From Mucilaginibacter oryzae (lineage in GTDB: Bacteria > Bacteroidota > Bacteroidia > Sphingobacteriales > Sphingobacteriaceae), in the NCBI RefSeq assembly GCF_003148845.1, contig NZ_QGHA01000002.1, positions 480,974 through 544,973 on the forward strand: 64,000 bases of DNA. The letters run 5' to 3'. The notes beneath the pieces are model-generated. The model was not told where the DNA came from. It was given only the letters and a program-made list of their open reading frames with translations, and ran no database searches. The translations under genes and the position numbers were made by a program. This document shows positions 1 to 64,000 of this stretch, piece after piece. Position 1 is the first letter of the stretch, and every line of letters begins with the position of its first letter.

Positions 1-237
1 GGCGTCGCCCAAACCGTTTATCTTTATCCAGTGGGTATGATTATCACATTTATCAAGTTGTTTTAAAACAGCTTTAATATCCCGGCCTTCGCAAGTCACC
101 AGCTCGTCTTTGTTATACGAATAAGCCGAAATGATAGGCTTTAGCGCGTCTTCAGCTATTCTTATCATACCAGGTCTGTCGCCAACCTGGCCTGCACGCT
201 TGTGTTTTTTAAAGCGTAAACGCTTTACTCCGTTCAT
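1..237 (-). CDS. corA: CorA-type magnesium/cobalt transporter, N-terminal part only
   Basis: Reading the minus strand from an ATG at 237 gives an open frame of 79 codons that runs off the left edge, so only the start of the protein is present. The visible part is basic at the very N-terminus (MNGVKRLRFKKHKR) and ends in HWIKINGLGD, which matches the conserved W-I-x-h-x-G-L-x-D stretch of the cytoplasmic funnel domain of CorA channels as I recall it. The membrane part and the GMN selectivity motif lie outside. The ATG directly abuts the stop codon of the upstream WbqC-like gene (TAA at 238-240), so the two are probably co-transcribed. A second magnesium transporter, mgtE, lies 10 kb away. Confidence 0.72.
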   Translation of the reverse strand, partial: MNGVKRLRFKKHKRAGQVGDRPGMIRIAEDALKPIISAYSYNKDELVTCEGRDIKAVLKQLDKCDNHTHWIKINGLGDA

Positions 238-849
238 TTACAAATAATTTATGGTTTGTGGGCCCTGGTTAAACAACAGGTCTACAATACTCAGGTTCTT
301 TTTAAAGCCCTGCCTGTCTTCAAACAATTGGAAATAGGGTTTCTGCTGCATTTCGCTTTCTTTTTTTGGATGAATAGTGTGCCGGAAATCATGCAGGTTG
401 GGATATCCGGCTTTGTACTCATCTGTATAGGTGATCTCTGTTTTTATTTTGGTAAGCTTTAGCAGCAGGTTCAAAAGCTCCTGGTTATAATCAAATAAAA
501 ACTCAAATTGTTTTTCATAAAAGGGCGCGAAATCGCTTTCGTAATACTCAAAATAAGCCGAGCGGCGGTAACAGGCCTGCAGGCTTTGCCAATGCAGGCG
601 CTGCCACCTGAAATCGTAACTTATTTTAACATCTTTAACAACGGTATGGTTCTTTGAACCTTTTATAACAGGTACCACCAGGGCCAGTACACCATCCGGC
701 GTAAAAATGTTTGCCCGGTTACGGTAAGTTTGTTTAGGAAAATGCTCTTCTCTTTCTATCAGTATATCAGGCTTGTACGTGTTTAGCTGTACAAAATACT
801 CAACCGGGGGAAGATAAAACATGGGTAACACAGCGCCTTTTTCAATCAT
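238..849 (-). CDS. WbqC-like family protein
   Basis: This is a 203-residue protein when started at the ATG at 849. An upstream TTG at 870 would add seven residues, but family members normally begin just before a hydrophobic stretch like LPMFYLPPVEYF, so 849 is preferred. Features typical of the WbqC family are that stretch and the FPKQTYRNRANI and WQRLHWQSLQACYRRSAYF segments. WbqC-like proteins are linked to polysaccharide or glycolipid biosynthesis but their reaction is not settled. The gene is divergent from the acyltransferase at 885 with only 35 bases between the starts, and its stop abuts the CorA-type start. Family is clear; role is inference. Confidence 0.85.
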   Translation of the reverse strand: MIEKGAVLPMFYLPPVEYFVQLNTYKPDILIEREEHFPKQTYRNRANIFTPDGVLALVVPVIKGSKNHTVVKDVKISYDFRWQRLHWQSLQACYRRSAYFEYYESDFAPFYEKQFEFLFDYNQELLNLLLKLTKIKTEITYTDEYKAGYPNLHDFRHTIHPKKESEMQQKPYFQLFEDRQGFKKNLSIVDLLFNQGPQTINYL

Positions 850-855
850 ATATTT

Positions 856-863
856 TATGTTTG
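856..863 (+). promoter_or_regulatory. Possible -7 box for the acyltransferase-GT2 pair
   Basis: TATGTTTG matches the Bacteroidota -7 consensus TAnnTTTG. It lies 21 bases upstream of the ATG at 885, inside the short divergent spacer and partly within the alternative WbqC start. No TTTG box was seen at the expected -33 distance, so the call rests on one element. Confidence 0.3.
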
Positions 864-884
864 TGTTCAAAATTGGTTAAAATA

Positions 885-1769
885 ATGATAAAAAAGGGTC
901 TTAATAAGTTAGGTATATTAATTTTATACCTGATCTCGCTGCTTCCCTTTTGGTTTTTATACATTTTATCCGACGTTTCGTTCCTGATCATTTACTACGT
1001 GGTGCATTACCGCCGCGACGTGGTGCAGCAAAACCTCCGGAACGCTTTCCCGGAAAAATCAGACCGGGAGCGCCATAATATCGAACGTAAATATTACCGT
1101 TATCTTTCGGATTTGATGGTGGAAACCATTAAAATGATCACCGTATCTGAAAAGCAGATCCGCAAGCGGGTAGTGGCCACCAACTCCGACCTGGTTTTTG
1201 AATATTTTGGTAAAGGCAAAAGTATCATAGCGGTAGCAGGTCATTATTGCAACTGGGAGATGGCGGCGCTTAACTTTAATTTTGTTACCGATAAGCGTTT
1301 TATGATTGTTTATAAGCCGCTCAGCAACCCAACGTTTAATGATTTTTTTATCAAAATCCGCTCGCGTTTCGGGGGGCAGCCGGTGGCCATGAAGCAAACC
1401 TTGCGTAAAATGATCGAGTATCGTAAAGAGCTTACCGTAAGCGTGCTGGTGGGCGATCAAACCCCTGTAATGCATGAGGTGAATTACTTTACCAACTTTT
1501 TAAACCAACCCACCGCGGTTTTTTTGGGCATTGAAAAAATAGCCAAAACAATTGATGCTGCCGTTGTTTTTTACGATATGCGCCGGATAAAACGCGGATA
1601 TTATGAATATACGCTGATCCCGCTAACAGAAACGCCCAAGCAAACAGCCGAATACGAGATAACAGATATGCACGTGCAATATCTGGAAAAGGTGATCAGG
1701 AGAGAGCCGCAATACTGGCTTTGGTCTCACCGGAGATGGAAGTTTAAGCCGGAGGATTTACACAGATGA
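885..1769 (+). CDS. Lysophospholipid/lipid A-type acyltransferase (LpxL/HtrB family)
   Basis: The protein is 294 residues from the ATG at 885 (an in-frame TTG at 861 exists but would add an unlikely leader). A hydrophobic N-terminal segment (about residues 8-40) is followed by the family acceptor helix QQNLRNAFPEKS and the catalytic HX4E motif, H120-YCNW-E125. These inner-membrane enzymes move an acyl chain from acyl-ACP to lipid A precursors or related lipids. Length matches the family. The stop overlaps the start of the GT2 gene (ATGA, 1766-1769), indicating translational coupling and an envelope-lipid or glycolipid role. Which substrate is acylated, lipid A or an ornithine/flexirubin-type lipid, cannot be told from sequence. 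Confidence 0.86.
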   Translation: MIKKGLNKLGILILYLISLLPFWFLYILSDVSFLIIYYVVHYRRDVVQQNLRNAFPEKSDRERHNIERKYYRYLSDLMVETIKMITVSEKQIRKRVVATNSDLVFEYFGKGKSIIAVAGHYCNWEMAALNFNFVTDKRFMIVYKPLSNPTFNDFFIKIRSRFGGQPVAMKQTLRKMIEYRKELTVSVLVGDQTPVMHEVNYFTNFLNQPTAVFLGIEKIAKTIDAAVVFYDMRRIKRGYYEYTLIPLTETPKQTAEYEITDMHVQYLEKVIRREPQYWLWSHRRWKFKPEDLHR

Positions 1770-2803
1770 CCCATACACCCAAAGTTGCTGTAGTTATTTT
1801 AAACTGGAACGGCCTAAAATACCTTAAACAATTTCTTCCCTCGGTTTTAGCCTCTACCTGGCCTAATCTTGATATTGTAATGGGGGATAACGCCTCATCG
1901 GATGATTCGGTTGCTTTTATACGCCAATATTACCCGGGTGTACGTATTATCCAAAACGATAAAAACTATGGTTTTACAGGCGGCTATAATCGTGTGCTGG
2001 CACAGGTGGAGGCCGATTATTACATCCTGCTCAATTCGGATGTGGAGGTTATGCCTGGCTGGATAGAACCCGTTATAGAACTGATGGAAAGCGACAGCAT
2101 GATCGCTGCAGCGGCGCCTAAGATACGTTCGTACGCCCAGAAAGAATATTTTGAACATGCCGGCGCTGCCGGTGGTTTTATTGATAAACATGGTTACCCG
2201 TTTTGCCGCGGCCGTATTTTTTATGAACTGGAAAAAGATCATGGCCAGTACGATGAATCGGGCGAGGTGTTTTGGGCATCCGGAGCTTCATTATTCATTA
2301 AAAAGCACATTTGGGATGAGTCCGGCGGTTTCGACGAAAGCTTTTTTGCTCACATGGAGGAGATCGACCTTTGCTGGCGGCTAAAAAACATGGGTTATAA
2401 AGTAATGTATTGCGCGCAATCCATCATTTATCATGTTGGCGGCGGTACGCTCAATGCCGAAAACCCTTTTAAAACTTACCTCAACTTCAGGAATAACCTT
2501 TTCCTGATCAGGAAAAACATGCCTGCTTTCAGTGCTTTCCGGGTGATTTGTATCCGCTTTATGATGGACCTGATGGCTTTACTGCGCTTTTTAATGGAAG
2601 GCAAACGTAAGGATGCATGGGCCGTGAGCCGCGCGCATCAGGCCTTTGTTTTAAGCCTTTTTAAAAAGGCAAAAGGCAAAAGGTTAAAGGTAAAAGATGG
2701 GGCTGTTCAGAATACAAAAGGTATTTTGAGGGCAAGTATAGTTTGGGCTTTTTTTGTTAAAAAGAAAACCCGTTTTACTGATCTTGATCCGGCGGATTTG
2801 TAG
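1766..2803 (+). CDS. Family 2 glycosyltransferase
   Basis: This 345-residue protein has a GT-A fold. It begins VAVVILNWNG, has the metal/nucleotide region LLNSDVEV (D92 in the DxD-like position) and the acceptor segment FFAHMEEIDLCWR, all typical of rhamnosyl- or galactosyl-type GT2 enzymes. The start overlaps the upstream acyltransferase stop by four bases, so the pair probably builds one glycolipid or lipopolysaccharide part. The C-terminus is odd: residues around 300-315 (KKAKGKRLKVKDG) are encoded by a 26-nt DNA repeat that also occurs inside prmC in another frame. The last 29 bases overlap the convergent MscS gene. Sugar donor and acceptor are unknown. Confidence 0.9.
   Translation: MTHTPKVAVVILNWNGLKYLKQFLPSVLASTWPNLDIVMGDNASSDDSVAFIRQYYPGVRIIQNDKNYGFTGGYNRVLAQVEADYYILLNSDVEVMPGWIEPVIELMESDSMIAAAAPKIRSYAQKEYFEHAGAAGGFIDKHGYPFCRGRIFYELEKDHGQYDESGEVFWASGASLFIKKHIWDESGGFDESFFAHMEEIDLCWRLKNMGYKVMYCAQSIIYHVGGGTLNAENPFKTYLNFRNNLFLIRKNMPAFSAFRVICIRFMMDLMALLRFLMEGKRKDAWAVSRAHQAFVLSLFKKAKGKRLKVKDGAVQNTKGILRASIVWAFFVKKKTRFTDLDPADL
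2672..2697 (+). repeat. 26-nt dispersed repeat, copy 1 (inside GT2 gene)
   Basis: The stretch is A/G-rich with the unit AAAGGCAAAAGG and matches 24 of 26 bases of the minus-strand sequence at 7455-7480 inside prmC. The two copies are read in different frames, so the similarity is at DNA level and not the result of shared protein function. Confidence 0.75.
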
Positions 2804-5321
2804 GATTTGTGGTATCCTGTCTGTCTTCGGTTTTTGTTTCACGCGTTATTGGCGCCTCTATTTTAATTGGCGGCAAATTATCCGGCCAAACAATTTTTAC
2901 GTCCTGCTGGCGGAACGGAATTTCAATGCCTTCGCGTGCAAATACCTCATAAATATCGGCCAGTACCCTGCTTTTCAAACCAACCCAGGTGTTAATATCC
3001 GCCGCCCAAAAAAGGATCCTGAAATCAACCGAACTTTCATTCAGGTTATGTACAAGCACAGATGGCGCCGGTTCGGTCATGATGTCATCATGGCCCTGCA
3101 AAAGGCTAAACAAAATCTCTTTTACCTGTTGAATATTGGAACCATAAGCTACGCCAACAATTAGATCTACACGGCGGTTATTGTTACTGAGTGTCCAGTT
3201 TATTACGTGGTGCGATATCAGGTCGCCGTTGGGTACAATTACTTCGGCCCCGTCTGATGTGGCTATTTTGCTGGCACGGATGCCGATATCCATGATGGTG
3301 CCCGAGCGGCTGTCAACTTCAATAATATCGCCCACCTGGATCGGTTTTTCAAAAGCGAGGATTAGCCCGGACACAAGGTTGTTGACAATGTTTTGCAAAC
3401 CGAAGCCGATACCGATACCAAATGCCGAGATGATGATGGTAATTTTATCGATAGGAACGCCGGAAGCCGCTACAGCCAGGAAGAACCCCAAAGCAATAAC
3501 ACCGATACGGATGAGCAGGGTAGAGGTGCGGTTCTTTTTCTTTGCTACATCCAGATCGTTGGCATGCCTTGCCGATACATCGTACAGGTAGCTGATGATT
3601 TTGGAGGCGATGGACGAGAGCCAGATCACGGTAACGAAAATAATTACGCTTTGAAACGTGAACTGCGTATTAGTACCGCCTATGCTGCGGTTTTTGGTAA
3701 GGAAATCACCCAGGAAATCGAATACGGTATCTTCCACGCTCAGGTTTTGGGTAAGCATTACCAGCCATAGTATCGTTACCAAAACACTTAGTACACTTTT
3801 AAATTTATTTTTTAATAACTTATAATCGATAAATGAGGTAAGGTTATTGCTGTTTTTGCCTGCTTCAAGTTGCAAAAACAAGGCTTCCATCAATATATGT
3901 ACGATATAATACATGGCCAGCGCCAGCCACAAGTGATACGCGCTGGTTACCCCGATAATTTTAGCCAGGCTCACCCTGCCGAATACGTTGCAAAGAAAGG
4001 ATACGGCCTGAAAAAAAATAAAGGCTTTTAAAATCAAGCTACTGTAAGGCAGGTACAGGTCTTTATCGAGATTAACTTTTTGTAAAAAGCTGAAACTTAT
4101 TACCGAAGCCGCTAAAGCTAACAGCAAGATGGTTACCCTGTCAATATTGGTAACCTGGATATACAGATTGCTTAAACTATACAAAAATGTTACTACAAAA
4201 ATAGCGGCCATATACCTGAACATGTTGGCCGGGCAAACCTTTTTGATAAGGTAAAGAATGGCCACCATCAGGATCCCCAAAAAAGTTTCGAGCACAACAA
4301 CCGGCGGATGGTTGTAAAAATTGGGTACTAAAGTAAACGTTATGATAATCGAGGAAACAAAGGGGTGTTTTACCACGTAGTTTGCCTGGCTCAGGATATC
4401 ACCGGAAGATTCATTATCACGGGATATTTTACGGCGGCTGGCACGGATCCAGGCAAAAAAGGCTAATAGCAACACCAAGCCGGACAAGTGGATGATAACG
4501 TCACGGCCAATGAAAAAACTAAACAGTTTAATATTCATATCGCTGGTTGCCTTCGTGGCAGCCCCGAAATCACTTCCTTCGTCGGCTTCCATAGCCCAGA
4601 TGTTGTTGTACTCCTGCGATACCGCACGTTCGCTAAAATCCCTGATCTTTGAATCGATCTGGTCTTTCATATCAAGTATCGAAATATAAACTGCCGAAAC
4701 ACGGTTTTGAAGCAGGCCTATTTTTACCGTTACTTTTTTATTGATGGTGTCCAGGCGATGGTATTTACTGTCGATAGCTATTTTTTGGATAAGATAGGTT
4801 GTTGCCAATGAGCTATCGGCGGGCAGGATCTTTAAGACACTATCTCTTGAAATAGCGTCGAGATCGTTTTGGTTTTGAGTGAGTTTAGTGTTAATATCAG
4901 CCAGTTGCTCCTGCCATATATCCAACTGGTCATCACTACGGGTAAGCACATCCCGGATGGTGTACAGGTACCGGAGGGTGCTCGATTTATCGTTATCTAT
5001 TAATGATTTGATCAGGGTAATTCGTTTTTCGTAGGATGGCAGCGCGGCGCTGATCTCTGCAGTATCCAGCTTTTTGGAAAGGTTTGCCTTGATCTGGTTA
5101 AACTCGGAGGTATAATACTCAACCTTTTGCAACAGGTTATTTACCGAAGTATCTGAACGTTTAAGCGAGCGCATCACCGAATCGCGCGCCAGTATTGCCG
5201 CCCGCAGGGAATCGCGCACGGAATGTGTTTTTTTCTTTTTTGTTTGTGCCGATGCATTTAAACTGAACATCAGTGTAACAAACAATACACTCAACGTAGC
5301 AACTTTTTTTATTTTAGGCAT
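2775..5321 (-). CDS. Large mechanosensitive ion channel of the MscS family (MscK-like layout)
   Basis: The 848-residue protein starts with a signal peptide (LFVTLMFSLNASAQ, cleavage near residue 25), then a helical, charged periplasmic region to about residue 265. Next come many membrane segments from about 275 to 640 and a C-terminal MscS domain. The pore helix region SAFGIGIGFGLQNIVNNL and the following beta domain (FEKPIQVGDIIEVDS, then GTIMDIGIRASKI) are diagnostic. Such channels release solutes on sudden osmotic downshift from the inner membrane. It is much longer than the ~280-residue MscS of E. coli and resembles the MscK/MscM layout. It is convergent with GT2 (29-base overlap), and its upstream neighbour aroQ is 189 bases away. 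Confidence 0.92.
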   Translation of the reverse strand: MPKIKKVATLSVLFVTLMFSLNASAQTKKKKTHSVRDSLRAAILARDSVMRSLKRSDTSVNNLLQKVEYYTSEFNQIKANLSKKLDTAEISAALPSYEKRITLIKSLIDNDKSSTLRYLYTIRDVLTRSDDQLDIWQEQLADINTKLTQNQNDLDAISRDSVLKILPADSSLATTYLIQKIAIDSKYHRLDTINKKVTVKIGLLQNRVSAVYISILDMKDQIDSKIRDFSERAVSQEYNNIWAMEADEGSDFGAATKATSDMNIKLFSFFIGRDVIIHLSGLVLLLAFFAWIRASRRKISRDNESSGDILSQANYVVKHPFVSSIIITFTLVPNFYNHPPVVVLETFLGILMVAILYLIKKVCPANMFRYMAAIFVVTFLYSLSNLYIQVTNIDRVTILLLALAASVISFSFLQKVNLDKDLYLPYSSLILKAFIFFQAVSFLCNVFGRVSLAKIIGVTSAYHLWLALAMYYIVHILMEALFLQLEAGKNSNNLTSFIDYKLLKNKFKSVLSVLVTILWLVMLTQNLSVEDTVFDFLGDFLTKNRSIGGTNTQFTFQSVIIFVTVIWLSSIASKIISYLYDVSARHANDLDVAKKKNRTSTLLIRIGVIALGFFLAVAASGVPIDKITIIISAFGIGIGFGLQNIVNNLVSGLILAFEKPIQVGDIIEVDSRSGTIMDIGIRASKIATSDGAEVIVPNGDLISHHVINWTLSNNNRRVDLIVGVAYGSNIQQVKEILFSLLQGHDDIMTEPAPSVLVHNLNESSVDFRILFWAADINTWVGLKSRVLADIYEVFAREGIEIPFRQQDVKIVWPDNLPPIKIEAPITRETKTEDRQDTTNPTNPPDQDQ

Positions 5322-5510
5322 CTTCGAACAGGTAGTAAACTGAGCAACGGGTTAACAAAAGAAGCGACAAAGCGTTTTGTTTTTTTGATGATTTTAATTG
5401 ATTTTTTTGTTTTCACCGATTATTGATTTTTCTATATCTAACTAACAAGGGTTGGCATTAAAACTAAGTCCTTATCAGTGATAATCAAAAAAATTACTGA
5501 AATCAAAAAA

Positions 5511-5927
5511 CTATAAACTAAAGTGTTCAACAGCCAAACGGTAACTATCCATCCCGAAACCGGCAATAACCCCTTTGCAATTAGCGGCAATCATTGATTT
5601 ATGCCTGAACGCTTCACGTTTGTGTACGTTGGAGATATGTACCTCAATAACCGGCGTATTGATAGCGGCAATAGCATCTGCAATAGCGATAGACGTATGT
5701 GTGTACGCGCCTGCGTTCATCACGATGCCATCATAACTAAAGCCAACTTCGTGTAATTTATTTATAATTTCGCCTTCAATATTACTTTGGTAATAATCGA
5801 TACTGATGTTGGCAAAGCGGGCACGAAGGGTTGCGAGATAGGTTTCAAAACTGGCATCGCCGTAAATTGATTTTTCGCGAACGCCTAAAAGGTTCAAATT
5901 GGGGCCGTTGATAATTTGTATCTTCAT
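5511..5927 (-). CDS. aroQ: Type II 3-dehydroquinate dehydratase
   Basis: The protein is 138 residues, standard for the dodecameric type II enzyme. It converts 3-dehydroquinate to 3-dehydroshikimate in the shikimate pathway, in the cytoplasm. Motifs seen are NGPNLNLLG at the start, the catalytic tyrosine Y22 (KSIYGD) in the flexible loop, NAGAYTHTS for substrate binding, and the catalytic histidine H97 in VIEVHISN. The start is divergent from xerD with 40 bases between them. A -7-like box lies in that spacer. No other aro genes are nearby. Confidence 0.97.
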   Translation of the reverse strand: MKIQIINGPNLNLLGVREKSIYGDASFETYLATLRARFANISIDYYQSNIEGEIINKLHEVGFSYDGIVMNAGAYTHTSIAIADAIAAINTPVIEVHISNVHKREAFRHKSMIAANCKGVIAGFGMDSYRLAVEHFSL

Positions 5928-5952
5928 CAGTTCAAACTTAGTTATAAATCAT

Positions 5953-5960
5953 CAAAAATA
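5953..5960 (-). promoter_or_regulatory. Possible -7 box for aroQ
   Basis: On the minus strand the bases read TATTTTTG, matching TAnnTTTG, 25 bases upstream of the aroQ ATG. A TTG at the complement of 5984-5986 sits about 23 bases further upstream, near the expected -33 position and inside the xerD 5' end. Confidence 0.35.
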
Positions 5961-5967
5961 AATAAAC

Positions 5968-6867
5968 TTGGATTGGCGTTCGGCAATAAAAGGTTTCCAG
6001 GCTTATCTGCGGTTAGAGAAGTCGATGTCTGCCAATTCGGTTGAGGCCTATAGCCGTGATATAGAAAAGCTATACCAGTTTTGCGAATTGGGTGACAATA
6101 AACTCAAACCGGATGCGATTACGCTGACCAACCTGCGTGATTTTATTACCTGGATAGTTGAAATAGGCATGATCCCTTCGTCGCAGGCGCGTATCCTTTC
6201 GGGCACTAAAGCTTTTTTTAAGTATTTGCTGATAGAGAATATCATCAGTAGTGATCCGTCCGAGTTGCTCGAAGCGCCGAGAATCAGGCGCAAGCTGCCC
6301 GATACGTTAAGCTATCACGAAATTAACAAGCTCATTGCCGCTATCGATCTCTCTAAACCGGAAGGCGTACGCGATAAAGCGATATTTGAAACCCTGTACG
6401 GGTCGGGCTTGCGCGTGTCGGAAGCTATAGAACTCAAATTATCCAACCTGTACCTTGATATTGAATTTATAAAAGTAACCGGTAAGGGCAACAAGGAACG
6501 CCTGGTGCCTATTGGCGCCGAAGCAATAAAGGCGCTGAAAATATGGATTGAGCAGGTAAGGGTACATGTCCCTATAAAAAAAGGTGAGGAAGATTTTGTT
6601 TTTTTAAACCGCCGGGGGAGCCGCCTCAGCCGCCAGCTCATTTTCATGAATATTAAAGCCCTCGCCGAAGCCGTTGGGATCCAAAAAAAGATAAGTCCGC
6701 ATACGTTCAGGCATTCCTTTGCAACGCACCTGGTTGAAGGCGGTGCAGACCTGAGGGCGGTGCAGGAAATGTTAGGGCATGAAAGTATTACCACTACCGA
6801 GATTTATACCCATTTGGATAGAGAGTATTTAAAGAGTACGATAAGCCGTTTTCATCCAAGATCGTGA
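5968..6867 (+). CDS. xerD: Tyrosine recombinase XerD
   Basis: This 299-residue protein resolves chromosome dimers at dif together with XerC. Residues 1-90 form the SAM-like core-binding domain and 110-295 the catalytic domain. All catalytic residues are present: R149 (GLRVSEA), K173 (GKGNKER), H245 and R248 (HTFRH), H271 (LGHES) and the nucleophile Y280 (EIYTH). The start is a TTG at 5968. The next ATG (residue 20) would remove the first helix of the core-binding domain, so TTG is preferred. It is not next to an attachment site or mobile genes, so a housekeeping Xer rather than an element integrase is likely. XerC versus XerD naming rests on recalled similarity. Confidence 0.9.
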   Translation: MDWRSAIKGFQAYLRLEKSMSANSVEAYSRDIEKLYQFCELGDNKLKPDAITLTNLRDFITWIVEIGMIPSSQARILSGTKAFFKYLLIENIISSDPSELLEAPRIRRKLPDTLSYHEINKLIAAIDLSKPEGVRDKAIFETLYGSGLRVSEAIELKLSNLYLDIEFIKVTGKGNKERLVPIGAEAIKALKIWIEQVRVHVPIKKGEEDFVFLNRRGSRLSRQLIFMNIKALAEAVGIQKKISPHTFRHSFATHLVEGGADLRAVQEMLGHESITTTEIYTHLDREYLKSTISRFHPRS

Positions 6868-6871
6868 GCAC

Positions 6872-6957
6872 GGCCCCACCCAACCCTCCCCGGCAGGGAG
6901 GGCTTAAAAAAAGTTTTAAAGTCTCCCCTGCCGGGGGAGATTTAGAGGGGGCTGGCC
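6872..6957. repeat. REP-like inverted pair between xerD and prmC
   Basis: Two GC-rich imperfect copies face each other. The plus copy at 6872-6903 has the hairpin CCCTCCC/GGGAGGG (6884-6902). The other copy at 6921-6957 has TCTCCCC/GGGGAGA (6922-6940). Both carry the core CCCCGGCAGGG. They can also pair with each other into one long cruciform, which would serve as a terminator between the two convergent genes. The second copy runs into prmC and encodes its last codons. Confidence 0.75.
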
Positions 6958-7808
6958 TTTATCATCCTATCCCTGCCACTCATATCTCTCCTTAACTCAA
7001 TATCCTTAAACCCTTTATCAGCCAGCAATTGAACAGTTTCTTTGCCCAAGCCTTCATTTATCTCAAAATACAACTGCCCGTCGGCATTTAAATTCTCCAA
7101 AGCAAAATCGGCTACCGCTCTATAAAACAGTAAGGGCTCATCCTCAGGAACAAATAATGCAGTATGCGGCTCAAAATCTGTTACATTACTATGCATCTTC
7201 TTTTTATCCTCGAGGGTAACGTATGGGGGGTTACTAACAATAATGTCGGATTTTGGAATTTCTATTTCGGATTTGATGTTGAGGATATCAGTTTCAATGA
7301 AATTAACTTCAACGTTATTCAACTCAGCGTTGCCTTTGGCTGTTTCCAAAGCACCTGTCGAAATATCGATAGCAGAAACATGGGCTCCGGGCAAGTTTTT
7401 TTTCAGGCTGATAGCAATACAACCGCTACCGGTACCAATATCCAGTATAGACAGCCTTTTGCCTTTAACCTTTTGCCTTTCACCTTCTAAAATCCATTCC
7501 ACCAGTTCCTCCGTTTCGGGGCGTGGTATGAGCACGTAAGGGTTAACTTTAAATGACAGACCGTAAAATTCGGTTACGCCGAAAATATATTGGATGGGCT
7601 TGCCGGTTTTTAGTTCAGCAAGTACGTTTTTCGTCTGTTCAGCCTGTTCTGTGCTTAATACTCTATCAGGGAAGGCTTTGATCGATGCGTTCGACATACC
7701 GGTAATCTCTCCTAAAACAAGCAGCGTAATTGCTTCAATTTCATTGGCATCATATACGCCGTTTATCTGTGCACGGTAATCTTCAAAAACATCCTTAATC
7801 GTCATCAT
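6942..7808 (-). CDS. prmC: Peptide chain release factor glutamine N5-methyltransferase
   Basis: The protein is 288 residues from the ATG at 7808 (a second ATG follows at 7805). The frame is open further upstream to 8042, but that stretch lies over ribD and reads as antisense, so it is excluded. PrmC methylates the glutamine of the GGQ motif of release factors. Seen are an N-terminal helical domain, the SAM-binding motif LDIGTGSGCIAI, and the catalytic IIVSNPPYVT. A stretch KVKGKRL just before the SAM motif is encoded by the 26-nt repeat shared with the GT2 gene. The last codons and stop (6942-6944) lie in the REP-like element. It is divergent from ribD with 33 bases between starts. Confidence 0.95.
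   Translation of the reverse strand: MMTIKDVFEDYRAQINGVYDANEIEAITLLVLGEITGMSNASIKAFPDRVLSTEQAEQTKNVLAELKTGKPIQYIFGVTEFYGLSFKVNPYVLIPRPETEELVEWILEGERQKVKGKRLSILDIGTGSGCIAISLKKNLPGAHVSAIDISTGALETAKGNAELNNVEVNFIETDILNIKSEIEIPKSDIIVSNPPYVTLEDKKKMHSNVTDFEPHTALFVPEDEPLLFYRAVADFALENLNADGQLYFEINEGLGKETVQLLADKGFKDIELRRDMSGRDRMIKASPL
7455..7480 (-). repeat. 26-nt dispersed repeat, copy 2 (inside prmC)
   Basis: On the minus strand the sequence matches 24 of 26 bases of 2672-2697. In prmC it encodes a lysine/arginine-rich bridge between the N-terminal domain and the methyltransferase core, a linker place where an insertion would be tolerated. Confidence 0.75.
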
Positions 7809-7829
7809 GCAACAAAGTAACATAAAAGC

Positions 7830-7837
7830 TACTTTTG
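7830..7837 (+). promoter_or_regulatory. Possible -7 box of ribD, implying a leaderless mRNA
   Basis: TACTTTTG matches TAnnTTTG but ends only four bases before the ribD ATG at 7842. If used, transcription would begin at or next to the A of the start codon. No -33 TTTG box was seen, so this is weak. Confidence 0.25.
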
Positions 7838-7841
7838 CAGC

Positions 7842-8897
7842 ATGGTTCAACATGAAAAATATATGCGTCGCTGCCTGGAACTGGCCCAATTGGGGGCGGG
7901 TTATGTTAGCCCGAACCCTATGGTTGCCGCGGTTGTAGTGCATGAAGGTAAAATAATAGGCGAAGGCTACCACCAGAAATATGGTCAGGCCCATGCTGAG
8001 GTTAACGCCATTGCGCAGGTAACCGGGCGTTTTGATAACCACGTTGAATTGCTTAAAAACTCAACCATATATGTTTCGCTGGAGCCTTGCGCACATTATG
8101 GTAAAACGCCCCCCTGTGCCGATCTGATCATTAAACACCAGTTCCCGAAAGTAGTAGTGGGTTGCCGCGACCCCTTTGCGCAGGTTGACGGGAAAGGCAT
8201 CGAAAAACTGCAAAATGCGGGCATTGACGTGGTTACAGGCGTTTTAGAAGAGGAATGCCGCTGGCTTAACCGCCGTTTTTTTACAAAGGTACAAAAACAC
8301 CGTCCTTACATTATACTGAAATGGGCGCAAACCAGTGAAGGGTTTTTCGCCCCTGCCGATGGCAGCCGGTTTTGGATCACCGGTCAGGAAGCCCGCAAAC
8401 TGGTACACAAATGGCGCAGCGAAGAAGATGCCATACTGGTTGGCAAAAATACCGTAATGGCTGATAACCCGCAGCTAAACACCCGGTACTGGGAAGGCCC
8501 ATCACCCAAACGCGTTGTTATTGATCGCCGGCTTGAATTAGATAAAGGACTTAATGTATTCGATAACTCGGCCGAGACGCTGGTATTTAACGAGGTTAAG
8601 TTTGATGTGGAGGGCAATAATAAGTTCATAGCCCTCGAAGATTTTGATCGCTTTGTGCCCCAGTATATTTTGTACCAGTTGTACCTGCAGGATATCCAGT
8701 CGGTTATTATTGAAGGAGGCGCACATACCCTTAACTCATTTATTGAGGCCGGGCTTTGGGATGAGGCCCGGGTATTTACAGGAAATAAAGTTTTAGCCAA
8801 AGGCATAAAAGCACCGCAAATAACAGGTATACTTGCAACCGAAGATAATGTGGGTGCCGACCGCCTGCAATTGTTTTATCATAAACCTGCTATATAA
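7842..8897 (+). CDS. ribD: Bifunctional riboflavin biosynthesis deaminase/reductase RibD
   Basis: The 351-residue protein carries out two successive steps of riboflavin synthesis, deamination of the pyrimidine ring and reduction of the ribosyl side chain. Residues 1-145 are the zinc deaminase domain with H51-A-E53 and the cysteine pair C83 and C92 (EPCAHYGKTPPC). Residues 150-350 are the NADPH-dependent reductase, with LKWAQTSEG and the GGAHTLNSFIE signature. Length is normal. It begins a plus-strand run with the EamA and YigZ genes. No FMN riboswitch was seen in the 33-base upstream spacer, which is too short for one. Confidence 0.96.
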   Translation: MVQHEKYMRRCLELAQLGAGYVSPNPMVAAVVVHEGKIIGEGYHQKYGQAHAEVNAIAQVTGRFDNHVELLKNSTIYVSLEPCAHYGKTPPCADLIIKHQFPKVVVGCRDPFAQVDGKGIEKLQNAGIDVVTGVLEEECRWLNRRFFTKVQKHRPYIILKWAQTSEGFFAPADGSRFWITGQEARKLVHKWRSEEDAILVGKNTVMADNPQLNTRYWEGPSPKRVVIDRRLELDKGLNVFDNSAETLVFNEVKFDVEGNNKFIALEDFDRFVPQYILYQLYLQDIQSVIIEGGAHTLNSFIEAGLWDEARVFTGNKVLAKGIKAPQITGILATEDNVGADRLQLFYHKPAI

Positions 8898-8898
8898 A

Positions 8899-9774
8899 AT
8901 GCTGTTTGTTTTTTTAAGTATCTGTTGTAGCGTAATTGTATCCATTTTATTAAAACTGGCCAGGCGTTATCACATTAATGTTTACCAGGCTATTACCTGG
9001 AACTACTCGATGGCGATACTGCTTACCTGGATTTTTTATAAGCCTGAGTTGGGAGCCTTAAAAAACGCGCCGGTGTATAACTATGCGGCGTTGGGCGTAT
9101 TGTTCCCTGCTTTATTTGTTATTATGGCCGCCTCGGTGCGTAAGGCGGGTATTGTACGGACAGACATCGCCCAGCGGCTTTCTTTGTTTATACCCATACT
9201 GGCAGCCTTTTTATTGTTTGGCGAAACCGCGGGGGCGATAAAGGTCATCGGTATCGCGCTGGCTTTTATCGCCATCATTTGTTCCATACCCTGGCAAAAA
9301 TCGGGCAGCAAAACCGAAAGCGGTGCCTGGGGCTACCTGCTAATTGTGTTTTTAGGCTTTGGTGTTATTGATGTATTGTTAAAACAGTTAACAAAGGTTA
9401 ATAACGTACCCTTTACCACGGCTATATTGGTTATTTTTATCATAGCTTTTGCGCTTACCTTTATCGGCTTAATTTACCAGGTGGCCACCAAAAAGATGAA
9501 GTTCTCGTGGCCGCATATCCTGATAGGATGGATTTTAGGCGCGGCGAATTTTGGAAATATCCTGTTTTACCTGAAAGCCCATAAAGCCCTGGCCAATAAC
9601 CCATCCGCAGTATTCTCATCCATGAATATAGGCGTTATTGTAGTTGGCGCTTTAATTGGCATACTTGTTTTTAAAGAGAAGTTGAGCCTGCTCAATAAAA
9701 TAGGTATTGGTGTTGCCGTACTGGCTATTATCATTATTTATTTCCCGCAAACGCTGGGCTTTTTGCACCTGTAA
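8899..9774 (+). CDS. EamA/DMT-family membrane transporter
   Basis: The protein is 291 residues from the ATG at 8899, one base after the ribD stop. The frame is open further upstream but that part overlaps ribD. About ten hydrophobic helices run through the sequence, with the typical DMT ending of a final pair of helices around AVLAIIIIYFPQTLGF and the conserved KEKLSLLNKIGIGVAVLAI. Members export metabolites or amino acids across the inner membrane; the substrate is not predictable. Tight linkage to ribD could hint at a flavin-related solute, but this is only inference from distance. Confidence 0.83.
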   Translation: MLFVFLSICCSVIVSILLKLARRYHINVYQAITWNYSMAILLTWIFYKPELGALKNAPVYNYAALGVLFPALFVIMAASVRKAGIVRTDIAQRLSLFIPILAAFLLFGETAGAIKVIGIALAFIAIICSIPWQKSGSKTESGAWGYLLIVFLGFGVIDVLLKQLTKVNNVPFTTAILVIFIIAFALTFIGLIYQVATKKMKFSWPHILIGWILGAANFGNILFYLKAHKALANNPSAVFSSMNIGVIVVGALIGILVFKEKLSLLNKIGIGVAVLAIIIIYFPQTLGFLHL

Positions 9775-9783
9775 TTGTAATTG

Positions 9784-10398
9784 ATGCTTTTTGAAGATAC
9801 TTATAAAACGATAGAAAAACCTGCCGAAGGTGTTTTTCGTGACCGTGGCAGCAAATTTTTAGCTTACGCTTATCCTATCCAATCAGAAAACGATATTAAA
9901 GCCATTGTGGCCCGGCTAAAGGCAGAACATCCCAAAGCCAATCACCATTGCTGGGCCATGCGCCTAACTATCGACAGATCTGTTTTCAGGGTTAATGATG
10001 ATGGCGAACCATCAGGAACAGCAGGAAGGCCCATCCTGAACACGCTGCTATCAAAAGATCTTACCAATATCCTGGTGGTGGTGGTTCGCTATTTCGGCGG
10101 AACGCTGTTAGGTGTTCCCGGGTTAATTAACGCTTATAAAGTTGCGACCGAAGAAGCATTGAATGCGGTGACTGTGATTAGTAAAACCGTTAATGACGTT
10201 TATACAGCCTCGTTCGAATACCTGCAGATGAATGATGTGATGCGGGTAATTAAAGAAGATAGCCTTTTGATATTGAACCAGCAATTTGATAATGATTGCA
10301 GCATTCAACTGTCCGTCCGTAAAACCCAGGTAGAACAGGCCCTTTTTAAACTCAGTAAAATAAGCGGTGTAAAGGTAAAATACGATTACAGTATTTAA
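9784..10398 (+). CDS. YigZ/IMPACT family protein
   Basis: The protein is 204 residues from the ATG at 9784. It has the family pattern: KFLAYAYPI, then the HPKANHHCWAMRL segment and NDDGEPSGTAGRPIL, followed by VVVVRYFGGTLLGVPGLINAY. These are hallmarks of the N-terminal UPF0029 domain, with a shorter C-terminal domain from about 140. Bacterial YigZ proteins are little understood; eukaryotic IMPACT regulates the Gcn2 stress kinase. It follows the EamA gene by ten bases and may share its transcript. Confidence 0.93.
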   Translation: MLFEDTYKTIEKPAEGVFRDRGSKFLAYAYPIQSENDIKAIVARLKAEHPKANHHCWAMRLTIDRSVFRVNDDGEPSGTAGRPILNTLLSKDLTNILVVVVRYFGGTLLGVPGLINAYKVATEEALNAVTVISKTVNDVYTASFEYLQMNDVMRVIKEDSLLILNQQFDNDCSIQLSVRKTQVEQALFKLSKISGVKVKYDYSI

Positions 10399-10478
10399 CC
10401 GTGCTGTACTGTTTTGGCGTTGTTTTTGTGCCGATTTAATTCCTTAATTGTGCGGTAATTGTCTTAATTTCGTCGGGT

Positions 10479-11831
10479 ATGCAATCGTTTGACTTAGATA
10501 AAACCGACTTCCTTCGTATTAAGGCGGCCCTCGAAGCGGAGGATGCTGATTTAGAACTCGTTCTGAAGGAATACCATGCCTCGGAGATTGCTATACTATT
10601 CGAAAAGCTGCAGCAGGAAGAAAAGGAGAGGATCATCAATATCCTCCCCACCGATGTTGCTTCGGAAGTTTTGTCGGAAATGGACGAAGAGCACGGTCCC
10701 GCCGAATTGCTGGTAAATCTTGAGCCCGAAAAACGTACCGAGATAATTGAAGAACTTGACTACGACGACGCGACCGATATTATCTCCCAGCTTGATGAAG
10801 AAGACCAGCAGGAGATATTAGAAGACCTTGACCAGGAAGACGCGAGCAACATCCGCGCCCTGATGACCTACGCCGAAGATACTGCCGGCGGGTTGATGAA
10901 CTCCGAGATCATCAAGGTAAATATCAACTCGGATAAAAAAGACGCCCTTGATGAGATCATCCGCCAATCGGAAGAGATGGAAGAGTTTTATACCATTTGT
11001 GTGGTTGATAATAACGATATCCTCAAAGGCATCCTCTCTATCAAAACGGTGATCAAAGCCCGCGCCGATGCACGGATAAGCGACCTTGTAAATACCGATT
11101 TTGTTTTTGTTAAAGCTGATCTGGACCAGGAGGAAGTTGCGCGTTTGATCAAGCAATATAACCTCACCAGTATTCCTGTTGTAGACGACGATATGAAACT
11201 CCTCGGGCGTGTTACCGTAGATGATATCATTGACGTACTGGAAGAAGAAAGTACCGAGGATTTATTGAAAATTTCGGGTGTATCTGAAGACGAGGAACTG
11301 AGCGGTAACTGGCTGGAAGCGGTTAAAAGCCGTTTGCCATGGCTGGTGATTAACCTTGGTACGGCTTTTTTAGCAGCATCCATTATCCGTACTTTTGATG
11401 ATACAGTAGCCAAACTATCTATCATATCCGCCTACATGACCATTATTGCAGGTATGGGTGGAAACGCGGCCACGCAGGCCCTGGCGGTTACGGTCCGCCG
11501 TATTTCGCTAAGCGACCTAACCGATAAACAGGCCTATAACACGGTTTTAAAGGAGTTTTTGGTTGGTATGATAAATGGTGCTGCCAACGGGCTGATTGTA
11601 TTTGTAGTAGCCTTTTTTTACGATGCCAACCCGATGTTGGGCCTGGTGCTCTTCCTGGCTATGACGGGCAACCTGATAATCGCCGGTTTAACCGGTGCCT
11701 CTATTCCCTTGATTTTAAAAAGGGTAGGGATTGACCCCGCTGTAGCCTCGTCCATCATTATCACCACTTTTACTGATTGTATCGGGTTTTTACTGCCTTT
11801 GTATTTAGCTACCAAGTTGCTGTTGAAGTAA
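10479..11831 (+). CDS. mgtE: MgtE magnesium transporter
   Basis: This 450-residue inner-membrane protein has the complete MgtE layout. An acidic N-domain of repeated helices (about residues 20-125, rich in LDEEDQQEILEDL-type stretches) is followed by two CBS domains (about 130-255, SIPVVDDDMKLLGRVTVDD) and a five-helix pore domain (about 275-450). The pore signature GMGGNAATQALAVTVR is present. The cytoplasmic domains sense magnesium and close the pore. The gene starts 80 bases after the YigZ stop with TAATTTCG near the ATG, so it may have its own promoter. Confidence 0.97.
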   Translation: MQSFDLDKTDFLRIKAALEAEDADLELVLKEYHASEIAILFEKLQQEEKERIINILPTDVASEVLSEMDEEHGPAELLVNLEPEKRTEIIEELDYDDATDIISQLDEEDQQEILEDLDQEDASNIRALMTYAEDTAGGLMNSEIIKVNINSDKKDALDEIIRQSEEMEEFYTICVVDNNDILKGILSIKTVIKARADARISDLVNTDFVFVKADLDQEEVARLIKQYNLTSIPVVDDDMKLLGRVTVDDIIDVLEEESTEDLLKISGVSEDEELSGNWLEAVKSRLPWLVINLGTAFLAASIIRTFDDTVAKLSIISAYMTIIAGMGGNAATQALAVTVRRISLSDLTDKQAYNTVLKEFLVGMINGAANGLIVFVVAFFYDANPMLGLVLFLAMTGNLIIAGLTGASIPLILKRVGIDPAVASSIIITTFTDCIGFLLPLYLATKLLLK

Positions 11832-12240
11832 AGTAATGTTAAGTTTTTGGCCGCAGAGGCGCAAGCGTCTTTAAAAGTTTAACATTTTGAGCAAGCAAAG
11901 GCGTTAAGACACAAAGAACTTTACCCATGAAATTGCAATTTCTAATTGATAAAATTCAGGAGTTACCTGAATAGCCAATAGTTTATGAGCTCCCCCGGAA
12001 AAATGCGTGCATAGAATTCGCCAACCAACCACGAAAAACTTCGCGTCTTAGCGCCTTCGCGTGCCTAAACTCACCTCCCTGCAAAACGAAAAACATTCTC
12101 CAAAAAAAACAAAACCCTTTGCTTATTAGCTTCTTCCGCACATTAACCAGCCAAAAATGTTATATTTATAAATAATCTTTGATATTTGCGTGTTCGCATT
12201 TACTAAATAACACTGTTGGGAAGAATTTAATCTGAAACTG
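11832..12240. other. Intergenic region with decayed inverted repeats and small palindromes
   Basis: No gene is supported here. The stretch holds a 22-nt imperfect inverted repeat (11895-11916 against 12039-12060, 18 of 22 matching), of the kind AAGGCGxTAAGACxCAAAG. A related unit CCGCAGAGGCGCAAGCGTCT lies at 11851-11870. Between them are a 14-base palindrome GAAATTGCAATTTC (11929-11942) and a hairpin TTCAGG/CCTGAA (11955-11971). It looks like an old short repeat element. The last 60 bases hold the bioB leader. Confidence 0.6.
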
Positions 12241-13245
12241 ATGACTGAAGTTAGACACGACTGGACCAAGGAAGAAATAGCAGAAATATACAATGCACCG
12301 TTGCTGGACCTGGTTTATAAGGCGGCAACTATTCACCGCGAAAACAAGGATTATTCGGAAGTGCAGATCAGTTCGCTGATCTCGATCAAAACCGGTGGAT
12401 GCTCTGAAGATTGCGCTTATTGCCCGCAAGCTGCCCGTTACAACACCGGTGTTGATGTACATGCTATAATGCCCAAAGATGAAGTGATAGCTGCCGCCGA
12501 AAAAGCGAAAGCCGGAGGCGCTTCACGTTTATGCATGGGTGCGGCCTGGCGGGAAGTGCGCGATAACCGTGATTTTGACAAGGTAATAGATATGGTAAAA
12601 GCCGTTAACGAACTGGATATGGAAGTTTGCTGTACATTGGGCATGCTTACCGAAAGCCAGGCACAACGTTTGGCCGATGCCGGTTTATATGCTTATAACC
12701 ACAACCTTGATACATCCGAAGAGGATTATAAGCGGATCATCACTACCCGTACTTACGATGAGCGCTTGAAAACCATCGAAAACGTGCGTAAAGCAAAGAT
12801 TACGGTATGCAGCGGCGGGATCATTGGTTTAGGCGAAACCGTTGCCGACAGGATCTCGATGCTGAAAACACTTTCGAGCCTGTCTAAGCATCCCGAATCG
12901 GTGCCGATTAATGCGCTGGTACCGGTAAAAGGAACGCCGCTGGCCGATCAGGCCCGTGTATCTGTTTGGGATATGGTACGCATGGTGGCTACAACCCGTA
13001 TTATCATGCCAAAAACGGTAGTTCGCTTGTCGGCAGGTCGTACCGAAATGTCTACTGTTGAGCAGGCTTTTTGCTTTATGGCGGGGGCCAATTCAATTTT
13101 TGCCGGTGAAAAACTGCTAACCACACCAAACCCATCTTTTGATACCGATATGGCTATGTTTGAGCTTTTAGGTTTAACTCCTCGTAAGGCATTTAAAAAC
13201 GGCAGACCGAATACCGTAAAAGAAGAATTTGAAGTAGCAGGTTAA
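12241..13245 (+). CDS. bioB: Biotin synthase
   Basis: The 334-residue radical-SAM enzyme inserts sulfur into dethiobiotin to make biotin. The 4Fe-4S motif is C54-SED-C58-AY-C61, and the sequence around it (TGGCSEDCAYCPQ) is specific to BioB. YNHNLDTS and CSGGIIGLGE are also typical, as is the ALVPVKGTPL stretch. The rest of the bio genes are not in the window. The gene is closed by a strong hairpin shared with the convergent cluster. Confidence 0.97.
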   Translation: MTEVRHDWTKEEIAEIYNAPLLDLVYKAATIHRENKDYSEVQISSLISIKTGGCSEDCAYCPQAARYNTGVDVHAIMPKDEVIAAAEKAKAGGASRLCMGAAWREVRDNRDFDKVIDMVKAVNELDMEVCCTLGMLTESQAQRLADAGLYAYNHNLDTSEEDYKRIITTRTYDERLKTIENVRKAKITVCSGGIIGLGETVADRISMLKTLSSLSKHPESVPINALVPVKGTPLADQARVSVWDMVRMVATTRIIMPKTVVRLSAGRTEMSTVEQAFCFMAGANSIFAGEKLLTTPNPSFDTDMAMFELLGLTPRKAFKNGRPNTVKEEFEVAG

Positions 13246-13262
13246 CTGGATTTACCTTAACG

Positions 13263-13298
13263 TAAATAGCGGCCCGGTTTTTCCGGCGCCGCTATTTA
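13263..13298. terminator. Bidirectional hairpin terminator between bioB and the stress cluster
   Basis: TAAATAGCGGC (13263-13273) pairs perfectly with GCCGCTATTTA (13288-13298). An inner CCGG/CCGG pair (13274-13277 with 13283-13286) extends the stem around a TTTTT loop. It lies between the convergent stops at 13245 and 13314. Confidence 0.8.
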
Positions 13299-13313
13299 TG
13301 TTAATCATCATCG

Positions 13314-14375
13314 TTATTCAGTTTCTGAAGCTGCCGCTTCGTTAACGTAATTTTCAGCTACTTCTGTCAGTAGCGCGTCTGCATTCTTTTCTTCAGCCAG
13401 TGTAGCTTCAAATAAGGCCTGCGCGTCATTGTAGCCTAAGGTTCCGGCAAGTGTTTTCAGCGTACCATAAGATGCGATTTCATAGTGCTCTACTTTTTGA
13501 GCTGCCGAGATGATCGCGACGTCACGCACTTCAGTGCCTTTTTCGGTTTCAGAAAGCAGCTCGTCCGCTTCTTTAAGCAAACCTTCCATCGCTAAGCATT
13601 TTACAGCTTTAGCCTTTTCACCAATCGACTCAAATGCCTGTTCTATACGGGCAACATGATTTTTGGTTTCTTCCAGGTGGTTGTTGATCGCCTGCTTCAG
13701 GTCTTCTGATGTGGCGTTTTTAGCCATCTTAGGCAAGGCTTTGGCAAGGTGTTGCTCTGCCCAGTAAATATCCTTTAACTCGTCAATAAATAATTCTTTA
13801 AGCGCACTCTCCGCTTCCGGGGTACGGGTAGCCGCGGTTACGGCTTTTTTGCTTGTTTTTGTTGCCATAATGGTAGATTTATGTTTGTTGTTTTTAATTT
13901 GTTGCAATTCGTTAATCAGCAAATCCGCTACGGCGCTGATGGTTTGATGGATGATTTCCTCGCATGAGCCTTCAAAAACCTTTCTTGCGCCGACTTCATG
14001 CCCGTTGATGCGTACGAATATGAACATCGTCCCGACAGGTTTTTCTTTGGTTTCGCTGCCTCCCGGCGTTGTTAAACCGGTTATTGTAACCTGTATATTT
14101 GACGGGATAAGTTTTTCCAGGCGATAAGCCATTTCCCTTGTTACCTCCATCGATTCTGGCGTAAATTGGTTGATGAGTTTACGCGGTACACCAAGCAAGG
14201 AAACTTTTAAATCAGCGTCATAACAGGTAATACCTCCTTGAAGCACCTTTCCTGATTCTTCCGCCAGCGCAAACTCCGAGCATAACCAACCGGCGGTAGC
14301 GCTTTCGGCAAACGCTACTGTCAGCCCAAGTTCGGCCATGATCCTGCTGCATTGTTGTATTTTTTGTTCCGACAT
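13314..14375 (-). CDS. CinA C-terminal (PncC-type) amidohydrolase fused to a DUF892/YciE ferritin-like domain
   Basis: From the ATG at 14375 the frame codes 353 residues; a GTG at 14390 would add five. Residues 1-160 form a CinA C-terminal domain (AESATAGW, QGGITCYDADLK, TGLTTPGGS), which removes the amide of nicotinamide mononucleotide. Residues 185-353 form a DUF892 four-helix domain (ELFIDELKDIYWAEQHL, HLEETKNHV). The join, NNKHKSTIMATKTSKK, looks like a former intergenic leader because it ends ATCTACCATTATG, the same bases as the leader of the Mn-catalase gene. A second start at 13868 would yield a normal 184-residue DUF892 protein. So either a true fusion or two proteins from overlapping starts is possible. 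Confidence 0.8.
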   Translation of the reverse strand: MSEQKIQQCSRIMAELGLTVAFAESATAGWLCSEFALAEESGKVLQGGITCYDADLKVSLLGVPRKLINQFTPESMEVTREMAYRLEKLIPSNIQVTITGLTTPGGSETKEKPVGTMFIFVRINGHEVGARKVFEGSCEEIIHQTISAVADLLINELQQIKNNKHKSTIMATKTSKKAVTAATRTPEAESALKELFIDELKDIYWAEQHLAKALPKMAKNATSEDLKQAINNHLEETKNHVARIEQAFESIGEKAKAVKCLAMEGLLKEADELLSETEKGTEVRDVAIISAAQKVEHYEIASYGTLKTLAGTLGYNDAQALFEATLAEEKNADALLTEVAENYVNEAAASETE

Positions 14376-14382
14376 TTTTTGC

Positions 14383-14754
14383 TTATTCACCAGTTTCGCT
14401 TATCCAGGCCTTGGCTTCGTCCAGTTGCTCATGCGTAAACCCTTTTGATTTGCCGGGGATCACGAACCGAAACAGGTCGGTAAACCATTCCACTCCTTTT
14501 TGTTCCGAGACAACCGCTATACGGTTCCACTTGATAAAATTCTTCAGGCCTACTTTTAGGTCGGACCACTAGGCGGCCAGGGTGAAATTTTGTACACCTG
14601 TATCAAGAACCAACAGGTAATTGATAGCGCCTTCGCGCGCGGCAAGCTCGTTTATAGCAGGTAGTAAAACTGTTTCCATGTCTCCGCGGGTTATTTCGCC
14701 CGTGGCCCTGATACCAACTACATGGTTGGGCAGGTTATCTATTAATTTTAGCAT
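14383..14754 (-). pseudogene. SpoIIAA-like (STAS-fold) protein interrupted by an in-frame TAG
   Basis: Starting at ATG 14754 (GTG 14760 is an alternative) 61 codons read MLKLIDNLPNHVVGIRATGE onward, then a TAG at 14569-14571. The same frame continues for 61 more codons, WSDLKVGLKNF... to a TAA at 14383-14385. Both halves together make 123 residues, the normal size of SpoIIAA-like proteins. Many members have two tryptophans before the DLKxGLK helix, so the TAG fits a TGG to TAG change. It is therefore a recent nonsense mutation, a readthrough site or a sequencing error. The C-terminal half still reads as good protein (AVVSEQKGVEWF, LDEAKAWI), so decay is young. It overlaps the upstream membrane gene by 20 bases. 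Confidence 0.8.
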
Positions 14755-15229
14755 ATTCACTTTTGTTTAAAATACAATGATGGTTACGGTTCAGCATTTG
14801 ATAACCTAACCCGGCGAAAAGCGCAAATACCATGTGGGCGGGTACAAGCTGTATATAGTATTTATCATAGCTTAAAGCCGGCGGCCGCGGATGCGCCTTG
14901 AAGGTTGCCTTCCAAACAGCTACAGCTATAATACCGCTAACGCCGCCCAACCATATTCGGGTTAATAAATCGTGCTTCAGTTTGCCGCTACGCCAGAGAT
15001 GAACATACACCAACGCGAAAAGCATCCCTACGCCATAATGCCCAAGCCAGCCCAGCGACCAGCGTTGTTGCTGGCTAAGTTTTGGCAACAGGCGACCAGC
15101 TAACTGCCCGAGCCTTTCCGGTTCACTGAAGTTTTCATTCTCTGCAACCGACACGAGGTAACTGAACAGGGTCATGAAAGTGGTGCCTGTTATCGCCGAT
15201 ATCAAAACATCTTTAAATCTCATCTTCAT
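14735..15229 (-). CDS. Small integral membrane protein (DUF2938-like)
   Basis: The 164-residue protein has about four hydrophobic segments (near residues 7-28, 58-80, 90-108 and 130-148). The GWLGHYGVGMLFALVYVHLW segment and the later HMVFALFAGLGYQML recall DUF2938 membrane proteins, which have no known function. The start overlaps the stop of the FAD-Rieske gene by 17 bases and its end overlaps the SpoIIAA-like start, so these are translated as one operon. The length is normal for the family. The family call is from recalled patterns and is moderate. Confidence 0.65.
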   Translation of the reverse strand: MKMRFKDVLISAITGTTFMTLFSYLVSVAENENFSEPERLGQLAGRLLPKLSQQQRWSLGWLGHYGVGMLFALVYVHLWRSGKLKHDLLTRIWLGGVSGIIAVAVWKATFKAHPRPPALSYDKYYIQLVPAHMVFALFAGLGYQMLNRNHHCILNKSEYAKINR

Positions 15230-16748
15230 TAATAGGTTGCAGGTTTTTGGTTGCAGGCCCGGTTAGCACGTTGCCATCGATGTCATAACGGGCACCATGG
15301 CAGGGGCAGTCCCAGCTTTTTTCTGTACCGTTCCATGCTACTATACAGGCGGCATGGGTACAAACGGGGTTCAAGGCATGGATTCCGCCCTTTTCATCCC
15401 GGTAAGCGGCTACTTTTTTACCATCTACTTCCAATAATTGTCCGGTTCCGGGCAGGAGTTGCTTCAATGAATCTGTTTCTTTAATGCCGAACCGATCGGC
15501 CACGAAGTGGTAAGCCGCGTCCGCGTTCTCTTTTACAAATTCGCTGAAGCTATCAACCGGTTTTATGCGTCCGGGGTCGAAAATTTTTTGATAGGGGCTT
15601 TCCTTACCTTCAACTAGGTCGGCAAGTACCCGGCCGCCAATGCTCCCCAGCATCATCCCATTACCATTATAGCCCGTGGCGCAAAAAATACCTTTGGCTG
15701 CCATCGGCATCTGGCCGATGTAAGGCAAACCATCTACCGGCACGTAATACTGGCTGGACCAACGGTATTTAACCGAAGACACGGGATAATATTCTCTTGT
15801 ATATTTTTCAAGATCGGCAAAAGCTTTTTCCGGATCATCATGCCCTGTTTTATGGTCATTGCCGCCAACCAGTAAAATTTCTTCACCGTTAAGCCGGTGG
15901 CTGCGTACGTAATGGTAAGGTTCCTGACAGTCATAGATCAAAGCGTCAGGATATCTGCCACTTTTCAGGCTCACACCAATAACGTAGCTTCGGTACGGTG
16001 CGCATTCAAAATTGAATACATTGATGTTGGGCGGTAAATGCGTAGCGTAGATCACCGCCCTTGCAGCCAGGCTTTTTTCTCCCGACTGCGCATAGTGTAC
16101 CCCGTCTTTACTGTTAATAGTTTCAATAAGTGTATGTTGATATATAACTCCGCCGGCATCGAGGTAGGCTTTTTTTAAACCGTTAAGATATTTTGTCGGA
16201 TGAAATTGTGCTTGCCCGTCAAAAGCCAGCGCCTTTTGGAAGGGTACAGGTGTAGGAACTTTTTCCACATAGGCTACAGCAACGCCTACTTTTAAAGCGC
16301 CGTTATAAATATCATCCAATTGCTTGCATTGATCAGCGTTTTCGGCGTAGATATAACCTGTTTTGGTTTCGTAATCGCAATCAATAGCTAACTCATTGAT
16401 GTTGCTCCTGATTAAACCTGCGCCATCTGTAATAGCCCGGGCAAATAAACGCGCTCCTTCTTCTCCAAAGACGCTTTCTGCTTCAGCGTAAGTAGTATCT
16501 GCAAAAGTGTTAATATGGGCGCTTGTACCGCCGGTTGTTCCAAAACCTATGGTATGTGCTTCTGCAATAGCAGTTTGCCTGCCTGCCCTCTGCAAAAGCA
16601 AGGCAGCGGTAAGGCCGGTAATTCCACCGCCTACAATAAGGCAATCTATCACGGTTGCCGCATCCGGCGTTACTTGTATAGTGTCGGTAGTTATTTGTTG
16701 CCAGGGACTGTTATTCTCCCCGTCTCTTAAAGAAAGCCTGCTTTTCAT
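15213..16748 (-). CDS. FAD-dependent oxidoreductase with C-terminal Rieske [2Fe-2S] domain
   Basis: The 511-residue protein (ATG 16748; upstream ATGs at 16772 and 16781 give an unconvincing leader) has an N-terminal FAD domain with the dinucleotide motif VGGGITG (39-45) and a DAO-type fold to about 400 (ATGYNGNGMMLGS). The C-terminal 100 residues carry the Rieske motifs C463-T-H465 and C481-PC-H484. This layout is common in Bacteroidota and Bacillus (YhfW-like). The electron donor and substrate are unknown. There is no signal peptide, so a cytoplasmic protein is likely. It is the first gene of the run 16748 to 13314, consistent with a redox-stress operon. Confidence 0.9.
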   Translation of the reverse strand: MKSRLSLRDGENNSPWQQITTDTIQVTPDAATVIDCLIVGGGITGLTAALLLQRAGRQTAIAEAHTIGFGTTGGTSAHINTFADTTYAEAESVFGEEGARLFARAITDGAGLIRSNINELAIDCDYETKTGYIYAENADQCKQLDDIYNGALKVGVAVAYVEKVPTPVPFQKALAFDGQAQFHPTKYLNGLKKAYLDAGGVIYQHTLIETINSKDGVHYAQSGEKSLAARAVIYATHLPPNINVFNFECAPYRSYVIGVSLKSGRYPDALIYDCQEPYHYVRSHRLNGEEILLVGGNDHKTGHDDPEKAFADLEKYTREYYPVSSVKYRWSSQYYVPVDGLPYIGQMPMAAKGIFCATGYNGNGMMLGSIGGRVLADLVEGKESPYQKIFDPGRIKPVDSFSEFVKENADAAYHFVADRFGIKETDSLKQLLPGTGQLLEVDGKKVAAYRDEKGGIHALNPVCTHAACIVAWNGTEKSWDCPCHGARYDIDGNVLTGPATKNLQPINEDEI

Positions 16749-16948
16749 TGTGCGCTGTTGTATACAATACATTACAATCAAAAGTGTAGTGATGTTTTTA
16801 GAAATTAAAAATATTTCTTAATAAAATACATTTACTGGCGTTAAGAGTTAAGTATCAATGGGCTATTATATCTGGGCTGTGTTTCTTACCGATTCGCTAT
16901 CACTATAAATTGGTACATGGGCACAATATTTGTTATTTGTGAATAACT

Positions 16949-17119
16949 ATGGAGCTACAAAAACATCTGCAGATAAAACGAGAGCAATTTGAAAATAAGT
17001 TAAAGGCATTTATTAAAAACAACGCCGTAAAGGTTGGCTATTCCTATAATGATCAAAGTGTATTTCTTTGGGGAAGCGAGAGCCTCATCCGGGAATTGCA
17101 GCAAATTGCAGCCGACTAA
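16949..17119 (+). CDS. Small hypothetical protein, 56 residues
   Basis: An ATG at 16949 opens a 57-codon frame ending in TAA at 17117-17119. The product begins MELQKHLQIKREQFENKL and is helical and charged at both ends, with a central GYSYNDQSVFLWGSESL. I recognise no family. It stands alone on the plus strand, divergent from the FAD-Rieske gene and convergent with the DUF4142 gene. Codon use looks normal for the window. It has no signal peptide, cysteine or membrane segment. Real expression is plausible but unproven. Confidence 0.5.
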   Translation: MELQKHLQIKREQFENKLKAFIKNNAVKVGYSYNDQSVFLWGSESLIRELQQIAAD

Positions 17120-17130
17120 TAACGCACATT

Positions 17131-17160
17131 AAAAAAAACTCCTGTCGCCCGACAGGAGTT
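17131..17160 (-). terminator. Rho-independent terminator of the DUF4142 gene
   Basis: AACTCCTGTC (17137-17146) pairs with GACAGGAGTT (17151-17160) around a 4-base loop. In the minus direction the stem is followed by eight Ts (complement of 17131-17138), making a classic terminator just after the stop at 17174. Confidence 0.85.
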
Positions 17161-17173
17161 AAATAGAACTAAG

Positions 17174-17770
17174 CTATTTTGAAGGCAGCTGTTGTTGGAT
17201 TTTTTGGATGGCTGTGAGATGCTTTCTAAGCACTGGTAATGTTTTATCTATCAACTCGCCCATTTCCGGATATTTAACTTTTTTTCTTGCATCCTCAAAT
17301 TCCCGGATATCTTCCTGATGATCTTTTACCATCGCCGAAACATAAGCAGCATCGAATGCTGAACCGGACAATTTTTCCAGTTGTTCTTTCAATTTCTTTT
17401 CTTCACCGCCGATGGAGTCGGGGAGGGTGATCTCTTTACTTTTGGCCAGTTCCTTCAGTTCCATATTAGCCATGGTATGGTCGTTCACCATCATTGCCCC
17501 GAATGCCTTTACCTGGGCATTCGCTGCTTTTTGCTGTGCCAGCTTTCCAAGCTCAACCTCGGTTAATCCGCCGTTGGCCGCGTTTACGGAAAACTCTGCA
17601 TCCGCACCGCTTAACGCCCTGCCGCCTGTTTCGGTATTTTTGTTGTTGACGGAATCGTATTTACTGTTAACGCTGTCAGCCTGTTCTTTGCTATCTTTTG
17701 GAGCGCCATTGCATGCTGCAGTCAGGGCGGCAACACAAAACATGGGTATCAATCGCTTGAAATTTTTCAT
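17174..17770 (-). CDS. DUF4142 lipoprotein
   Basis: The 198-residue product (ATG at 17770; upstream codons are not convincing) has a lipoprotein signal with lipobox LTAAC (C20), then a low-complexity linker rich in S, D, N and K. A four-helix DUF4142 domain follows from about 60 (FSVNAANGGLTEVELGKLAQ, then MVNDHTMANMELKELA and MVKDHQEDIREFE). The paired HD/HQ positions in the helices recall ferritin-like bundles, to which DUF4142 is related. It is anchored in the envelope. Neighbours suggest a role in stress survival, but its activity is not known. A terminator follows directly. Confidence 0.9.
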   Translation of the reverse strand: MKNFKRLIPMFCVAALTAACNGAPKDSKEQADSVNSKYDSVNNKNTETGGRALSGADAEFSVNAANGGLTEVELGKLAQQKAANAQVKAFGAMMVNDHTMANMELKELAKSKEITLPDSIGGEEKKLKEQLEKLSGSAFDAAYVSAMVKDHQEDIREFEDARKKVKYPEMGELIDKTLPVLRKHLTAIQKIQQQLPSK

Positions 17771-17939
17771 GTTCAATAAAGTTATTGATGTTATATTAAG
17801 TAATCGGACAGAAACGCGTTGTAGTAATAGCTGCATTTCAGTCTCAACAAATCCAATAAAGCCATTTTACCACCGGTAATACTGATGATAAAATGGCGTA
17901 GTTAAAGTTTTAGATTGGATTTAATAGTCTGATAGCCGG

Positions 17940-18884
17940 TTATGCTTCAGTTGCTGCCGGGTATGTGCTCCATTGCGAAAGGCCATCAGGTTCAGCACTT
18001 TTTACCTCATTGCTTTTCAGGTCACTCATGTCTTTGTTGAGCTTTTCGGTTGCCTTTAGCTCTTTTGTAAAATTTTCGGAAGTGTTGGCTTGGCCTTCGG
18101 TTTCTTTTACCTGTTGCAGGGGATTTTCTACATAAATCCATTCCTTTCCTAAGCCAGGCATTTCGCCTTCATTCCACGGCCCCCTTACACTACCTTCAGA
18201 TAAATTGTAGGCCTGCTGCGTATAACGCGGATCTGCAGCCAGTACGCCCGGCGGGAAATTAGGTTGTATGTCAAGCAGGGCAGCCTCAAACATTTTGTAA
18301 TGAGCAACTTCGCGGGTCATTAAAAAAGATAGCGTTTCGTGTATGTAAGGGTCATCGGTAAACTTCATCAAGTGTTCGTATACCAGCTTAGCTCTCGATT
18401 CGGATGCCAGGTTGCTGCGCAGGTCTACAGTAAGGTCTCCGTTAGAGTGAATGTAAGACGCGCACCACGGAATACCCTGGCTGTTGCGCGGGGTAACACC
18501 ACCGCCGGTAATAACGCCAAATTGCGGATTGGCAAAAACGGCCTGGTGAATGATATCCTCTTTAGCAGCCTTCCCGTTCATTACCTGCATGATCTCCGAA
18601 GTATCGGCGGCATTTTTTAGCTCCCCGTTTACCCCTTTTAACAGCATTTGGATGGTAGCGCCTACAATTTCAAGATGGCTGAACTCTTCCGTAGCGATAT
18701 CCATCAGCATATCGTATTTATCGGGATGAGGCATTTTGGCGCCAAAGGCCTGGGTAAAGTACTGCATGGCAGCAGCAAGCTCTCCGTTTTCACCGCCGAA
18801 TTGTTCCAGTAACAGGTTCGCAAACCTCGGATCAGGACGTGAAACGCGTGCGTTAAATTGTAATTCTTTTACGTGATAAAACAT
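17940..18884 (-). CDS. Manganese catalase (non-haem)
   Basis: The 314-residue protein breaks down hydrogen peroxide with a di-manganese centre. Metal ligands of the four-helix bundle can be seen: E35 (GELAAAMQYF), E66/E67 with H70 (DIATEEFSHLE), and the second E-x2-H in FLMTREVAHYKMFE. The C-terminal tail after about residue 265 is rich in E, K and S and is probably disordered. The leader bases ATCTACCATTATG are shared with the DUF892 start at 13868. It is transcribed with, or next to, the DUF4142 gene (170 bases between). Confidence 0.95.
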   Translation of the reverse strand: MFYHVKELQFNARVSRPDPRFANLLLEQFGGENGELAAAMQYFTQAFGAKMPHPDKYDMLMDIATEEFSHLEIVGATIQMLLKGVNGELKNAADTSEIMQVMNGKAAKEDIIHQAVFANPQFGVITGGGVTPRNSQGIPWCASYIHSNGDLTVDLRSNLASESRAKLVYEHLMKFTDDPYIHETLSFLMTREVAHYKMFEAALLDIQPNFPPGVLAADPRYTQQAYNLSEGSVRGPWNEGEMPGLGKEWIYVENPLQQVKETEGQANTSENFTKELKATEKLNKDMSDLKSNEVKSAEPDGLSQWSTYPAATEA

Positions 18885-19259
18885 AATGGTAGATGTTTAA
18901 GTGAAACTATACGTTTACAACCATTCGGTGTTTTGTTTGTTTTTTAATTAAAAAATTTATTTACAATGAAATTTAGAGATACCCGGTTTTTACATCGATC
19001 ATAGAAGATACCCAGGCGAACTCATCGTGCAATACGCGTTCAACAGTTATTATACCGCATTCATGAATTTAGCCAAAGTTAAACGGGGGGCTTTTTCATT
19101 GCTAAAAGCGAATTGCCGCTATGGTGTACGGTGTAATTAGTAACTTGCTATGCGTTCTGCCTATTTAATCCCCGTTTAATAAAGGTTAACCGTGATAGTT
19201 TTATATAAATTTAACGGTATAATAAAATTTATATAATTTTAAATTCGATTAATTAAACA
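18885..19259. other. Divergent spacer between Mn catalase and the PUL 1 sigma gene
   Basis: This AT-rich stretch must hold the promoters for both sides. No strong TAnnTTTG box was found; TAAATTTA at 19206-19213 is one base off. A short minus-strand frame ending in TAA near 18977 reads like peptide but has no good start, and I do not call it a gene. Confidence 0.5.
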
Positions 19260-19862
19260 TTGCCAATTCGACCAATCCATAATGAAAGCGAGATCCTCAG
19301 CAAAATTTCTGCTGGAGATGCAAGGGCATTTACCTGCCTGTTCGATTTTTATTACCGGCACCTGGGGCAGTATGTGTACAGATTAACCGAATCGCTTGAT
19401 GCTACCGAAGAGATTGTGCAGGATGTTTTCGTTAAGATCTGGTCGGGCAGGGAAAATCTTCAGCAGATAGATAGTTTTACAAATTATCTTTTCATTATTA
19501 CCCGCAACAAAACTTACCGTTTTTTAAAGGAGAAGGCCCTGGCGCATACCAGGCAGCAGCAATATGAACAGCAGTACCAGGAAGAATGCTGTTTCCAGGA
19601 CGAAACCAGCACAGAAGAGGATTTTTCCCGTATGATAGATGAGTTGATAGAGAAGTTGCCTCCCCAGCAACGAAAGGTTTATGAACTAAGTAAGATAAAC
19701 CATTTAAAATACGGCGAAATTGCGGCTTTACTATCCATCTCTCCCGAGACGGTGAAGAAACATATTGTAGCAGCTAATAAATTCATCAAAAACAGTATTT
19801 CTGAGAAGAACGATCACCTCTTTCTGCTCTTTTTTATGGTTTACGCTCATTTTTTAAAATAA
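19260..19862 (+). CDS. ECF RNA polymerase sigma factor of PUL 1
   Basis: The 200-residue protein has sigma region 2 (about residues 20-85, LFDFYYRHLGQYVYRLT, then DATEEIVQDVFVKIW) and region 4 (about 130-180, IEKLPPQQRKVYELSK, then GEIAALLSISPETVKKH). It has no ATG near the N-terminus: the frame has a stop just upstream of 19260, so a TTG at 19260 is used. With FecR and a SusC that carries an STN domain it forms a classical trans-envelope signalling system: substrate binding at the outer membrane releases this sigma factor. It should turn on the SusCD operon. Confidence 0.93.
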   Translation: MPIRPIHNESEILSKISAGDARAFTCLFDFYYRHLGQYVYRLTESLDATEEIVQDVFVKIWSGRENLQQIDSFTNYLFIITRNKTYRFLKEKALAHTRQQQYEQQYQEECCFQDETSTEEDFSRMIDELIEKLPPQQRKVYELSKINHLKYGEIAALLSISPETVKKHIVAANKFIKNSISEKNDHLFLLFFMVYAHFLK

Positions 19863-19937
19863 AATATTTTTTTTCTTTTTTCTGACTACCCCTTTTTTTA
19901 TCGTTTTGACTCTTTAGTAGCAGAAGAGAGAAAAAAG

Positions 19938-21125
19938 ATGTCTGAAAGATTAAACTACTTATTCCACCAATATTTTAACAAGACTGAAACCCCGGCAGAG
20001 CGCGACGAATTGATGCGGTTGATCAACACGCCCGGCTCTGAATTCGAGGTTCAGTCGCTGATGGAGGAAGTGTTTACATCTGAGCACTTTGATATCGATC
20101 CGTTCGCGCCGGGTACCCGGGAGCGAATGCTAAATACTGTGTTTGAAGGCACAGTAGAAAACACGGTTGAAGAAAGGATTATCCCTTTAACTCAACGGCT
20201 CAATAAAATTATATATATAGCTGCCGCCGCGGTGTTGGTTCTGGCATTATCATTAGGCATATATCAATACCGGTCACAAAAAAATAAGGAGGCCCTGGCT
20301 GCTACCAGGCCGCAGCCAGATGTAAAACCCGGGGGCAATAAGGCTGTTCTGACCTTGGCCAACGGCGCTAAAATTGAACTGAACGACGCGAAAAACGGTA
20401 AGCTTGTACAGCAGGGTAACACGGCAGTTGTTAAGCTTGCCAATGGCAGCGTTGCTTATGTGGCCGGAAACCAGTCGGCCGGCACTTCAATGATCAACAC
20501 CATGAGTACGCCGCGCGGGGGACAATACAGGTTGCAGTTGCCCGATGGTACCATAGTAATGCTTAACGCTGAATCATCTGTTTCCTATCCAACAGCATTT
20601 ACCGGCAAAATAAGAAATGTAAGCATCACCGGCGAGGCTTATTTTGAAGTTGCTAAAGATAAGAAGATGCCTTTTATTGTAACCTTCGGAAAACAGAAGG
20701 TAGAAGTATTGGGGACGCATTTTGATATCCGCGCTTATAATGAGCAGCCTGGTAAAACTACGCTATTAGAAGGCTCCGTAAAAATATCTAACGGAAGCCA
20801 AAAACAATTACTGGTGCCGGGGCAGCAGGCGGTTTACAACACCGGCGCTCAAAAGTTTGACATCAAGGCTGTTGATACAGACGATATCGTGGCCTGGAAA
20901 AATGGCTTGTTTGTTTTTGACAATACAGAACTTGACCAGGTGATGCTTGAATTGGCCAGGTGGTACGATATAGATATTGAGTATAAAGGCGTTAAACCTC
21001 AGCTTAACTTTACGGGACTGGTTAAAAAGAATATCCCATTATCAAAAGCGCTGAAGATATTAGAAACAACCGGTGGTATTAAGTTTACCATTGCTGCCAA
21101 TAAAGTGATTATCGAGAAAAAATAG
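19938..21125 (+). CDS. FecR-family anti-sigma factor of PUL 1
   Basis: The 395-residue protein has a short cytoplasmic N-terminal part with a sigma-binding helix (to about residue 85), one membrane segment (IIYIAAAAVLVLALSLGIYQY) and a periplasmic FecR domain (about 190-290, STPRGGQYRLQLPDGT, VWLN-like MLNAESS). The C-terminal DUF4974 domain (about 310-395, LPFVFDNTELDQVM-type) contacts the STN domain of SusC. A purine-rich leader (AGAAGAGAGAAAAAAG) precedes the ATG. It follows the sigma gene by 75 bases. Confidence 0.95.
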   Translation: MSERLNYLFHQYFNKTETPAERDELMRLINTPGSEFEVQSLMEEVFTSEHFDIDPFAPGTRERMLNTVFEGTVENTVEERIIPLTQRLNKIIYIAAAAVLVLALSLGIYQYRSQKNKEALAATRPQPDVKPGGNKAVLTLANGAKIELNDAKNGKLVQQGNTAVVKLANGSVAYVAGNQSAGTSMINTMSTPRGGQYRLQLPDGTIVMLNAESSVSYPTAFTGKIRNVSITGEAYFEVAKDKKMPFIVTFGKQKVEVLGTHFDIRAYNEQPGKTTLLEGSVKISNGSQKQLLVPGQQAVYNTGAQKFDIKAVDTDDIVAWKNGLFVFDNTELDQVMLELARWYDIDIEYKGVKPQLNFTGLVKKNIPLSKALKILETTGGIKFTIAANKVIIEKK

Positions 21126-21215
21126 CTATAAACCAATTATTAAATTTAAATGCAAAATATGGATAAATAAACGCTTACTACTTCAGCGGTAATCCCATAA
21201 AAAAGCCCTCCCGGA

Positions 21216-21240
21216 TTCCGGCCGGAAAGGCAGTATGCCT
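21216..21240. repeat. Perfect palindrome and small hairpin between FecR and SusC
   Basis: TTCCGGCCGGAA (21216-21227) is a perfect 12-base palindrome, followed directly by AGGCA-GTA-TGCCT (21228-21240), a perfect 5-bp hairpin. No T-run follows. It could be an mRNA-processing or attenuation site, or an operator. Confidence 0.35.
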
Positions 21241-21299
21241 GGATTAACCCAAATTTCAAATTAGACTCTGATTTAAACTTAACCCAAACATTCAAATGT

Positions 21300-24200
21300 A
21301 TGAAACTACTCTTGCATTCTAAAATTCCTGTGCCTGTTCCGCACGGAGAATGTGACTACCAACAACAAAGAAATTACTTAAAACTGGTACTAAGGACGAT
21401 GAAGATCACGGGCTTACTCATTTTCTTGCTGGCTATGCAGCTTAGCGCCCGTACCATGGCGCAAAAAGTTAGCATCACCAAGGAAAACAGCGAGTTGAAA
21501 TCGGTTTTAAAAGAACTGCACAAACGCACAGGTTACTTATTCATTTTTAATAACGCGGTTATGCTTAAGGCCAAGCCGGTAACCATTAATGTGGTGAACA
21601 CCGAGCTTAGCCAGGTACTGGTGCAGATATTTAAAGATCAGCCTTTAACTTACGAACTTGATGATAATACCATTATTATTAAAGAGCGTACAGCACCCAA
21701 ACCACAGGATAAAGAAGATGATCAGGCGCCTTTACCAAAAAAAATAACGGGAAAGGTTACAGATAGTAAAGGTAACCCCATTCCTGGAGTAACGGTTATG
21801 GTGAAAGGCGGTCAGGCAGCGGTATCAACCCTTGCCGACGGATCGTTTACTATCAATGCAAATAAGGGAGAGATTTTGCAATTCCGTTTTCTTGGTTTCG
21901 AAACCAAAGAAGTATTGGTTGACGAGCAAACAACGCTGAATGTTACGCTTACAGAGGCTTCGAAAGGTTTAAGCGAAGTGGTGGTAATTGGTTATGGTAA
22001 TGCCACCAGGGCAACTTTAAGTAGTGCCGTATCTACCGTAAGCAATAAAGATCTGAATAAAGGCGCTATTACCGATGTGGGCCAGTTATTACAGGGTAAG
22101 GTTCCCGGATTGAACATCACTGCCAGCGGTGACCCTAATAAACCGGCTGCAGTTGTTTTACGTGGAGCATCAACCATAAACAGTTCGCAGGGGCCGTTTT
22201 ACGTTGTTGACGGTGTTCCGGGCGTTGATATCGCAACCATCGCGCCTGATGATATCGCTACCATTGACGTATTGAAAGACGCCGCGGCTACCGCTATTTA
22301 TGGTAACAGGGCGGCTAACGGTGTGATCATGGTTACCACTAAAAAAGGTAAAAAAGGACAGTTGGCAATAGCGTATAACGGTTATGTAGGCGCCGAAAAA
22401 GTAGCTAATCAACTTGACATGATGAATGCTACTGAATTGAGAAGTTTTCTGAAAGCCAATAATCAGGCGCCTTCATCTGCCGACGACAAAGGCGCTAACA
22501 CCGATTGGCAAAAAGCTATTGAACGTAACACGGCTATATCGCACAATCATAATATATCTATTAGTGGCGGAACCGATCATAGCAGCTATTACGCCAGCGT
22601 TAATTACGTGAAAAAAGACGGTATTATTGCCAACACCGGTTTAGAGCGTGTAATTGGCCGTATGGCCCTAACACAAAGCGCTTTTGATGATAAACTGAAA
22701 TTCAACCTTTCGGTAACCAATTCAAACAGCGATGCTAATGATGTGCCTTACCGCAACGTGATCCTGCTGCAGTCGGCCCTTTTCCTGCCTTTTTCGCCTG
22801 TAAAAAATGCCGATGGCAGTTATTTTGAAAACCCGACAACGCAAAACTATTACAACCCGGTTGCTATGCTCAACAACAGCGTGAGCGATACTAAATATAA
22901 CAACCTGGTAGCCGCGTTCAATACCCAGCTCAAACTTCCTTTTGGCTTAACTTACAACTTAAATTTATCCTATCTAAAAACCAATACCTTACACGGAGAA
23001 TATTATACCTCTTATTATACTTCGCATTATAATGGCCTGTATGATAACCCTGATCCCGGTTTAGGATACCACTCTCAGCAAACGTTTGGCACAAACGGGC
23101 AGGCTACCAGGAGCGCGTTGCAAACAGTGAATAAAATTTTAGAAACCTATTTTAACTGGGATAAAAAGATCGGCAACCACTCCATTAACGCGGTATTAGG
23201 CTATTCATGGCAAAACAATACTATTGGCGATGGTTTCCAGGTAACTACATCCAACTTCCCGGTTGATAATGTTAGCTACAATAACCTCGCTTTGAGTAAC
23301 CCTTACGCGATATCCGGTTTCCAGGTTAACTTTGGTCCGGACGGTGTGTTCCAGGAAACAAGGTTGATATCTGATTTTGCCAGGTTAAACTATAATTACA
23401 ACGAAAAATACCTGTTACAGGCATCAGTAAGGCGCGACGGCAGCTCTGTTTTCGGTAAAGATCATCAGTGGGGATATTTCCCATCTGTAGGCGCTGCCTG
23501 GCGCATAAGCCAGGAAGGCTTTATGAAAGAAAGCAACGCTGTAAATGATCTAAAACTGCGCGCCAGCTACGGTATCACCGGTAACTCATCGGGTTTTAAC
23601 GCTTATACAGCGCAAGCCATTTCAGGTACCCTTGGTACTTTTTACAGTAACGGTAATTACATTAACGCGTTGGGCGCCACACAGGCAGCCAACACAAACC
23701 TGCAATGGGAAAAAACATCCACTGCCAACCTTGGTTTAGATTTTGAACTGTTTAAAGGAAAGGTGAGCGGCTCGCTTGAGGTGTACAACAAAAAAACCAC
23801 CGGTATGATCTTCTCTTATGCGGTTGATCCTGTGCTGGTACCAACAGGCAGTATCGTGGCTAACGGCGGCAGTATGACCAATAAAGGTATTGAGCTATCA
23901 GTTAGCACCACGCCTGTACGCACACCAAATTTCCGGTGGTCAACCTCAGTTAACCTTGCGCATAATAAAAACGTGATCAATAGCTTATCTAACCCGCTGT
24001 TTTCCGGGGGCGATTCGGTGTTGTACTCCTTCCCTGAAGGCGCAGGCCAGTCAAGCCACTCATTACAGATCTTAAAATCAGGCAAACCGTTAGGCGAATT
24101 CTTTTCGCTTCAGTATGCCGGTAAAAATGCTGACGGCGTTTCGCAATTTGTGGGAGCCGATGGCAAACTGACAACCTCGCCAACAATAGGTACAGATTAT

Positions 24201-24671
24201 CACTATTTGGGCAGTGCCCAGCCCAAACTGCTGTTAGGCTGGTCGAACGATTTTCATTATAAAAATTTCGATCTGAATATATTTTTCAGGGGAGTATTTG
24301 GCAACAAGATTTTTGATGCCACCCGTGCCGATCTCTTCAGACCTAATACAGCGCAATACACCAACATCCTGAAGGATGCCGCCGGCGAATCGGCAGCAGA
24401 TTATAACGCTTATCTGTATTCGTCGCGTTTTGTGGAAAGCGGAAGTTACCTGCGTTTAGATAACGCAACCCTGGCCTATAATTTTAAACTGACCAGTAAA
24501 TACATCAAGGCTTTCAGGATTTATACTTCGGCCAACAACGTCTTTATCATAACCAAGTATAAAGGTGTTGATCCGGAAATTAACCAGGGCGGCATTTCTC
24601 CTGGTGTAGATTACAATAACTTTTATCCCAAAACCAGGACACTGCTGGTAGGGGCTAACGTAACTTTTTAG
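21300..24671 (+). CDS. SusC-type TonB-dependent outer-membrane transporter with STN domain
   Basis: The 1123-residue protein has a long N-terminal leader with a hydrophobic core near residues 35-55, then an STN domain (about 60-125, ELKSVLKELHKRTGYLF). A CarboxypepD_reg-like domain (about 150-225) precedes the plug with the SusC hallmark VVVIGYG and the barrel ending in VGANVTF. It imports oligosaccharides released by the surface enzymes. The STN domain links it to FecR signalling. It sits 24 bases before susD. The first 30 residues precede a second possible start at the internal MKITGLL, which could be the true signal peptide start. Confidence 0.96.
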   Translation: MKLLLHSKIPVPVPHGECDYQQQRNYLKLVLRTMKITGLLIFLLAMQLSARTMAQKVSITKENSELKSVLKELHKRTGYLFIFNNAVMLKAKPVTINVVNTELSQVLVQIFKDQPLTYELDDNTIIIKERTAPKPQDKEDDQAPLPKKITGKVTDSKGNPIPGVTVMVKGGQAAVSTLADGSFTINANKGEILQFRFLGFETKEVLVDEQTTLNVTLTEASKGLSEVVVIGYGNATRATLSSAVSTVSNKDLNKGAITDVGQLLQGKVPGLNITASGDPNKPAAVVLRGASTINSSQGPFYVVDGVPGVDIATIAPDDIATIDVLKDAAATAIYGNRAANGVIMVTTKKGKKGQLAIAYNGYVGAEKVANQLDMMNATELRSFLKANNQAPSSADDKGANTDWQKAIERNTAISHNHNISISGGTDHSSYYASVNYVKKDGIIANTGLERVIGRMALTQSAFDDKLKFNLSVTNSNSDANDVPYRNVILLQSALFLPFSPVKNADGSYFENPTTQNYYNPVAMLNNSVSDTKYNNLVAAFNTQLKLPFGLTYNLNLSYLKTNTLHGEYYTSYYTSHYNGLYDNPDPGLGYHSQQTFGTNGQATRSALQTVNKILETYFNWDKKIGNHSINAVLGYSWQNNTIGDGFQVTTSNFPVDNVSYNNLALSNPYAISGFQVNFGPDGVFQETRLISDFARLNYNYNEKYLLQASVRRDGSSVFGKDHQWGYFPSVGAAWRISQEGFMKESNAVNDLKLRASYGITGNSSGFNAYTAQAISGTLGTFYSNGNYINALGATQAANTNLQWEKTSTANLGLDFELFKGKVSGSLEVYNKKTTGMIFSYAVDPVLVPTGSIVANGGSMTNKGIELSVSTTPVRTPNFRWSTSVNLAHNKNVINSLSNPLFSGGDSVLYSFPEGAGQSSHSLQILKSGKPLGEFFSLQYAGKNADGVSQFVGADGKLTTSPTIGTDYHYLGSAQPKLLLGWSNDFHYKNFDLNIFFRGVFGNKIFDATRADLFRPNTAQYTNILKDAAGESAADYNAYLYSSRFVESGSYLRLDNATLAYNFKLTSKYIKAFRIYTSANNVFIITKYKGVDPEINQGGISPGVDYNNFYPKTRTLLVGANVTF

Positions 24672-24695
24672 GTTTAACCAGTTAAAAGAATTATC

Positions 24696-26312
24696 ATGAA
24701 CAGAATATTAAAAAGCATTGGCTTTTGCGCTATACTCATGTCAGGTTTTACATCGTGCCAAAAAGTATCGGTACCCGTAAAAACAGAATTAACCTCAGAT
24801 GTTTTCCCTCAAAATACAGCGCAATACGCGCAGGCGGCCGGCCCGGTGTATGTGGCTTTGAGGGGTAATATATCGGTTGAGCACTTTTTTATGCAGTCTG
24901 CCACTACTGATGAGGTGATCTTCCCGGCTTACGGCGGTAACTGGTATAACGGGGGCGAATATCAGCAGTTACACTACCATACCTGGACAAAAGATCACCC
25001 CGGTGTAGGCGGTGAGTGGACCTGGACATCGACCATCATCGGCCTCGCTAACCAAACCCTGGCAACCCTGCAGGCGGTAGAACCGGAAGGAGCAGCCAAG
25101 CAGCAGGACCTGGCCGAGTTAAGGGCAGTAAGGGCGCTGGCTTACTTTTACCAGATGGATAGCTTTGGCAATGTGCCAATAGTAACCGTTGCGGGCGACT
25201 ACGCGCAGCACCCTAACAAAAGCCGCACTGAAGTTTTCAACTTTATCGAATCGGAACTCAAAGCCGCGTTACCGGCGCTAAGCAGCACTACAGGGCAAAC
25301 TACCTACGGCAGGCCCACTAAATATATGGCTTATGCACTGCTTGCCAAAATGTACCTGAACGCCGAATATTACACCGGCACCAAACGTTATGATGATTGC
25401 ATCGCGGCCTGCGATAACGTGATCAGCTCAGGTGCGTACCACCTCGAACCGAGGAGCACCTATCTGAAAATGTTTTACCCCAACAACGGCCCGCAAACCG
25501 CCGAGTTCATATTCGCGATACCGTTTGACCCTTCGGCAAGTAATACGCTGCCTTTCAGGAGCCAGAACCTTCACCAGCGGTATGACCTGCCAAGGCGATT
25601 GGTGAACAAATACAAGGTTAATTTTACACCGGATGGCGCTATCAGCACTTTGCCATCGTATTATGCCAATTTTAATGATGTAAACGATATCAGGAATAAG
25701 CAATGGTTAACCGGTAAGCAATATCAGTTTGACGGCATAACCCCCGTAACTTATACCACTACCAACCAAAGCTACGACCAGTTTTATAAAGGGAGCGACC
25801 CTAACGGTTCTATAACCTACCAGGTTGAGTTAACACCAAACATTGTTTTAAGACAGGACGTTGGCACTTTTGATGTGGGTAACGATGAAATAGGCTGGAA
25901 TATGGGTTACCACAACCTTAAGTTTTACCCGGATTCAACATCGCTGAACAGGAATATGAAAAATGATATCCCGGTTTTCCGTTATTCGGATATCCTGCTG
26001 ATGAAGGCCGAGGCAATTTTAAGGGGCGGCGCGCCAACCCAAGGGCAAACCGCGCTTACATTGGTTAACATGCTGCGCGCCGAGCGCACTACGTCACCAG
26101 CATGGACTTCGGTAACGCTGGATGATCTTTATGCCGAACGTTGCCGGGAGTTTGCCTGGGAATCATGGCACAGGAATGATATGATCAGGTTTGGAAAGTA
26201 TGAAACATCCTGGGGCTTCAAAACAGATGCCAACCCGGCCCACCGTATTTTCCCTATACCTACAGCAGCCATGCAGCTAAACAAGGCGCTTGTTCAAAAC
26301 CCGGGTTACTGA
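24696..26312 (+). CDS. SusD-type surface glycan-binding lipoprotein
   Basis: The 538-residue protein has a lipoprotein signal ending in GFTSC (C21) and the usual tetratricopeptide-like alpha-helical body: RALAYFYQMDSFGNVP, YGRPTKYMAYALLAKMYLNAEYY, and the C-terminal RxEFAWESWHRNDMIRFG region. It sits on top of the partner SusC as a lid and binds the polysaccharide. The PFLFDxK-like ending found in most members is present as IFPIPTAAMQLNKALVQNP. It is 24 bases after susC and is followed by the catabolic genes. Confidence 0.96.
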   Translation: MNRILKSIGFCAILMSGFTSCQKVSVPVKTELTSDVFPQNTAQYAQAAGPVYVALRGNISVEHFFMQSATTDEVIFPAYGGNWYNGGEYQQLHYHTWTKDHPGVGGEWTWTSTIIGLANQTLATLQAVEPEGAAKQQDLAELRAVRALAYFYQMDSFGNVPIVTVAGDYAQHPNKSRTEVFNFIESELKAALPALSSTTGQTTYGRPTKYMAYALLAKMYLNAEYYTGTKRYDDCIAACDNVISSGAYHLEPRSTYLKMFYPNNGPQTAEFIFAIPFDPSASNTLPFRSQNLHQRYDLPRRLVNKYKVNFTPDGAISTLPSYYANFNDVNDIRNKQWLTGKQYQFDGITPVTYTTTNQSYDQFYKGSDPNGSITYQVELTPNIVLRQDVGTFDVGNDEIGWNMGYHNLKFYPDSTSLNRNMKNDIPVFRYSDILLMKAEAILRGGAPTQGQTALTLVNMLRAERTTSPAWTSVTLDDLYAERCREFAWESWHRNDMIRFGKYETSWGFKTDANPAHRIFPIPTAAMQLNKALVQNPGY

Positions 26313-26392
26313 TTGATTATTTGATTAAAGCGGCGGCGGGTAAAATATACCGTCGCCCTTGTTTTTCAATTTGTAACAGTATATATTTTGCC

Positions 26393-27940
26393 ATGAAATT
26401 TACATCTGCACTTGTTATTGTTTTGTTTGCGCATTTTACAGCGTTCGCCCACCGTGCTTGTGCCGGGGAAAAGATTTTCAATATAGCGGCTTTGGGAGCT
26501 GTTGGCAATGGTAAAACCGATAACACGCTCATCATTCAAAAGGCAATTAATAACTGCGCGGCTTCGGGCGGAGGTATAGTACTGGTTCCGCAAGGTGAAT
26601 TTGTAACAGGGGTGATCGAACTTAAATCAAATGTCGAATTACATTTAAACCCCAACGCTAAACTACTGGCAACTGTAAAACGCATAGCCTATGGCCCGGC
26701 AAAAGCCTCGGCCTTAATAGTAGCCAAAGGCTGTACTAACATAGCGATTACGGGTACCGGCATAATAGATGGCAGGGGGGAAGCTTTATTAAAAGATATA
26801 TACCGTATGCTCAGGAACGGTACGCTGAAGGATAAGGAATGGCAATCCTATAACGACTGGCACCAGATGCGCCCGGAAGAAGACAACCGGCCCAAGCTGA
26901 TATTTTTTGAAAAATGCGATAACGTCAGGATCAGCGATGTAACGATTAAAAACGGGTTGTGCTGGATCCAGGAGTACCGTGGTTGCAGCAATATGACGAT
27001 CAATAATATCAAGGTTATCAGCAATACATTTTTAAACAATGATGGGATTGACCTGGTAGATTGCAAAAAGGTAAAACTAACCAATAGCTTTTTTAATGTA
27101 GCTGACGACGGTATCTGTCTTAAATCGTCAGACCCGGAAAGTTGCTGCGAAGACATTGTTATTTCAGATTGCAGGATCCGCTCGAGCGCGAGCGCTTTTA
27201 AAATGGGTACGGCATCCTTTGGCGGGTTTAAAAAAATAACGGTGCGTAATATTGATGTGTACGATACGTTCCGGTCGGCCATCGCGCTTGAATCTGTAGA
27301 CGGTGGTATTGTCGAGGATATTGATGTGAGGCATGTGCGCGCGAAAAATACCGGTAACGCTGTTTTTATCAGGTTGGGCAAACGCCAGAAATCAAGGGAT
27401 GCAGGTGCGGTTAGCGGTATTCATATTGCAGACGTGAAAGCTGAGGTTCCCGCCGGAAAGCCGGATGCCGGTTATCATATGGATGGCCCGCGCGAGCTGT
27501 TTAAACATAATGTTTTCCCTGTGTCGGTTACCGGGATCCCCGGCTCACCGGTAAAGGATGTTACGCTCGAGGATATCGATATCACCTATGCGGCCACAGC
27601 TAAAAAGACCACAGCCTTTTTCAATATCGATTCATTAACCAAAATACCCGAGCAGATATCTGCTTACCCCGAATTTTCCATGTTCGGCGAGCTGCCGGTT
27701 TCCGCTTTTTATGCAAGGCATGCAGAGGGGATCAATTTGAAAAATATACATATCAGCTACACCGGTTATGACTTCCGCACACCATTTGTTTTTGATGATG
27801 TAAATGGCCTTTACGCCGAAAAGGTAACCGTTTCCGGCTTTAAAACACTACCGTTAATGCTGCTGAATAACGTTAAAGTGAAAATGCTGCAGGATATACA
27901 ACCTGCAGATAAGCGCCGCCAGGTAATAAAAACCCAGTAA
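26393..27940 (+). CDS. GH28-family glycosidase (polygalacturonase-like)
   Basis: The protein is 515 residues from ATG 26393, just before a signal peptide (TSALVIVLFAHFTAFAH). An upstream in-frame TTG at 26321 is ignored. It is a right-handed beta-helix: FNIAALGAVGNGKTDNT at the start, then the GH28 acidic pair positions NNDGID (D217) and DDG (D238, D239). The third GH28 motif, normally GHG, is replaced by SASAFKMG (about 265-272), so a divergent subgroup is likely, with exo- or modified-substrate activity. It begins the catabolic gene row of the PUL after SusD (80-base gap). Pectin or rhamnogalacturonan is the expected target. Confidence 0.88.
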   Translation: MKFTSALVIVLFAHFTAFAHRACAGEKIFNIAALGAVGNGKTDNTLIIQKAINNCAASGGGIVLVPQGEFVTGVIELKSNVELHLNPNAKLLATVKRIAYGPAKASALIVAKGCTNIAITGTGIIDGRGEALLKDIYRMLRNGTLKDKEWQSYNDWHQMRPEEDNRPKLIFFEKCDNVRISDVTIKNGLCWIQEYRGCSNMTINNIKVISNTFLNNDGIDLVDCKKVKLTNSFFNVADDGICLKSSDPESCCEDIVISDCRIRSSASAFKMGTASFGGFKKITVRNIDVYDTFRSAIALESVDGGIVEDIDVRHVRAKNTGNAVFIRLGKRQKSRDAGAVSGIHIADVKAEVPAGKPDAGYHMDGPRELFKHNVFPVSVTGIPGSPVKDVTLEDIDITYAATAKKTTAFFNIDSLTKIPEQISAYPEFSMFGELPVSAFYARHAEGINLKNIHISYTGYDFRTPFVFDDVNGLYAEKVTVSGFKTLPLMLLNNVKVKMLQDIQPADKRRQVIKTQ

Positions 27941-27958
27941 TAAAGTATTCTAAAACAG

Positions 27959-30172
27959 ATGAAACGCAAATCCAGAGTTTTCATTTACATGCTGCTATGC
28001 GGCCTTTGTTGTAAAGTAAACAAATCCGCGGCGCAATTAAATGTACCGTCCTCCTACGCTTTAATAAAAAGGGTTATACCTGCCGCAGCCCCGAAATTTA
28101 TAGTTGAGCCGCTCCCTGCCAACCAACCCAAGGATGTTTTTGAGGTTGAAGGTAAGATGGGTAAGATCATATTAAGAGGTAATAACGGTGTGGCTGTTGC
28201 CTCGGCCCTATACCATTATCTTACCGAATATGCGCACTGCCAGGTTACCTGGAACGGGTCAAACCTTAACCTGCCTGTTAGGTTGCCTGTTCCTGCCGGT
28301 AAAATTCGCAAAACCACGCCTTACCAATACAGGTATTACCTCAACTACTGTACCTACAGCTACAGCATGAGCTGGTGGGACTGGAAACGATGGGAAAAAG
28401 AAATTGATTGGATGGCCTTGCATGGCATCAATATGCCCCTGGCCATTACCGGGCAGGAGTACGTATGGGATAAAGTGTACAAAAGCATGGGTTTCAGCGA
28501 TCAGGATATGAAGGGGTTTTTTACCGGTCCGGCATATTTTGGCTGGTTTTACATGGGCAATATCGATGCCTGGGACGGGCCGCTTCCCCAAAGCTGGATA
28601 ACAAGCCACCGCGACCTGCAGGTTAAAATATTACGGCGCGAGCGCGAACTCGGCATAAAACCTGTACTCCCGGCTTTTACTGGGCATGTACCGGCATCGT
28701 TTAAAACACACTATCCTAACGCCAAACTAAAACAAACCAATTGGAATAATGGCTTTGCCGACACTTATATCCTTGATTCGGAAGATTCGTTGTTCGCGCA
28801 GATAGGCAAGAAGTTTATAGAGGAACAAACCAAAGTTTACGGAACTGACCACCTGTATTCGGCAGATACTTTCAACGAAAATGAGCCGCCATCTAACGAT
28901 CCTCAGTTCCTGTCAGAATTGAGCGCGAGGGTTTACGATGGCATGAAGGGAGCCGATCCAAAAGCTGTTTGGGTGATGCAGGGCTGGCTGTTTTTCAGCG
29001 ACCGCAAGTTCTGGAAAAACGAGCAGATCAAAGCGTTGCTGAACGCCGTGCCCAATGATCATATGATTGTTCTGGACCTGAACACCGATTACGAACCGGT
29101 ATGGAAACGTACCGAAGCCTTTTACGGCAAACCCTGGATCTGGAACATGCTGCACAATTACGGCGGCAACAACAGTTTATTCGGCCGTATTGAAGCTGTG
29201 GCTACACAACCCGCACAGGCGCTTGCCGATCCGGCCTCGGGCAGGATGGTAGGCATAGGCTTAACGATGGAAGCTATTGAGCAAACGCCAGTGTTGTACG
29301 AATTAATGACACAAAATACCTGGCAAAGCAAACCCGTTAACCTTGATGAATGGCTGCCGCGATATGTGTTTAACCGCTATGGTGTAAAAAGTAAAGAGGC
29401 GGAGCAAGCCTGGCAGATACTCCGTACAACCGTTTTTAACGGCAAGGATATCCGCGACGGCGCCGAATCCATCATTACAGGCCGCCCTACGCTCGATTCG
29501 GCAGCGGTATGGACCCGTACACATCTTAATTATAATCGTAAAGACCTGCTTCCCGCCTGGGATAAAATGTTTGCCGCCATACCACAATGTAAACAAAGCA
29601 ACGGCTTTAATTACGACCTGGTTGATGTGACACGACAGGTGCTTGCCAACTATGGCCGTCCGCTTCAGCTAAAATGGATCAGGGCGTACCAGGAAAAAGA
29701 TGACAAGGCTTTTGCAAAGTACACCGGCGAATACCTCAACCTGATCAACGATATGGATAAGCTGCTTGCTACACAAAAGGACTTTATGCTTGGCCCCTGG
29801 CTAAGCGACGCACGTAAATGCGGAACCAACGCGACAGAAAAGGCGCTTTACGAAAAGAACGCCCGCAACCTCATTACCTTATGGGGAGGGGCTGATAGTC
29901 CGCTGCACGAGTACTCGTGCAGGCAATGGAGCGGTTTGCTTAACGACTTTTATAAGGTGCGGTGGCAAAAGTTTTTCGGCGTACTACAGGCATCGCTGGA
30001 GACGGGCAAGGAACCCGATTTTAAGGAATTCGAACAATCGATCAAAAACTGGGAGTGGGAATGGGTAAATTCATCAAAAGCATATCCGGTTGTGCCGGTT
30101 GGCAGCAGCACTCTGATTGTGCAGCAGCTATATCATAAATATCGGGTTAATATGGGTAACGATCTTAAATAA
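27959..30172 (+). CDS. GH89 alpha-N-acetylglucosaminidase (NAGLU-like)
   Basis: The 737-residue protein removes terminal alpha-linked N-acetylglucosamine. After a signal peptide with an N-terminal beta domain come the catalytic barrel segments YYLNYCTYSYSMSWWDW and WERELGIKPVLPAF-like parts. By comparison with human NAGLU from memory, E307 (DTFNENEPP) is the acid/base and E438 (GLTMEAIEQ) the nucleophile, and MLHNYGGNNSLFG is conserved. GH89 is rare in a pectin-type PUL. The next gene, five bases on, resembles the human enzyme that acts directly before NAGLU. The two are probably co-expressed and act on one glycan. Confidence 0.95.
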   Translation: MKRKSRVFIYMLLCGLCCKVNKSAAQLNVPSSYALIKRVIPAAAPKFIVEPLPANQPKDVFEVEGKMGKIILRGNNGVAVASALYHYLTEYAHCQVTWNGSNLNLPVRLPVPAGKIRKTTPYQYRYYLNYCTYSYSMSWWDWKRWEKEIDWMALHGINMPLAITGQEYVWDKVYKSMGFSDQDMKGFFTGPAYFGWFYMGNIDAWDGPLPQSWITSHRDLQVKILRRERELGIKPVLPAFTGHVPASFKTHYPNAKLKQTNWNNGFADTYILDSEDSLFAQIGKKFIEEQTKVYGTDHLYSADTFNENEPPSNDPQFLSELSARVYDGMKGADPKAVWVMQGWLFFSDRKFWKNEQIKALLNAVPNDHMIVLDLNTDYEPVWKRTEAFYGKPWIWNMLHNYGGNNSLFGRIEAVATQPAQALADPASGRMVGIGLTMEAIEQTPVLYELMTQNTWQSKPVNLDEWLPRYVFNRYGVKSKEAEQAWQILRTTVFNGKDIRDGAESIITGRPTLDSAAVWTRTHLNYNRKDLLPAWDKMFAAIPQCKQSNGFNYDLVDVTRQVLANYGRPLQLKWIRAYQEKDDKAFAKYTGEYLNLINDMDKLLATQKDFMLGPWLSDARKCGTNATEKALYEKNARNLITLWGGADSPLHEYSCRQWSGLLNDFYKVRWQKFFGVLQASLETGKEPDFKEFEQSIKNWEWEWVNSSKAYPVVPVGSSTLIVQQLYHKYRVNMGNDLK

Positions 30173-30177
30173 CGGGC

Positions 30178-31362
30178 ATGAGTAGTAATTTACATAATCA
30201 GGCAATACAAGCCGAAAAACCGGTATCTAAACCGGCCCGGCTGTTATCGTTAGATGCGCTCCGCGGGTTTGATATGTTCTGGATCATGAGCGGCGAAGGC
30301 GTTATACACGCGCTTGCCAAAGCCACAGGCTGGCCTGTTTTTGTGTGGATGTCGGGCCAGTTGCACCACACAGTGTGGAACGGCATCACATTTTACGATA
30401 TGATCTTCCCCTTGTTTTTGTTCATCGCAGGTGTTTCCATGCCTTATTCGCTGGGGAACAAAGCTGCAAAACATGGCGTTGCGCATCCGCACCTGTTGCC
30501 GCCCAATGCAAAACGGGAAATTTATATTTCGATGATCAGGCGGGCGCTCATTCTGCTTTTTTTAGGTATGGTGGTTAACGGGCTGTTTAAATTTAATGGC
30601 TATGAAAATACCCGCTTTGCCAGCGTATTGGGCCGTATCGGGCTTGCCTGGTTTTTCGCGGGTATTATATATATCAACTGCGGTGTTCGCGGCCAGGTTT
30701 TATGGTTCGGCATTTTGCTGCTGGGCTACTGGGCGGCTATGGAGTGGATCCCTGTACCGGGATATGGCGCAGGTGTTTTAACCATGAACGGCAGCCTCGA
30801 ATCGTATATTGATCGCCTGTTGCTTCCAGGTCGCCTGCATGATAAAGTACACGATCCCGAGGGCGTACTATCTACCATACCTGCCATTGGCACGGCCATG
30901 CTGGGCATTTTTGCAGGGCAGTTTTTAAAGTTGGATAATGCGCGATGGCCCATGTGGAAAAAAGGCGTTGCAATATTTATGGCCGGTTTAATACTTATCG
31001 CTATTGGCTGGTTGTGGAATTTTAGTTTCCCGATAAACAAACGTTTATGGAGCAGTTCGTTCGTGTTGTTTGTGGGTGGTTGGAGCTGTGTTTTTTTATC
31101 AGTGTTTTATCTCATTATAGATGTTGCCGGCTGGCGTAAATGGGCATTCCCATTTGTACTGATCGGTGTTAACTCTATAGTCATCTATCTTGCTTCGGAA
31201 GGAATGGTTGATTTTCAGCACACTGCCAATTATTTTTTTGGCGGTATTATTAGTCATCTTTCTCAAACCTGGCAGCCGGTGTGGTCGGCCATATCTGTAG
31301 TTTTTATACAGTTAACCTTGCTTTATATTCTATATCGCAATAAGATCTTCCTGAAAATCTAA
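30178..31362 (+). CDS. HGSNAT-like membrane N-acetyltransferase (DUF5009/COG4299)
   Basis: The 394-residue inner-membrane protein has about ten helices. It starts RLLSLDALRGFDMFWI, like human heparan-alpha-glucosaminide N-acetyltransferase as I recall it. H64 in HHTVWNG aligns with the active-site histidine of the human enzyme (HASWNG). Other shared segments are YIDRLLLPG, HDPEGVLSTI, PINKRLWSSSF and the very end ILYRNKIFLKI. The human protein uses cytosolic acetyl-CoA to acetylate glucosamine on the far side of the membrane. If this enzyme does the same, it would prepare alpha-glucosamine ends for the GH89 neighbour. Function is inference; homology is strong. Confidence 0.85.
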   Translation: MSSNLHNQAIQAEKPVSKPARLLSLDALRGFDMFWIMSGEGVIHALAKATGWPVFVWMSGQLHHTVWNGITFYDMIFPLFLFIAGVSMPYSLGNKAAKHGVAHPHLLPPNAKREIYISMIRRALILLFLGMVVNGLFKFNGYENTRFASVLGRIGLAWFFAGIIYINCGVRGQVLWFGILLLGYWAAMEWIPVPGYGAGVLTMNGSLESYIDRLLLPGRLHDKVHDPEGVLSTIPAIGTAMLGIFAGQFLKLDNARWPMWKKGVAIFMAGLILIAIGWLWNFSFPINKRLWSSSFVLFVGGWSCVFLSVFYLIIDVAGWRKWAFPFVLIGVNSIVIYLASEGMVDFQHTANYFFGGIISHLSQTWQPVWSAISVVFIQLTLLYILYRNKIFLKI

Positions 31363-31410
31363 TCATAAAAGGTATTACCCCCGGCATATTTAAAAATTAT
31401 TCATACCAAC

Positions 31411-33822
31411 ATGAAGTATAAATTTTTCCTGCTTTGTATTTTCCTGCTGTCTGCAACCCTGGTTTCCGCGCAAAGCGTATCGGGAAGACAGGTGTCAAAT
31501 TTTGATAAAAGCTGGTTATTTCATTTAGGTGATTTAGCCGGGGCTCAGATTGCCGGTTTTAATGATGCCGGTTGGCGAAAACTGGATTTGCCCCACGACT
31601 GGAGTATCGAGGGTAAGTTCAATAAGGATAATCCCGCTAAACCTGAAGGCGGGGCATTACCCGGCGGTATTGGCTGGTACCGCAAAGTATTCACTGTGCC
31701 CGCCGCTAATAAAAGCAAACTGACCTATATCGAATTTGACGGCGTTTATCAGAAAAGCGATGTATGGGTAAACGGCCATCACCTCGGCTTCAGGCCTAAC
31801 GGTTATATTTCGTTCAGGTATGAGTTAACGCCTTATTTAAAATACGGCGGCCAAAACAACACTATTGCCGTAAAGGTTGATAATTCCAGTCAGCCTAATT
31901 CAAGGTGGTACTCCGGCTCGGGCATTTACCGGCATGTGCGTTTGGTTGCCGTTAATAAAATAGCGGTTGACCAGTGGGGTACCTTTGTAACTACCAGCAA
32001 CGTTAGCCAGGCCAGCGCTGATATTTCGGTGCAAACCGCCATTCGTAATAAAGGCGGAAAAAAGGGCGAATACAAAATCGTAACCGGTTTGTATGATATG
32101 GCAGGTAAGGCTGTTGGCGGTCAGGTTACCGCCAAACTCTTCGTCAATGATACATTAACTACCGCCATTCAAAAGCTTACATTGCAAAGGCCGCGGCTAT
32201 GGTCGGCTGATGCTCCGGCACTATACCAGGTTATTTCCCGGGTTATGGCAGGTAATGAAACTGTAGACACCTACAAAACCACTGTAGGTATCCGCGATTT
32301 TTATTTCGACACTGATAAGGGTTTTATCCTTAACGGCGAAAAGGTAAAAATAAAAGGCGTTTGCCTGCATCATGATCTGGGTTGCCTGGGCGCCGCCATG
32401 AACGTACACGCGCTTGCAAGGCAATTGAAAATGTTAAAGGAGATGGGTTGTAACGCCATCCGTACATCGCACAACCCGCCATCGCCCGAGCTGCTTGACC
32501 TTGCCGATTCGATGGGTTTTATTGTGATGGACGAAGCTTTTGATTGCTGGGAAAAAGCCAAGGAAAAATATGATTACCATTTGTTTTTTAAACAGTGGCA
32601 CAAACGCGATTTGGAAGATCAGGTATTACGCGACCGTAACCACCCTTCGGTGATGATCTGGAGCATAGGCAACGAAATTCCTGAGCAAAGTGACAGTAGT
32701 GGTTTCAGGATAGCAAAAGATCTGGCAGGTATTGTACACCGGCTGGATAGCACACGCCCGGTTACTGCCGCCAACAATCATCCGGATACCAAAAATCAGA
32801 TCATCAGGTCGGGCGCTATCGATCTGGTGGGTTATAATTATCACCATACCGATTTGGTGGGTTTTCACGAGCGTTACCCGGATAAGAAATTTATCGGTAC
32901 CGAAACAACGTCGGCTCTCGAAACCCGGGGTGTTTATGATATGCCAAGCGATAGTATCCGCCGCTGGTCTGACGAGGATAAGCAGCCGATGAATGCCGAT
33001 TTCACTGTGTCGGCCTATGATAATGCTTCCACGCCATGGGGCTCGACCCATGAAGAAACCTGGAAGATCATCAAAAAATATGATTTTCTTTCGGGCATGT
33101 TCATCTGGACCGGCCTTGATTACCTGGGCGAGCCAACACCGTATACCTGGCCCGCACGCAGTTCCTATTTTGGTATTATCGACCTTGCTGGCTTTCCTAA
33201 AGATGTTTACTACATGTACCAGAGCGAGTGGACAAGCAAGCCGGTACTGCACCTTTTACCGCACTGGAACTGGGAGCCGGGCAAAACTGTGGACGTTTGG
33301 GCCTATTACAACAATGCCGATGAGGTGGAACTTTACCTGAATGGTAAATCATTAGGTGTAAAAAAGAAACAGGGCGATGATCTGCATGTAATGTGGCGTG
33401 TTAAATATGCCCCCGGTACCTTAAAGGCTGTACCCCGGAAACATGGTGCGGAAGTATTATCTGCCGAAGTGAAAACAGCCGGTAAGCCTGCATTAATTCA
33501 GTTATCAGCAGATAAAGATAAACTGAAAGCCGGGGATGCAGACCTTGCCTTCATTACCGCTAAAGTACTGGATAAGGATGGGAACCTTGTTCCATTCGCA
33601 AAAAATAAAATAATGTTCAGGGTTAATGGAGATGCTTTCATCGCCGGGGTTGATAACGGCGACCCTACAAGCCACGAACCTTTTAAAGCTAATTACCGTT
33701 ATGCTTTTAATGGCCTTGCTTTGGCTGTTATACAAGCGAAGCAAAAATCCGGGACGGTAGTTGTTTCGGCCGAAGCCGATGGATTGCCTGCTGCACAGCT
33801 TAAATTATCGGTGGTAAAATGA
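31411..33822 (+). CDS. GH2-family beta-galactosidase or related beta-glycosidase
   Basis: The 803-residue protein has a signal peptide (AFFLLCIFLLSATLVSAQ-like), an N-terminal sugar-binding domain (GWYRKVFTVP, then DVWVNGHHLG), an immunoglobulin-like domain (about 190-295) and the catalytic barrel. The acid/base is E422 in IWSIGNE and the nucleophile is E498 in GTETTSA. RTSHNPPSPELLDLADSMGF is typical of the family. A DUF4982-like domain and a final Ig-like domain follow after about 605. It would remove beta-galactosyl (or similar) units in the periplasm. Within this PUL it would act on galactan or arabinogalactan side chains. Confidence 0.93.
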   Translation: MKYKFFLLCIFLLSATLVSAQSVSGRQVSNFDKSWLFHLGDLAGAQIAGFNDAGWRKLDLPHDWSIEGKFNKDNPAKPEGGALPGGIGWYRKVFTVPAANKSKLTYIEFDGVYQKSDVWVNGHHLGFRPNGYISFRYELTPYLKYGGQNNTIAVKVDNSSQPNSRWYSGSGIYRHVRLVAVNKIAVDQWGTFVTTSNVSQASADISVQTAIRNKGGKKGEYKIVTGLYDMAGKAVGGQVTAKLFVNDTLTTAIQKLTLQRPRLWSADAPALYQVISRVMAGNETVDTYKTTVGIRDFYFDTDKGFILNGEKVKIKGVCLHHDLGCLGAAMNVHALARQLKMLKEMGCNAIRTSHNPPSPELLDLADSMGFIVMDEAFDCWEKAKEKYDYHLFFKQWHKRDLEDQVLRDRNHPSVMIWSIGNEIPEQSDSSGFRIAKDLAGIVHRLDSTRPVTAANNHPDTKNQIIRSGAIDLVGYNYHHTDLVGFHERYPDKKFIGTETTSALETRGVYDMPSDSIRRWSDEDKQPMNADFTVSAYDNASTPWGSTHEETWKIIKKYDFLSGMFIWTGLDYLGEPTPYTWPARSSYFGIIDLAGFPKDVYYMYQSEWTSKPVLHLLPHWNWEPGKTVDVWAYYNNADEVELYLNGKSLGVKKKQGDDLHVMWRVKYAPGTLKAVPRKHGAEVLSAEVKTAGKPALIQLSADKDKLKAGDADLAFITAKVLDKDGNLVPFAKNKIMFRVNGDAFIAGVDNGDPTSHEPFKANYRYAFNGLALAVIQAKQKSGTVVVSAEADGLPAAQLKLSVVK

Positions 33823-33891
33823 TCATGCCCTGATTTTAAAATTAATTGTTAAAAACACACTTAATTTTAAAATCTTTTTTAACTTGCGGGC

Positions 33892-34851
33892 ATGATACAG
33901 CGTTTACTTTCTCTTTTCATCCTGCTTTTGTGTTGCCAGGCCCTGCAGGCGCAAAAGCAAATGGTTCATAATCCTATAACGGGTGGGTATTTTGCCGATC
34001 CTACCATTGTTAAGGATAAGGGGCATTATTTCATTTATGCAACCATCGATCCATGGGGTGCTAAGGAATTAGCGGTACTGGAAACAACCGACTTTATCAA
34101 ATTTACCCGGCACCATATCAACTGGCCAACAAAGCAGGCCTGTACCAGCAAAACCTCGCTTGATGAAATGGTTTGGGCGCCATCGGTAGTAAGAGGGAAG
34201 GACAACAAGTTTTATATGTACGTAGCGGTAGGCGGAGAAGTATGGGGTGGCGTAAGCAATACACCGCTTGGCCCCTGGAAAAACCTGAAAAAGGATAATT
34301 CGCCGATGGTAAAATCCACAGATTATCCAAATGTTCATAATATCGACCCGGATTGTTTTATTGATGACGACGGAGCAGCTTACCTGTATTGGGGTTCGGG
34401 CTATAATTGGATAAACGGGCACTGCATGGCTGTAAAGCTTAAAAGCGATATGGTTTCATTTGACGGTAAACCCCAGGATATTACTACCCCTCATTTTTTT
34501 GAGGGGGCGCATATGGTTAAGCGTAACCGTACTTATTACTTGATGTTTTCGGAAGGGAAAGCGATAGATGCAAGCTACCAGGTAGGGTATGCCAAAGGCA
34601 GCAGTCCGCTTGGCCCATTTAAAGAAAATGATCACCGGGTGATATTGAGCTCCTCGGCAGACAGTACGGTGATCGGTCCCGGTCACCACACCACCTTTAT
34701 CAATAAAGGGCAGCGCTATATTTTATATCACCGAATTTTTCCGCAGAAGGAATCTTTTGTATTACGCCAGCTTTGCCTTGATAGTTTAAATTTTGATACC
34801 AATGGCGATATTAAAAAGGTGAGCACCAAAGGGGTACAAAAGTTTAACTGA
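33892..34851 (+). CDS. GH43-family glycosidase (arabinosidase/arabinanase type)
   Basis: The 319-residue protein has a signal peptide and a five-bladed propeller. The catalytic acids can be placed at D36 (FADPTIV), D152 (NIDPDCF) and E204 (FFEGAHM). Length matches a single-domain GH43. Such enzymes cut alpha-L-arabinofuranosyl or beta-xylosyl bonds. It lies between GH2 and GH51 in the same operon, which favours arabinose release from pectic side chains. Subfamily is not determined. Confidence 0.93.
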   Translation: MIQRLLSLFILLLCCQALQAQKQMVHNPITGGYFADPTIVKDKGHYFIYATIDPWGAKELAVLETTDFIKFTRHHINWPTKQACTSKTSLDEMVWAPSVVRGKDNKFYMYVAVGGEVWGGVSNTPLGPWKNLKKDNSPMVKSTDYPNVHNIDPDCFIDDDGAAYLYWGSGYNWINGHCMAVKLKSDMVSFDGKPQDITTPHFFEGAHMVKRNRTYYLMFSEGKAIDASYQVGYAKGSSPLGPFKENDHRVILSSSADSTVIGPGHHTTFINKGQRYILYHRIFPQKESFVLRQLCLDSLNFDTNGDIKKVSTKGVQKFN

Positions 34852-34869
34852 TAAATTATAGCCTGCATC

Positions 34870-36837
34870 ATGAGAAAATTAAGTTACGCCACATTGTTGT
34901 TAATGCTACTTACCTGGTTGCCAACTGTTGCCCAGCAAAAAGTATCGTCATTAAAACCCAAACAGATCAGCCCCGACCTTTTTGGGATCTTTTTTGAGGA
35001 CTTAAGTTACGCCGCCGATGGCGGCCTTTATGCCGAATTGATTCAAAACCGTTCGTTTGAATACAGCCCGGCCGATAACCGGGACTGGCATTCATTAACC
35101 GCCTGGAAATACCAGACTGACGGCTTTGGTTACGGTACTATTTCTGTAGAAACCACTGCTCCGGTTCATTCAAATAACCCTCATTATGTTGTTTTGAATG
35201 TAGAGGAAGAGGGGCAGAAAGGAGTGGGGCTGGAAAATTCAGGTTTTGACGGCATACCCGTTAAGGCAGGAAAAGGCTATCGCTTTTCCGTGTTTTTAAA
35301 TGTAATGTCGGCTAATCCTTTACCTATAGCTGTAGCGCTTGTTGACGATAAAGGCAAAGAATTAGGCTCATCAACATTCACAGCTACAGGCCATGGCTGG
35401 AAAAAGTATACCGAACAGATCAATATCAATTTTGATGATGATGATGCCAGGTTAGTAATGCTGGTAAAATCAAAGGGAAAAGTCGGTATAGATATGGTGT
35501 CATTATTCCCGACCGAAACGTTTAAACACCATGAAAACGGAATGCGCGCCGATCTGGCCCAGGTTATTGCCGATCTGAAACCCAAGTTTATGCGTTTCCC
35601 TGGCGGATGTCTCACGCATGGCGATGGTGTTGCCAATATTTATCGTTGGAAAAACACTATCGGCCCGGTTGAACAGCGCACAGATCAGCGTAATATCTGG
35701 AATTACCACCAGTCGATGGGCCTGGGTTTTTTTGAATATTTTCAGTTTTGCGAGGATATTCACGCTAAACCCGTGCCTGTACTTGCCGCAGGTGTAAGCT
35801 GCCAAAACTCGGGCGGTACCTGGAGAATCGGCTCTACAGGGCAAAAGGGCATCCCGATGGATGAAATGAAAGCCTATGTACAGGATGTGCTTGACCTTAT
35901 CGAGTATGCCAACGGGTCCGTAAATTCAACATGGGGCTCAAAACGTGCGGCTGCAGGGCACCCCGCACCTTTTAACCTGGAATATCTGGGCATTGGCAAT
36001 GAAGACAAGATTACCGGGTTGTTTGAAGATCGTTTCCGGATGATTTACGATGCGGTACACAAAGCCCATCCTGAAATAAAGATAATTGGAACCGTAGGTC
36101 CAAGCCCAAATGGCGAAGATTTTGACAAAGGCTGGAAACTGGCCAACCAGCTCAATGTTGGTATTGTTGATGAGCATTATTATGAAAAACCACAATGGTT
36201 TTTAAAAAACACGGCGCGTTATAATAACTACGATAGGCAACGGTCTAAAGTTTATATCGGCGAATATGCCTCATGGGGTAATAAACTGTTTAACGCGCTT
36301 TGTGAAGCAGTTTATATGACTAATCTTGAACGCAACGGAGATGTTGTGAGAATGGCGTCGTACGCGCCGCTGATAGCCAGGATCGGGCATACCTCATGGA
36401 ACCCCGACCTAATCTACTTTAATGGCACCCGCGTTTTTCCAACTGTAAACTATTATGTTCAACAGCAATTTGCCGCCAATTCCGGCAGCGAATATTTGCC
36501 CGATGTAATAACACTTAAAGGTGATCAGGCTACGAAGGACACGACAGTCGGCGTATCATGCGTAAGGGACAAAGCCACAGGTGATATTATTTTAAAGATC
36601 GCCAATGCAGGCAATAATGCTGTTTCCGGCGTAGCACAGTTGGGCAAGATTGGCGCGTTTCCCGGTTCGGCTATGCTTACCACCATTTCAGGTGATATGC
36701 AGGCAGAAAACACGGCGAACAATCCGGATGCTGTTCTTCCGAAATCTACGGCGATCAGCTTACAAAAAAACTGGTCGTTTACCGTTCCCGCATATTCTTT
36801 CAGCGTGCTGAGGATAAAAGTTTCCAGGGTTAAATAA
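34870..36837 (+). CDS. GH51 alpha-L-arabinofuranosidase
   Basis: The 655-residue protein has a signal peptide. The catalytic barrel begins FGIFFEDLSYAADGG, is split by an inserted CBM4-like module (about residues 75-215, GYRFSVFLNV, GKVGIDMVSLFP), and resumes at KFMRFPGGCLTHGDG. The acid/base is E378 (LGIGNED) and the nucleophile E465 (YIGEYASWG). It releases arabinofuranose from arabinan or arabinoxylan. It is 18 bases after the GH43 gene and part of the same operon. This bacterial layout is common in Bacteroidota. Confidence 0.96.
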   Translation: MRKLSYATLLLMLLTWLPTVAQQKVSSLKPKQISPDLFGIFFEDLSYAADGGLYAELIQNRSFEYSPADNRDWHSLTAWKYQTDGFGYGTISVETTAPVHSNNPHYVVLNVEEEGQKGVGLENSGFDGIPVKAGKGYRFSVFLNVMSANPLPIAVALVDDKGKELGSSTFTATGHGWKKYTEQININFDDDDARLVMLVKSKGKVGIDMVSLFPTETFKHHENGMRADLAQVIADLKPKFMRFPGGCLTHGDGVANIYRWKNTIGPVEQRTDQRNIWNYHQSMGLGFFEYFQFCEDIHAKPVPVLAAGVSCQNSGGTWRIGSTGQKGIPMDEMKAYVQDVLDLIEYANGSVNSTWGSKRAAAGHPAPFNLEYLGIGNEDKITGLFEDRFRMIYDAVHKAHPEIKIIGTVGPSPNGEDFDKGWKLANQLNVGIVDEHYYEKPQWFLKNTARYNNYDRQRSKVYIGEYASWGNKLFNALCEAVYMTNLERNGDVVRMASYAPLIARIGHTSWNPDLIYFNGTRVFPTVNYYVQQQFAANSGSEYLPDVITLKGDQATKDTTVGVSCVRDKATGDIILKIANAGNNAVSGVAQLGKIGAFPGSAMLTTISGDMQAENTANNPDAVLPKSTAISLQKNWSFTVPAYSFSVLRIKVSRVK

Positions 36838-36879
36838 ACCGCCTTAATTTATCGCCAATAATAAAAACAACCTATATAC

Positions 36880-37845
36880 ATGAAAAAAACACTTTTACTG
36901 GGCCTTTTAATTGGTTTCTGCACAACGCTTTTTGCGCAGCCTTCGCAAAAATTCAGCGCTTATCTTTTTACTTATTTTACCGGCGATAAAGGCGGTGAAG
37001 CCATCCGTTTCGCCTTGAGTAATGACGGCTATCATTTCCGTGCGTTAAACAACAACCAGCCGGTAATCAATTCGGCCGAAATCAGCGCCACAGGCGGTGT
37101 AAGGGATCCGCATATCATGCGGGCTGCGGATGGTAAAACATTTTACATGGTAGCCACGGATATGAATACCGAAAAGTTTGGCTGGGGGCCCGATTCATCG
37201 ATGGTGCTCCTAAAGTCAACCGATTTGATACATTGGACATCTAAAACTATCGATATCACCAAAACCTTCAAAAAGTTTGATGGTGTAAACAGAGTATGGG
37301 CACCGCAAACCATTTATGATCCGAAGGTGAAAAAGTATATGATCTATTGGTCGATGCGTTTTGGTGAGGAAGCCGATAAAATCTATTATGCTTATGCAAA
37401 CAAGGACTTTACAGGCCTGGAAACCGAACCTAAACAGCTTTTTTTTAAACCTGACGGCGGAGCCTGCATTGATGGCGACATTGTTTATAAAGACAAAAAA
37501 TACTATCTCTTTTTCAAGACAGAGGGTTCAGGTGCCGGTATAAAAATAGCGGTGTCGGATAAGTTAACCTCGGGATATGTGCTGCGCGACAAGTATGTTC
37601 AGCAAACCAAAGATCCGGTGGAAGGTGCCGGGACCTTTAAGTTGAATGATGGCAGTGGTTACATTTTAATGTATGATATGTATACCCAGGGTAAGTACCA
37701 GTTCACCCGCACTACCGATCTTGAAAATTTCAAGCTGATCGACGATGAGGTATCTATGGATTTCCATCCACGTCATGGTACGGTTATGCCCATCACGGAA
37801 AAAGAAGCTGCCGTATTAAAGGCAAAATGGGGTAAGTCTGAGTAA
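36880..37845 (+). CDS. GH43-like secreted glycosidase
   Basis: The 321-residue protein has a signal peptide (LLGLLIGFCTTLFAQ) and a beta-propeller core. GGVRDPHIM (D76), CIDGD (D198) and the later VEGAGTF or KTEGSG glutamate are the likely catalytic acids; WAPQTIYDPKVKKYMIYWS is typical. The family call is firm; the subfamily (arabinosidase) is inferred from its neighbours. It is the last gene of the operon, followed by a terminator-like hairpin. Confidence 0.85.
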   Translation: MKKTLLLGLLIGFCTTLFAQPSQKFSAYLFTYFTGDKGGEAIRFALSNDGYHFRALNNNQPVINSAEISATGGVRDPHIMRAADGKTFYMVATDMNTEKFGWGPDSSMVLLKSTDLIHWTSKTIDITKTFKKFDGVNRVWAPQTIYDPKVKKYMIYWSMRFGEEADKIYYAYANKDFTGLETEPKQLFFKPDGGACIDGDIVYKDKKYYLFFKTEGSGAGIKIAVSDKLTSGYVLRDKYVQQTKDPVEGAGTFKLNDGSGYILMYDMYTQGKYQFTRTTDLENFKLIDDEVSMDFHPRHGTVMPITEKEAAVLKAKWGKSE

Positions 37846-38430
37846 TAATGCAGATCACTTAAAAAGTTTTTAAAATTAGATTGGACTCCTTAAACTTAAA
37901 AAAATTGCCTTTTGAGGCACCGGCAACCTTTAAGCATTTAGCTTGCTATAAAAACCAATCGAAAGGGATGTTATCATTTAAGATGCGTCCCTTTTTTCTT
38001 TCCAAATTGGGCATACTCTTTTTCTGCCCTATACCTACACCATTTTTTACCATCAAATATTACACGGATTTACGTTAGCGTACAGCCTCAAACCGGCCGG
38101 ATTTATGTTTAGCCCGATTAAACATGTTCTACGTTGGGAGTGGCATTTTTATGTTCTGCTAAGGCCCAAAATAATTCACAGTAGCTTTTAAGTGTAATTG
38201 TTACGTTAATAATAATAGCTTGGTTGCAAATTAGAGATACTGATTGTCAAATAGTTTAGCTTGTTTATTAGGTTAAAAACCTTGATTTTATGATGGAGAA
38301 TGGACTTTCTGCATAATTTTATACTGGTTGATAAATAATTTTATTAATTGTTGTTTTGACAATAAAAATATTTACATTTAGATTTTAAATAGCCCATCCT
38401 ATTTAGTTATAAACCAGTTAAGACCAATTC
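37846..38430. other. Spacer between PUL 1 and PUL 2
   Basis: No gene is supported. The first 150 bases hold the PUL 1 terminator (listed separately) and a small TGCCT/AGGCA hairpin at 37906-37919. The last 150 bases are AT-rich and should carry the promoter of the second sigma gene; TTTG at 38355 and TACATTTA at 38373 are only 14 bases apart, so no clean promoter can be named. Confidence 0.5.
37962..37997 (+). terminator. Likely terminator of PUL 1
   Basis: AAAGGGATG (37962-37970) pairs with CGTCCCTTT (37986-37994), with one G-U pair and a 15-base loop, followed by a T-run to 37997. It lies about 115 bases after the last GH43-like gene. Confidence 0.6.
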
Positions 38431-38961
38431 ATGGAAGTTTTGAACGATTCTCAAATTATTGAGCAATTAAAAGCAGGCAACAAGGAGGCCTTTGAAGCAT
38501 TATTTAAAAAATACTACAAATTGCTTAACGTATCAGCCTATTATATTTTGCGGGATGAAATGGAAGCTGAAGACACGGTTCAGGGTTTTTTTGTCGATCT
38601 TTGGGAAGCGCAGTTGTTTAACAACATCAATTCATCGTTAAAAGCTTACATGACTACGGCTGTGCGAAACCGATGCCTTAAAAAAGTTGAAAGTGAAACA
38701 CGAACCCAAAAGAGCCTGGTTGATTATAAATATACCCTTACAGAAGTGGAGGAGGAAGAAACGCACATACCGGAAATTTTTCCGGACAAATTACTGGCAG
38801 ATCTGTCCATGCAGCGGATGCAGGCCTTTACTCTGGTTCATTATGAAAATAAAAGGTATAAAGATGCTGCCTATGAAATGGGCATTAGTATAAATTCGTT
38901 AAAAACTCATTTAAAACTGGCCGTAAAAACTTTAAAAGCAGGAATAAAAAGTGCCAAATAA
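38431..38961 (+). CDS. ECF RNA polymerase sigma factor of PUL 2
   Basis: The 176-residue protein has sigma region 2 (about 20-85, ALFKKYYKLLNVSAYY and DTVQGFFVDLWEA) and a divergent region 4 (about 125-172, VHYENKRYKDAAYEMGISINSLKTHLKLAVKTLK). It is immediately followed by a FecR gene (36 bases) and SusCD. It likely controls the xylan genes. Region 4 is less canonical than in PUL 1: the usual LP-x2-x2-R-x3 stretch before the helix-turn-helix is not visible. Confidence 0.9.
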   Translation: MEVLNDSQIIEQLKAGNKEAFEALFKKYYKLLNVSAYYILRDEMEAEDTVQGFFVDLWEAQLFNNINSSLKAYMTTAVRNRCLKKVESETRTQKSLVDYKYTLTEVEEEETHIPEIFPDKLLADLSMQRMQAFTLVHYENKRYKDAAYEMGISINSLKTHLKLAVKTLKAGIKSAK

Positions 38962-38997
38962 GTTCACCCTTTTTTATAAAATGAGGTCTCACAAATA

Positions 38998-40143
38998 ATG
39001 ACATACAATAAAGCGTATTTTCAGGAACTAATAATTGAACAAGTAGCCGGCACGATCAGTGAGGAGGAAAGCCATTTGCTTACAGATGCTATACAAAATG
39101 ATTCGCGGGTTAAACAGCTTTGGGACGAAATGCAGCATACACTGTCATCTGATCAGGCACAAAGCTTTTTTAATGCAATCGATGAAAATAAGGCCTGGAA
39201 CAAGGTATCGCCCCAAATAACTTCACCTCTGCCTAAAGCTTCCCGCAGGCTGCCCATCGCTAAATGGTTATCTATGGCCGCGTTGTTGTGTGTTGCCTTC
39301 ACCGCTGGGTACTACTGGCGTTCAGTGCCGGTTAAAAATACCGTCATAGCCAAAAATAATATTAAAGCCCCCGCAATAGAATTAAGGATGGCTAACGGTC
39401 AACATATTGATCTTTCAGATACCAATAAAAAAACGGTTAGTGTACCCTTCGCGAACCTGACCAAAGGAGCCAACGGGTTAAGCTATCAGCTCAATAACGC
39501 TAAAACAGACGAGTGGAGTACGCTTGTTATCCCCTCAAAATTAAATTACCGGATAGTTTTATCAGATGGCACCAAGGTATGGCTAAATTCTTTATCGAGT
39601 TTGCGCTTCCCCTTTGCATTTTCAGGCAAAACCAGGGATGTTTATTTAACCGGCGAAGCTTTTTTTAAAGTAGCTAAAAACGCTTCGATGCCTTTTATAG
39701 TGCACACCAGCCAAACCGATGTAAAGGTTTTAGGTACCGAGTTTAATGTGAACACTTACCAGCTTGATAAAACAATAACCTCACTGGTGGAAGGCTCAGT
39801 GTCAACCAGCGGCAGGCATAAGCAAAAAACGCTATTACAGCCCGGTTATCAGGCCATATATACTGATGCTGCGGGCTTTGATACCCAGCCATTTGATCCC
39901 ACCGTTGAACTGGCATGGATGAAGGATATTTATTACTTTCATAACACCCGGCTTCATGAAATCAGCGATGTATTACTTCGCTGGTTTGATGTGGATGTTG
40001 TTTTTGATAACCCGGCAAAAGCTGATGAGGCTTTTAGCGGGGCTATTGAAAAAAACAAACCAGTTGATGTTTTTATTCAGAATATAAAAGCATCTGCCGG
40101 TGTTGACGCTGTGCTTAAAAACGGGGTGCTGCACATCAGGTAA
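38998..40143 (+). CDS. FecR-family anti-sigma factor of PUL 2
   Basis: The 381-residue protein has a short cytoplasmic part (to about 85), a membrane segment (AKWLSMAALLCVAFTAGYYW), the periplasmic FecR domain (VLSDGTKVWLNSLSSLRFPF, then VLGTEFNVNTY) and a C-terminal DUF4974 (DIYYFHNTRLHEISDVLLRWFDVDVVF). It partners the sigma gene upstream. There is a 223-base gap before susC, AT-rich, which could contain a second promoter. Confidence 0.94.
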   Translation: MTYNKAYFQELIIEQVAGTISEEESHLLTDAIQNDSRVKQLWDEMQHTLSSDQAQSFFNAIDENKAWNKVSPQITSPLPKASRRLPIAKWLSMAALLCVAFTAGYYWRSVPVKNTVIAKNNIKAPAIELRMANGQHIDLSDTNKKTVSVPFANLTKGANGLSYQLNNAKTDEWSTLVIPSKLNYRIVLSDGTKVWLNSLSSLRFPFAFSGKTRDVYLTGEAFFKVAKNASMPFIVHTSQTDVKVLGTEFNVNTYQLDKTITSLVEGSVSTSGRHKQKTLLQPGYQAIYTDAAGFDTQPFDPTVELAWMKDIYYFHNTRLHEISDVLLRWFDVDVVFDNPAKADEAFSGAIEKNKPVDVFIQNIKASAGVDAVLKNGVLHIR

Positions 40144-40366
40144 CAACCACCCTCAATTAACCCAATACTTATTTTTCAATATTATCATCCGGCTTGCTAC
40201 CGGGGTGTTTGGTTGTCGCCATGGAAATTTACATTTATGAATTTTTAACTTTCTGATATTCATTTATTTGTGGATTTTTTTATTGAAAAAACATTTTTTT
40301 TAGCTCTTCGTTCACCCGTTTCATCACTATCCGGTCTTAAAGAAAACCAATCATAAACCCAGTAAT

Positions 40367-43300
40367 ATGGATAGAATTTTATTTAGCCGGCGGCTCATAC
40401 TGCCCTTTATTTTTCTTTTATTGGTAACCCGGTACTCGGCTGTGCACGCACAGGTAACGGCCCCAATTACACTCAAAAAGGCTAATATCAGTTTAGCCGA
40501 CGTATTCAAATCAATTAAAAAGCAAACCGGTTTAACTGTTTTTTACAGTAATAATCTACTTAACGACAAGGAAGTTGTTTCTGTAGATTTTAACAAAGCC
40601 GGTTTAAAAGAAGTGTTTGGCGTACTATTAAAAGGAAAAGACCTTAACTATGCTGTACGCGATCAACTTATTGTAATTGAAAAGAGCAATGAACCCGCGC
40701 CCGTCGTCGCTCCGCCAAAAAAGGAACCTGCAAAAGCCGTAGTACCTAAAAAAGTACAGGGTGTTGTTACCGATGATAAAGGCCTTACTTTACCAGGTGT
40801 AAGTGTTAAAGTTAAAGGAACCACAAACGGAACACAATCAGACATTGATGGCAGATACAGCCTGAGCTTAAAAGAGGGCAGTAGCACGATCATCGTTTTT
40901 TCATTTGTAGGGTCAAAATCGCAGGAGTTTGATCTGGCTAATTACCCGGTATCAGCAGCGGGCGTTTATAAAATTGACGTACAAATGGGAGCCGACAAAA
41001 ACGCGCTTGAAGAGGTTGCGGTGGTTGCCTATGGTACGCAGAAAAAAACGAGCCTGGTAAGTTCTATCACTACGGTTAACCCGAAACAGTTAAAAGGCCC
41101 ATCAAGTAACCTTACAACCATGTTGGCCGGTGTTGTACCGGGCATGATCTCGTACCAGCGAAGTGGTGAACCGGGTGCAGATAACGCCCAGTTTTTTATC
41201 AGGGGCGTTGGAACGTTCGGGGCCGGTAAAGTTGACCCGCTAATACTGATTGACGGTATTGAATCAGGCACTACCGACCTGGCTAGGCTGCAGCCGGATG
41301 ACATATCGGGGTTTTCGGTATTGAAAGATGCTACCGCTTCATCGCTTTACGGTGCCAGGGGCGCTAACGGCGTTATATTGGTAACCACAAAACGAGGCGA
41401 CGTTGGCGCAGTGAAGTTTAATATCCGTGGTGAAAATTCAACCTCGTCAAATATCAAGAACATTGACCTTGCCGATAATATCACCTATATGACACTGGCT
41501 AACGAGGCCGTGTTAACCCGTGACCCACTTGGTGTTCTCCCTTATTCGCAAAATAAGATAGACCATACGGCTAAAGGCGATGACCCATTGCTTTACCCGA
41601 GCAATAACTGGATCAAGCAGCTGATAAAAACCAAAACAAACAATCAGCGATTTAACATGAATGCCAGCGGAGGAACGGAAAAAGCGAAGTACTACCTCGC
41701 CATGACCTACAATATTGATAATGGCAACCTCGCTGAAAACAGCTTGAATAATTTCAGTAACAATATTAAATTACAGTCGTACTCCATTTTATCAAATATC
41801 ACCTTAAACCTCACCAAAACAACCGAGGCAGTAGTGAGCTTAAAAGGTCTGTTTGATGGTTATCACGGTCCTATCAATGGTGGCGGTTATACCTTTTTAA
41901 ATGCTCTTTGGAGCAACCCTGTAGCTTTTCCGGCTATTTATCCGGGCAGCCTTTTACCTTATGCAAACCACCCTCTTTTCGGTAATGCAATTATACCAGG
42001 GGGCGGTTTGTATATGAACCCATACGCGCAATCCTTGTCTGGTTATCAAACTTCCAATACAAGTACGCTAACCGCGCAAATAAACTTGAATCAAAAGCTT
42101 GATTTTATTACTCAGGGTTTATCCTCGAGAGTAATGGCTTATACAACACGTTATTCATATTTTACCATTTCGCGCCAATATAGCCCATACTACTACAAAT
42201 CAAACGTGCTTAACGGTCAATTCAGTGGGCTAAGTTTACTTAACAGCGGAGAAACAGGTAGTATCGGCACTCCGCCAACAGAGTATTTAACTTACAATCC
42301 TGGTGGCAGTGTCTCCAACTCAACTACATACATTGAGGCTGCGATAAATTACAATCGTACCTTTGGGCAAAAACATGCAGTTAGCGGATTGCTTATCGGT
42401 ACCATGCGAAACTATCTGACGGCTAACGCACCAACGCTCCAATTATCTTTGCCATCGCGTAACCAGGGCGTATCCGGCAGGTTTACTTATGGATACGACA
42501 ATCGTTATCTTGTTGAATTCAACTTTGGATATAACGGCTCCGAACGTTTTGCGAGTAATCACCGCTTCGGGTTTTTTCCTTCTGTCGGCGCAGGATGGGT
42601 AATATCCAACGAGAAGTTTTTCGAGCCGTTATTATCAACTATTGATAACCTTAAATTGAGGTTTACATACGGTTTAGTAGGTAACGATCAGATCGGTTCG
42701 GCCAATGACCGTTTTTTTTATCTGTCTGACGTGAGGTTAGACAATGGATCTAATGGACAATTTGGTACTAACTATAGTTATAGCAGGCCTGGTGTAATTA
42801 CCTATCGCTACGAAAACAAAAACATTACCTGGGAACAGTCAAGGCAGACCAATATCGGTATGGATTTAACGGTTGCTAAAAACTTCACTTTAACCGTAGA
42901 TGCTTATCAGCAAAACCGTGATAACATCCTGATGGTACGTAGTACCATACCTACTTCAATGGGGTTACAGGCCGATATTTCTGCAAATGCAGGTAAATCG
43001 TCAAGCAAGGGCATTGACATAGCCATGGACTATAAAAAAAGCTTCAATAATTCTTTTTGGGTTCAATCGCGCGGTACGCTTACTTATGCCAAAAGTAAAT
43101 TATTGAAAAACGAGGAGCCTGTTTATCCCGATAATCTGAAATACCTGAGCAAGGTTGGAAACTCGTTAAGTCAGATTTATGGCCTTCTTGCCGAGCGTCT
43201 TTTTATCGATGATAAAGATGTGGCCAACTCGCCTGTACAAAGTTTTGGCGACTATAAAGCCGGTGATATCAAATACCGGGATATGAATGGCGATGGGAAA

Positions 43301-43873
43301 ATAACCAGTTCGGATGTGGTGCCAATAGGTTATCCGCAGGTTCCCGAAATCATTTACGGTTTTGGTTTCTCTTTTGGTTACAAGAATTTTGATATCAGCG
43401 CGTTCTTCCAGGGTTCGGCACGCTCGTCATTCGTGATCAATTCTGCAGATATTTCTCCTTTTTACCTGGTAAACGGATTACAAAATAATGGGCTTAACAC
43501 TGGTAATCAAAGTGGCCTGCTTAGCTCAATCGCTAATGACCATTGGTCGGAAGACAATCGCAATCCTTATGCGTTTTGGCCTCGCTTAAGCACCAAAATA
43601 CAGGCTAATAACAGTCAAACGATTTCATCACCAACTTCAACCTGGTGGTTGCGTAACGGCTCATTTGTTCGCCTAAAATCCGCAGAGCTTGGATATAATT
43701 TTAACAAAAAACAGCTTAGGAGCCTGCACCTGAACAGCGCACGCATTTATTTGAACGGCTTGAACCTGCTAACCCTGAGCAGTTTTAAACTTTGGGATCC
43801 GGAAATGGGAACATCAGGATTGGGCTATCCAATTCAAAAAGTGTTTAACGTGGGTTTAAGGGTAGAATTTTAA
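40367..43873 (+). CDS. SusC-type TonB-dependent outer-membrane transporter with STN domain
   Basis: The 1168-residue protein has a signal peptide (FIFLLLVTRYSAVHAQ), an STN domain (about 37-88, KKANISLADVFKSIKKQT), a CarboxypepD_reg-like domain (about 128-205) and the SusC barrel and plug, with the hallmark VAVVAYGTQKK, LYGARGANGVILVTTK and the ending VFNVGLRVEF. It imports oligosaccharides of arabinoxylan. It is 21 bases before susD. The STN domain again implies FecR coupling. Confidence 0.96.
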   Translation: MDRILFSRRLILPFIFLLLVTRYSAVHAQVTAPITLKKANISLADVFKSIKKQTGLTVFYSNNLLNDKEVVSVDFNKAGLKEVFGVLLKGKDLNYAVRDQLIVIEKSNEPAPVVAPPKKEPAKAVVPKKVQGVVTDDKGLTLPGVSVKVKGTTNGTQSDIDGRYSLSLKEGSSTIIVFSFVGSKSQEFDLANYPVSAAGVYKIDVQMGADKNALEEVAVVAYGTQKKTSLVSSITTVNPKQLKGPSSNLTTMLAGVVPGMISYQRSGEPGADNAQFFIRGVGTFGAGKVDPLILIDGIESGTTDLARLQPDDISGFSVLKDATASSLYGARGANGVILVTTKRGDVGAVKFNIRGENSTSSNIKNIDLADNITYMTLANEAVLTRDPLGVLPYSQNKIDHTAKGDDPLLYPSNNWIKQLIKTKTNNQRFNMNASGGTEKAKYYLAMTYNIDNGNLAENSLNNFSNNIKLQSYSILSNITLNLTKTTEAVVSLKGLFDGYHGPINGGGYTFLNALWSNPVAFPAIYPGSLLPYANHPLFGNAIIPGGGLYMNPYAQSLSGYQTSNTSTLTAQINLNQKLDFITQGLSSRVMAYTTRYSYFTISRQYSPYYYKSNVLNGQFSGLSLLNSGETGSIGTPPTEYLTYNPGGSVSNSTTYIEAAINYNRTFGQKHAVSGLLIGTMRNYLTANAPTLQLSLPSRNQGVSGRFTYGYDNRYLVEFNFGYNGSERFASNHRFGFFPSVGAGWVISNEKFFEPLLSTIDNLKLRFTYGLVGNDQIGSANDRFFYLSDVRLDNGSNGQFGTNYSYSRPGVITYRYENKNITWEQSRQTNIGMDLTVAKNFTLTVDAYQQNRDNILMVRSTIPTSMGLQADISANAGKSSSKGIDIAMDYKKSFNNSFWVQSRGTLTYAKSKLLKNEEPVYPDNLKYLSKVGNSLSQIYGLLAERLFIDDKDVANSPVQSFGDYKAGDIKYRDMNGDGKITSSDVVPIGYPQVPEIIYGFGFSFGYKNFDISAFFQGSARSSFVINSADISPFYLVNGLQNNGLNTGNQSGLLSSIANDHWSEDNRNPYAFWPRLSTKIQANNSQTISSPTSTWWLRNGSFVRLKSAELGYNFNKKQLRSLHLNSARIYLNGLNLLTLSSFKLWDPEMGTSGLGYPIQKVFNVGLRVEF

Positions 43874-43893
43874 AAGCTTTCAAAATCAGTTAT

Positions 43894-45870
43894 ATGAAAA
43901 CTAATTTTATAAAAAATATTAAGCGGTTGGTATCGGGCGGCACATCAAAAGGGAATATCGCCCTTACAGTGATGGGTTTAATCATGCTTGCACCGGTATC
44001 ATCCTGCAAAAAATCATTTCTGGATGTAGTTCCTGACAACGTATCAACAATAGCCAACGCCTTTGTTTCTAAAACGGAAGCCGAGAAATATCTGTTTACA
44101 TGCTATTCCTACCTGCCGATAGAAACCGATCCTACCTTTAACGTAGGCTTAACGGCGAGCGACGAAGTTTGGGTAGAAGATCCGGCAAACCATATCCGGT
44201 CAACAAACGTGCTCCAGTTACCACGGGGCTTTCAAAACTCTTCCGACCCTATTGCTAATTACATGAACGGTACCAGGGACGCCGTATCTAACTACAAGGC
44301 TATACGCGATTGTAATGTTTTTATTGAAAATGTAAGCGACCAGACTAAAGTGCGCGACCTTGATATTGATACCCGCGAGCGATGGATTGCTGAGGCGCAG
44401 TTTTTGAAAGCCTTTTATCATTTTCAGTTATTTCGCGCTTACGGACCGATTCCTATTATTGACAAAAACCTGCCTATTGACGCGCCTATAGATCAGATAA
44501 GGGTGAAACGCCGCCCGGTTGATGAGGTGGTGAACTATATAGCGGGGTTATATGACCAGGCCGCCGCTAAACTCCCCCTAACCATCAGGAACGAGGGCAG
44601 CGAACTTGGCCGTGTTACCAAAGCTGCCGCCTTAAGTATGAAGGCTAAATTACTGGTAACAGCAGCCAGCCCGCTTTTTAACGGTAACCCGGACTATAGT
44701 TCATTTAAAAATAAGGACGGCGAATTACTATTTAATTCTGCTTACAGTGCTGAGAAATGGCAAAAGGCAGCTGACGCATGTAAAGTGGCCATTGATTTTT
44801 GTGAGTCGCAAAATATACAACTGTATACCTTTCCTACGCCAACTAATCCATTAAGTCAAACCACCATGACGCAAATGAGCATCAGGAATGCCATGAGCGA
44901 AAAATGGAATAGTGAGCTGATCTGGGGATTAACGGCCAATAATAATATCGGCTATAATTCATTTTTCCAGTCGATGTGTGCCGGCCAGTATGATTTCAAT
45001 AATGCAGATGCGGCAAAATCGGCAAACCGCCCGTTGCTCGGCCCTACCATAAAAATGGCCAAATTGTTCTACACCAAAAACGGTGTACCCATTAATGAAG
45101 ACAAAACGCTTGATTTCAGTAACATTGCAGAACTGCGCGTAGGTACGCATGCGGATAGGTTTAACATAAAAGAGGGTGAAACAACTGCCCGCCTTAATTT
45201 TGACCGCGAACCCCGCTATTATGCCGATCTTGGCTTTGACCGTGGTGTGTGGTACATGGCTAACAGCCCTTCAAGAACTGATGAGGATACCTGGTGGATG
45301 AAGGCGCGCGGTGCTGAAGTAGGCCAATCATCGCCTATACCTATCGCTGGTTTTTATATGAAAAAGGCGCTTAACTGGCATTATGAATGGGCAACGGTAA
45401 CTTATATCAACTATCCATGGCCGGAGATGAGGCTTTCAGACCTGTATCTGCTTTATGCCGAAGCCTTAAACGAAGCGCAGGGCCCGGTTGCCGATGTTTA
45501 CACTTATGTTAACAAGATCAGGGCAAGGGCAGGATTGCCTACCGTGCAGGATTCATGGTCTAATTACAGCATAAACCCAACAAAGTATACTACCAAGGAA
45601 GGGATGCGGTCAATCATTCAGCGGGAACGTGCCGTGGAACTTTGCTTTGAAGGGCACCGTTTCTGGGACCTGCTGCGCTGGAAAACAGCCGGCATCGAAC
45701 TTAACGGCAACGTAACTGGCTGGTCGATAAATGAAAATTCGCCCGATCTGTATTACCGTGAACGCACTATATTTTCGCGGCATTTTGTAGTACCGCGCGA
45801 TTATTTATGGCCGATACAGGAAAATGACCTTTTGGTTAATCAGAACCTGGTACAAAACCCTAACTGGTAA
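43894..45870 (+). CDS. SusD-type glycan-binding lipoprotein
   Basis: The 658-residue protein has a signal with a lipobox VSSC (about residue 38) and TPR-like helices: RWIAEAQFLKAFYHFQLFRAYGPIP, ALSMKAKLLVTAASPLF. The RAVELCFEGHRFWDLLRWK and final WPIQENDLLVNQNLVQNPNW segments are typical of the xylan-type SusD group. Long lead and length above the ~540 average are notable. It follows susC in one operon. Confidence 0.96.
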   Translation: MKTNFIKNIKRLVSGGTSKGNIALTVMGLIMLAPVSSCKKSFLDVVPDNVSTIANAFVSKTEAEKYLFTCYSYLPIETDPTFNVGLTASDEVWVEDPANHIRSTNVLQLPRGFQNSSDPIANYMNGTRDAVSNYKAIRDCNVFIENVSDQTKVRDLDIDTRERWIAEAQFLKAFYHFQLFRAYGPIPIIDKNLPIDAPIDQIRVKRRPVDEVVNYIAGLYDQAAAKLPLTIRNEGSELGRVTKAAALSMKAKLLVTAASPLFNGNPDYSSFKNKDGELLFNSAYSAEKWQKAADACKVAIDFCESQNIQLYTFPTPTNPLSQTTMTQMSIRNAMSEKWNSELIWGLTANNNIGYNSFFQSMCAGQYDFNNADAAKSANRPLLGPTIKMAKLFYTKNGVPINEDKTLDFSNIAELRVGTHADRFNIKEGETTARLNFDREPRYYADLGFDRGVWYMANSPSRTDEDTWWMKARGAEVGQSSPIPIAGFYMKKALNWHYEWATVTYINYPWPEMRLSDLYLLYAEALNEAQGPVADVYTYVNKIRARAGLPTVQDSWSNYSINPTKYTTKEGMRSIIQRERAVELCFEGHRFWDLLRWKTAGIELNGNVTGWSINENSPDLYYRERTIFSRHFVVPRDYLWPIQENDLLVNQNLVQNPNW

Positions 45871-45909
45871 AAGCCGGTGAACACGATGTTGAACACAAAA
45901 AAAATTAAC

Positions 45910-47115
45910 ATGAAACTTAGCAAAATACAAGCTGCCCTGCACATTGTACTATTAATGATAGTAACAGCCGGTTGCAAGCAGGAAACGCTCAATAAACCAA
46001 CTATAACCAATAATAGCGGTCCGGGGGTTGTTAGTAATGTCCAGGTACAAAACCTTAACGGCCAGGCTACCTTAACTTATACGCTGCCCGGGGATAACGA
46101 TCTTTTTTACGTAAAGGCTGTTTATGAAACCTCGCCCGGCAAAACACGTGAAGTTATTGCCTCGCATTACACCAATAACTTAACGGTTGACGGTTTTGCC
46201 GATACGCTTGCACATGTGGTGAAGTTATACGCTGTAAACTCAAGCGAAAAGGTGTCGGCACCGGTTACTGTTACCGTAAATCCCTTAACGCCACCATTTA
46301 TACTGGCATTCCGGTCGCTTAAAATAACGGCTACTTTCGGTGGTTTTAACGTTACCTGTAATAACGATACAAAAGATAACCTTGCTATTGTACCTATGGT
46401 TGATACCGCCAACAACGGGCAGTATGTACAGCCAACGGGCATGGATAATATTTACAGCAACAGTGCTATAATAAAGGCAGCAGTAAGGGGGCAACCGGCA
46501 GTGGAGCGGAAATATGCGTTTTTTGTACGCGACAGGTTCTTAAACAAATCTGATACTTTGTTTATGAAGCTTACGCCGTTTTATGAAGAGCAGTTTTCAA
46601 AGCAGGATTGGTCTGTTTATGCTTTGCCCGGCGATGCTACCAACCTGTATTCTTATACCGATGTAACCAAAATTTTCGACGGTAATTTTACAGGTGGCTG
46701 GCCTAACTGTCTCTTTACCGTTGAGAGTGCCGGCAGCCCTCAAATGGTAACTATCGATCTGGGCAAGCCCCGCGTTTTCAGCCGTTTTATCATGAACCCT
46801 TTTATCGAGATCGGGAACGTGTATTATGTGCGCGGTAATTTACGTGATTTTGAAATCTGGGGTTCCAATTCGCCAAACGTAAACGGCGCTCTTGACGCTT
46901 CATGGACTAAGCTGATAACCTGTAACGTGGTGAAGCCATCCGGATCGCCATCGGGCACAGAAACAGCTGCGGACTATAAATACGCCCACGACGGCTGGGG
47001 CTTTGATTTCCCGGCAGGACTAAGCGCTTACAGGTATATCAGGATCAGGAGTTTAAGGAACTGGACCGGCTCGTATTTTATGAGTATTAGCGAGTTTACC
47101 CTTTTTGGAAAATAG
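45910..47115 (+). CDS. Surface glycan-binding-type lipoprotein (DUF4959/DUF5126/DUF5000-like)
   Basis: The protein is 401 residues from ATG 45910, which places a clear lipobox (VTAGC, C22); other starts at 45877 and 45886 add a leader. Fibronectin-like domains span residues 40-125 (NVQVQNLNGQATLTY) and about 130-220. The C-terminal half (about 240-400, FDGNFTGGWPNC, VTIDLGKPRVFSRFIMNPF) is an F5/8-type carbohydrate-binding domain. This layout, placed after SusD, is typical of surface glycan-binding proteins. Family labels are from recall. Confidence 0.82.
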   Translation: MKLSKIQAALHIVLLMIVTAGCKQETLNKPTITNNSGPGVVSNVQVQNLNGQATLTYTLPGDNDLFYVKAVYETSPGKTREVIASHYTNNLTVDGFADTLAHVVKLYAVNSSEKVSAPVTVTVNPLTPPFILAFRSLKITATFGGFNVTCNNDTKDNLAIVPMVDTANNGQYVQPTGMDNIYSNSAIIKAAVRGQPAVERKYAFFVRDRFLNKSDTLFMKLTPFYEEQFSKQDWSVYALPGDATNLYSYTDVTKIFDGNFTGGWPNCLFTVESAGSPQMVTIDLGKPRVFSRFIMNPFIEIGNVYYVRGNLRDFEIWGSNSPNVNGALDASWTKLITCNVVKPSGSPSGTETAADYKYAHDGWGFDFPAGLSAYRYIRIRSLRNWTGSYFMSISEFTLFGK

Positions 47116-47150
47116 CAGGGGCGGAAGTATTCATCAATTCAATTATTATT

Positions 47151-48398
47151 ATGAAACTATACAAAATAACATCATACTATCTGTTGATAGCGGCGGCGCT
47201 GATCATGGGCTCCTGCACTAAAATGGATGATTTTAAAAAGAAATATGAGCCCAACGGCCCAATCAAATACCCGGGTAAGCTTGATTCGGTACAGATTTTT
47301 TCGGGCAGGAACAGGGTATTGCTTACCGGGCTTTTTACATCCGACCCCAAAATTGTAAAATATACGGTGTATTGGAACAGCAAGCAGGATTCGATAGTTA
47401 CCCCGGTAACCCGCACGGCAGGTGTTGATACCGCCAAACTGTTTATCAATGATTTGCCCGAAGGGGTTATGAGCTTCGAGGTGCGTACGTATGATAATGA
47501 AGGGCACATATCGGTTCCCGTTACTTTGGCCGGTAACGTGTATGGCAGCTTATACCAAAGCTCGCTCATTAACCGGGGGATAGCCAAGGCCGAACTTCAG
47601 CCGGATGGATCTGCTTTAATTAACTGGGCTGATGTGAATGCGGATGACGGGTTACTTTCTATGGAGATTAAGTATACTGACGTATCCAACAAACAGCACG
47701 ATACGTTGATTACTTCAGTACCTGCAAACTTGAGTACTTCATTGCCAAGATTTAAAGCAGGTAGCGTAATTACTTACCGTACAGCATTTAAGCCTAATAA
47801 AACAGCTATTGATACTTTTTATGCAGACTACCAGGACCATAGTGTTAAGGCAGAGGTAACAAGTATTTATCTTTCAAATACAGGGCCTTTCCAGAGGAGT
47901 AGCTTTGATGGCCGCTGGGGAACGCTTGCCGCCCCATGGGTAACCAACGCTGCGGCCAAAAATAAGGATGGCGGTACCAACGGCGGTTACAGCTCTGATG
48001 GCGGAGGAACCATTAACTGGGAAACCTGGAATAACACCCCGGTTGTAAATGGGATAGTTTACCAGGCCACATCATCGCCGCTGCCTGCCGGAACTTACAT
48101 TGTTTCGTTTGATGCGTATTCTGAAGTGCAATCAAACTCTTCGGTTTATTGCGTAGCCGCGGCGGGTGGTAACGGCATCCCGGTGCTTGACCAACTTTCA
48201 ACCGCTTTAGGATATATAAACATGTTTAACGGAGCAAATGTTGGTGCTACCAGTCCAAACTCACGCGAGGTAAAATCCTTTACATTTACCCTTTCTTCGC
48301 CGCAGGTGGTGTCAATAGGTTTCCTGGGCAATATCGTTGGCAAAGGTAATCCTGGTAGTTATTTTACAGTGTTCAATATTAAGTTGTATAAAAACTAA
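47151..48398 (+). CDS. Surface lipoprotein with DUF4998/DUF5013-like domains
   Basis: The 415-residue protein has a lipobox MGSC (C22). Residues 40-230 contain two fibronectin-like repeats (VQIFSGRNRVLLTG), and the C-terminal 180 residues (FDGRWGTLAAPWVT, GTYIVSFDAYSEV) form a beta-sandwich that is probably carbohydrate-binding. It is 36 bases from the previous lipoprotein, and its end is followed by a strong terminator. Together these two are expected to hold arabinoxylan at the cell surface. Confidence 0.78.
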   Translation: MKLYKITSYYLLIAAALIMGSCTKMDDFKKKYEPNGPIKYPGKLDSVQIFSGRNRVLLTGLFTSDPKIVKYTVYWNSKQDSIVTPVTRTAGVDTAKLFINDLPEGVMSFEVRTYDNEGHISVPVTLAGNVYGSLYQSSLINRGIAKAELQPDGSALINWADVNADDGLLSMEIKYTDVSNKQHDTLITSVPANLSTSLPRFKAGSVITYRTAFKPNKTAIDTFYADYQDHSVKAEVTSIYLSNTGPFQRSSFDGRWGTLAAPWVTNAAAKNKDGGTNGGYSSDGGGTINWETWNNTPVVNGIVYQATSSPLPAGTYIVSFDAYSEVQSNSSVYCVAAAGGNGIPVLDQLSTALGYINMFNGANVGATSPNSREVKSFTFTLSSPQVVSIGFLGNIVGKGNPGSYFTVFNIKLYKN

Positions 48399-48440
48399 GG
48401 GATAGACAATAAGAGCAATTCACCAGGATTGCTATCAACT

Positions 48441-48492
48441 CCCGGCGATAACTACCTAACTTTAAATGAGGTGTTGTTATCGCCGGGTTTTT
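48441..48492 (+). terminator. Rho-independent terminator after the SusCD operon
   Basis: CCCGGCGATAAC (48441-48452) pairs with GTTATCGCCGGG (48476-48487) in 12 bp. An inner ACCT/AGGT pair extends the stem. TTTTT follows. It ends the plus-strand operon and faces the convergent GH43 gene. Confidence 0.9.
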
Positions 48493-48544
48493 GCTTGTTT
48501 AGGTGGTGCCGACTATTAACGCGGTTTAATGGAAGAGCAATGAA

Positions 48545-49993
48545 TCAATCAACATTAAAGGTCCACTTTGAATTATCACTCCGCATATCAAATTTTGCAA
48601 GCGTTGGCGTGCTGTCTCCGGCAGCTACCAAAGCCAGCTGCTCAGATGAGTTTGGCACAACTTTAGGCATAATCCTGTAAGTGCCATCAGTTAACTGATC
48701 TATCCGCCATAATTGTTCGGGCGCGCCGGTAAATGCCGGAACTGTTATTACCTCAGCTTCTGCTGTCGCGGCTAATACCCTGTCGGTGCCAGCGATAGTT
48801 ATTTTGTAGTACGGACTGCCGAAGTAGCCCCCCGCATCCGGTACGGCTGTAATTGTCCATTTTTGGTGCGGACGCGACAGGTAATCTCCTATTCTTACGC
48901 CGATATCTCCGTTCGGCCAGGTACTAATTACGTCTGCTAATTCCTGCGGCGGAACAGTTTTTACAGGTTCGTCATTATTGCGTACAAATCTCATCCCACC
49001 CGGCATCCGCACAAAATCAACTGCCAATTCAAGGGCGTAGCCTCTTCTTTCGGAGGTGATCTGGTAAGTGCCTTCTTTAAAGATCGCGCCTGCAACAGGC
49101 CACCCGTTTTTCCAGAGCAAGGGGCGGATCCCTAATACGCTGCGCGCGCCCCGGTCTAAGTCGGCTTCATAATGGCATGACATTTTCTGAACGCCCTCGC
49201 CCAGCACAATGCGGCCAAAGTGTCCCGGCCCGATTAGCTTTTTGCCGCCCGCGAGTACCATTTTACCGCCGCCTTTTAACATATCACGACCCATGTTATC
49301 AAGATAGGGGCCGGTTATCTTTCTTGAACGGCCAACCACAATATTGTAGGTGGAGTTAGGGCCGTCGCAGCAGGTGCCGTGGGTGCCAAGCAGGTAATAC
49401 CAGCCATCCTGGTACATGAGGTCTGTAGCCTCACAATCAATAGCGATATTGATGGGTTTATTTCCTTTTACCCGTTTGCCTGTTTTAGGATCAAGCTCCA
49501 CAAGGCGTATAAACCCAAAGTAGGTGCCGTATGACAGCCATAGCCGTCCCGAAGTTGGGTCAAGAAGAAGCCCGGGGTCAATGGCATCGTTATCTTCCGT
49601 GCCATCAGATGAAGCTACCACCACTGCCTCGGAGTACTTAAAATCGGGCGAGGTTGGATCGAGGGTTTTATTCCACATGGTAAGGATCCTGCCGTTATGA
49701 CCGCCACCTAAACCGCCGCCGGTGGCACCGTAGGCAATCAGGTAACGGTCGCCTATTTTTACCACATCAGGCGCGGCACCGCCGCCTGGCCGTACGCCGC
49801 CGCTGTTCCATGTCCAGCCATCTTCAGATATCAGGCCACCGCCAAACGTACCGAAAGTATAATATTTACCATCACATAACATAATGGTCGACGGGTCGTG
49901 GATAAATGGTTTCCCCGCTTGCGCACCCACCTTTACGGTTGTAAATATTAAAAACAACGCTGTTGCGCCGGTTATTTTGGTAATAAGGTTCAT
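48545..49993 (-). CDS. GH43-family glycosidase with C-terminal RICIN-like domain
   Basis: The protein is 482 residues from the ATG at 49993 (codons to 50011 are only an extension). A signal peptide (GATALFLIFTTVKVGAQ) precedes the GH43 propeller with likely acids D (FIHDPSTIM), D (DAIDPGLLLD) and E (DCEATDLMY). The C-terminal 160 residues from about 320 are a beta-trefoil-like repeat (DYLSRPHQKWTI, APEQLWRIDQLTDGTYRI), resembling carbohydrate-binding module CBM13. It would hydrolyse arabinose chains in arabinoxylan or arabinan. It is the last gene of the minus operon. Confidence 0.9.
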   Translation of the reverse strand: MNLITKITGATALFLIFTTVKVGAQAGKPFIHDPSTIMLCDGKYYTFGTFGGGLISEDGWTWNSGGVRPGGGAAPDVVKIGDRYLIAYGATGGGLGGGHNGRILTMWNKTLDPTSPDFKYSEAVVVASSDGTEDNDAIDPGLLLDPTSGRLWLSYGTYFGFIRLVELDPKTGKRVKGNKPINIAIDCEATDLMYQDGWYYLLGTHGTCCDGPNSTYNIVVGRSRKITGPYLDNMGRDMLKGGGKMVLAGGKKLIGPGHFGRIVLGEGVQKMSCHYEADLDRGARSVLGIRPLLWKNGWPVAGAIFKEGTYQITSERRGYALELAVDFVRMPGGMRFVRNNDEPVKTVPPQELADVISTWPNGDIGVRIGDYLSRPHQKWTITAVPDAGGYFGSPYYKITIAGTDRVLAATAEAEVITVPAFTGAPEQLWRIDQLTDGTYRIMPKVVPNSSEQLALVAAGDSTPTLAKFDMRSDNSKWTFNVD

Positions 49994-50012
49994 AATGATA
50001 TGATCAATCAAT

Positions 50013-50780
50013 TTATTTGTAACTAATTGTAAGGTCTTTTACAGGCATCCCTTTTTCATCAATAAAACGGATGCAGAAATCGCTCATTCCGGGACCGTTG
50101 ATCACTGCGCCGCGTATAATGTTTTTCCCTTTGTTAATGGTAAGACGGGGCGATACGCAGTCGTCCATTACCATCCGCCTGTCTCCCGATAGCAGCACGG
50201 CTTCCCTTCCGTTTAACCACCACATCGATCCTGAATTTGATCCTGCCGCCATCCTTACATTTTTCACTTCGCGCGGGCTGTTAACAATAGTTACCGCCCA
50301 AAACAAAACGCCGTAAGTGTTTTTTTTCAAGCCGGATGCAAACCGGAAAAGTTTAACATTAAAATTGCTGCTCTCCAGCGCATGCCATGTCAACTCCTGG
50401 CTATCAACCTTTACTTTATCGCCGTTTTTAGGGATGGTGGTAAATTGATTTGGAAAATAGGTTGTTGTAAACGTGTCGCGGAGGTAGCTGTCGGTAAATA
50501 CGGTGTTGCTGCGGTTGGGCTTATTAATAGGTTCCAACAACAGCCAGCGGCGGATAAATCCTTCGGCATCCGGCGTGTTTGTCAACGCGGTAGCCTGTGT
50601 AAAATAGGGGGCAAGGCTTGCCGTAGTGTCTCTTCCCGCTTTGTCAGCTGCTTTGCCGCTTTGCGCGGCAGGCTGGCCCGGTGCAACTTTGGCAGGATTT
50701 GAAGTAAGGCGATTTTGCGACTGCGCGTTGCCCAAAGCGCTGAAGTATAAGGCGGTTAAGAGCAATAACTTTTTTTTCAT
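50013..50780 (-). CDS. Secreted protein with an esterase-associated accessory domain
   Basis: The 255-residue protein has a signal peptide (LLLLTALYFSALGNAQ) and a low-complexity region, then a single beta-rich domain (about 70-255). The stretch SMWWLNGREAVLLSGDRRM and the later SPRLTINKGKNIIRG resemble, as I recall, accessory domains attached to acetylxylan esterases and similar Bacteroidota enzymes. No catalytic motif is visible. It may bind substrate. It sits in the operon between two GH43 genes, 19 bases before one. I cannot name a family with certainty. Confidence 0.6.
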   Translation of the reverse strand: MKKKLLLLTALYFSALGNAQSQNRLTSNPAKVAPGQPAAQSGKAADKAGRDTTASLAPYFTQATALTNTPDAEGFIRRWLLLEPINKPNRSNTVFTDSYLRDTFTTTYFPNQFTTIPKNGDKVKVDSQELTWHALESSNFNVKLFRFASGLKKNTYGVLFWAVTIVNSPREVKNVRMAAGSNSGSMWWLNGREAVLLSGDRRMVMDDCVSPRLTINKGKNIIRGAVINGPGMSDFCIRFIDEKGMPVKDLTISYK

Positions 50781-50834
50781 GGTTGGTTATCTGTAATTAA
50801 TGTCAAATAGTAGCCCGTGAGGTGCATGCCCTTT

Positions 50835-52427
50835 TTACAGGGTGTTACTGATATGAAAAAAATCAAAATCCACGTAGCCGCCCGGTTGCATGGTTGCATA
50901 ATTGAACAGGCCGAAGCGGTATCCCATAAAATGGGGGAGCGTATATACCATTTGCAGCGGCGTACCGATAGACTCCCATTTTTGCCCGTCGAGGCTGTAA
51001 AAGAAATAAGCTTTGTCTGCCCGGTTCTTAAAATCACAGCTTGCCTTAAGGTAAATTGTTGATTGTTTCAACGGGATCCGGGCTGCTTCTGTAGCCGGTC
51101 CGGCTTGCGCGTTATACATCACGAGCCATTTGGATCCGTTATCAGATTTAACACCCACGAATCCATATTTTTGCTGCAGTAAAACCAAACCGGCAAAGTC
51201 GCCATCTTTCATATTCGCAACATCAACCAGCGTTGTTCCGGAGCACTCCGGGCCGATGGTTCGCTGCGTGAGGGTGTTACGTGCGGTTAGCAGCGTACTG
51301 TCCAACCGCCCGGTGGTTAACCTCAGGTAACCGGGTCGGCTTTTTAGCGACCACAAACTGTTTTCCGGATTGTGGTTCCATTGCCATACCAGCGGCAATT
51401 CGGGTTCTCCGCTCTTCCGGCTAAAATCATCTGAAGATACTAAGTGGGGGATCAGGCCCTGGCTTGCGGGTAAATCCAGCGTATCAGGCGCGTGGTGATC
51501 ACCTAATACCGGCCAGCCCTCATTCCACGTAACCGGAACCAGGTAAGGAACCCTTCCCACGGCGCCGAAATCACGAAATAAATAGGCGTACCATATGCCT
51601 TTAGGGGTAGTGATTAGCCCGCCTTGTGCCACTCCTTTATCCTGCAGGCCAACCCGGCCTTCATATGGCCCCGCAAGTTGGTCTGACCGGTGTATCAAAA
51701 CTGTGCGCATCCCGCCTTTAGGCCAGCTGATGTTAAACAGGAAATATTTGCCGTTAATTTTAAATAATTGCGACCCTTCGGCAGGCAAACCCGGAGTAGG
51801 CCCGGCAGCGGCACTTGCGTTTTCGATGATTACCTGTGGCCTTTTATCCTGGCGAATGCCCGAAAGGTCGTCATTCAGTTCGGCAAGCATGATCCTGCCG
51901 CTTCCGTAAACCATATAGGTTTTGCCATCATCATCAAAAAACAACGAATGATCATGCAGTGCAGGAGAAAATGAAGTCGTTTTCCATGGGCCTTTTTCAA
52001 TGTTTTTTGTGCTGTAGATATAAGTTTTATTGGTAGTGCCCGAAAAGGTAGATACGTAAAAAGTACCGTTATGATAACGCAAACTGCTTGCCCACGAGCC
52101 CCGGCCATAAGCGTTTAACCCGTTATTCAGGTGAAGGGCATCACCTTCATCAAGCGTATCGTAAGCGTAGTTTACTATGCGCCAGTTCACCAGGTCCTTC
52201 GATTTCATGATGGGTAAGCCCGGGCTCAGGTGCATCGTGGTACTGCTTGCATAATAAGTATCGCCAACCCTGATCATCGATATATCAGGAACATCAGCGT
52301 AGATGATAGGGTTTTGCGCCTTCTGCGCGTTTACCGGCTGCGTTGCCAGCCAGTATGCCAGGCATATCAAGCCCAGTTTTCTGAAAAATCCCTTTATTTT
52401 TTGATTGGATATCATGATCTGAAACAT
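50835..52427 (-). CDS. GH43-family beta-xylosidase/arabinofuranosidase with C-terminal domain
   Basis: The 530-residue protein has a signal region (LICLAYWLATQPVNAQ) and the GH43 propeller of the subfamily 12 type: ADVPDISMI (catalytic D), LHDHSLFFDDDGK, and GSQLFKINGKYF (E). The C-terminal 190 residues from about 335 form the beta-sandwich domain (FSRKSGEPELPLVWQWNHNP, GLFNYATM) seen in xylosidases. The start ATG at 52427 overlaps the GH10 stop (TAATG), indicating translational coupling. An ATG at 52415 is an alternative. Confidence 0.92.
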   Translation of the reverse strand: MFQIMISNQKIKGFFRKLGLICLAYWLATQPVNAQKAQNPIIYADVPDISMIRVGDTYYASSTTMHLSPGLPIMKSKDLVNWRIVNYAYDTLDEGDALHLNNGLNAYGRGSWASSLRYHNGTFYVSTFSGTTNKTYIYSTKNIEKGPWKTTSFSPALHDHSLFFDDDGKTYMVYGSGRIMLAELNDDLSGIRQDKRPQVIIENASAAAGPTPGLPAEGSQLFKINGKYFLFNISWPKGGMRTVLIHRSDQLAGPYEGRVGLQDKGVAQGGLITTPKGIWYAYLFRDFGAVGRVPYLVPVTWNEGWPVLGDHHAPDTLDLPASQGLIPHLVSSDDFSRKSGEPELPLVWQWNHNPENSLWSLKSRPGYLRLTTGRLDSTLLTARNTLTQRTIGPECSGTTLVDVANMKDGDFAGLVLLQQKYGFVGVKSDNGSKWLVMYNAQAGPATEAARIPLKQSTIYLKASCDFKNRADKAYFFYSLDGQKWESIGTPLQMVYTLPHFMGYRFGLFNYATMQPGGYVDFDFFHISNTL

Positions 52428-53608
52428 TAAAAGTTAACCACGGCCCAATACGCCTTTTTACGGTGAAGATTACCATCAAACAAAAGGGGATAGGCTTTGA
52501 TAACTTTACGGCTGATACCCTGGCTTGCAGCCGCGCCGCCGGCAATGCCACCGCCGCGGAAATCGAGCCAGCTGTACCTGTCTGATACGTTCCAAAAAGT
52601 TACCCCCGTGATAACTTTCTTGTATCTCCTGAAGATTTCGAATATACTTTTATACCTCTCGGCCTGCTGAACTGCCATAGTTTCGGTGTAAGCAGAATCC
52701 GGTGGTGCCTGGTCTTCAGTTTTGCGTGGCGGAGCAGTACGTACGGTAACATCCAGTTCAGTGATCTGCAGTTTTAAGCCAAGCGCAGCGTATTTATCCA
52801 TAGCTTCGGTTATTTCCTCAATACCTGGTTCATTTAGCTTCCAGTGCCCTTGCAGGCCTATGCCGGTTACCGGTACACCTGCATCTTTAAGGCCCTTTAA
52901 CAATTTGCAGATCTTATCCCGTTTTGATGGGACTTCGGTATTATAATCGTTGTAAAAAAGTTCGGCCTGCGGATCTGCCTCGTGCGCGTACTCAAATGCT
53001 TTGGCGATAAAATCCTCCCCGCAGATCTGGTACCATAACGAGTTGCGCAGGTAAGTTCCGGGTTTATCGTCAACAGCCTCGTTAACCACGTCCCAGGCAT
53101 AAATCTTGCCTTTAAAATGAGTGACTACGGCAGTGATATGATCTTTAAGCCGCTTCAGCAGCACTTCTTTACTTACCTGTTTACCGGTGCTGTCCTTAAA
53201 CATCCAGGCGGGTGCCTGCGCGTGCCATAACAAATTATGTCCCCTTATTTTCATATGGTTTTGCTGCGCAAACGCAACTATAGCATCGGCGTTTTTCCAG
53301 TTATATTCATTTTCATGCGGGTGAATAGGCCCCATTTTCATATCGTTTTCCGGTGTAACGCTGTTAAACTCCTTTGCAATCAACGCTGCTTCGGCCCCGC
53401 TGAGCGCCGCGGTATTAACCGCCACACCAATCGGAAAATATTTTCGATAATAGTCTTTCAGCCCTTTTTCGGCTTTTTGTGACTGTTTCGCTGCCGGAAA
53501 CTCAGCAAAATCAGGGACTGAAATTCGCCTGTTTGTGAAGGAAACAAACAAGGCAAGCGCCATGATTGATAGCGAAGAAGTTAACAACGCGGTAGATTTA
53601 AGCTTCAT
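52427..53608 (-). CDS. GH10 endo-1,4-beta-xylanase
   Basis: The 393-residue protein has an N-terminal signal/anchor (ALALFVSFTNRRIS region) and a TIM barrel. The acid/base is E177 (WDVVNEAV) and the nucleophile E284 (ITELDV). SVTPENDMKMG and GHNLLWHAQAPAW are GH10 signatures. It cleaves the xylan backbone, probably in the periplasm or at the surface. It is flanked by GH43 genes (overlap with one, 33 bases to the other). A slightly long N-terminus without a lipobox is present. Confidence 0.97.
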   Translation of the reverse strand: MKLKSTALLTSSLSIMALALFVSFTNRRISVPDFAEFPAAKQSQKAEKGLKDYYRKYFPIGVAVNTAALSGAEAALIAKEFNSVTPENDMKMGPIHPHENEYNWKNADAIVAFAQQNHMKIRGHNLLWHAQAPAWMFKDSTGKQVSKEVLLKRLKDHITAVVTHFKGKIYAWDVVNEAVDDKPGTYLRNSLWYQICGEDFIAKAFEYAHEADPQAELFYNDYNTEVPSKRDKICKLLKGLKDAGVPVTGIGLQGHWKLNEPGIEEITEAMDKYAALGLKLQITELDVTVRTAPPRKTEDQAPPDSAYTETMAVQQAERYKSIFEIFRRYKKVITGVTFWNVSDRYSWLDFRGGGIAGGAAASQGISRKVIKAYPLLFDGNLHRKKAYWAVVNF

Positions 53609-53641
53609 TATATGAAAGTATTTTTACTGATGTAAATCAAT

Positions 53642-54985
53642 TTATTTAAAACTTATCCAGTCGATATCTATGCCGGTACCGGCTTTTAACACTATGACCA
53701 GATCTGCGATTTTAGGTGGGGACGAGGTGAGACGGCTGTGTACAAGTTGCCAGTTGTTACCTTTAACGATGTTTGCCGTTGCCAGTAATTTCCCGCTCGC
53801 ACTGCCAACACGCAATTCTATCGTCGCATCGGCCGCAGCGTTGGCCATTACCTGCATTTTACTGAATTTTTTACCGTTAAAATCAACACGGTTATAACGG
53901 ATCCAGCTACCGGGGCTTTTGAAAGTGGTTTTCCAGCCGTCAAACTTTTTTGCGGTATCAATAAACGTAATGTTTACGGTGCTGTCCTTATCGCTATACC
54001 TGTCTATTTGTATTTTTTCCGAAGCCTTAGTTATTCCTACGCCCCGCAGGGTTGGGATAACCTTTTTAATGGTGCCGTCTGCATTAAAAAATAGACTGTC
54101 GCATCTTATCGACCTGTTTTTATCAAAGTTGGGCGACAGGTCGTCATTATGATAAAACAGGTACCATTGGTTTTTAAACCGGATGATAGATTGATGATTG
54201 GTCCAGCAGCCCGAAGCTGATTCGTCCATCAGCACACCGGTAAATTTAAATGGCCCCAGCGGGTTATTAGCGATAGCATATTCCAGCCTTTCAATTTTAT
54301 TAGCCACATGAGGGTAGGTGAGGTAATAAATACCATTACGCTCAAAAAGATACGGGCCTTCCTTTAATCCCTTATCAGGTAATTCGGTCAATATTTGAGG
54401 CGCGGATGCAAGCTCCAGCATGTTATCTTTAAGTTTCGCGGCATAAAGGTTACCCTGTGCCCAATACAGGTAAGCCTGTCCGTATTTATCTATAAAAACG
54501 TTGGGATCGATGCCGTGTACGCCCTCAATAGGTTCGGGTTGCGGGGTGAACGGGCCATAAGGTTTATCGGCTACAGCCACGCCAATGGCAAAGCCACGTC
54601 CGTTTTCGCTGCCTTTTTTAGTGGTAGGAAAATACATATAATACTTACCATCGCGAAAAATGCAATCTGGTGCCCACATGCTGTATGATGTAGGTTCGGC
54701 CCATGGCACGGTGGTTTGACTGATGATCATGCCATGATCGGTCCAATCAGTAAGGTTTGCTGATGAAAAAACATGATAATCTTCCATGCAAAACCAACCT
54801 GGGCGGCCGTGGCCCTGAGTCGCCCTGATATCATGAGAGGGATAAACATAAACGCGGTCGCCAAAAACACGCGCCGATGGATCTGCTGTAAACTGGTCCC
54901 TGATCAATGGGTTTTGCGCGTCACATTGCCCGGCGAAGCCCGTTACCGAAACCAATAGCAAGAGCCAAAACTTAATATTTTTCAT
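53642..54985 (-). CDS. GH43-CBM6 arabinoxylan arabinofuranohydrolase-type enzyme
   Basis: The 447-residue protein has a signal peptide (LLLLVSVTGFAGQCDAQ), a GH43 domain (about 28-320) with acids at FTADPSAR (D), HGIDPNVF (D) and LKEGPYLF (E), and a C-terminal CBM6 (about 330-447, WKTTFKSPGSWIRYNRVDF, TGIDIDWISFK). The closest match by recall is the arabinoxylan-debranching group. Neighbours are GH10 and the double esterase, fitting xylan removal. Confidence 0.95.
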   Translation of the reverse strand: MKNIKFWLLLLVSVTGFAGQCDAQNPLIRDQFTADPSARVFGDRVYVYPSHDIRATQGHGRPGWFCMEDYHVFSSANLTDWTDHGMIISQTTVPWAEPTSYSMWAPDCIFRDGKYYMYFPTTKKGSENGRGFAIGVAVADKPYGPFTPQPEPIEGVHGIDPNVFIDKYGQAYLYWAQGNLYAAKLKDNMLELASAPQILTELPDKGLKEGPYLFERNGIYYLTYPHVANKIERLEYAIANNPLGPFKFTGVLMDESASGCWTNHQSIIRFKNQWYLFYHNDDLSPNFDKNRSIRCDSLFFNADGTIKKVIPTLRGVGITKASEKIQIDRYSDKDSTVNITFIDTAKKFDGWKTTFKSPGSWIRYNRVDFNGKKFSKMQVMANAAADATIELRVGSASGKLLATANIVKGNNWQLVHSRLTSSPPKIADLVIVLKAGTGIDIDWISFK

Positions 54986-55019
54986 GAACTAAATATTTCG
55001 GGTGAAATTTATCGTTGAT

Positions 55020-57418
<2,399 letters not shown>

Positions 57419-59971
57419 ATGCAATTAAAAATTTACCCGCTAAAACCGTTTAGGTTGTTGATAGCATTGATCTTTTGCCTGTCATCATTGCATTCCGGGG
57501 CGCAAAAACTAAAACTGAACAAACTGGGCTATTTCGAAACGCCCGGCGTAAACGTACTGGTATTCAGTAGTCAATACAACGGTATTTTCCAGGATGAAAA
57601 AACGGCGGGTGTTGAGCTGATCCACCACGGTGTGCGTACCATTACGGGCGGCGCGGTCCGTATGCAAAATACACCAGAGCAATGGGACCTGGTGCCTACG
57701 CTGGTTAACCGCACGGTTGACAGCGTAAATAACCGCATTGATGTTACCATGCGTTATGAAGATTATGATTTCAATTCGAGGATCAGCGTGGCGCCAAAAG
57801 GCAATGGCGTTGAACTGAATGTGTACCTGGATAAGCCCGTTCCCGAAAAACTGGCCGGAAGGGCAGGGTTTAACCTTGAGGTTATACCATCGGCTTACTT
57901 TGAAAAAACATTTTTAATTGACGGAAAGCCCGGGGAGTTCCCGCTTTACCCGGCCGGCTTAACCAAAATGCTTCCGTCAAGCCAAAAGATCCCCCAGTTT
58001 GCCGGTCATACTACGTTTGATGATCGCGGCAGGAACGAATTTATCGACCCGGCGCCGCTCGCTACCGGCAGAACGCTGGTAATGGCACCGGAAGATCCGG
58101 CTCAAAATATCAAAATACAATCGGCTGATGCCGATTTGCTATTGTTTGATGGCCGCAGCCTTGCACAAAACGGCTGGTTTATTGTACGCAGCTTATTGCC
58201 CCCCGGTAAAACAGGCAAGGTATTAACCTGGTACATCGAGCCTAATGCCATACCCGGCTGGAAACGTGTACCGGTTATTGAGTTTTCGCAGGTGGGTTAT
58301 CGCCCGGAGCAGCGGAAAACAGCTGTAATAGAACTTGATAAAACCGATAAGCCCTTGAATACCGCAACCCTTTTTGAAGTAACTCCCGACGGTAAATACG
58401 TTGAACGCTTAAGATCAACCTTGCAGCAATGGGGACAATTTACCCGGTACAATTATCTGAAATTTGATTTCAGCAGTATTAAAAAAGCTGGGTTGTATGT
58501 TATAGCTTATGGCGATCAGAAAACCAACGCGTTCCCTATTAATACCAACGTTTATGAAAATATAGGGCATCCTACTATGGATGTGTGGTTCCCGGTGCAA
58601 ATGGACCATATGATGGTTAACGAAGCATACCGCGTATGGCACGGCGCGCCTTTTCTTGACGACGCGTTACAGGCGCCGCCAAACCACCAGCATTTTGATA
58701 CCTACAAGATGGGGCCCACCACCGATACCAGATACAAGCCGCTTGAAAGGATTCCCGGGCTTAACGTTGGGGGCTGGTTTGATGCCGGCGACTTTGACAT
58801 TGAAACGCCGTCGCACTGCAACGTGGTGCTGAGTTTTGTTGAAGCCTGGGAGAATTTTAAAATTAACCGGGATGAAACGTATGTAGATTATGCCACACGC
58901 TATGTGGATATACACCGCCCGGATGGTAAACCTGATCTGTTACAGCAAATTGAACACGGCACATTGAACTTGGTGGCACAGGTTGTAAATATAGGTCACC
59001 CGGCCCGCGGTATTATAGTGCCGAACCTGCACCAATATCACCACCTGGGTGATGCCGTTAACGAAACAGATAACCTGCCTTACAACGCTTCCTTAAAGCC
59101 CTATCAAACTGATGGAAAATCAAGCGGTACACCGGATGACCGTTGGGCCTTCACTACCAGGAACATATCGCTTGATTATCAAACCACGGCCGCGCTTGCT
59201 GCCGCCAGCCGGGCGCTGAAGGGGTATAATGATACGCTTTCCCTCCAAAGCCTGCAATGTGCTCAGAAACTATGGCACGAAGATGATAGCTTAAAAATGC
59301 ATATGGATTCGGCGGCCAGGGCACGGAACATGTTTATGGCCGGTACCGAAATGCTTGCCGCCCTGCAGTTGTACATCACTACCAAAGATGAGCAGTATGC
59401 TGGCCGATTCAAAGAACTCATCATGCCGATGCTTAACCGCTTTCCGGGTTTTGTTATGATAAACGCGCTAAGGGCTTACCCTTATATGGATAAAGATTAC
59501 CAGGATAAAATAGCGGCCTACATGCAAAAATACAAAGCCTCGTGCGATGCTTATGATAAGCAAAACCCATATGGGGTGCCTGTTACACCAGGTGGCTGGG
59601 GCGGTAGTGGCCAGGTTATTAATTTCGCCATTACCAACTATTACGCTAACAAATATTTCCCTGATGTTATTGGTGCCGAATATGTTTATAAGGGCCTGGA
59701 TTATATTTTCGGCTGTCATCCTTATTCCAACCTGTCGTTTGTATCGGCAGTGGGTGTACGTTCAAAAAAGGTAACTTATGGTAATAACCGGGCCGATTTC
59801 AGATTTATAGCCGGTGGTGTAGTGCCGGGAATCCTGCTGCTTAAACCCGATTTTCCGGAGAACAAGGAAGACTGGCCGTTTTTCTGGGGCGAAAACGAAG
59901 TGACGATAGCCGGTTGTGCCGAATACGTTGTTTTATCAGGCGCAGCTAACCAGTTAGGGCTGCATCATTAA
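57419..59971 (+). CDS. GH9-family glucanase
   Basis: The 850-residue protein has a signal peptide (LLIALIFCLSSLHSGAQ), a long N-terminal beta-rich part (about 30-380) with an Ig-like domain (VIEFSQVGYRPEQRKTAV), and the (alpha/alpha)6 barrel. The acidic pair is in WFDAGDFD (D455, D458) and the catalytic glutamate is E827 (WGENEVTIAG). GGWGGSGQVINFAITNYY is also typical. It is probably a periplasmic or surface beta-glucanase or xyloglucanase. It stands alone on the plus strand between the operon and the second esterase. Confidence 0.92.
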   Translation: MQLKIYPLKPFRLLIALIFCLSSLHSGAQKLKLNKLGYFETPGVNVLVFSSQYNGIFQDEKTAGVELIHHGVRTITGGAVRMQNTPEQWDLVPTLVNRTVDSVNNRIDVTMRYEDYDFNSRISVAPKGNGVELNVYLDKPVPEKLAGRAGFNLEVIPSAYFEKTFLIDGKPGEFPLYPAGLTKMLPSSQKIPQFAGHTTFDDRGRNEFIDPAPLATGRTLVMAPEDPAQNIKIQSADADLLLFDGRSLAQNGWFIVRSLLPPGKTGKVLTWYIEPNAIPGWKRVPVIEFSQVGYRPEQRKTAVIELDKTDKPLNTATLFEVTPDGKYVERLRSTLQQWGQFTRYNYLKFDFSSIKKAGLYVIAYGDQKTNAFPINTNVYENIGHPTMDVWFPVQMDHMMVNEAYRVWHGAPFLDDALQAPPNHQHFDTYKMGPTTDTRYKPLERIPGLNVGGWFDAGDFDIETPSHCNVVLSFVEAWENFKINRDETYVDYATRYVDIHRPDGKPDLLQQIEHGTLNLVAQVVNIGHPARGIIVPNLHQYHHLGDAVNETDNLPYNASLKPYQTDGKSSGTPDDRWAFTTRNISLDYQTTAALAAASRALKGYNDTLSLQSLQCAQKLWHEDDSLKMHMDSAARARNMFMAGTEMLAALQLYITTKDEQYAGRFKELIMPMLNRFPGFVMINALRAYPYMDKDYQDKIAAYMQKYKASCDAYDKQNPYGVPVTPGGWGGSGQVINFAITNYYANKYFPDVIGAEYVYKGLDYIFGCHPYSNLSFVSAVGVRSKKVTYGNNRADFRFIAGGVVPGILLLKPDFPENKEDWPFFWGENEVTIAGCAEYVVLSGAANQLGLHH

Positions 59972-60039
59972 CTGAATAATTTATCAACTATTAACCGCTG
60001 AAACAAAAGGACGATGTGATTTTGGGATTTCAGCTAATA

Positions 60040-60072
60040 AAAAATAGCCCTGTCGGACAGATGCCGGCAGGG
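60040..60072 (-). terminator. Terminator of the CE1 esterase gene
   Basis: CCCTGTCGG (60048-60056) pairs with CCGGCAGGG (60064-60072), with one G-U. In the minus direction the stem is followed by a T-rich run (complement of 60040-60044). Confidence 0.55.
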
Positions 60073-60095
60073 ACTATACAGGGTAGATAAGGGTG

Positions 60096-61785
<1,690 letters not shown>

Positions 61786-64000
61786 ATGATGTATTCTTTA
61801 CGCTTGTTGTATAAGCATGGAAGTATTTACGCGCTGCTTTGCAGTATCGCCGCTGTTGTTTTAACCGCTGTATGCTTCCCGGCGCATGCTCAAAAACCTA
61901 ATCTGAAATTTACGGCGTTAACCACCAAACAGGGTTTAATGGGTAATGCTGTTAACACAATCATGAAGGATATGAACGGAATGATGTGGATAGGCACATC
62001 CGAAAGTTTGAACCGCTATGACGGTAAGCGGTTTAAAGTGTATCCGCTCGGTGTGAAACGGCAGGTAGAACCGGGTTCGAACGAAATAAGCAGCATGAGT
62101 ATGGACCGTTTCGGTACGTTATGGGTAGGTACCATAGGTTTCGGGCTGTATTATTATGACAGGAAGGCGGATGTATTCAGGTCCTTTACTTCATCGCTAA
62201 AAGGGCAGCGTATTAGCCAGAATGTAGTAACCGCCGTGTATGCGAACCGAAGGGGTGAAGTTTGGGTAGGTACGGTAAGCGGCCTTGACGTGATTGCTGC
62301 CGACCGCAAACATATCAGGCATTTGGAGACCGGTGGAGATGAACCGGGTGGGATACCAGCTAAAAGTATGACCTATATTTTTGAGGATGGCCATGGCAGG
62401 ATGTGGGTATGCACCGGCTCAGGCTTATATTTATATGATGAAGCACGTAAAAACTTTAAGGCTTTCAGGCATCAAAAAAGTGATCCCCGGAGTTTACCCT
62501 CGGATATTATCATGACTGTTTCAGAGGATAAAGCCGGTAATATATGGGTAGGTACATCAAATGGCCTGAGCCGCCTTGCCAAAGACGGTGAGCATTTTAT
62601 AAATTATTGTTACAACGATAAGGATGAGCAGTCGCTTTGCGGTGATATTGTTTACAGTATAGCCGCTGATGATAAAGATCATATCTGGGTTGGAACAGAG
62701 GGAGGCCTCAACGTAATGGACATTAACACCGGTAAAGCTGTGAGATACCGGCATGATCCGCGAGATCCGTACAGTCTCAACAGTAAATCGATCCGTAGTA
62801 TCTATGTCGACCCCCAGGGTATTTATTGGCTGGGTACCTATATGGGCGGCATTAATAAATACGACAAAAACCTTACGCTGTTCAATTACGTCCAATCCAC
62901 CGAACTGGATCCCTTTGGCTTGCGTGCGCCTATCGTATCATCCTTTGCGCAAAAAAGTGATAACGAATTATACGTGGGCACCGACGGCGGCGGTCTCAGC
63001 ATCTTTAATAACAAAACCAACCGTTTTAGCCATGTTCTTATACAGCCTAAAGAAAAAATAAACTCGGCGGGTTTGCCAATCATGGCTATGCTGCTGGATC
63101 ACAGGCAGCAACTTTGGATAGGAACCTTCGGCCACGGGCTGTTTAAACTGAACACCGTTAACAACGCTTATACCCAATATACCAAAGGCCCCGGGGAACT
63201 GAATATCAGCCAGAATAACATTTTCGCGTTCAAGGAGGACCGCCTGGGCAATGTGTGGATCGGTACCAATGGCGCCGGTATTGATATTTATGATACCAGG
63301 ACAAACAGTTTTCGCAGGTTCGCTCCCTCGTTATCTGCAAAAAAAGGTCGCGAATTTCCATCAAACGGTTATATCCGGGCTTTTGAAGAAGATAAAGATG
63401 GCAACATGTGGATAGGATCGTACGGCACAGGCATTGCCATCTATAATCCGGCTACCGGGCTGTTTGATACTTTTAACCCAACTAATACGGGCTTACCCAT
63501 AGCAGAGGTTTTATCCTTAAAAAAGGATGCAAACGGTAATATGTGGATAGGCACCAATGGCGATGGCCTTTTTTACTATAGTTATCTAAAGAAAAAAATA
63601 ATCCCCTTTAAATATAATAACAGGTTGCCCAACGGTGTGATCTGTAAAATTTTGCAGGATAAAACGAACAATATATGGTTCAGCACCAACCAGGGTATTG
63701 GCCGCATCGATCCGGCAGACCAGAAACTTTATGTTTATTGCGGTGATAACGGCCTTCAGAATAATGTATTTTTAAACGGATCAGGCCTGCTGGCCACCGA
63801 TGGTACACTTTATTTTGGAGGGGTAGCCGGGTTTAATTATTTTAAAGGGACAGATGTAAGGCTCAACAAAAATGTTCCGCCGGTTATGCTTACCACCCTT
63901 ATTGTGGATAATAAGCGGATTTCGCCCGATCATGATAACCCGCAACCTGTTAACATCAGCGAAGAGCGACAAATCACCATTAAATATAAACAGGATTTTG
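61786..64000 (+). CDS. Two-component-type sensor with ligand-binding propellers (HTCS-like), 5' part only
   Basis: From ATG 61786 (or 61789) the frame stays open to the window end, 738 codons. A signal peptide (LCSIAAVVLTAVCFPAHAQ) is followed by many Reg_prop blades of the form D-x-x-G-x-h-W-[IV]-G-T (e.g. DMNGMMWIGTSE, DKAGNIWVGTSN, DANGNMWIGTNGDG), about 14 in all, which make two seven-bladed propellers. The last residues (ITIKYKQDF) begin the Y_Y_Y domain. In Bacteroidota, such proteins continue with histidine kinase, receiver and AraC-type domains, which are outside the window. It should detect xylan oligosaccharides in the periplasm and regulate the neighbouring enzyme genes. Confidence 0.9.
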   Translation, partial: MMYSLRLLYKHGSIYALLCSIAAVVLTAVCFPAHAQKPNLKFTALTTKQGLMGNAVNTIMKDMNGMMWIGTSESLNRYDGKRFKVYPLGVKRQVEPGSNEISSMSMDRFGTLWVGTIGFGLYYYDRKADVFRSFTSSLKGQRISQNVVTAVYANRRGEVWVGTVSGLDVIAADRKHIRHLETGGDEPGGIPAKSMTYIFEDGHGRMWVCTGSGLYLYDEARKNFKAFRHQKSDPRSLPSDIIMTVSEDKAGNIWVGTSNGLSRLAKDGEHFINYCYNDKDEQSLCGDIVYSIAADDKDHIWVGTEGGLNVMDINTGKAVRYRHDPRDPYSLNSKSIRSIYVDPQGIYWLGTYMGGINKYDKNLTLFNYVQSTELDPFGLRAPIVSSFAQKSDNELYVGTDGGGLSIFNNKTNRFSHVLIQPKEKINSAGLPIMAMLLDHRQQLWIGTFGHGLFKLNTVNNAYTQYTKGPGELNISQNNIFAFKEDRLGNVWIGTNGAGIDIYDTRTNSFRRFAPSLSAKKGREFPSNGYIRAFEEDKDGNMWIGSYGTGIAIYNPATGLFDTFNPTNTGLPIAEVLSLKKDANGNMWIGTNGDGLFYYSYLKKKIIPFKYNNRLPNGVICKILQDKTNNIWFSTNQGIGRIDPADQKLYVYCGDNGLQNNVFLNGSGLLATDGTLYFGGVAGFNYFKGTDVRLNKNVPPVMLTTLIVDNKRISPDHDNPQPVNISEERQITIKYKQDF

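Follow-up and report, generated by a model that had tools for sequence, protein, structure and literature searches.

The pairing of a GH89 gene with a gene for a transmembrane acetyltransferase, seen in the 64,000-nt stretch of DNA analysed here (the window) from the soil bacterium Mucilaginibacter oryzae, is real, and the loci that carry it are enriched in genes for myo-inositol oxygenase (MIOX), GH92, GH28-like proteins, and symporters, an enrichment that is new here. The pair is best read as a bacterial form of the HGSNAT-NAGLU relay of lysosomes, with which animals take glucosamine off heparan sulfate in two successive steps. We consider it rather probable that terminal alpha-glucosamine would be capped from acetyl-CoA and then removed by GH89, with head groups of the glycosyl inositol phosphorylceramides (GIPC) of plants as substrate. 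The inositol genes around the pair suggest that related bacteria feed on the sugar-bearing heads of lipids from plant membranes. In the window, the pair lies in a PUL with the following genes.

19260..19862, + strand: ECF-type sigma factor (Pfam Sigma70_r4_2 56 bits, Sigma70_r2 42 bits)
19938..21125, + strand: FecR-type anti-sigma factor (Pfam FecR 69 bits, FecR_C 66 bits)
21300..24671, + strand: SusC-type outer-membrane transporter (NCBIfam OMP_RagA_SusC 766 bits)
24696..26312, + strand: SusD-type lipoprotein (Pfam SusD_RagB 80 bits; clusters with SusD of related loci)
26321..27940, + strand: GH28-like beta-helix enzyme, proposed uronidase (Pfam GH28 71.5 bits)
27959..30172, + strand: predicted GH89 alpha-N-acetylglucosaminidase, NAGLU type (Pfam 497 bits; human NAGLU 562 bits; E307 and E438 invariant; signal-like N-terminus, judged by eye)
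30178..31362, + strand: predicted HGSNAT/NagX-type transmembrane acetyltransferase (NCBIfam NF046061 373 bits; HGSNAT fold Z 37; H64 and D74 in 76/76 relatives)
31411..33822, + strand: predicted GH2 beta-galactosidase, GalB type (NCBIfam GalB 921 bits, cut-off 900)
33892..34851, + strand: GH43, predicted arabinosidase type (Pfam GH43 146 bits)
34870..36837, + strand: predicted GH51-type alpha-L-arabinofuranosidase (Pfam ASD1 344 bits, Alpha-L-AF_C 102 bits)
36880..37845, + strand: GH43-like, predicted alpha-arabinofuranosidase (Pfam GH43 46 bits; NCBIfam alpha-arabinofuranosidase 93.5 bits, below cut-off)

This run of ECF sigma/FecR, SusC, SusD, and glycoside hydrolase genes is as in Bacteroidota plant-glycan PULs, and the window SusC clusters with the SusC of Pedobacter/Flavobacterium loci that carry MIOX (L069-L071, L077, L079). 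The GH89 ORF (737 aa) has its stop at 30172 and the acetyltransferase ORF (394 aa) its ATG at 30178; five bases therefore lie between them, as the initial annotation had it. The GH89 protein matched the Pfam profiles of the N, TIM-barrel, and C domains of NAGLU (89, 497, and 292 bits, respectively, all above cut-off), and it aligned with human NAGLU (4xwh) over residues 35-728 at 562 bits and with Clostridium GH89 (2vc9) over residues 35-710 at 429 bits. The catalytic glutamates E307 and E438, previously read as retained, are invariant in 13/13 GH89 sequences aligned. Counted on the alignment, they fall on chain positions 293 and 423 of human NAGLU, which we take to be E316 and E446 if the chain begins at residue 24. 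Both the domains and the catalytic Glu pair are thus common to the human and the window protein. Two divergent groups of GH89 occur in such clusters, with 54-66% versus 35-37% identity to the window GH89.

The proposed likeness of the second protein to HGSNAT held for both fold and active-site residues. Human HGSNAT was matched by phmmer at 62 bits, with H64 falling on H297. The AlphaFold2 model (pLDDT 85) matched nine HGSNAT entries (Z 33-37, 342-344 residues, rmsd 3.2-3.3; human HGSNAT: Z 37, 344 residues, rmsd 3.2), and the next match was GWT1 (Z 20-21). H64, whose conservation had been put forward as a check, is present in 76/76 aligned relatives, as is D74, and their spacing is that of the published H297-D307 dyad of HGSNAT. 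The GlcN-contact residues R372 and E499 of HGSNAT, counted on the phmmer alignment to the human protein, correspond to R146 (70/76 relatives) and E228 (71/76). At the place of human Asn286, the window protein has Glu40, a mapping that rests on counting 11 residues past the Arg matching R275 and agrees with the range offset of the structure match. Position 40 is Asn in 37, Glu in 31, Asp in 6, and Ala in 2 of the 76 relatives; one bacterial subfamily keeps the Asn (37/76), and Glu or Asp takes its place in the subfamily of the window protein (37/76). In the parts of the HGSNAT literature consulted, Asn286 holds the acetyl carbonyl, and N286D is much milder than N286A or N286Q. The human and bacterial pairs share both protein families, the HGSNAT fold, and the His-Asp dyad; they differ in that human HGSNAT has 663 aa and the window protein only 394 without the luminal domain, and in that the bacterial genes form an operon whose relatives are surrounded by inositol and plant-glycan enzymes.

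We rejected the initial family name, DUF5009, because 0 Pfam families, including DUF5009 and HGSNAT_cat, matched the acetyltransferase at E 0.001. The protein does share the TmAT fold with the superfamily in which DUF5009 has been grouped with HGSNAT, and DUF5009 function is so far unconfirmed according to the sections consulted (PMC12423673). The closest curated family is NCBIfam NagX (NF046061), known from Shewanella and others (PMC9007349), which matched over the whole length at 373 bits, below its curated cut-off of 480. This shortfall says little alone, because 8/8 other bacterial relatives tested also scored below the cut-off, which was reached in 0/296 genomes of the phylum sample described below. 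The statement that the family has no settled role does not stand for NagX relatives, which five bacteria require to use glucosamine, according to fitness data in the parts of that report consulted (PMC9007349).

Co-occurrence beyond the source genome, proposed earlier as a check, was found in the genus, in a phylum sample, and in named loci. The genus survey (149 genomes) gave 142 GH89 rows and 56 window-type acetyltransferase rows (at least 52% identity and 347 bits) among the matches listed, and 55/56 window-type copies lay within 6 kb of GH89, measured start to start. The lone copy away from GH89 is in a fragmented assembly (G390). In contrast, 0/79 of the distant copies among the matches listed (43-50% identity) were near GH89, and 41 of them lay in GH89-bearing genomes; all these counts leave out rows below about 266 bits and the fragments G380:C300 and G386:C698, and they place G333 (50%) with the distant copies. 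Four fetched distant-copy loci (L192-L195) had housekeeping or unrelated genes as neighbours.

In the phylum sample (296 genomes), there were 26 GH89 genes in 19 genomes. Eight of the 26 lay within 5 kb of an acetyltransferase gene versus 0.23 expected, and six more, all of one genus, lay within 31 kb, giving 14 versus 1.1 expected; the Fisher tests on the genus, the phylum sample, and the named loci all ignore relatedness, and 6/19 of the GH89 genomes belong to one genus. A ninth pair (G238:C2:765443) was left out as a weak match (E 1.6e-6). NagX-type genes themselves are common, occurring in 114/296 genomes of this sample and in 18/19 GH89 genomes. Among the named loci (best 80 of 578), 40/80 GH89 loci had an acetyltransferase gene within 10 kb, a proportion that is not a population rate because the alignment used to find the loci included paired GH89s and the loci were the best 80 of 578. 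It was the next gene in 29 of these 40 pair loci, skipping unlabelled ORFs shorter than 150 aa, and lay downstream of GH89 in 27 and upstream in 13; L096 has the pair on opposite strands. In the acetyltransferase tree, built by a quick method with long branches flagged, both subfamilies pair with GH89, and pairing switches 7 times, at least 5 of which are forced by starred branches.

The named loci with and without the acetyltransferase gene (40 each, from the best 80 of 578) differed in their other genes, which were labelled with profiles built on few sequences, the key ones checked with Pfam. MIOX was found in 17/40 pair loci versus 0/40 without the pair (Fisher p 2e-6, kinship ignored), and in 14/32 versus 0/12 when only full-length Bacteroidota loci of the best 80 were counted (p 0.008, kinship ignored); the remaining 23/40 pair loci had no MIOX within 10 kb. 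GH92 was found in 23/40 versus 1/40 and GH28-like genes in 15/40 versus 0/40, and symporters were also enriched at pair loci. MIOX is uncommon, above cut-off in 23/296 phylum-sample genomes, yet it occurs in 12/19 GH89 genomes, and in 9 of these 12 it lies within 31 kb of GH89 (six of the 9 are of one genus). Genes for PI-PLC-C1 (421-431 bits) and GH115 (437-451 bits) directly follow the pair in L111, L113, and L135. PI-PLC was within 3/40 named pair loci (best 80 of 578), plus one sample genome, G202, whose cluster contains both PI-PLC and MIOX. Pedobacter pair loci carry a purple-acid-phosphatase-type gene. In related loci, an FGE-sulfatase-domain gene was seen in L092 and a NagB/deacetylase-type gene beside GH89 in L088 (genus g8).

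Several other neighbours were considered. GH115 was rejected as a general partner, being in 3/40 pair loci versus 2/40 without the pair (best 80 of 578); in all 19 phylum-sample genomes with GH89, both GH115 and GH67 were absent from the surroundings of the pair, and GH67 is present in 10/19 of these genomes, including the source genome. GH115 and GH67 are both missing from three sample genomes (G099, G080, G138) whose pair locus includes a GH28-like gene. L148 has an EEP-type phosphodiesterase gene adjacent to the pair, but such genes were not used as support because most of them lie in GH89 loci that lack the acetyltransferase (7/40 versus 1/40 with it, best 80 of 578). UxuA lies beside MIOX in L069 and was in 0/40 named pair loci from the same best 80. 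Arabinose- and galactose-acting enzymes were not significantly enriched in the best 80 of 578 (GH2 4/40, GH43 4/40, GH51 2/40, each versus 0/40; p 0.12-0.49). MIOX, PI-PLC, phosphatase, and GH92 are all absent from the window PUL. Elsewhere in the source genome are a SusC-SusD-PI-PLC set on C7, with SusC of the same group as the window's, and a second locus, SusC-SusD-GH89-GH35-acetyltransferase-GH92, on C1. The MIOX of this genome (L169, C3) is surrounded by NeuB-, epimerase-, and aminotransferase-type genes and has a TonB receptor close by, and no SusC/SusD pair was recognised there.

The initial annotation left the source of alpha-glucosamine open. Inositol-linked glycans, of the plant GIPC or GPI type, are now a candidate, because MIOX recurs around the pair, and some of the pair loci also contain PI-PLC, phosphatases, and GH115. 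Unlike Bacteroidota plant-glycan PULs in general, the relatives add MIOX, and some of them PI-PLC-C1 and phosphatases, beside the transmembrane acetyltransferase, and this combination points to a glycolipid head group. GIPC is most likely the substrate, and GPI-type glycans possibly so. In the parts of the GIPC report consulted, a free-amine hexosamine stands beside HexA-inositol-phosphate, with Hex and Pen outside (PMC12201980). The inner-membrane protein encoded by 30178-31362 would move acetyl from cytosolic acetyl-CoA through its pore to the unsubstituted amino group of an alpha-glucosamine at the end of a periplasmic oligosaccharide. GH89 (27959-30172), presumably periplasmic and made for alpha-GlcNAc, would then cut the acetylated sugar off, acetylation probably preceding cleavage. 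This two-step logic is well supported at the genomic level, since neither the co-occurrence nor the histidine conservation check refuted it, and the biochemistry is predicted.

On GIPC, arabinose and galactose would be removed by GH43/GH51 and GH2, which had been read as pointing to pectic or arabinogalactan side chains and fit GIPC decorations equally well. The relay would take off glucosamine (in related loci, GH92 would take off mannose instead), and the GH28-like protein would take off uronic acid, with GH115 in some relatives. PI-PLC-type phospholipase C and phosphatases would free phosphate, and MIOX would oxidise inositol to glucuronate. The GH28-like protein keeps three catalytic Asp (D241, D262, D263) and has lost the GHG histidine in an alignment of 24 relatives. 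GH28 enzymes are known for galacturonides, and with the usual histidine lost its role as a uronidase acting on glucuronic acid is a guess.

The same relay might have as its main substrate a GPI-type glycan, such as arabinogalactan proteins with a GPI anchor carry, or an inositol glycolipid of fungi, a possible but less likely assignment. The sugar order of both GPI and fungal GIPC is Man-GlcN-inositol, which would suit the GH92 at 23/40 pair loci versus 1/40 (best 80 of 578) and the SusC-SusD-GH89-GH35-acetyltransferase-GH92 loci, one of which has MIOX (L136). These GH35-type loci lack a recognised uronidase and fit GPI better, and PI-PLC would suit GPI and GIPC alike. However, the GH28-like genes (15/40 versus 0/40, best 80 of 578) and the GH115 after the pair in three loci hint at uronic acid, and the GPI core has none. 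GH92, moreover, also suits the mannose form of plant GIPC described in the parts of PMC12201980 consulted.

Alternatively, the acetyltransferase could be a NagX of the published type that acetylates free periplasmic glucosamine for GlcNAc uptake, with GH89 a neighbour by shared amino-sugar catabolism. This is unlikely, although NagX is the closest curated family, the fitness data cited above link NagX to glucosamine use, and a NagB/deacetylase-type gene adjoins GH89 in L088. The score is below the NagX cut-off (as in all eight bacterial relatives), and the window-type copies, in contrast to the distant NagX-like copies of the same genus, go with GH89 rather than with a chitin/GlcNAc cluster (55/56 versus 0/79 among the matches listed). 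The N-acetyl group is needed by NAGLU, and GlcN would not be freed by an enzyme with that requirement.

Less likely still is a role for the pair in degrading a polysaccharide with amino sugars, heparan-like or other (from a bacterial capsule or a pectic or arabinogalactan preparation), with the inositol genes as bystanders in large plant-polysaccharide clusters. In its favour, besides the pair, the enzymes of the window PUL are GH28, GH2, GH43, and GH51 only, and a PL8-family lyase occurs in two GH89 loci without the acetyltransferase (L073, L134). Against it, the PL8 profile matched 0/40 pair loci, and MIOX was in 17/40 with the acetyltransferase versus 0/40 without (best 80 of 578). Heparan sulfate is not favoured as substrate, as no heparan lyase or sulfatase was among the window PUL genes scanned (Pfam/NCBIfam), and pectin or arabinogalactan alone leaves the pair and MIOX unexplained.

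Taken as a whole, the chances are about even that a widespread Bacteroidota locus family eats the heads of inositol glycolipids from plants (GIPC, and GPI-like glycans in a sister type of locus) by acetyl-CoA-driven capping, a GH89 cut, PI-PLC/phosphatase, and MIOX, as a bacterial counterpart of the relay affected in Sanfilippo types B and C. The literature searched held no paper that links GIPC to PULs, or myo-inositol oxygenase to PULs of Bacteroidetes, and bacterial GIPC breakdown is not described in the parts of the GIPC literature examined. The pairing gives a testable function and substrate to a subgroup of HGSNAT/NagX proteins, whose DUF5009 relatives are without confirmed function in the sections consulted (PMC12423673), and provides compact bacterial models for structural studies of HGSNAT. 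If the GIPC reading is true, a lysosomal strategy would be used for nutrition, as a periplasmic two-step process costing one acetyl-CoA per glucosamine. It would also predict the route by which bacteria of soil and plants recycle the inositol sphingolipids of plants, and would provide a sink for this very abundant class of plant sphingolipids.

The open reading frames in the window sequence agreed with the coordinates of the initial annotation, and the acetyltransferase gene starts five bases past the end of the GH89 gene.

27959-30172, plus strand: GH89 (NAGLU-type), three NAGLU domains by Pfam
30178-31362, plus strand: acetyltransferase (HGSNAT/NagX-type)
38431-59971: second SusC/SusD locus of the window, with ECF sigma/FecR, DUF4959/DUF5126/DUF5000 and DUF4998/DUF5013 proteins
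L010 5685-19998 (own genome, contig C1): second pair locus, SusC-SusD-GH89-GH35-acetyltransferase-GH92
L185 4867-10660 (own genome, contig C7): SusC-SusD-PI-PLC operon, its SusC grouping with that of the window

The GH89 protein aligned along almost all of its length with human NAGLU and with a GH89 enzyme from Clostridium. E307 and E438, initially annotated as catalytic, were invariant across 13 aligned GH89 sequences and matched the catalytic pair of human NAGLU by alignment. The acetyltransferase matched no Pfam family and scored 373 bits against NCBIfam NagX (cut-off 480) and 62 bits against human HGSNAT. Without a Pfam match its initial label, DUF5009, is not supported; the pairing itself was confirmed. 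Its AlphaFold2 model (pLDDT 85) matched nine HGSNAT entries (Z 33-37 over 342-344 residues), followed by the GWT1 fold family (Z 20-21). GWT1, the nearest solved fold to this predicted model beyond HGSNAT, is an acyltransferase of GPI biosynthesis acting on the inositol of GlcN-PI.

The HGSNAT structure paper (PMC11199644) gives H297-D307 as the catalytic dyad, has R372 and E499 contacting GlcN and N286 holding the acetyl carbonyl, and describes N286D as much milder than N286A or N286Q. In one alignment of 76 relatives, the dyad residues H64 and D74 were kept in all 76, and the GlcN-contact equivalents R146 and E228 in 70 and 71, respectively. The exception among these sites was the N286 position, with Asn in 37, Glu in 31, Asp in 6 and Ala in 2; the window protein has Glu. 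Pedobacter-type acetyltransferases (loci L070, L071 and L099-L109) have 23 extra residues between the helix-1 Arg and the catalytic His (58 vs 35).

Because NagX/HGSNAT-type genes occurred in 114 of the 296 genomes of the phylum sample, mere co-presence with GH89 means little, and distance is the signal. Such a gene lay within 5 kb of 8 of the 26 GH89 genes in this sample (19 genomes; 0.23 expected) and within 31 kb of 14 (1.1 expected), the six added ones all from one genus. The window's genus, Mucilaginibacter by its nearest named relatives, was surveyed in 149 genomes: of 56 window-type copies (at least 52% identical to the window acetyltransferase), 55 lay within 6 kb of GH89, whereas none of the 79 control copies listed (43-50% identical; 41 in GH89-bearing genomes) lay near it; in four loci of such copies, unrelated genes surrounded the acetyltransferase. 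The co-occurrence extends beyond this genome, which itself has three GH89 genes, two of them in pair loci. Among 80 named GH89 loci, 40 had the acetyltransferase gene within 10 kb, which is not a rate, since the 80 ranked highest among the 578 retrieved with an alignment holding paired GH89s. In these 40 it was the next gene in 29, and lay downstream of GH89 in 27 and upstream in 13. Hosts include Mucilaginibacter, Pedobacter, Chitinophaga, Filimonas, Dyadobacter, Flavobacterium, Leeuwenhoekiella, Wenyingzhuangia, Draconibacterium and an Opitutaceae bin (Verrucomicrobiota, beyond Bacteroidota), where the two genes overlap (L162 9785-13293). On a quick-method tree, members of two acetyltransferase subfamilies are paired with GH89.

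Natural glycans with unacetylated alpha-glucosamine include heparan sulfate and, linked through inositol, GPI anchors and plant glycosyl inositol phosphorylceramide (GIPC). The latter two had been noted before inositol genes were sought. Myo-inositol oxygenase (MIOX) was found in 17 of the 40 pair loci vs 0/40 in GH89 loci that lack the acetyltransferase (Fisher p 2e-6, descent uncorrected), and in full-length Bacteroidota loci in 14/32 vs 0/12 (p 0.008, likewise uncorrected). MIOX is uncommon (23/296 phylum genomes above cut-off); it was present in 12 of the 19 GH89 genomes, within 31 kb of GH89 in nine of the 12, six of these from one genus. GH92 (23/40 vs 1/40), a GH28-like family (15/40 vs 0/40), sodium/solute symporters (14/40 vs 0/40) and a purple-acid-phosphatase-type gene (9/40 vs 1/40) were also enriched; GH2, GH43, GH51, GH95, GH115 and PI-PLC showed no significant enrichment in this comparison. 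The inositol link of the pair is statistical and drawn from relatives. In the control genome of Caulobacter vibrioides, there were matches to NagX, GH89, PI-PLC-C1, GH115 and GH67 but none to MIOX.

The strongest single loci are L111, L113, L135, G202 and those of Pedobacter type. L111 of Flavobacterium daejeonense reads GH92, GH43, GH89, acetyltransferase, PI-PLC-C1, GH115 alpha-glucuronidase family, phosphoesterase and hybrid sensor; in L113 and L135, too, the pair is followed by this run. Genome G202 carries, on one strand over ~40 kb with a few other genes interspersed, GH89, NagB/deacetylase, SusC, SusD, two GH92, PI-PLC, phosphoesterase, hybrid sensor, MIOX, GH2, acetyltransferase, symporter, two GH28 and GH51. 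The order in the eight Pedobacter-type loci is regulator (LacI in L099), MIOX, SusC, SusD, phosphatase, acetyltransferase, GH89, GH28 (in 4/8) and GH92. In the window's own genome the parts are dispersed: the PUL lies in the window, SusC-SusD-PI-PLC on C7, MIOX on C3 amid unrelated genes, and GH92 in the second pair locus.

The L010 order recurs in several other Mucilaginibacter, one of them (L136) with MIOX. SusC-SusD-PI-PLC operons occur in three genomes (L185, L186, L188), their SusC in the window's group. Four Bacteroidales bins (L139, L140, L141, L148) combine SusC-SusD, two or three ~260-aa ORFs and one or two GH89; in L148 these ORFs are of the endonuclease/exonuclease/phosphatase type, and the acetyltransferase is also present. 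A locus of genome G033 without GH89 (L170 8559-19999) reads MIOX-SusC-SusD-608 aa-SSF-GH28; this 608-aa protein and those of 598 aa (L183) and 551 aa (L106) had no Pfam match. The window's 38431-59971 locus, with a GH43-GH43-GH10-GH43-esterase run and then GH9 on the opposite strand, looks like an arabinoxylan locus.

For pair loci with GH35/GH92 but no uronidase, GPI-type glycans would serve equally well as substrate. In GIPC, a hexosamine with a free amine adjoins HexA-inositol-phosphate, and Hex and Pen lie further out (PMC12201980). As judged from their families, the enzymes beside the pair may jointly cover every part of the GIPC head group, and no single locus examined carries them all. 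In GIPC breakdown, Ara would be removed by GH43/GH51, Gal by GH2/GH35, Man by GH92, Fuc by GH95/GH29 (few loci) and the uronic acid by the GH28-like protein or GH115. Although three catalytic Asp are still there in the GH28-like protein, it lacks the usual His, so its sugar is uncertain; in three genomes with its gene in a pair locus, neither GH115 nor GH67 was found. PI-PLC and phosphatases would handle the phosphodiester and phosphate, MIOX would oxidize the inositol, and GlcN would be taken by acetylation and then GH89, an order taken from the human system. The two-step reading of the initial annotation is strengthened by pair linkage and active site, apart from its family label, and may extend to an inositol-linked substrate.
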